Position numbers and translations under genes: made by a program. A stretch of DNA of 22,850 bases from a virus. Positions 1-22,850 of the stretch are shown here, one piece after another. The DNA is taken from positions 1 to 22,850 of the IMG/VR virus record IMGVR_UViG_3300027987_000070, one strand, 5' to 3'. The first letter of the stretch is position 1, and each line of letters begins with the position of its first letter. Under the pieces are notes generated by a model that was not told where the DNA came from, searched no databases, and worked only from the letters and a program-made list of their open reading frames with translations.

Positions 1-89
1 CGCCTACCTGATACATAGGTGTCCGCTGAAAACTGCTTCACACTGTAGGAACCTGTTTGTAACGAAGTGATCGCCCCACGAAGACTCAT
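1..89 (-). CDS. Conserved phage head-tail region protein, N-terminal fragment (runs off the window)
   Basis: Only the first 29 codons are present; the gene continues past the left edge. Its ATG (89-87) overlaps the TGA of the preceding gene (88-86) in an ATGA arrangement, so it belongs to the same operon and is probably translationally coupled. The start reads MSLRGAITSL followed by a TGSYSVKQFS stretch. This resembles, from memory, the beginning of small conserved proteins found in neck regions next to gp10/gpG-like genes. The function is not known to me, and a role in head closure or tail completion is inferred only from position. Confidence 0.6.
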   Translation of the reverse strand, partial: MSLRGAITSLQTGSYSVKQFSADTYVSGR

Positions 90-550
90 TTCTTCACCTC
101 GTGGCTGATTGAATTCAACATCTGGCCTGTGTCAACAAGTGGAAGTGAGGATCCCTTAGCGGCAATCGTTGCAGGTTTAAGCGGTGGAGTCACACCCTCT
201 TTGATTGTGTTCTTAATTTCTGCTGCTCCCCATTGACCAAGAATTTCAAGAGCGTTCTCGATCGTAATCTTGTTCATCACAACTTTTTTTGCTAGATCAG
301 CTGTGAAATCTTTCAGAAGAGTCTCTTTAACAGCAAATGTTCGTCTAATGAAACTTCGTTCAGGGATATTATTCGAAGGTGAACCAAATTCATGAACTGC
401 TGCGAGTTCAACCATGGTGAAACCTTCTTCGTTCGTTTCACCAGCAGAGGATCCAACAATGCCGACCTTCACATACTGTGATTCAGCCTTCTTTAGATTG
501 AGTTTGATCTTCTTCCAAACTCGATCGTCTATGTTGATATCCTTAGGCAT
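86..550 (-). CDS. HK97 gp10 / Mu gpG-like neck or tail-completion protein
   Basis: 154 aa. The N-terminal half holds VKVGIVG (residues 27-33), then LAAVHEFGS and IPERSFIRRTF. A mid-protein helix-rich part follows, and the C-terminus has PPLKPATIAAKGS and PLVDTGQMLNSI. This order (a VGI strand, an E-[FY]-G turn, IPxRxFxR, then LxDTGxLxxSI) is the signature of the HK97 gp10/Mu gpG-like family, which sits at the head-tail interface and completes the neck or tail tube. Its place after the DUF4054-type adaptor and before another small neck-region gene fits this. Only 2 bases separate it from the upstream stop. I am confident of the family but not of the exact position in the virion. Confidence 0.85.
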   Translation of the reverse strand: MPKDINIDDRVWKKIKLNLKKAESQYVKVGIVGSSAGETNEEGFTMVELAAVHEFGSPSNNIPERSFIRRTFAVKETLLKDFTADLAKKVVMNKITIENALEILGQWGAAEIKNTIKEGVTPPLKPATIAAKGSSLPLVDTGQMLNSISHEVKK

Positions 551-552
551 CC

Positions 553-915
553 CTAAATGCAGAGTGGAGCTCTAGCTGCGCTGTTTCTAATGATCTCAGT
601 GAATGTTTGTCCATGGGTCGTACTGCCCAGGGAACCGGAAGACGTCATTGCGACCGCATAACTGCGGCTGATCCCACCGGTGGACTCAGATGAAATCGGA
701 CCAGTGGCTCCCGAGCCTCCTCGGAGAGCCATGGTACCGATATGAGCTGCGAGAAGAATACGAAGCAGTTTCACTGTATCGTCATCCTCTCCACCAAACA
801 GGCTGACATCGAGATAGTTATTAACGTGTCCGAGTATGACCAATTGAGTTCCATTGGAAACTTCGGATAATGATTGATCGTATTCAACTACGTCACACCA
901 CTCGATGTCAGCCAT
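553..915 (-). CDS. DUF4054-like head-tail adaptor protein
   Basis: 120 aa. The middle reads LLRILLAAHIGTMALRG, then a short Gly/Ser-rich turn, then GPISSESTGGISRSYAV, and the C-terminus has LGSTTHGQTFTEIIRNS. The pattern of a long AH-containing helix, a GPV/I-SES-GxxSxSYA strand and a TxxGQxFxxL end is typical of DUF4054. This is a head-completion/adaptor family placed between capsid and gp10-like genes. Three bases separate its start from the stop of the upstream gene. A GAGGAAA stretch lies about 12 nt before the ATG, so the ribosome site is weak and coupling is likely. Confidence 0.8.
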   Translation of the reverse strand: MADIEWCDVVEYDQSLSEVSNGTQLVILGHVNNYLDVSLFGGEDDDTVKLLRILLAAHIGTMALRGGSGATGPISSESTGGISRSYAVAMTSSGSLGSTTHGQTFTEIIRNSAARAPLCI

Positions 916-918
916 GTC

Positions 919-1614
919 TTACCACTTTCCTCTTGGAAGCATTTCGACAGTGACATTTCCAGCACTGATGGTCGCAGACACACTGTATCCAACAACCTCA
1001 AATCTATGAGGCATCTGTAATTCAGAATGACCAAGACCTACAGCTAGAGAAAAAGCACCATCTCCAGCCTCACCAAGTGTTTTCTTCAAGGAAACAATTG
1101 CTTGTTGAGTCACACCGTTCCCTTGAGCATTTGATGGATCATCCGACATTGTGTGCGTGCCTGTTCCATCATCTGTGAAAGATACTGCATTTTCCTGCAT
1201 CGCATCTTCCAAGCTCGCTGCGAGTTGCATCGTATTCACATCAACGAATATGATCCAGTAAGGAGTATCCGCTGATAATCCGGCAGGCAACGCTCCGCCA
1301 GCGTTAGACAGATAGACTGGTCCGGCCCCCGTACGGAGGCCGTGACCAGTATCTGTCAGTGTATTCGCTGCGAAAGTTGTAGTGAACGTAGAATCTGCAA
1401 ATGTTAGAACTCGCAGATACCACTCATATAGTTTCGCAGCAGTGATGCTAGCGGTAGCATCAGCTCGCCAAAGAAGATCGAATGCATCTACAGCTGACCC
1501 ATTGGCGTTCCATGAAGCTGGAACAAATCCAGCCAAATGTCCAGCAGCATTTGGGTTCGGCAAAGCCGATGCTGCTGAAGCGATAGTTGTAGGGACCAAT
1601 GATGGAGCTAGCAT
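919..1614 (-). CDS. Phage virion protein with inserted TGHGL-type module
   Basis: 231 aa, placed directly after the major capsid gene. The start is firm: AAGGAG lies 8 nt before the ATG and overlaps the TAA of the capsid gene (TAAGGAG). Residues about 73-156 form a module with TGHGLRTGAGPV, SNAGGALPAGLS, TPYW, VDVNTMQLA and a closing FTDDGTGTHTM. I recognise this beta-rich module from many unrelated phage structural proteins. It interrupts an alpha/beta body (residues 1-72 and about 160-231, including QQAIVSLKKTLGEAGDGAFSL). Position suggests a capsid-associated or head-tail protein; the exact role is unknown. Confidence 0.7.
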   Translation of the reverse strand: MLAPSLVPTTIASAASALPNPNAAGHLAGFVPASWNANGSAVDAFDLLWRADATASITAAKLYEWYLRVLTFADSTFTTTFAANTLTDTGHGLRTGAGPVYLSNAGGALPAGLSADTPYWIIFVDVNTMQLAASLEDAMQENAVSFTDDGTGTHTMSDDPSNAQGNGVTQQAIVSLKKTLGEAGDGAFSLAVGLGHSELQMPHRFEVVGYSVSATISAGNVTVEMLPRGKW

Positions 1615-1626
1615 TCGATGTACTCC

Positions 1627-2562
1627 TTACAGACCGTCAGCGTAGACGACGCCAACAGGATAGCGACAAATGACGCCACCGGTCGATGCGACTGCGTTGA
1701 CAACGTAGCGAAGATTCCGCTGCTCTGCCGGAAGAGTCCGATATTCCATCGGAACAAGGGCAGAAACAACAGTTGGATCCTTCGCGTAGACTAGCATACG
1801 ATCAGTTGAACCCGCTCCCGCGCCTGAACACTTGGTCCACGACTCGATAGAGTCGATCCACGGGCTCGTTGCGAGAAGGAACTGAAGGATCGTGGTGCTC
1901 GATCCGTCACCCATTCGCCGCTGAGCAATCAAGCCGTACTTGTCGATTGGGAGGACAACCGTGAATTTCTCGAATTCCGGTCCGCCTGCACCTTTCAGAG
2001 CAAGTTTACGAGCAGTGATAGCGCCAGTGACATCCGCAACAATCTCATCTGGAGTGGCGACAGCCCACGTTAGTCCTCCGGCAGCTTTCGTGCCCAAGGT
2101 ATAGGTGCCAACACCAGTGAGATTGAGGATTCCCTCAAGACCGTAGACCGCATCACCAGTGGCGAGCGTATCGTCGATCAAACGTTCGATTCCGGCACGA
2201 GTAGCCATGGCTCGCTCGCTACCGAGATCGAAGTTTCCTTTCGCAGCCGCTTTGATCTCGAAGATATCCCAACCGTAGGCCAAACCAAGAGGCTTGATTA
2301 CGGTTGACTGCTCTTCGCCATCGGCATCCGCAGTTGGAAGATCATCAGCGGCATTCGAAATGAATTTCGCCTGACCGTAATGATCGAACATGCGCCAAGT
2401 GTGAACTCGCGCATCTTCATCGACGCCATCTTGGGTTGGAATGAGCAAGCGAGCTTTAGTCTCTGCCTTGAACTTCGTATAGACCCGAGTGTCAATCGAC
2501 TCTAGTTGACGTTTGAAGAATACAGACTCCGCTGCATCCAATCGTTGTTCATTTGATGACAT
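1627..2562 (-). CDS. Major capsid protein, DUF2184-like (HK97 fold expected)
   Basis: 311 aa, a normal length for a phage shell protein without a large delta domain. The N-terminal arm contains FFKRQLESIDTRVYT and LLIPTQDGVDEDA. This is followed by YGWDIFEIKAAAKGNFDLGSE-type sequence in which a helix precedes RAGIERLIDDTLATGD, then a GLEGILNLTGVGTYT loop. The C-terminal half has TVVLPIDKYGLIAQRRMGDG, VYAKDPTVVSALVPMEYRTLP and a final CRYPVGVVYADGL. The helix, ATGD, GLxGxLN, LPxxxY, YxxDPxxVxxxxP order is that of DUF2184-type capsid proteins. Neighbours fit exactly: protease, scaffold and cement genes upstream, adaptor downstream. A GGAAGGG stretch precedes the ATG. Confidence 0.88.
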   Translation of the reverse strand: MSSNEQRLDAAESVFFKRQLESIDTRVYTKFKAETKARLLIPTQDGVDEDARVHTWRMFDHYGQAKFISNAADDLPTADADGEEQSTVIKPLGLAYGWDIFEIKAAAKGNFDLGSERAMATRAGIERLIDDTLATGDAVYGLEGILNLTGVGTYTLGTKAAGGLTWAVATPDEIVADVTGAITARKLALKGAGGPEFEKFTVVLPIDKYGLIAQRRMGDGSSTTILQFLLATSPWIDSIESWTKCSGAGAGSTDRMLVYAKDPTVVSALVPMEYRTLPAEQRNLRYVVNAVASTGGVICRYPVGVVYADGL

Positions 2563-2585
2563 TTTCTTTAATTCCCTTCCATTAA

Positions 2586-3110
2586 CTAGGAGTCGTTGGC
2601 CCTCAGAGCAGCCATGGTCATGTCAATTTCGAGGAGTGCCAGGCCAGGAGCGGCCGTGGTAGAACGCCACCTCGCAAACGACGAAATGTCAACGGTGTCA
2701 GTTCCGGTCGGATCTGCCGAACGAAATGCCCCTGGACCGTTGCCAGTCGCAGTTGCACGATAACGCACCGGAGCATCTGGGTTCGCCAGATCTTCAGTGG
2801 TCACCCAGACGCGTCCTTTACGAAGGACCTGAACAATGGCATTCGGCTTAAGACCGGTATCACCAAGTTCCTGATCCTTCGCATAGGCATGACTATGAAC
2901 AGCAATGCCAGCGGGAACGTCGTTCTGATCAGTGAACAAGTCAACCTCGTTCGGATCAGTATCATGGGCGACCATCACACCGAAAGGAATTTCAGCGGAT
3001 GCTTCACCGTTTGCGTAAGAAGCAATATCAGTTCCCGGAGCGTTTTTCTCGTACACGCCGGCGAACGCAACTGCTTGACGATCATCTACAGATGTTTGTT
3101 GAGCTGCCAT
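2586..3110 (-). CDS. Structural cement / capsid decoration protein (Gp24- or DUF2190-like)
   Basis: 174 aa between scaffold and major capsid genes, the usual slot for a capsid-stabilising protein. The sequence opens with QAVAFAGVYEKNAPGTDIASY, then EIPFGVMVAHDTDPNEV and VPAGIAVHSHAYAKD. A VLRKGRVWVTTED strand and an APVRYRATATGNGPGAF stretch follow. The pattern of a PFGxxV segment, a GIAvhs segment and a xGxVWV-edp-V-yR beta core is characteristic of phage cement proteins. AGGAGG lies about 11 nt before the ATG. The family is reasonably clear; whether it forms trimers on the shell cannot be told from sequence. Confidence 0.75.
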   Translation of the reverse strand: MAAQQTSVDDRQAVAFAGVYEKNAPGTDIASYANGEASAEIPFGVMVAHDTDPNEVDLFTDQNDVPAGIAVHSHAYAKDQELGDTGLKPNAIVQVLRKGRVWVTTEDLANPDAPVRYRATATGNGPGAFRSADPTGTDTVDISSFARWRSTTAAPGLALLEIDMTMAALRANDS

Positions 3111-3113
3111 GAC

Positions 3114-3764
3114 TTATTTCGCCTCCTGTTGCCAGGCATTTCGGTTGCGCTCGATCATTTTCTGACGAGCGGATTTAGCATCGAGTCGATCCTCGACACG
3201 TTTCTCTTCCTCCTTAACTTGGAGTAGAGTGTCGACACGCGCAATCGCTGCCGCACCTTGAGTGTGACTGTCGATAGCTGCATCAAACATCGCTCGAACA
3301 TAGTCGAGCGAACGTTCTTTACCTTCAGCGTCCTTGTCCTTACCGGGTCCGTAGAGCCGGTCAATGACAGTGACCATCAGGTTTCGATCATCAAGCTCAT
3401 CGCAACGGAAGTCGTCGCCCATGATAGCTTGAGCTTTGGTTTGAAGAGACACGCGATCCTGCACAGCAGCGCGAAGTTTCTCGGGAGAAACTGCGTCACG
3501 TCGTTGCTGCTCAAGTTCACGGTTCTTCGCGACGAGCGCTTTGATCTGTTCTTTAAGCTTCGATGGACTTTCCGAAGAATCGTCCCGACGCTCTTTGATC
3601 AGACGTTTGAGCTCATTGTCTTTCGCCTCGAGTGCTCCTTCTGCTTCATCCAAACGCTTCTGAAGATCAGAAATCTCAGCACCTGCGTTCTCGAGCTGGA
3701 TGTTCTGCGCGGCAACTTGCCCCAACAGATCATCAACCCTTGGATCTGTGATTGTTCCTGACAT
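3114..3764 (-). CDS. Capsid scaffolding protein, long coiled coil
   Basis: 216 aa from the ATG at 3764-3762, which overlaps the TAA of the protease gene (TAATG), with GAGG six bases upstream. A longer frame reaching 3848 would lie inside the protease and is not preferred. Residues about 10-95 are heptad-like and charged, including LQKRLDEAEGALEAKDNELKR and LKEQIKALVAKNRELEQQRR. The second half is compact, with a motif around MGDDFRCDELDDRNLMVTV, and ends basic (MIERNRNAWQQEAK). A coiled-coil protein following a DUF2213 protease and preceding the capsid gene is the classic scaffold arrangement. It is likely cleaved out and expelled during maturation. Confidence 0.75.
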   Translation of the reverse strand: MSGTITDPRVDDLLGQVAAQNIQLENAGAEISDLQKRLDEAEGALEAKDNELKRLIKERRDDSSESPSKLKEQIKALVAKNRELEQQRRDAVSPEKLRAAVQDRVSLQTKAQAIMGDDFRCDELDDRNLMVTVIDRLYGPGKDKDAEGKERSLDYVRAMFDAAIDSHTQGAAAIARVDTLLQVKEEEKRVEDRLDAKSARQKMIERNRNAWQQEAK

Positions 3765-4345
3765 TATTTTCCTCGCATGACTGTCAATTGATTGATGGTC
3801 TGTACCGCAAGAGAACGGTTCTTTGTAGAACAGTTGCAAATATTGCATCCCTCACAGTCCAGTCTCACTGCTTGGTCTGTTCTAACCGCACAAGCCTCGC
3901 CACATCTAGCAGCGGGAACAAGTGCAACGTGATCCACACGAGTATTCGTGTGATTCCCGTTAATCGCCTTCACAGAGTAACCGAGAGATAGCTCGCGGAT
4001 ACCTGCTTTCACTAGAGCGACACCTTCCGGATTAAGATGCAATTTCGCTTCTGCGAAGATTCCATCAACTCTTGATGAACCAGAAAGCACCTTACCGACT
4101 ATCCTAGCTACTCCTCCCTGCGATATCAATATCGCAGGATGAAAAGCAGTTACTGGAACATCATTGAGTTGTCGAACAATGTTCTGCAACTCAATAGCAT
4201 CTCGTCGTTCGATTCCCCACGGATAAGAGTGGTCACCTGTACGAGCTACTCGCCCAGTGAAGATAGCGCTTCCATCGCTCAGATACTCAGGCTTAGAGAG
4301 CCCGCCATCTGATAGATCAAAGCGTAGCACAAATTCAGCGGTCAT
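3764..4345 (-). CDS. Prohead protease, DUF2213-like, with cysteine-rich tail
   Basis: 193 aa starting at the ATG 4345-4343, one base after the upstream TAA; an in-frame codon ten residues earlier lies inside the upstream gene. Motifs match DUF2213 phage proteases: VPVTAFHPA supplies the likely catalytic His69, and IRELSLGYS supplies the likely nucleophile Ser120. VDHVALVPAARCGEAC follows at residues 137-152. The body has the expected beta pattern (IFTGRVARTG, VDGIFAEAKLHLN). It would cut scaffold and capsid N-termini inside the prohead. The C-terminal tail is unusual: Cys148, 152, 164, 167, 170 and 172 include a CxxCxxCxC run that could bind a metal. It is coupled to the scaffold gene by a TAATG overlap. 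Confidence 0.82.
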   Translation of the reverse strand: MTAEFVLRFDLSDGGLSKPEYLSDGSAIFTGRVARTGDHSYPWGIERRDAIELQNIVRQLNDVPVTAFHPAILISQGGVARIVGKVLSGSSRVDGIFAEAKLHLNPEGVALVKAGIRELSLGYSVKAINGNHTNTRVDHVALVPAARCGEACAVRTDQAVRLDCEGCNICNCSTKNRSLAVQTINQLTVMRGK

Positions 4346-4346
4346 C

Positions 4347-4772
4347 TTAGTGGACCCAAGTTCCTTCCACCACAAGTCGACCAGCTGGTAGAGTAGCTAT
4401 GCCGTCTTCATCAAAGAAAACTTGAAGAAGATCAGCATCTGATGCTGCTCCACCAACAATGACATTGTCCTCATCAGTGGTAGATTGCAAAGTGAACGTG
4501 ACAAAATCGTCAGCTGGAAGCGCGCCTTCTTGACCAGTTTCGGTTGACCAATTTGCGATGAGAGTCGCAACTCCCTTGATCACTTTAAGGTTGAAGAAGT
4601 TTACAGCATCCGCCGCTAATCCAGTTGGATTATTGTACGTGACGCGCTTTATGCGAAGCTTCTTCCCACTTGGGACTTGGAACAGCTTGACTGTCGTATC
4701 GGCTGTCAGAGCACCATGCTCGTAAGCCATCACGAAGTCTTGCTGAAGAAATTGATTGTCTCTTCTTGTCAT
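4347..4772 (-). CDS. Small beta-rich virion-associated protein, function unknown
   Basis: 141 aa. The start overlaps the stop of the upstream SPP1 gp7-like gene by 4 nt (ATGA). An internal ATG at residue 15 begins MAYEHGALTADTTVKLF and is a possible alternative start. The rest alternates strands and turns: VPSGKKLRIKRVTYNNPTGL, FFNLKVIKGVATLIANW, DFVTFTLQSTT, and a C-terminal GRLVVEGTW. This looks like a beta sandwich of the kind seen in capsid-associated or fibre proteins. It lies between the head-morphogenesis protein and the protease, so it is probably a minor head component. I do not recognise a named family. Confidence 0.6.
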   Translation of the reverse strand: MTRRDNQFLQQDFVMAYEHGALTADTTVKLFQVPSGKKLRIKRVTYNNPTGLAADAVNFFNLKVIKGVATLIANWSTETGQEGALPADDFVTFTLQSTTDEDNVIVGGAASDADLLQVFFDEDGIATLPAGRLVVEGTWVH

Positions 4773-5626
4773 GATGCCTCTTCTAATAGGTCGCTGAGAA
4801 CTGGTTCTGCATAACAGCGACAGTTGATAGGTTCACCGGGCAATCCTTCGCTCGGTGGATCGTCGTAGGAAAAGATTTTCCCATCCAGACTTGAATGCTC
4901 GTCTCTGACCCGTTCATCACCAACAGTTCGCCAAACAAACCGCGAAACTCCAAGTGATTTTTGTCGACTTGCGTTCACTTGACCGTATAGTTTTCCAACT
5001 TGGTCACGTGCAATGAGCTTTGCACGACTCTTACTAACGTTCAACCTCTGCTCTAACTCTTTAGCAATATCTGAATTAAGTTTTCCAGATGTCAAACCTC
5101 GTGTGACGACTCCTTCTACATCAGTTAAGAGCTTACGTGGTAGGTCGCTGATGAGGCTAACGTTCTCGGATACAAATCCTTCAACTATTGCTGGAAGCCT
5201 TGGATCTGTGCTCAGAATATCTACACCGAATGCGGCCTTTGTCTGCTTTGCGAATTGCATCCTCTGCCAAGACTGGGTTCTTTCGGCAAACTTTCCAGCT
5301 AATCTCTCAATATCAGTTGGTTTGACTGCGTTCGCTAGTTGTTGCCGAGCCAATTCAATCAACGCACGAGCACGCGGACCTTCACCTGCATCTTGTCTAG
5401 AACGATCACGTTCAGCACGCTCCAAGAGCCCAGGGAGTTCGCGGTATAGAGGCTCCAAAGCCTCGCGTGTCTTGTTGATTATGGCGATCAATTCTCTTGC
5501 GTAATCTTGTGAAACCAGTCTTGGCAGAGTCTGCTTTGGTAGTTTTCTACGCCGAGGACGCTTGCCAGACAGCAATACCGAGCTGATGCTCAATACGCGC
5601 TGAGTTCTGGCAAGCGGAGTAGGCAT
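4769..5626 (-). CDS. SPP1 gp7 / Mu F-like head morphogenesis protein
   Basis: 285 aa. The N-terminal region is basic (SGKRPRRRKLPK) and is followed by long charged helices. The C-terminal third carries the Mu F/SPP1 gp7 signature: AKLIARDQVGKLYGQVNASRQ, FVWRTVGDERVRDEHSSLDG, then DDPPSEGLPGEPINCRCYAEP, with the conserved CRC at residues 269-271. Members of this family bind the portal, are packaged in low copy in the head, and help assembly or DNA ejection. The position downstream of the portal gene and upstream of the protease is normal for the family. Three bases separate it from the upstream acidic-repeat gene. Confidence 0.92.
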   Translation of the reverse strand: MPTPLARTQRVLSISSVLLSGKRPRRRKLPKQTLPRLVSQDYARELIAIINKTREALEPLYRELPGLLERAERDRSRQDAGEGPRARALIELARQQLANAVKPTDIERLAGKFAERTQSWQRMQFAKQTKAAFGVDILSTDPRLPAIVEGFVSENVSLISDLPRKLLTDVEGVVTRGLTSGKLNSDIAKELEQRLNVSKSRAKLIARDQVGKLYGQVNASRQKSLGVSRFVWRTVGDERVRDEHSSLDGKIFSYDDPPSEGLPGEPINCRCYAEPVLSDLLEEAS

Positions 5627-5629
5627 CCT

Positions 5630-5947
5630 TTAGTCCTCGTCGTCCTCTTCCTCGTCCTCATCTTCCTCGTCGTCCTCTTCCTCGTCCTCATCTTCCTCGT
5701 CGTCCTCTTCCTCGTCCTCATCTGGCTGGGAATTGGTCAACACGGGTGCTGGAGACAAAGGTGGATTTGAGGGAAGATTCTTCAGCATCTCAACGGTGAC
5801 GACTCCATTGTGTTTGCCAAAGCGCGATTGGAGGATATTTGAATTCAACGAGAGCGCCACTTTTGCAGCTTCAAGATTCTCGTAAACTCCAGGCAGCTGC
5901 TGTCCATCACGATGGAGGACAAATCCGCCTTTAACTTTCTTGATCAT
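5630..5947 (-). CDS. Small protein with KGGFVLHRDG domain and acidic Asp/Glu repeat tail
   Basis: 105 aa from the ATG at 5947-5945, chosen because AAGGAG, overlapping the portal stop (TAAGGAG), lies 9 nt upstream; longer in-frame starts at 5974 and 5989 lack this. Residues 1-30 read as a small beta-alpha unit (KGGFVLHRDGQQLPGVY, then NLEAAKVAL) that resembles the last 45 residues of the portal protein. A Pro-rich linker (NPPLSPAPV) follows. The last 30 residues are purely Asp/Glu, from three copies of a 10-residue unit encoded by an exact 30-bp tandem repeat. The function is unknown. An acidic tail might interact with a basic protein or mimic DNA, which is inference only. Confidence 0.72.
   Translation of the reverse strand: MIKKVKGGFVLHRDGQQLPGVYENLEAAKVALSLNSNILQSRFGKHNGVVTVEMLKNLPSNPPLSPAPVLTNSQPDEDEEEDDEEDEDEEEDDEEDEDEEEDDED
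5634..5723. repeat. 30-bp tandem repeat, three exact copies, encoding the acidic tail
   Basis: The stretch has an exact 30-bp period over 90 bp, so copy number is about three. On the plus strand it is made of cgtcctc, ttcctc and gtcctcatc blocks; on the coding strand it gives Glu/Asp codons only. Perfect identity between copies suggests recent expansion by slippage, and copy number is likely to vary between related phages. Confidence 0.9.
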
Positions 5948-5960
5948 AATCGAGTGCTCC

Positions 5961-7619
5961 TTATTTCGTGGCATGTTTCGCCGCCTCAATTCTGCGCAGC
6001 TGAGCTATCGCTTTTTCCTTAGTATCGTGTGTTCCGAGTATATTTCCAGATTTTGAAAGAACTACGTACTTCCCATTTCTTTCAACCACAAAATCAATTC
6101 TAACACCATCGTCATCCGTAACTTCAATGTCAACGTATGCGTCTTCTCGATCATCATCCTCCGCAGGCTCAGAAGGAGGGGGAGGAATTTCATCTTCCGG
6201 TTTTCCGCCTTGGAGTAGTTCCAGTTTCTGCTTTTCCGCTTGCTCTTGCTCCATCAATTTCTGGAGCATCTGTTCTTCTTCGATCTTCTCGAGTTCTTCA
6301 CGTTCATCAAAATCGACGATGGTTTCCATTGAGTAAGTGTCCCCACCAAAGCGCGACTTCGCAACTTCAAGCGGAGATAAAACACCTGCATCAATATATG
6401 TCTTATCTGTATTTGCAACGACAGCTCGTGTATCCGCAACTTCCTTCTCACTGGGCTGCCAAAGAGCTTTGAATTCAATTGACCAGGACTCAGGTTCTTT
6501 CCCTTTTGTTGGTCCTGCATTCGAAATAAGGAAAAACTTGATCAGCCTTTCAAGTCTACACTTAAGATGGAGCTCCTGATAGGACGCAACACGATCATAC
6601 CAGAAACGAATATCACTCTCACCTGTCGCGTTTAATCCAGCTGGAGACTGACCCATGAGCAGAGTCACAGGCATATCCGCAGCAGCAGCAAGACGCGTTG
6701 CAAAGCGAGTAAGAAGATCAGAAAGACCAGCAACAGGAGTCTGTTTTCTTTCGTATTCTTCATCAGCATCCATCAAAACTGCGTTGATGGTGGATCTACT
6801 AAGCTCAACAGCCCGAATCCTTGTTTTAATTTGCTCGTCACCATCAGCTGCGATAAGTTCAGCAAGTCCTTTGATCTTCAACGACGCTTGCGAAAATTCG
6901 TGCAGAAGCGCAGATGTCGCTGCCCAGGCAATTCCAAAATCGCGGAGAATCTCGTATGGGCGCATCAATGCTGAGTCACCCCAGTGGTTATTCGCACTAG
7001 ACAACTGATTACGCGAAACACGAATTCCAGGGAACGAAATAAGACGTGATTCATGGATAAGAATGTGCTGAACTGGACCGATAGCTCTTCCTTGTGGAAG
7101 AATCTGATAATGACTAGGCTCGCCAAACTTCTTATCGGAAATGCTGGAATACCATTTGATTGGAGTGAGTTCACGAGGCTCAAGCGTGATAAAGTGACTA
7201 ACTTCAGGGATACGATCTTCGTTCAGAGGCTCAGATAAATTCTTATTTCCATCGTTAACAACCGGATAGAGTGCTCCACCACCGAATCCACGTTCAAATT
7301 TCGCTGCTTCTTTGAAAGCTTCGATTGCACCAGACTCCTCAAGGGTCCCCATTATCTCCTCAGACAACTCTTTGTCATCTGTCTTTATCTCAAATCCCTC
7401 ACGAAGTGCCTCATCCGGAAGCTTTTCAATGATCCTTGCTGCAATGTCGTTACCACGCCAGAGCGACTCAATATCTGCGTGCGACAGTACATCATAGTCG
7501 TGTGATACACTTGTTCGCTTGTCTCTACCAGTGATTCCAAAACCGGTGAGCGAACTAAACCATCCGTCCACACGAGTATCCGTGTGTGGTGTTTGAAGCT
7601 TCTTTTTAGAAAATGGCCA
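5961..7619 (-). CDS. Portal protein, DUF1073 type
   Basis: 552 aa from the GTG at 7619-7617. I prefer this start because it gives a WPFSKKK N-terminus, common in portals, and AAGGGG lies 9 nt upstream. A TTG at 7655 would give 564 aa but overlaps the upstream gene by 29 nt. The family is clear from RGNDIAARIIEKLPDEALREG, RGFGGGALYPVV, the WGDSALMRPYEILRDFG segment, then ADMPVTLLMGQSPAGLNATGESD and WYDRVASYQE. These are hallmarks of the DUF1073 portal family, which forms the dodecameric DNA channel at the capsid vertex. After an acidic/Pro linker (EIPPPPSEP), the last 60 residues form a separate small domain (NGKYVVLSKSGNILGTHDT). Confidence 0.93.
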   Translation of the reverse strand, partial: WPFSKKKLQTPHTDTRVDGWFSSLTGFGITGRDKRTSVSHDYDVLSHADIESLWRGNDIAARIIEKLPDEALREGFEIKTDDKELSEEIMGTLEESGAIEAFKEAAKFERGFGGGALYPVVNDGNKNLSEPLNEDRIPEVSHFITLEPRELTPIKWYSSISDKKFGEPSHYQILPQGRAIGPVQHILIHESRLISFPGIRVSRNQLSSANNHWGDSALMRPYEILRDFGIAWAATSALLHEFSQASLKIKGLAELIAADGDEQIKTRIRAVELSRSTINAVLMDADEEYERKQTPVAGLSDLLTRFATRLAAAADMPVTLLMGQSPAGLNATGESDIRFWYDRVASYQELHLKCRLERLIKFFLISNAGPTKGKEPESWSIEFKALWQPSEKEVADTRAVVANTDKTYIDAGVLSPLEVAKSRFGGDTYSMETIVDFDEREELEKIEEEQMLQKLMEQEQAEKQKLELLQGGKPEDEIPPPPSEPAEDDDREDAYVDIEVTDDDGVRIDFVVERNGKYVVLSKSGNILGTHDTKEKAIAQLRRIEAAKHATK

Positions 7620-7626
7620 CACGATT

Positions 7627-7986
7627 CTATACCCCTTCGTATCTATTGACTTCAAACTTGTCGCCAGAAACCATGTAATGTTTCTTTCCAGCTGGAGTCA
7701 TTAGATAGAACCAATATTTGTGATCAGGGAGATTGAGCGTTGCAGATGTCGCAGAAGGAATTTCCATCTGGGCGAGACCTGGATTTGTGGTTTGATCCGC
7801 ATCATGTGTAATTCCTGATCCAGAATCCAATTCCACCTTGAATCCAACGTCTGAAGACCGCTCTTTTAGGCGAAAATGAAGTGTCCATGCTCCGCCTTCA
7901 GTAAGATCTTGTCCAGTAACTCCATCAGCCTTATAGACTTGGATGTCGTACAGACCATCTTCAGTTTGTGTGATTGATAGTGACAT
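7627..7986 (-). CDS. Small beta-rich virion protein, function unknown
   Basis: 119 aa. The ATG follows the upstream TAG with no spacing (TAGATG), a sign of coupling. The protein alternates short strands and turns: SITQTEDGLYDIQVYKADG, GGAWTLHFRLKER, GLAQMEIPSATSATLNLP and HKYWFYLMTPAGKKHYMVSG. The layout (polar residue strand, Ile-Pro-Ser-Ala turn, aromatic strand, Gly-Asp-x-Phe-x-Val end) resembles small Ig-like domains of phage adhesins and baseplates. It lies directly upstream of the portal gene in a run of similar beta-rich genes. I do not recognise a named family. Confidence 0.65.
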   Translation of the reverse strand: MSLSITQTEDGLYDIQVYKADGVTGQDLTEGGAWTLHFRLKERSSDVGFKVELDSGSGITHDADQTTNPGLAQMEIPSATSATLNLPDHKYWFYLMTPAGKKHYMVSGDKFEVNRYEGV

Positions 7987-8280
7987 CTAGCAATCCTCTA
8001 TTGTGGCGAGCGGTTTGGACAAGCTGATACTTCCTTGTTCTCCCTGTTTGTTGAGATCAGCTGACTCACCAAGCATCGTAAACTTACTCGATTCCACCGG
8101 TTGATTTGCGATCACTACAACTTCAGAAGACTTTACAATGGATGCGATGAACCCAAGACACTCAAGAAATTGCGATCCAGGTGTCCATATGCTGCTGAAC
8201 GCAGTTTGAATTGGAAAAATGCCGATTCCCCCACCTTCCGGTGGAATCCAATTTCCATGAGTGATGGTTAAAGCAGGCAT
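7987..8280 (-). CDS. Small conserved-context phage protein, function unknown
   Basis: 97 aa from the ATG at 8280-8278, which overlaps the upstream TGA by one base (TGATG). A longer frame extends to 8355 but would lie inside the upstream gene. The sequence starts MPALTITHGNWIPPEGGG, then IFPIQTAFSSIWTPGS, ECLGFIASIVKSSEVVVIANQ, and ends with a polar tail (ISLSKPLATIEDC). Strand-rich composition and position suggest a minor virion component or a connector between the two flanking beta-rich proteins. There is no signal peptide or membrane segment. No family is recognised. Confidence 0.6.
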   Translation of the reverse strand: MPALTITHGNWIPPEGGGIGIFPIQTAFSSIWTPGSQFLECLGFIASIVKSSEVVVIANQPVESSKFTMLGESADLNKQGEQGSISLSKPLATIEDC

Positions 8281-8972
8281 CAGAATTGCGGGAATGAGAT
8301 CGACGTTGAGCCCAGGTGAGTTCCACCGCCTGAGCCAGAGCCTGTGATTGTGCAACGAACTGTGATAACTTCACCTGGAGTTGGGTCATACACGACAGAG
8401 CAGTCGAAGAACGTGTCGGATCCTATAGTGCGAAGTGTTCCTGCGCCAGAAAATCCTACGATAGCGCTCCCAGCGCGATCATATCCTTGAAATGCAAGCG
8501 TAGCTGCTCCGTCTAGTGTGATATTCTGACCATTTCTTTGAAGATGAACAATTGCTTTCAGTGTGCTCGGTGTTAGAGAACGAGTCCATGCCTGACGAAC
8601 TTCGAAATGATTGTCAACAAGCTTGAACCGATCAGTCCCACTTACTGCAAGAGTTGGCGAAGTTGCGTTGACCTTATACTTAGCGAGTAAGATTGAGTCT
8701 ATTGCAGGAAGATTTGTGATAGTGGACAAATCCAAAAGAAGTCGATAATATCCCGGTTGACCTGATGCATCTTCCTGTGAAAGCTGAGCAAACTTTGTTG
8801 TCCACCCACTTGTCTTGAACGTCACATCATTGAAGTCCAAATACTGAATAGGATTAGTTCCTTCAATTGCAAGTGACACTAGTGTTCCAGTTCCTGCAAT
8901 CCCAGTTCGCTGATTGCCGAGCTGGACGTAAAGCTCAAGGATTGAGTTTATGTCAATGCTGAGCGCAGACAT
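8280..8972 (-). CDS. Two-domain beta-rich virion protein, possible fibre or adhesin
   Basis: 230 aa. The ATG follows the upstream TAA directly (TAAATG). Residues about 1-115 look like a BppU-type or Ig-like N-terminal domain: LELYVQLGNQRTGIAG, then DFNDVTFKTSGW and GQPGYYRLLLDLSTITNLP, with AKYKV at the end. A linker (HFEVRQAWTRSLTPSTLKAI) leads to a second Ser/Gly/Thr-rich beta domain ending in a Gly-rich stretch (GSGSGGGTHLGSTS). Such modular beta proteins are typical of fibres, baseplate or capsid spikes. The position between terminase and portal would fit a head fibre or a virion adhesin. The function is not known. Confidence 0.6.
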   Translation of the reverse strand: MSALSIDINSILELYVQLGNQRTGIAGTGTLVSLAIEGTNPIQYLDFNDVTFKTSGWTTKFAQLSQEDASGQPGYYRLLLDLSTITNLPAIDSILLAKYKVNATSPTLAVSGTDRFKLVDNHFEVRQAWTRSLTPSTLKAIVHLQRNGQNITLDGAATLAFQGYDRAGSAIVGFSGAGTLRTIGSDTFFDCSVVYDPTPGEVITVRCTITGSGSGGGTHLGSTSISFPQF

Positions 8973-10163
8973 TTAATGCGACCTCACTATACGAGGTCTC
9001 CATGCTACGACAAGTGTCACGTACTGAACAGTCCCAGGAGTATCAGGACTTTCCCATGTTTTGAAGCCGCGATTTTTAAGCTGCGACGTTCCTGCGCGAC
9101 GAATGCGAAGCAGGAAAGGATCGCCTTGTGCATAGCCGGAATCGTTCACATACGCCTGGATCAAAGACTTGATGTCTGGGGTTGTATATACAGTGTTGAC
9201 GGTGAAGTTAGGCATCGACCAAGCAACGGAGGGGCTCCCCGTTACAAGAGGCAGATCAAGAGGCTGTTGTCCAATCAGATAATTTCCCGGACCGAGCCCT
9301 CTCGCTTCTCCGTACATCAGAGGATAACCGCCACTGAGCGCCACACTAGCGCAGACCATCTGTATGACATTCGTCAAATCCGGCGTTGTGTAATCGGTTT
9401 CCAACGAATATATGAGTTGAGTGGCATTAGGAATCGAGATTTGATTCGCACCACTAAAAGTGAACGACTCAAGAGCAGTTGGACTAGATGCCGTTCCAAT
9501 GCTGTTGAACGACCTTGAGTCGCTAGTAGCAAGGAGCGCAAATGGAAGCCCAGCACCCACCGAATATACGCGAACAACTAGATTTCCGCTTCTTGTTCCT
9601 GTTCTACGTATTCGCCAACTAACAGAACCGAGTGTACCGGCAGTCGTTGATGTCAGCGCTTGCGCCATCGCCTGCGTCCTAGCCGGACTAGCTGGTGTCG
9701 TATTTCCCCATTGACGAAGGTTGATTACATCCTCAACACCTGGTGCTAATGCCGCAGCGGTCAACAATGCTGCGCCTGTCGTACGCGCCTCTACACACAT
9801 ATGAAGCGGATAGGTGCCGTGCGAGTAAGCCAGCCATCGTGGAGTTGAGATCTTTGGCTCCACGTTCCATTTGCCGTCCTTGGCAACTATTTCAATGAAA
9901 GCATCGAGTGTTCCACTCTGTGTATCCTGGGCAGCGCCCGTGATGACCGCTGCTTGAATACGTGACTTAGGTGGAATTGACGGAGATAGATTGATGAACC
10001 TAAACGAACTACCGGGATAATTATTATCCGGCGCCTTGAGATCGAAAATTCCCCAACGAGCATTGAACGATCCCCATCCATTTAGGTGAGTGGGAAATGT
10101 TCCGACAGCTTCAAACTCAGTGTCGTCTTCCCAGGTCGTTGGTGTGGCGACGGACAACGGCAT
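8973..10163 (-). CDS. Large beta-rich virion protein with a nested jelly-roll domain, putative adhesin
   Basis: 396 aa, the largest of the beta-rich group. The ATG overlaps the upstream TAA by one base (TAATG). The outer part (residues about 1-118 and 310-396) reads as one domain: FRFINLSPSIPPKSRIQAAVI at the front and DIKSLIQAYVNDSGYAQGD with LVVAWRP at the back. That arrangement is familiar from phage structural proteins. Inserted between them is a second unit of about 180 residues with SWRIRRTGTRSGNLVVRVYS, LPFALLATSDSRSF and ATQLIYSLETDYTT, which looks like a carbohydrate-binding-type jelly roll. No enzymatic motif is visible. Receptor or glycan binding is plausible but inferred. Confidence 0.6.
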   Translation of the reverse strand: MPLSVATPTTWEDDTEFEAVGTFPTHLNGWGSFNARWGIFDLKAPDNNYPGSSFRFINLSPSIPPKSRIQAAVITGAAQDTQSGTLDAFIEIVAKDGKWNVEPKISTPRWLAYSHGTYPLHMCVEARTTGAALLTAAALAPGVEDVINLRQWGNTTPASPARTQAMAQALTSTTAGTLGSVSWRIRRTGTRSGNLVVRVYSVGAGLPFALLATSDSRSFNSIGTASSPTALESFTFSGANQISIPNATQLIYSLETDYTTPDLTNVIQMVCASVALSGGYPLMYGEARGLGPGNYLIGQQPLDLPLVTGSPSVAWSMPNFTVNTVYTTPDIKSLIQAYVNDSGYAQGDPFLLRIRRAGTSQLKNRGFKTWESPDTPGTVQYVTLVVAWRPRIVRSH

Positions 10164-10777
10164 TAGGCCCAGACGACCTCGACAAGTGTGAGGCCGGAGA
10201 TGCTCGGATGAGGTGTTTCAGTAACGGTAAACCGCGAGTCGTTCTTGATCTGCGCGTTGTGTGCCTTAGCTCTTGTGTCGATCGGATCTGTAGACGCTTT
10301 GAACAAAGCATATTCGAGCTTATCGAAACCGACAGTACGTCCCTGTGCGGTTACAAGCGTTCGGTTTGGGTCAAGCAGCTTTGCGGCCACCTCTACGCCA
10401 ACGAGACCCTCCTGCACAAAGGTCAATCCGTCGATGATGCCTGTCATTGGAACACCGCGAAGAATGATGTCTGCAGAGGGATTGATGCGTTGCCAGTTGT
10501 TATCGTCGTCCCATGGTCCACTCACATATTCCAGTTTTCCGAGCATCCAGCAGCCGACAAGTTGCGGGCCAATTAAAACCGCGAAAAACATGTTGTCAAT
10601 TGGTCCACGTGGGAGAAGTCCGCGTGACTCACAGCGAGCACCTTGTTGCGTGAACGCTAGCGATGCACCAATGCGTTGCTCCGCTTGCCGCTTACGCCCC
10701 TCGGAGTCAATTGCGAGAATATCGACTAAGCGATAATTGGTCCCACCACTGTTCACGGTGAAAGGCTCAATAATCAT
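10163..10777 (-). CDS. Virion-region protein, function unknown
   Basis: 204 aa. It is coupled to the upstream gene by a 4-nt overlap and to the next gene by TAATG. The N-terminus is MIIEPFTVNSGGTNYRLVD. The middle has GPQLVGCWMLGKLEYVSGPW and a DILRGVPMTGIID-like stretch (here ADIILRGVPMTGIIDG). The C-terminus ends TLVEVVWA. The composition is mixed alpha/beta with frequent Gly and Pro turns. No signal peptide, membrane helix or catalytic motif is evident, and I do not recognise the family. Its place in the late operon among beta-rich proteins suggests a structural role. Confidence 0.6.
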   Translation of the reverse strand: MIIEPFTVNSGGTNYRLVDILAIDSEGRKRQAEQRIGASLAFTQQGARCESRGLLPRGPIDNMFFAVLIGPQLVGCWMLGKLEYVSGPWDDDNNWQRINPSADIILRGVPMTGIIDGLTFVQEGLVGVEVAAKLLDPNRTLVTAQGRTVGFDKLEYALFKASTDPIDTRAKAHNAQIKNDSRFTVTETPHPSISGLTLVEVVWA

Positions 10778-11145
10778 GCTTCCTCCGCATACACGTTGAC
10801 CTCTAGTTCAGTCACAGTGCCGGATCCTGCGGTTGTAGTGAGCCACAAATACTCACCAGCAGAAAGGGAAGCAGAGTCGAATGTTGTCACTGTTTGACCT
10901 GTGGTGGTGTTTGTCACGACAGTACCAGCGGTAATCACAGCGGTACCAGTAACGCTGATATCTGTCCCATGTCGCATGATCACAGTGCGATTTGGTGAAG
11001 CACCTTTGATAAGGAAGACTAACTTCGTGATTACTACTGCGACATCAAACCGAATGAATATGATTTTCTCAGAAACACTGGGTTCCTCAACCGTGAAGGT
11101 TTTATGGAACTTCTGCGCACCAGCTGATACTGCTAGGTCGGCCAC
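10774..11145 (-). CDS. Small beta-sandwich virion protein
   Basis: 123 aa. The sequence shows a strand-turn pattern found in many small phage structural proteins: FHKTFTVEEPSVSEKIIFIRFD, then ITKLVFLIKGASPNRTVIMRHG, TGTAVITAGTVVTNTTTGQTV and GEYLWLTTTAGSGTVTELEVNV. The 'V-x-x-G-x-[ST]-P-x-x-x-x-x-[IL]-R-[HY]-G' segment followed by TTTGxxVTTF and AGxxLWL is one I associate with capsid- or fibre-linked beta proteins in environmental phages. It overlaps the ferritin-like gene upstream by 13 nt. Exact location in the virion is unknown. Confidence 0.65.
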   Translation of the reverse strand: MADLAVSAGAQKFHKTFTVEEPSVSEKIIFIRFDVAVVITKLVFLIKGASPNRTVIMRHGTDISVTGTAVITAGTVVTNTTTGQTVTTFDSASLSAGEYLWLTTTAGSGTVTELEVNVYAEEA

Positions 11146-11720
11146 GCCAATCCTCCAAGGATAGCGCGACCAAACTTCGCGAATACTTTTGATTCCACAA
11201 CTTCATACTCACGCAGACAAGCTTCATATTCATCATAGCTCGACGCATACATCTTCGCCATGTTCTTGCATGTTTTAACATGACGCTTTTCATCTGCCAC
11301 AATCTCTTGTAGCATCACAGCAGTAATTTCGTCGTCCGTTCCTTTCAACAGACTGATAATATGACCGTACTGCCAAACTGCTCGTGCTTCTCCAACATAA
11401 AGCAGGACATACGCTTTCATCACTGGATCGCTAACGAAATCCAAATCCTCAAGGCCGACTGCTTTCGCCAATTGAGCGAACAAATTGTATTCCGTTTTGA
11501 CAGGATACGGCGTAACACCGAGCTCATGTATTCTTTTATGAAACATCGCTACATGACGTTCTTCGTCCTGCCGATGCGACCTCACTACTGGGCGATGTTG
11601 TGTATGAATGTGCTGAAGAAGCTGATCAAAAATCCAATGACTATCTTCCGCAGAAGCAGCTGCGTTCAAGAAATGACCCTTGAGCAACCGATTAGACAGT
11701 ATTGTATTCAGATTATACAT
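11133..11720 (-). CDS. Ferritin-like diiron protein
   Basis: 195 aa, four-helix pattern. All six expected diiron ligands can be placed: Glu25 (SAEDSHW), Glu53 and His56 (DEERH), Glu111 (GEARAVW), Glu144 and His147 (DEKRH). This E...ExxH...E...ExxH arrangement defines the ferritin-like/rubrerythrin class, which includes iron-storing, peroxide-reducing and tRNA- or lipid-hydroxylating enzymes. There is no rubredoxin domain and no signal peptide. It sits in the late operon directly after a CxxH/CxxC microprotein and before small virion genes, with overlaps at both ends (8 nt and 13 nt). Its substrate is unknown; candidates are peroxide detoxification, iron loading of particles, or hydroxylation of an RNA or lipid. 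Confidence 0.8.
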   Translation of the reverse strand: MYNLNTILSNRLLKGHFLNAAASAEDSHWIFDQLLQHIHTQHRPVVRSHRQDEERHVAMFHKRIHELGVTPYPVKTEYNLFAQLAKAVGLEDLDFVSDPVMKAYVLLYVGEARAVWQYGHIISLLKGTDDEITAVMLQEIVADEKRHVKTCKNMAKMYASSYDEYEACLREYEVVESKVFAKFGRAILGGLAWPT

Positions 11721-11886
11721 TCAACAAAGCATCAATCTCAGCGTTCTGTGCCTCATTCTCCTCAAGCATGCACTTCTCGCATACGACCGTCTCAGCATCT
11801 TCGTCGTCGTCATCGTCCAGGTAATCCGGGTCGTCGATAAGTATCAGTACATCAAACACTTGTCCGTGTCGCTCACAATATCGCAT
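11713..11886 (-). CDS. 57-aa CxxH...CxxC acidic microprotein (possible zinc ribbon)
   Basis: This small gene fills the gap between the large terminase and the ferritin-like gene. Its ATG (11886-11884) overlaps the terminase TAA (TAATG), and its TAA overlaps the ferritin-like start by 8 nt, which strongly supports translation. The protein opens MRYCERHGQVFDVLILIDD, has a run of Asp/Glu in the centre (LDDDDDEDAE), and then VVCEKCMLEENEAQ. Cys4-x2-His7 and Cys36-x2-Cys39 could form a zinc- or iron-binding knuckle. The function is unknown. Tight linkage to a diiron protein allows a metal-handling or partner role, but that is inference. Confidence 0.75.
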   Translation of the reverse strand: MRYCERHGQVFDVLILIDDPDYLDDDDDEDAETVVCEKCMLEENEAQNAEIDALLNV

Positions 11887-13511
11887 TACCATTTTCCTAA
11901 CATTCGCGCACGAGCCGTATCCACTCCCTCGTTCATGTAGATCACAGCTTGCGTGAATGAGTCAACTTGATCATTCTTGGTTCCGACTGGGAACACTGCG
12001 AACTCGTCCACAAAATCCTTTGCCCAGGGAGCTCCATCAGGGATGTAGACATTGCCTGATTCTACGATCGGCTGCACAGCGGATCCACGCGATTCTTTCC
12101 CACCCTGAGGATTGACAGGTATGATCCCGCTAACCTTATTGCGAAGAGTGCTGATAATCGCAGGACCATTCGCCTTATCCTCGATGAGAGTTTTCCTGGC
12201 TTTCCACTTGTGGATCATTCCACCGACAAGTTTATTCTTATCATCGAAGATTGCGAGCGTGTCAACAGTCTTACCGAAAGTCATGTGATCAGTCTTGTTA
12301 TCGAGAACAAAGATGTTAGCACCTTTTCCTGCGATAGCTTGAATACTGACACGCGACCCTGAAAGGACGTCCTTAAATGCAGCGTCCACTGATACCAGGA
12401 GCCAGTCGAATCGATCTGGTAGAGGTTCTGCTGGGAGATCGTTACATCCCGCTGGACGCCCGATCTTATATCCAGTGGTATTCGTTTGAAAGAATCTCCA
12501 CCATTCTTTCTTAAACATTCCGCCTCCGCGAGGAGCCGGTCGTTGTTGGAGTTGTCCTGCTTCGGCATATGACCCACCCCATGAACGAAGAAGAGGCTTC
12601 AACGTTTCGTCCAGATATCTTTTTGAGAATCGCTCAGGCCAAAGCAGTTCACCTTCTTTTGTCCGCTTATCCTGAAAATTGAGGAACGTCCTAGAAGGAT
12701 TTGGATGATCTGATTCATACTCCATCGGTAGGCAGAGATGATCATATCCGAGCTCAGTTGAAATGATGAGTCCGGAAACATCGTTCTCATGAACTCGTTG
12801 CATGATGACAACAAACGACGATTTCTCAGGATCGTTGACACGAGTGGGAACTACCTCAGCAAACCATTGAAGAGTGCTATCCCGAACCTTCTTACTTTCC
12901 GCAACCTTGATATTATGCGGATCGTCAATAATGAAACGATCGCCACGTTCGCCGACGACGGCTCCACCGACGGACGTGGCGATCTTCCATCCTCTTGCAG
13001 TTGTTTCAAACTTACCTTTCGTATCTTGATCTGGGGAAATTTGAAATACGTCTCCCCATAGTTCTTGATACCGGTCGCTTGCAATCAACTGCCTACATCG
13101 ACGATTGTCCCTTAGCGTCAGGGCCTGTGAATATGAGGCACCGATATATCGGAGTGCCGGATTTCTTCTGGGACCCCATTCCCACGCTGGAAAGAAGACA
13201 TTCGTCGTTAGAGATTTCATGCATCCAGGTGGAACGTTGATTAGGAGCTTCTTTATGTGACCATCGCTCACTGCTTGAAGATGATCACATATCGCATCAA
13301 TAACGTATCCACGGACAAATGGCCGAGCAGGTTCAAGGATCGGCCACATCAACTGGATGAATTCTAGTAGCGACTCCTCACAATCCACTCGATCAAGCTC
13401 CTTCAACCCGAGCTTGGGATTAGCGATTGCGAGTGCTGCTCCTCGAGCGCGACCATCCGTAGAATCTAGGATTCCACGGTCATACATCGCACCTGAGAAA
13501 TGAATTGGCAC
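11886..13511 (-). CDS. terL: Terminase large subunit
   Basis: 541 aa from a GTG start that overlaps the small-terminase TAG (TAGTG). The ATPase half has Walker A PPGCMKS (residues 94-100), Walker B FIIDDP (193-198), and a coupling-type MQRVHENDVSG segment (237-247). The nuclease half has Asp376 (VSVDAAFKD), Glu444/Asp445 (IEDKANG) and Asp514/Asp517 (NDQVDSFTQA), giving the acidic residues of an RNase H-like headful or cos nuclease. QQRPAPRGGGMFKKEWWRFF links the two halves, as is typical. It drives genome packaging through the portal. The next gene downstream is the CxxH/CxxC microprotein. Confidence 0.96.
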   Translation of the reverse strand: MPIHFSGAMYDRGILDSTDGRARGAALAIANPKLGLKELDRVDCEESLLEFIQLMWPILEPARPFVRGYVIDAICDHLQAVSDGHIKKLLINVPPGCMKSLTTNVFFPAWEWGPRRNPALRYIGASYSQALTLRDNRRCRQLIASDRYQELWGDVFQISPDQDTKGKFETTARGWKIATSVGGAVVGERGDRFIIDDPHNIKVAESKKVRDSTLQWFAEVVPTRVNDPEKSSFVVIMQRVHENDVSGLIISTELGYDHLCLPMEYESDHPNPSRTFLNFQDKRTKEGELLWPERFSKRYLDETLKPLLRSWGGSYAEAGQLQQRPAPRGGGMFKKEWWRFFQTNTTGYKIGRPAGCNDLPAEPLPDRFDWLLVSVDAAFKDVLSGSRVSIQAIAGKGANIFVLDNKTDHMTFGKTVDTLAIFDDKNKLVGGMIHKWKARKTLIEDKANGPAIISTLRNKVSGIIPVNPQGGKESRGSAVQPIVESGNVYIPDGAPWAKDFVDEFAVFPVGTKNDQVDSFTQAVIYMNEGVDTARARMLGKW

Positions 13512-14158
13512 TATTTGGGATCTTCCTCAAAGACATCTGGGATATCGGAATTATCTTCCTCAATACCTAGAGCCTTATTTGCGTGATCAAGCTCCATCTG
13601 CTCCAACAGAGCTCGAAGCATCTTTCGAGCTTTCTTAGACAAACTTCGGATGTCCATACGCTCTCGAATGTCCACTTGCCCAGTGTGCTTGATCTCCTGT
13701 CGCTCAGTGAAGCTTCCGTCCTGTCCTCGTTTAAGGAACAGAGCAAGCAGATTGTCGCTGTACTTAATCTCAGTTCCGACAACTTGATCCTTGTTTCGTC
13801 CTCCGATAATGGGATTTCGCACGCCATGAACGGCGCGTCGCTGAGCTTCAAGGATAAAAGAATTTCGGTAGACTTCGAGTGCTTCGTTACATCGCTCCTG
13901 AAACTCCGGATGGTTGAGACGGTAGTCTTTAACAGCGACATACTTACAGCCGATAGAATGAGCAGCACGAGAATACATTCCAGTCTGTGCCAAAGTCTGT
14001 AGGAACATTTCGTGCATGTCTTCTGTGAACTCATTCCACTCCCGTCTGTTGCGATTCGCAATTCCACGCAGATCCACTTCTGGATCAACGAGCTTCTCGC
14101 CCAGGATGGCGCGAAGCTGAGCGTTGGAGAAGTCTTTGAATGCGTCGTCGTCGGACAT
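13511..14158 (-). CDS. terS: Terminase small subunit
   Basis: 215 aa. The central part reads as a helix-turn-helix DNA-recognition unit, TGMYSRAAHSIGCKYVAVKDY, followed by HPEFQERCNEALEVYRN. Then comes the conserved EAQRRAVHGVRNPIIGGRNKD stretch with YSDNLLALFLKRGQDG. The C-terminal part is helical and charged (MLRALLEQMELDH) and ends acidic. This order is typical of phage small terminases that bind the packaging site and load the large subunit. The start follows the upstream TAG with no spacing (TAGATG), and the large-subunit gene starts at its stop. The assignment is confident from both sequence and context. Confidence 0.92.
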   Translation of the reverse strand: MSDDDAFKDFSNAQLRAILGEKLVDPEVDLRGIANRNRREWNEFTEDMHEMFLQTLAQTGMYSRAAHSIGCKYVAVKDYRLNHPEFQERCNEALEVYRNSFILEAQRRAVHGVRNPIIGGRNKDQVVGTEIKYSDNLLALFLKRGQDGSFTERQEIKHTGQVDIRERMDIRSLSKKARKMLRALLEQMELDHANKALGIEEDNSDIPDVFEEDPK

Positions 14159-14383
14159 CTAATCCTGCGCCGGAGTGAAATCCACGTAGTAGTCTTTACC
14201 AACTTCGAACTTCTCAACAACGGACTTATTGACTGTAGATAGCTCGATAGAACCTGCTGGAGTCATTTCCCAATACATCTTGTTCTCTTCGCTCCCATCA
14301 TAGACAGCGGTGAAAGCGAGATCAACCTTCTCAGGTTCGTATTGATTTTCGGCTTTCTTAGAGCAGAAGACTTTCATTCTCAT
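14159..14383 (-). CDS. Small conserved phage protein, first gene of the leftward operon
   Basis: 74 aa. The sequence MKVFCSKKAENQYEPEKVDL, then FTAVYDGS, YWEMTPAGSIELSTVN and KFEVGKDYYVDFTPA, is a compact beta-rich unit. I recognise it as a small protein that recurs next to terminase genes in phages, but no function is known to me. A CGGAG lies 8 nt before the ATG at 14383; a second in-frame ATG two codons later is also possible. It precedes the small terminase with no spacing. It might be a regulatory or packaging accessory protein, which is a guess from position. Confidence 0.72.
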   Translation of the reverse strand: MRMKVFCSKKAENQYEPEKVDLAFTAVYDGSEENKMYWEMTPAGSIELSTVNKSVVEKFEVGKDYYVDFTPAQD

Positions 14384-14497
14384 CGATCAAACTCCGTTCA
14401 GAAAATTTCAGCTCGCGCATAACGAAAGAATCGCTGACCAATAGCACACTTATGCCCGAGTGTAAAGTCCTTTCTACAACTTTTTTGAAAACTTTCT

Positions 14498-14517
14498 TTG
14501 CTAATCGCAATTAGCAA
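14498..14517. promoter_or_regulatory. Inverted repeat TTGCTAAT-cgca-ATTAGCAA (possible operator)
   Basis: Perfect 8-bp arms with a 4-nt centre. It lies in the predicted leader of the leftward operon. No U-run follows on either strand, so it is more likely a protein-binding site or an RNA hairpin than a terminator. The same half-site occurs again at 14806-14813. Confidence 0.5.
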
Positions 14518-14646
14518 GCCACACCACACTCCGTTCGCCCAATGTAGCGGCATCCCTTAAATGAACGAGCGCGCGAGCGCGTTGCAAGTTTTAGGCCAAA
14601 GCCACCGCGCTACTACTAACTACCAGCCACAGCCCCCCCCAAATTT

Positions 14647-14674
14647 ATTATAGCTATATCTTTGATCTATTCAA
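14647..14674 (-). promoter_or_regulatory. Candidate sigma70-type promoter for the leftward late operon
   Basis: Read on the minus strand, TTGAAT (14674-14669) and a perfect TATAAT (14652-14647) are separated by 16 bp. Transcription would start near 14640, leaving a leader of roughly 255 nt before the first gene at 14383. It is the best match I found on this strand; no activity data support it. Confidence 0.45.
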
Positions 14675-14697
14675 TCCAAACCCCTAAATAGGTATAT

Positions 14698-14717
14698 GCT
14701 AACAATAGTTAGTTAGC
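14698..14717. promoter_or_regulatory. Inverted repeat GCTAAC ... GTTAGC
   Basis: Six-bp arms around an 8-bp centre that itself contains another GTTAG, giving a GTTAGTTAGC run. The half-site is close to the TTGCTAAT arm at 14498. It lies about 25 bp upstream of the leftward -35 element. Confidence 0.35.
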
Positions 14718-14770
14718 TCAATCCTTTCAACCACTTGGGCCCACTGTATGGCCAAAACGCAACAAATGTA

Positions 14771-14788
14771 ACTTTCAGTCCGGAAAGT
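14771..14788. promoter_or_regulatory. Inverted repeat ACTTTC-agtccg-GAAAGT
   Basis: Perfect 6-bp arms with a 6-nt centre, between the two divergent promoters. No T-run follows, so it does not look like a terminator. It may be a separate binding site; nothing further can be said. Confidence 0.3.
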
Positions 14789-14938
14789 AAAGAACAATCT
14801 CGTGTATTAGCAAAACAAATACCGCAATAAAAACAGCAACTTGAGGAAGTTGGCGGGAGATAAAATTTTACAGGAACACTGTAATAATGGCGTAACCCAG
14901 CGTAATCATTAAGGTTTTACGATTGGTAAATAAAGCTC

Positions 14939-14967
14939 TTGTTTTTCATATTATAATATGGTATACA
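14939..14967 (+). promoter_or_regulatory. Candidate rightward promoter with embedded 14-bp palindrome
   Basis: TTGTTT (14939-14944) and TATACA (14962-14967) are 17 bp apart. The spacer contains the perfect palindrome CATATTATAATATG (14947-14960), a good operator candidate because a bound dimer would block polymerase. A start near 14974 would leave almost no leader before the ATG at 14978. Alternatively TATAAT inside the palindrome (14952-14957) is the -10, with a poor -35. Confidence 0.5.
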
Positions 14968-14977
14968 CCGACTTTCA

Positions 14978-15187
14978 ATGCAGTTCGACTCAGACTACAT
15001 AGAGAAGCAGAATAAGCTGATCGATGAGATCAGAACACAGATGTCAATTCTCAAGGCATCAAATGCTGCATTGCGAAGTGAGAAACGTAAACTCGATGAG
15101 CAGATCAAATCCAACAAGGATAAATACTACTCATTGAAGGAAAAGCTCAAATTGATCATCAACACAAACATACACGAGAATCTTTGA
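14978..15187 (+). CDS. Small coiled-coil protein, first gene of the rightward operon
   Basis: 69 aa, almost entirely charged helix. It starts MQFDSDYIEKQNKLIDEIRT and continues IKSNKDKYYSLKEKLKLII, with leucine/isoleucine at roughly heptad spacing, so a dimeric coiled coil is likely. No ribosome-binding sequence precedes the ATG, and the predicted transcription start is only a few bases upstream, so it may be read from a leaderless or very short-leader message. The stop overlaps the next start (TTGA). The function is unknown; a partner or oligomerisation role with the neighbouring RHH-like protein is possible. Confidence 0.6.
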   Translation: MQFDSDYIEKQNKLIDEIRTQMSILKASNAALRSEKRKLDEQIKSNKDKYYSLKEKLKLIINTNIHENL

Positions 15188-15498
15188 GTCGTAAACGCAA
15201 AAATTCCAAGAACAAACTTCGACGAGTCGTTCAAGTCCTACTAACTGATAGGGACTATGTCGATCTTTTGTCTATTCTTGAAGGGGAAGAGTCACTCAGC
15301 CTGTGGTGTCGGCGTGTGATTAAAGAAGCTATCAATGCTAAAGTCAAACTTCGAAATCAGTCTGAAGTTTCTTCAGTTCATATATCCTCAGGGACCCTGG
15401 ATGTTGACAGCGATCTCAGTGGACAAGAAGTCCATCGACGCGAGAACATTTCAGAAGAACGAAACGGCGGAGGCGCTCCAGTGGTTAGAAGCGAATAA
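15184..15498 (+). CDS. Ribbon-helix-helix-like DNA-binding protein (TTG start)
   Basis: 104 aa. No ATG or GTG start is available in frame between the upstream stop codon at 15121 and this point; the TTG at 15184 overlaps the preceding TGA (TTGA), mimicking the common ATGA coupling. The N-terminus is very basic (SRKRKNSKNKLRR). Then VVQVLLTDRDYVDLLSILEG and SLSLWCRRVIKEAI match the strand-helix-helix layout of Arc/MetJ-type regulators. The last third, about 54 residues, is polar and low in structure and overlaps the start of the primase gene in another frame for 164 nt. It could be the repressor acting on the palindromes upstream, which is inference from position and fold. Confidence 0.6.
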   Translation: MSRKRKNSKNKLRRVVQVLLTDRDYVDLLSILEGEESLSLWCRRVIKEAINAKVKLRNQSEVSSVHISSGTLDVDSDLSGQEVHRRENISEERNGGGAPVVRSE

Positions 15499-17692
15499 TC
15501 AGAAGAATCTCTACTACTCAGTAAACGAGCCAATCAAGTCCGCGTATGAGAAGCGGAAACTTGCGAAGACTGATGTTTATCAAGTTCACTTCCTCCACGT
15601 AGACTTAGATCCACGCGAAGGAGAAGATGTAGAGGCTGAGCAAAAGCGAATTCGCAAAGAGCTTGAGAATTATCACATCAAGCCATCTGCGATCGTATTC
15701 AGTGGTGGAGGATTCAATGCACTCTGGCGACTCACAACTCCTTTGCACGTTGCTAGAGGATCTGCGTCAGATCGAGAAACTAATGATCGCGCTGTCGACA
15801 TTGAGAGACGCAATTGGCAATTTGAGCTTGACTTCAACACACCCGACCACTGCCGCGACATTAGCCGTATCCTTCGACTCCCTGGAACAATCAATCGTCC
15901 AGATTCGAAAAAGATCGCTAAAGGTAGAGTTCCTGCCCTCGCAGATATTATCGAGCTCAACGACAGCGAATACCCTTATTCTGGATTTGTCGCGACACCT
16001 ATCGTCGCTGTTAACAAGTCAGCTAATTCCAAGACGACGGATGTTGAGCCTCGACGAATAGACGAAATCGACGAGCTTAGAATTCCAGAAAAGCTGAAGA
16101 TCATAATCGCCCAGGGTAAGGACCCTGATAACAACAAGTGGGACAACGATCGAAGTGGATTACTCTATTTCGTATGTTGCGAACTAGTTCGTTCAGGTGT
16201 CAAGGACGATATCATACTGGGCTTGATAACGGATCCCCGTTTTGGGATCAGCGCATCTGTCCTCGACAAAGGGAATAATGTCATGCGGTATGCGCATCGC
16301 CAAGTGGAGCGAGCGCGCGATTTCGCAGACCATCCATTGTTAGCAGAGATGAACGAAAAGTTTGCTGTCATTCTCAGCTACGGAAGCCAGTCCGTAGTGA
16401 TGGTTGAAGATGGCAAGCTGAACGTGGAAACAGGTCTTTCCGAACCGGTGTTTCAAACGTTCCGTGCATTTCGTGATCGAATCAAAAACTATCAAAAGAT
16501 TCCAGTATCAGAGAAGAAATCAATTTCAGCCTATGAATGGTGGACTAGTCATCCACGTCGTCGGGAATATCTCGATGTTACGTTTGCTCCAGGACTTGAT
16601 ACTCCGAATCGGTATAATCTATGGCGAGGGTTTTCGTGTTCTCCACTTTCAGGAAACAAGCATGAGAGTCTACTCGAGCATATGCGGAATAATATCTGCT
16701 CTGCGAACGAGGAGTATTATGACTACCTCCTTAAGTGGATGGCACGAGTTGTTCAGTACCCGAGAACATGCTCTATGGTTGCGCCTGTGCTTCTCGGAGA
16801 CCGAGGAACAGGAAAATCCGTCTTTGCCAACTATTTCGGCGCCATCTTCGAACCACACTGTCATACTGTCAGTGATACGAATGCTCTCACAGGTAAATTC
16901 AACGCTCATCTGGGACAGTGTGTATTTGTCCTGGCTGAAGAAGCTTTTGATATACGAGACAAGAGACATGAATCCGTCCTTAAGGAGCATATCACTGGTC
17001 GAACTATCTCAATTGAGCGCAAAGGTTTGGATCGTATCCAGATGCCAAACTATGCGCATCTGATTATGACATCGAACAATGAACGAGTTGTTCCTGCTGG
17101 TGATTTCGAGCGTCGTTTCTTCGTTCTTCGTGTATCCTCGAACAAGCGTCAAAATTCAGAATACTTTCGTAATATCATCGAAGATCAGAAGGATGGTGGT
17201 GTCGCAAACCTGCTTCATTACCTCCTATCGATCGATTTGAGCGATTACGACGTGACGTCAGTTCCGCAGACCGAAGAGTTGCGTGAGCAGCAAGAGCACA
17301 ATCTTCCATTGGAAGTTAGTTGGCTTTTGGAAAAGCTGGATTCAGGGCAGTGGCTTCAAGGCGTCGGCTGGGAGGGTCCCATTGTGAAGGCTGCACTTCA
17401 CGAAGATTATAAGGCGTATCACTCAAGTCTTAATGCACGCACACGAGCGCGTGGAGCACGTGCGTTTCATAAATTCATAATGCAGCAACTTCCAGGCACG
17501 GAAGACAAACAAGCGTATATCTCATCCGGAGCATCACGCGTCCGGCCTATGGTTTTCATATTTCCCTCATTGAAGAAGTGTCGCCAGATCTTCGATGAAA
17601 TGCGTGGATGGAGAACCGATTGGAAGGATGTTGAGGAAGAACCAAAAGGAACAGGTGATGTCGTTAACTTCACTAGAAACCCGTTTGAATGA
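15335..17692 (+). CDS. AEP-type primase / SF3 helicase
   Basis: 785 aa. The N-terminal 200 residues look like an archaeo-eukaryotic primase (RepB/PrimPol type): HVDLDP with Asp90 and Asp92 as likely metal ligands, then IVFSGGGFNALWRL and CRDISRILRLPGTINRP. The C-terminal half is a superfamily 3 helicase of the DUF5906/D5 kind. It has Walker A GDRGTGKS (488-495), Walker B FVLAEEAF (531-538), sensor LIMTSNNE (576-583) and an arginine pair in DFERRFF (590-596). It would unwind and prime phage DNA. The start is uncertain: the ATG at 15335 has only a weak AAGAAG before it and lies inside the RHH-like gene. The 3' end overlaps gmhA by 35 nt. Confidence 0.9.
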   Translation: MLKSNFEISLKFLQFIYPQGPWMLTAISVDKKSIDARTFQKNETAEALQWLEANNQKNLYYSVNEPIKSAYEKRKLAKTDVYQVHFLHVDLDPREGEDVEAEQKRIRKELENYHIKPSAIVFSGGGFNALWRLTTPLHVARGSASDRETNDRAVDIERRNWQFELDFNTPDHCRDISRILRLPGTINRPDSKKIAKGRVPALADIIELNDSEYPYSGFVATPIVAVNKSANSKTTDVEPRRIDEIDELRIPEKLKIIIAQGKDPDNNKWDNDRSGLLYFVCCELVRSGVKDDIILGLITDPRFGISASVLDKGNNVMRYAHRQVERARDFADHPLLAEMNEKFAVILSYGSQSVVMVEDGKLNVETGLSEPVFQTFRAFRDRIKNYQKIPVSEKKSISAYEWWTSHPRRREYLDVTFAPGLDTPNRYNLWRGFSCSPLSGNKHESLLEHMRNNICSANEEYYDYLLKWMARVVQYPRTCSMVAPVLLGDRGTGKSVFANYFGAIFEPHCHTVSDTNALTGKFNAHLGQCVFVLAEEAFDIRDKRHESVLKEHITGRTISIERKGLDRIQMPNYAHLIMTSNNERVVPAGDFERRFFVLRVSSNKRQNSEYFRNIIEDQKDGGVANLLHYLLSIDLSDYDVTSVPQTEELREQQEHNLPLEVSWLLEKLDSGQWLQGVGWEGPIVKAALHEDYKAYHSSLNARTRARGARAFHKFIMQQLPGTEDKQAYISSGASRVRPMVFIFPSLKKCRQIFDEMRGWRTDWKDVEEEPKGTGDVVNFTRNPFE

Positions 17693-18260
17693 TATTAAGC
17701 ACTCCATCGCTGCGAGCATGGAAGTGATTTCAACGATCGATGCTGTCAACGTCCATCTGATGGGGTCGTTCATGTACGAACGCATTCGTGATGGCGGGAA
17801 GCTGATGATTTGTGGTTGCGGAGGTAGTGCAGCGGACTCTCAACACTTCGCAGCGGAGCTTGTTGGTCGCTATGACGGACATAGGCAAGCGCTTCCGGCC
17901 ATTGCGCTCACAGCCGACTCAGCCATTGTGACAGCGCTCGGTAACGATTTTGGCTTCAGCGAAGTATTTGCCAGGCAAGTTCGGGCATTGGGAAATCGAA
18001 AAGACGTGCTCGTTGCAATATCAACATCAGGCGCATCGTCATCTGTATGTCAAGCTGTAGAAGCAGCTCGTGATATGGGGATGGCTGCTTATGGGCTCAC
18101 TGGTCCAAGAACATCAACTAATCACGTCGCTAATCTATGCGATAATTACATTGACATATCGTCTCACGTCACAGCTAGGATCCAAGAAGCCCATGGGCTG
18201 ATTATCCATCTGTGGTGCGAGCTCATCGACAAGTTATGGAAACTACATGGACAAGGATGA
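17658..18260 (+). CDS. gmhA: Sedoheptulose-7-phosphate isomerase (GmhA-like SIS protein)
   Basis: 200 aa from the ATG at 17658, preceded by AAGGA; an in-frame start at 17595 would lie deeper in the primase gene. It converts sedoheptulose 7-phosphate to heptose 7-phosphate, the first step to ADP-heptose in the cytoplasm. GmhA traits are CGGSAADSQHFAAELVGR, TALGNDFGFSEVFARQVRALG, ISTSGASSSV and VTARIQEAHGLIIHLWCELID. Metal ligands of the family can be placed at His63, Glu67, Gln176 and His184, with Glu67 and His179 as the likely acid/base pair. Oddly, the usual GNGGS has Cys54 in place of Asn, and STSGNS has Ala. It begins a three-enzyme heptose set with the genes at 18425 and 18908. Confidence 0.88.
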   Translation: MSLTSLETRLNDIKHSIAASMEVISTIDAVNVHLMGSFMYERIRDGGKLMICGCGGSAADSQHFAAELVGRYDGHRQALPAIALTADSAIVTALGNDFGFSEVFARQVRALGNRKDVLVAISTSGASSSVCQAVEAARDMGMAAYGLTGPRTSTNHVANLCDNYIDISSHVTARIQEAHGLIIHLWCELIDKLWKLHGQG

Positions 18261-18432
18261 CATCAATACAGTTGAACTCTACATCAGAACTGTGGATTCA
18301 AACGATCTGAAAATGTTTACGAAACGCGACCTAGCTCACAGACTGCGAACTGCCCAAGTGTGGGGATACGATGTCGAAGAAGCGCGATCGCTTATATTGG
18401 AAGCAGTTAAGGAGTGGGAGAAAGATGACTGA
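18247..18432 (+). CDS. 61-aa protein between heptose genes, function unknown
   Basis: 61 aa. It overlaps the gmhA end by 14 nt and the adenylyltransferase start by 8 nt, so it is packed like a true operon gene. A GGAA lies 7 nt before the ATG. The protein is acidic at both ends and helical: MDKDDINTVELYIRTVDS, then FTKRDLAHRLRTAQVWGYD and EEARSLILEAVKEWEKDD. It could be a small adaptor or a stray conserved phage protein. I recognise no family. Confidence 0.6.
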   Translation: MDKDDINTVELYIRTVDSNDLKMFTKRDLAHRLRTAQVWGYDVEEARSLILEAVKEWEKDD

Positions 18433-18859
18433 TCATGTTTTCGTTAATGGAGTCTTTGATATTCTTCATATTGGACATATTCGATTACTTAAGCAAGCCT
18501 CAGCGTTCGGGCTACTCACGGTTGGAATTAACTCGGATGACTCAGTCAAAAGACTGAAAGGTGAGGATCGTCCAATTAACGATCAAGAAGTTCGTCGCGA
18601 AATGCTCATGGCGCTCTGGCCAGTCAGCGAAGTGTACATCTTCGAAGAAAACAATCCCTCTGCGCTTCTCGTTGCGATGTATGCCGAGGGAATTGGTCCT
18701 TCCTATGTTTTCAAGGGAGAGCAGTATCGGGATCAGCCTTTTGCAGAGCGGAAAATCGTAGAATCGAACGGTGGACAATTTATCTACTACGACAGCGGTA
18801 GTACGATGTCCACAACGAAAATACTGGAGAACAAATGCGTGTCTGGTTTGAATCGTTGA
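18425..18859 (+). CDS. hldE: Heptose 1-phosphate adenylyltransferase (HldE C-terminal half as a separate protein)
   Basis: 144 aa from the ATG at 18425, preceded by AAGGAG in the end of the 61-aa gene. The family's role is transfer of AMP from ATP to heptose 1-phosphate. The nucleotidyltransferase signature HIGH is His15-Ile-Gly-His18 in NGVFDILHIGHIRLLKQA. HldE-type features follow: VGINSDDSVKRLKGEDRPI, FEENNPSALL, YVFKGEQY and a GSTMSTTKIL end where GYSTT is usual. The length matches the C-terminal domain of bacterial HldE, which is normally fused behind the kinase. Here it is a separate gene placed before the kinase. A related family, glycerol-3-phosphate cytidylyltransferase, is less likely because of the NSDxSVxxLKGxxRP run. 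Confidence 0.85.
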   Translation: MTDHVFVNGVFDILHIGHIRLLKQASAFGLLTVGINSDDSVKRLKGEDRPINDQEVRREMLMALWPVSEVYIFEENNPSALLVAMYAEGIGPSYVFKGEQYRDQPFAERKIVESNGGQFIYYDSGSTMSTTKILENKCVSGLNR

Positions 18860-18907
18860 AAAGCCAGAGAGTTGAGTACTCATTCAATCTGATCTCGAGG
18901 ATGAAGG

Positions 18908-19768
18908 ATGATACTAGTAGTCGGTGATTTCATGGTCGACGAATACGTCTTCGGCGTAGTCGAACGTATTAGTCCAGAAGCTCCCATCCCCGTGTGTGAA
19001 TTTCATCATCGTGAATTTCGCCCAGGAGGCGCAGGGAATGTTGCGAACAATATCCGGTCGCTGAGGAATCACTGTGTTCTAGTTGGCGTAGTCGGAAGTG
19101 AAGGTGTCCCATTTGATTTCCATGGGGAGAACTACTTATTTGCAGATCCGGATCGGCCGACCACAAGGAAGACCAGATACATGCATCTCTCGCATCACCT
19201 TCTCCGAGTTGATCACGAATCTACGTATATGATTTCAGGCGAGGTTGAGAAGAATATCAATCAGTTCATCGACCTTGCGATCAGCACTGCCAATGTTTTG
19301 GTGATTTCCGACTACGGTAAGGGCGTCGTCACTGAAAAGGTCGCTAAAAGTGCTATCAAAGAGGCTAACAAATACGGAGCGAAGGTTATAGTCGATTCCA
19401 AGCGGAAAGACATGTCATGCTTTGAAGGGGCATATCTTGCGACCCCAAATGATAATGAATTTCACGCCTGCACGACAGGATTCGATGGGATTCAGAACGT
19501 GCTCCACACCATGGGCAGTGGTGGAATGAAGCTCTATGAAATGGGGAAAGAACCAGTTCAGATTGATTCATGCGCAAAAGAAATCATAGATGTCACTGGA
19601 GCCGGTGATACTGTCGTAGCCGCGATTGCTTCGTATATCGATGATTGTCACCCGAACACCGTAGATCTCTTAGAAGCATGTCATTTTGCGAACAATGCCG
19701 CAGGAGTTGCGGTATCGAAAGTTGGAACAGCGACTGTAGTGGTCGATAGATACGGGAACCCAAAATGA
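18908..19768 (+). CDS. hldE: Heptose 7-phosphate kinase (HldE N-terminal half, PfkB family)
   Basis: 286 aa, close to the length of the HldE kinase domain. It would phosphorylate heptose 7-phosphate at C1 to the 1,7-bisphosphate. PfkB/HldE motifs: GDFMVDEYVFGVVERISPEAP at the start, RPGGAGNVANNI (38-49), SDYGKGV (134-140), TPNDNEF (179-185) and the anion hole with catalytic base TGAGD (230-234, Asp234). The start has AAGG just upstream, after a 48-nt gap from the adenylyltransferase gene. The gap holds the palindrome TGAGTACTCA (18873-18882). With GmhA and the adenylyltransferase it covers all steps to ADP-heptose except the C7 phosphatase GmhB. Confidence 0.87.
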   Translation: MILVVGDFMVDEYVFGVVERISPEAPIPVCEFHHREFRPGGAGNVANNIRSLRNHCVLVGVVGSEGVPFDFHGENYLFADPDRPTTRKTRYMHLSHHLLRVDHESTYMISGEVEKNINQFIDLAISTANVLVISDYGKGVVTEKVAKSAIKEANKYGAKVIVDSKRKDMSCFEGAYLATPNDNEFHACTTGFDGIQNVLHTMGSGGMKLYEMGKEPVQIDSCAKEIIDVTGAGDTVVAAIASYIDDCHPNTVDLLEACHFANNAAGVAVSKVGTATVVVDRYGNPK

Positions 19769-21297
19769 GCGATCCAGCAATCAAAACAGAACAGTTCAAG
19801 CATCAACGTGAGATTTATCTCAAGCATCGTGATGATCGTTTCTTCGCGTTGTTCTGGGAAATGGGTCTAGGAAAGACCAAGGTGATGCTAGATGTAGCTA
19901 GTCATCTATACTTACAAAAGAAAATAGATGCACTCCTAGTCATCGCCCCAAATTCAGTTTATAAGAACTGGCTCTCACAAGAGCTTCCAGTTCATCTTGC
20001 CGTTGAATATTCCGGCATGGCATACCCGAAAGCGAACAACGAGCGGAATAGGATCAAGAAGCTTATTTTTCTAGATCCAACTTTCAAATCTAATACGCTT
20101 CGTGTGATGTGCATTTCTTATGATTCAATTAGCACAACTCACGGTCTACAGTTCACAAAGAAGATGTTGACTGTATACCGGACGATGACAGTAGCTGATG
20201 AATCAACAGCTATCAAACGGCCATCATCGCTCAGATCTAAGCGAGCAAAGGTGGTTGGAAAAATGTCGGAATATCGCTGGATAGCGACTGGAACTCCGGC
20301 AGCAGAATCCCCGTTTGATCTTCATTCGCAAATCGACTTCCTCGACGAGGAATTCTGGGCTGGTTTCGGCATGAAAACGGTTCGCGCATTCAAAAATGAA
20401 TTTGGCGAATTCGTTCTACGTCGTCTGGCCAATGGTCGTCAATTTCCAGAGTTGAAAAGGTATCGCCGATTGGATGTGCTCCATAAGATCATTGATCCAA
20501 TCAGCTCACGACTGTTGAAGGAAGATTCTGAAGTCGAATTGCCACCGAAGACCTATGCTGTTCGTACATTTGAAATGACGAAGAAGCAGAAGGACCTTTA
20601 TGAGCAGGTGCGTGATGGATATGAGGCAGATCTTGATAATGGTTTACGAATTGAAGCTCCACTGGCTATTGTTCGTCTGGCTCGTCTTCAACAGATCACT
20701 TCTGGATTTGTTACGGCGGAAGAACGTGTTGAGGACACAGAGGAAATAACCGATAATGACCAACTGAAGATTTTCAACATAGAGCGTCAGATAGAGGACA
20801 TCGTTCCAATTGAGGAAAATCCAAAACTGAAGCTGCTAGTTGAACTCCTCGATGAATGCCATCACAAGGTGATCGTGTGGTGCAAGTTTCGTCGCGATGT
20901 CAACAACATCATGCGGATACTTGGGCATCGCGGCATCAAGTATGACGGCACGGTCAGCAGTGGTGAACGGGAACTAGCTCTAAACCGATTTCGCAATCCA
21001 GAGGATCCTGCCCAAGTGTTAGTCGTTAATATCGCGACTATCAACCAAGGTGTGACTCTTACGATCGCGAAAACAATGATATATTACTCCAATCATTTCA
21101 GCCTTGAGAAGAGGCTTCAATCTGAGGACAGGAACCATCGTATCGGGCAGGATCAACCTGTGTTGATCATAGACCTAGCTGCGGAAAACACAGTTGATGA
21201 AAAGATCATCCAACGACTACGCGAAAAGTTTGACATAGCTTCGATTGTCACCGGTGATCGCTTCAGAGAATGGATACAAATAAATGACGTTGACTAA
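19765..21297 (+). CDS. SNF2-type superfamily 2 DNA helicase/translocase
   Basis: 510 aa, coupled to the kinase gene by an ATGA overlap. Lobe 1 has Walker A EMGLGKT (32-38), motif Ia APNSVYKNW (61-69), a DEST box (Asp145-Glu146) in place of DEAH, and motif III ATGTPAAESP (174-183). Lobe 2 has VIVWCKFRRDV (369-379), VNIATINQGVTLT (421-433) and motif VI QSEDRNHRIGQ (452-462). The last two are typical of Snf2-like proteins. Such phage proteins are short relatives of chromatin remodellers and act as ATP-driven translocases on duplex DNA, probably in replication or recombination. No nuclease domain is visible. Confidence 0.9.
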   Translation: MSDPAIKTEQFKHQREIYLKHRDDRFFALFWEMGLGKTKVMLDVASHLYLQKKIDALLVIAPNSVYKNWLSQELPVHLAVEYSGMAYPKANNERNRIKKLIFLDPTFKSNTLRVMCISYDSISTTHGLQFTKKMLTVYRTMTVADESTAIKRPSSLRSKRAKVVGKMSEYRWIATGTPAAESPFDLHSQIDFLDEEFWAGFGMKTVRAFKNEFGEFVLRRLANGRQFPELKRYRRLDVLHKIIDPISSRLLKEDSEVELPPKTYAVRTFEMTKKQKDLYEQVRDGYEADLDNGLRIEAPLAIVRLARLQQITSGFVTAEERVEDTEEITDNDQLKIFNIERQIEDIVPIEENPKLKLLVELLDECHHKVIVWCKFRRDVNNIMRILGHRGIKYDGTVSSGERELALNRFRNPEDPAQVLVVNIATINQGVTLTIAKTMIYYSNHFSLEKRLQSEDRNHRIGQDQPVLIIDLAAENTVDEKIIQRLREKFDIASIVTGDRFREWIQINDVD

Positions 21298-22372
21298 CAA
21301 AGACCTGAAAGAAATCCTGGGACTTCCAACCAGAGACGTTCTCGATGTAAGAGAACAGAACACGAAATTGTTCTCGAATATTTCAATCGAGACTGGAGCA
21401 GCGTGTAATCGTAGATGCGCGTTTTGTCCGCAAGCTGTTGAGCCTAGAGCGGATGAATGGATGCCGGAGGAAATGTTCTATGAGATCATTCGTCAGCTCA
21501 AGGCGCTCAGGTACAAGCAGCGGATTACATTGAATTCGTACAATGAGCCAACTCGCGACACACGACTTGAGAAATTCATTTCGCATATTCGTGAGGAATT
21601 GCCGAGGACGCATATTCTCATCAATACAAATGGAGATTATCTCAAGGGTCCAGAGGATATTGCGAAATATTTCAAAGCTGGACTCAACGCAATGCAGATC
21701 AATATCTACTCATCTGCCGATGGAACAGGGGATCGTAAGCGAATTGACAAAGGTATCGAGAAAGCTCAAAAGCGATACGAAGTCATCAAATCTTACGTTG
21801 ATTCGTTGGAATGGTTAGATCAGAATGGGAGCATTTATCTCCATGGAGGCAGACATGGCAAGGTCTGTCAGGTGATGCCAAAATGGGATCTACAACCTGA
21901 AGATGTAGCGGACCATGCGAATACTGCTCCAGCTATCAAGCATGGTACGAGTGTTCGTAATCATATCTCCAATCGTGCTGGGAGCATTCCTCAATTCGTT
22001 TCCGAACTATCTGAGCCGCTGGAGAAGATGTGCGTTCGCCCATTCCGTGCATTCATGATCAATTGGCGAGGAGATGCTTATATCTGCTGTAATGACTATT
22101 ACGGTGACGCAGTGTTCGGCAATGTAATGGAAAAGAGCATCGAACAACTTTTCAATGATCCACGATATCACGCATATCGCATCAAACTCCAGAACAAGGA
22201 TCGCAACATTCTTTTATGCGACAAATGTGATTACACTGGTGGATTTTATCAACACAACGTCCAGCACGTCACACTGGGCAAAGCTCGCGACCAAGAAATC
22301 ATCAACGCTGATATGCGCACTCCGGCAGCTGCTGGATTCGGCAATGTCGTGACGCTTCGGAAAAGCAAATGA
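21284..22372 (+). CDS. Radical SAM protein with SPASM/twitch-like C-terminal cluster
   Basis: 362 aa, overlapping the helicase end by 14 nt. The radical SAM motif CxxxCxxC is Cys41, Cys45 and Cys48 (CNRRCAFC), preceded by SIETGAA. NSYNEPT (84-90) is likely the SAM-binding GGE-like segment, followed by ILINTNGDYL and AMQINIYS strands. The C-terminal part has Cys250 (KMCVRPF), INWRGDAYICCND with Cys268/269, FGNVMEKSIEQLFND and LCDKCDYTGG with Cys312/315, a SPASM or twitch arrangement able to bind a second iron-sulfur cluster. Such enzymes modify peptides, sugars, lipids or tRNA. There is no precursor peptide gene obvious next to it, and the substrate is unknown. Confidence 0.88.
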   Translation: MTLTNKDLKEILGLPTRDVLDVREQNTKLFSNISIETGAACNRRCAFCPQAVEPRADEWMPEEMFYEIIRQLKALRYKQRITLNSYNEPTRDTRLEKFISHIREELPRTHILINTNGDYLKGPEDIAKYFKAGLNAMQINIYSSADGTGDRKRIDKGIEKAQKRYEVIKSYVDSLEWLDQNGSIYLHGGRHGKVCQVMPKWDLQPEDVADHANTAPAIKHGTSVRNHISNRAGSIPQFVSELSEPLEKMCVRPFRAFMINWRGDAYICCNDYYGDAVFGNVMEKSIEQLFNDPRYHAYRIKLQNKDRNILLCDKCDYTGGFYQHNVQHVTLGKARDQEIINADMRTPAAAGFGNVVTLRKSK

Positions 22373-22710
22373 GCATCGTCTATATAGTTCAGAATCAACA
22401 TCACTTAGTTGGTGCAACACTCAAACCGAAGTTTGACTTTACTTCTGCGGAAAAGTATGGCGAGCTTGTAATGCTCCTCAGCCCAGGTGCTAGACCATTT
22501 GAGCCAGCGCACGTCATCAGCGAGCTTCGTGAAAAGTTGAGTTCGTACACAAGTCGAGACTATCTTCTTCTAGTTGGAAATCCGTGCTTGATTGGATTTG
22601 CGACAGCGATTGCAGCGGATGTGAACAATGGATTCGTCCGCATGCTTCAATGGAACGGGAAGAAAAAGAAGTACGTCGAAATCTGTGCTCAACTTCACAA
22701 CGAGGATTAG
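22369..22710 (+). CDS. Small conserved phage protein, function unknown
   Basis: 113 aa, with an ATGA overlap to the radical SAM gene. The pattern SIVYIVQNQHH, then KPKFDFTSAEKYGELVMLLSPGARPF, ISELREKLSSYTSRDYLLLVGNPCLIGFATAIAADVN and VRMLQWNGKKKKYVEI is one I recognise from many phage replication regions. The GNP-x-L-I-G-x-A-x-A-I-A-A core is the most distinctive part. No catalytic motif is evident and no function is known to me. It is the last gene of the rightward operon; a promoter for the next unit follows within 30 bp. Confidence 0.78.
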   Translation: MSIVYIVQNQHHLVGATLKPKFDFTSAEKYGELVMLLSPGARPFEPAHVISELREKLSSYTSRDYLLLVGNPCLIGFATAIAADVNNGFVRMLQWNGKKKKYVEICAQLHNED

Positions 22711-22733
22711 TGTAAAAAACACAACTTTATGGC

Positions 22734-22762
22734 TTGCAATTGATTGCAAAATATGCTAATGT
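22734..22762 (+). promoter_or_regulatory. Candidate promoter with TTGCAAT inverted-repeat operator
   Basis: TTGCAA (22734-22739) and an extended -10, TGCTAATGT (TAATGT at 22757-22762), are 17 bp apart. The -35 lies within a perfect inverted repeat, TTGCAAT-tg-ATTGCAA (22734-22749). A dimeric regulator bound there would compete with polymerase. The leader to the next ATG is about 40 nt and contains a GAGCG-caa-CGCTC hairpin (22776-22788). Confidence 0.6.
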
Positions 22763-22809
22763 AATTGCCTATTTAGAGCGCAACGCTCCAAAGAATCGAA
22801 GGAGACAAC

Positions 22810-22850
22810 ATGACAACAGATATCCCAGACTACTCTAATGAACAGAACTC
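22810..22850 (+). CDS. Start of the next rightward gene (runs off the window)
   Basis: Only 13 codons are visible, reading MTTDIPDYSNEQN. The start is well supported by a strong GAAGGAG ribosome site 5 nt before the ATG and by the promoter just upstream, so it is the first gene of a new transcription unit. Too little is present to name a product. Confidence 0.65.
   Translation, partial: MTTDIPDYSNEQN

Follow-up and report, generated by a model that had tools for sequence, protein, structure and literature searches.

A predicted ferritin-like diiron protein encoded in the terminase-portal insert of a phage late operon

What a ferritin-like diiron protein would contribute to a phage when encoded among its packaging and capsid genes is the question raised by a 195-amino-acid (aa) open reading frame (ORF) in the virus record IMGVR_UViG_3300027987_000070, analysed here as a stretch of 22,850 bases (the window). 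Iron in virions and the control of iron during lysis have long been debated, as in the Ferrojan horse idea, with few genes behind the debate. An orphan diiron protein co-translated with a terminase, along with bacterioferritins (Bfr) at like positions in other phages, provides concrete genes for a direct test of whether the product is present in the particle and whether its loss alters the peroxide or iron sensitivity of infection.

Ligands, sequence signal and predicted fold

The ORF is carried on the minus strand (11720→11133), a detail absent from the first-pass annotation, with an ATG start at 11720, while the plus-strand frame over 11133-11720 contains stops. Its G+C content and GC3 match those of the phage. 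The six residues put forward as diiron ligands in the first-pass annotation (E25, E53, H56, E111, E144 and H147) were all found at the named positions in the translation. ExxH pairs alone constitute weak evidence, as at least two pairs occur in 20 % of shuffled sequences. Comparison against Pfam matched the protein above the curated cut-off to COQ7 (PF03232; E = 1.6e-6; 28.3 bits, cut-off 23.5) and Ferritin (PF00210; E = 1.3e-5; 25.6 bits, cut-off 24.5), and under the cut-off to DUF455 (PF04305; E = 2e-5; 24.8 bits, cut-off 34.3). Using custom HMMs built from cellular proteins of one phylum sample (20 COQ7, 20 DUF455 and 16 Bfr), 0/2000 locally shuffled copies scored as high as the real protein. 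Five of the ligands (E53, H56, E111, E144 and H147) occupy invariant columns in a MAFFT alignment with three DUF455 and four COQ7 proteins, and the same five are invariant in a second alignment with phage Bfr and COQ7, while E25 lies opposite a gap.

The ligand spacing in the window protein is 28/58/33, compared with reference spacings of 33/43/33 for Bfr, 32-34/50/33 for DUF455 and an A-B spacing of 30 for COQ7. The B-C spacing of 58 is thus nearer that of DUF455 (50) than that of Bfr (43), while the A-B spacing is close to that of COQ7. Judged by its sequence, the protein fits none of the COQ7, DUF455 or Bfr subfamily signatures. Scores likewise fell below the cut-offs for the AurF family (16.3 vs 29.6), the R2-like oxidases (14.5 vs 194) and EncB (20.2 vs 90), and no PHROG family was matched (best E = 0.15).

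An AlphaFold (AF2) model based on an eight-sequence alignment (pLDDT 73.7; pTM 0.73) predicts an antiparallel helical bundle, with helices at residues 11-37, 40-66, 99-125, 131-158 and 162-187. In this model E25 and E53 are situated 13.5 and 14.5 residues, respectively, from the turn between helices A and B, and E111 and E144 are 17 and 16 residues from the turn between helices C and D, the geometry being judged from residue distances to the turns and not from distances between ligands. Such matching heights are what a diiron bundle requires, and the model supports them, E25 having been paired with no ligand in its input alignment. Because the alignment held Bfr and COQ7 rows, the model counts as support and not as independent proof; the single-sequence AlphaFold prediction was unusable (pLDDT 38). 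The best PDB neighbours in Foldseek include Bfr, Dps-like proteins, human COQ7 and other ferritin-like chains (probability 1.00; TM 0.5-0.6), with E-values no better than 4e-3. Comparison of the alignment profile against PDB sequences merely echoed its Bfr rows and was discarded as evidence. Ligands that fail to meet in one four-helix bundle had been named at the outset as the observation that would contradict a diiron protein, and a bundle is predicted instead. Both features of the ferritin-like diiron superfamily, namely the E/ExxH/E/ExxH ligands and four antiparallel helices, were found, the latter in a model of moderate quality.

The late operon and its terminase-portal insert

All genes from the terminase small subunit (from 14158) to the neck protein (to 86) are encoded on the minus strand, in the order terminase small subunit, terminase large subunit, a 57-aa Cys/His protein, the ferritin-like protein, five more uncharacterised genes and the portal, followed by a Mu F-like protein, a scaffold region, a cement protein, the major capsid protein and the neck protein. 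The features of this block are as follows:

13511-14158 (-), terminase small subunit (PHROG 4044, E = 4.5e-29)
11886-13511 (-), terminase large subunit (PHROG 38, E = 5e-82)
11713-11886 (-), zinc-knuckle-like protein by sequence, 57 aa (C4..H7, C36..C39)
11133-11720 (-), predicted ferritin-like diiron protein, 195 aa (profiles, alignments, shuffles, model)
10774-11145 (-), insert protein, 123 aa (only weak PHROG matches)
10163-10777 (-), insert protein, 204 aa (no relatives found)
8973-10163 (-), insert protein, 396 aa (no relatives found)
8280-8972 (-), insert protein, 230 aa (no family match)
7627-7986 (-), insert protein, 119 aa (overlaps the portal start)
5961-7655 (-), portal protein (Pfam Phage_portal_3, E = 2e-87; PHROG 146)
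4769-5626 (-), Mu F-like head morphogenesis protein
1627-2562 (-), major capsid protein

The start of the 57-aa ORF, which matches Pfam Zn_ribbon_8 under the cut-off (E = 0.025), overlaps the terminase stop by one base (TAATG), and the ferritin-like ORF in turn begins before the 57-aa ORF has ended, the two sharing eight bases. At its 3' end the ferritin-like ORF is overlapped by 13 bases by the 123-aa ORF, which has a GTG start and its own GGAGG ahead. These overlapping starts and stops suggest that the ferritin-like gene is translated as part of the terminase-to-neck block. The 396-aa insert protein is probably structural, judging from its position. The first-pass description of a ferritin-like diiron protein within the late operon is supported.

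The terminase-portal gap in the window, with the ferritin-like gene and uncharacterised genes, spans ~4.2 kb. The closest terminases are those of L002 (66 %) and L003 (59 %). In these contigs 470 and 78 bases, respectively, separate the terminase match from the portal match, and the ~4 kb insert is absent; across L002, L003 and L082 this distance ranges from 78 to 482 bases. An acidic, Cys-rich 61-aa gene directly follows the terminase in L002, similar to the 57-aa gene of the window, which places the insert of the latter behind its 57-aa gene. Other cargo in the same gap includes a dCTP deaminase-like gene in MW202675 and a 192-aa uncharacterised protein in Aeromonas phage 56. Elsewhere in the window, the plus strand carries a near-complete ADP-heptose block (17595-19768), in which GmhA and the HldE adenylyltransferase and kinase domains are encoded by three separate genes, followed by a SNF2-type helicase and a radical SAM/SPASM protein (19765-22372). 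The nearest PADLOC models to this helicase are DpdE and ZorD, but it stands alone.

Ferritin-like genes in other phages

No close homologue of the 195-aa protein was found by tblastn of INPHARED phages and PLSDB, nor by pattern scans of IMG/VR and GTDB. Six-frame searches of 398 genomes in the phylum of a Boseaceae genome (G039) and 289 in that of an Opitutae MAG (G040), both performed without a positive control, likewise returned none, and 37 relative virus records gave no match to the COQ7 model. A DExRH..DExRH DNA pattern, restricted to a GAT start, yielded chance frames only in IMG/VR. Scans with the other insert proteins retrieved nothing, with no relative in any locus, while a portal scan recovered two distant loci only, and no PADLOC match pointed to a defence function. 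As short-peptide scans detect close relatives only, distant homologues may exist. The 195-aa protein is an orphan superfamily member, encoded by a single phage lineage in the insert that separates its terminase from its portal.

Parallels were sought in IMG/VR irrespective of genome location, using DNA patterns for the B helix and the Bfr A helix, and both scans returned true Bfr/ferritin proteins (PF00210) in several unrelated phages. In L254/L242 (104.9 kb), Bfr begins 15 bases 3' of the terminase and is followed by two zinc-ribbon-like genes, ThyX and a P22-like portal (L254:4161-8928). The 5.7 kb fragment L226 (693-5650) encodes a probable terminase end (a weak call; PHROG 0.049, no tblastn match), a zinc-ribbon-like gene, a ferritin lacking the haem Met, a head-tail connector, a lambda-type portal and a capsid protein. 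Bfr lies 1.5 kb upstream of the terminase and portal in L256/L238 (84.6 kb) and downstream of the capsid gene in L255/L247 (105.8 kb, with further contigs of the same lineage), while it is antisense to the late genes in L257/L251 and its placement in L249 is unclear. A late-block location in 4/6 lineages is suggestive, the count covering few lineages and limited patterns with no formal null. Bfr records labelled 'phage' from Salmonella, Acinetobacter and Y5 resemble bacterial contigs and were left out of it, and a COQ7 at the edge of the L229 locus, a probable provirus, was taken as host DNA. A separate virus-like contig (L228:126-1900) encodes an alternative oxidase (PF01786, 3e-71) adjoining an isocitrate-lyase-like gene.

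Uncultured phages supply some of the BFVD fold neighbours, proteins 290-763 aa long that bear the name prohead protease or Dps and match with weak E-values. Those named prohead protease, from uncultured tailed phages (A0A6J7WPK9, A0A6J7XDU5 and A0A6J7WIS1), have folds matching a ferritin-like bundle, and their names hint at possible ferritin fusions with procapsid proteins. An E. coli Dps query found Dps in Streptomyces and Lactobacillus phages, and also matched a short Salmonella record at 95 %. The first-pass statement that ferritin-like proteins are rare among phage morphogenesis genes thus stands only in part, as isolated phages have Dps and metagenomic phages have Bfr inside the late block. 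Published cases include Dps and Mn-catalase carried by gut phages (PMC8008677), a viral bfr gene subject to purifying selection (PMC10904782), the bacterioferritin of Flandersviridae (PMC11780533) and a virion ferritin proposed for Vi01-like phages (PMC10892097). Host bacterioferritin peptides have also been seen with AXL1 virions (PMC9206674). Co-purification would be the simplest explanation for these peptides. In Salmonella phage Vi01 (L263), no diiron motif was detected among the genes beside the tail-completion gene, a placement mapped from Sajous1 gene numbers by inference, and the only weak ferritin score there belongs to the UvsY gene; the published virion ferritin is thus unconfirmed here. 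Acidovorax phage ACP17 encodes a protein annotated as hypothetical (104850-105377; L262:4841-5374) with an E-ExxH-E-ExxH layout.

Candidate roles and comparison with known proteins

The leading reading, with a probability of about 0.42 on the combined analysis, is that of a late-made, non-haem diiron protein handling Fe2+ and peroxide. The protein would be a stand-alone, non-haem ferritin-like four-helix bundle, for which the fold and ligand order have computational support, and would bind two irons via E25, E53/H56, E111 and E144/H147. As its gene shares an operon with those of the terminase, portal and capsid, it would be made late in infection and, in the cytoplasm or inside the particle, may couple Fe2+ oxidation to the use of O2 or H2O2, and free iron and peroxide would be kept off the replicated genome and the assembling particles, as Bfr and Dps do. 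The ferritin-family proteins at late-block positions in unrelated phages were counted in its favour, while the Dps and Mn-catalase of gut phages (PMC8008677) and the selected viral bfr (PMC10904782) suggest a function worth keeping for some viruses. Against it stand the highest sequence similarity, which is to COQ7, a hydroxylase, a B-C ligand spacing further from Bfr than from DUF455, the lack of a haem Met and of the Bfr helix-A motif, the lack of a homologue for selection analysis, and a moderate model from an alignment containing Bfr and COQ7 (single-sequence pLDDT 38).

Some of these points bear on a COQ7/DUF455-like diiron oxygenase or hydroxylase, an enzyme that would act late in infection by hydroxylating a protein, an RNA, a lipid or a small molecule, and whose long stretch between helices B and C (67-98) would form the substrate side. 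COQ7 is the best profile, the B helix and following segment match it (DEERHVAMFHKRIHELGVTP vs EEADHLNWCRNRLEELDERP), and the B-C spacing is nearer DUF455; the COQ7 helix-A GE motif and helix-C +6 His (position 117 is Gln) are, however, absent, as is the DUF455 HIE(F/L)N helix, and the adjoining genes include no recognisable reductase partner or substrate pathway. Such an enzyme is the next most probable reading and a serious alternative, though less likely than not. That the protein is instead built into or packaged in the particle, carrying iron or shielding packaged DNA, is unlikely though a genuine alternative, its favourable points being the gene lying between terminase and portal, the phage Bfr genes in the same late block, the BFVD neighbours named prohead protease or Dps (names only, with weak E-values) and a best NCBIfam match to the encapsulin cargo family EncB, far under its cut-off. 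The C-terminal ILGGLAWPT also loosely resembles encapsulin cargo tails. The adjoining terminases, however, do not form part of the virion, relatives carry unrelated genes at the insertion site, such as the dCTP deaminase-like gene, and the virion ferritin published for Vi01-like phages (PMC10892097) was unmatched to a diiron motif near the Vi01 tail-completion gene.

The variety at this site could also mean that the terminase-portal gap is a tolerated insertion point and the gene an accessory passenger, whose late expression has no special meaning. The gap is short (78-482 bases) in L002, L003 and L082 and holds diverse accessory genes in others, phage Bfr is not always in the late block (antisense to it in L257), and the Streptomyces phage Dps and the ACP17 protein lie elsewhere; yet the gene is intact, has the base composition of the phage and overlaps both neighbours at its start and stop. 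A mere passenger is improbable. A broader proposal is similarly improbable. In it, a ferritin-like function tied to packaging or the late stage recurs in tailed phages, with different ferritin-like genes independently placed next to terminase, portal or capsid genes in unrelated phages, and the product would go into the procapsid or protect it, keeping iron and peroxide off the packaged DNA.

Compared with known systems, the protein combines characters of several subfamilies. With COQ7/Clk1 (PF03232), the top-scoring profile, it shares a collinear ExxH-E-ExxH order and an alike B helix followed by R..EL...P, but it has AEDSH in helix A in place of the GE motif, Q117 in place of the His six residues past the helix-C Glu, and a longer B-C segment. 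With bacterioferritin/ferritin (PF00210), likewise above the Pfam cut-off, it has five ligands in common, together with R63, L67, P71, D130 and usually Y118 of the phage Bfr, and the late-block location seen in other phages, but it has E54 in place of the haem-ligand Met, no ELxAINQY motif in a helix A that is not alignable, and an extra long C-terminal helix. It resembles DUF455 (PF04305) in the helix C/D region (EAR...DE..HV) and the C-D spacing of 33, but lacks the HIE(F/L)N helix and C-terminal part. The best BFVD fold neighbour, the rubrerythrin-type protein of ACP17, has the same E-ExxH-E-ExxH layout but 15 % identity and a position outside the late block. Finally, the Dps and Mn-catalase proteins of Gratiaviridae, Lactobacillus and Streptomyces phages are phage-encoded members of the same superfamily, but belong to another subfamily and occupy another genome position. 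Phage ferritin-like proteins are already known as a kind, and what most merits further attention is their tendency to lie in the late block.
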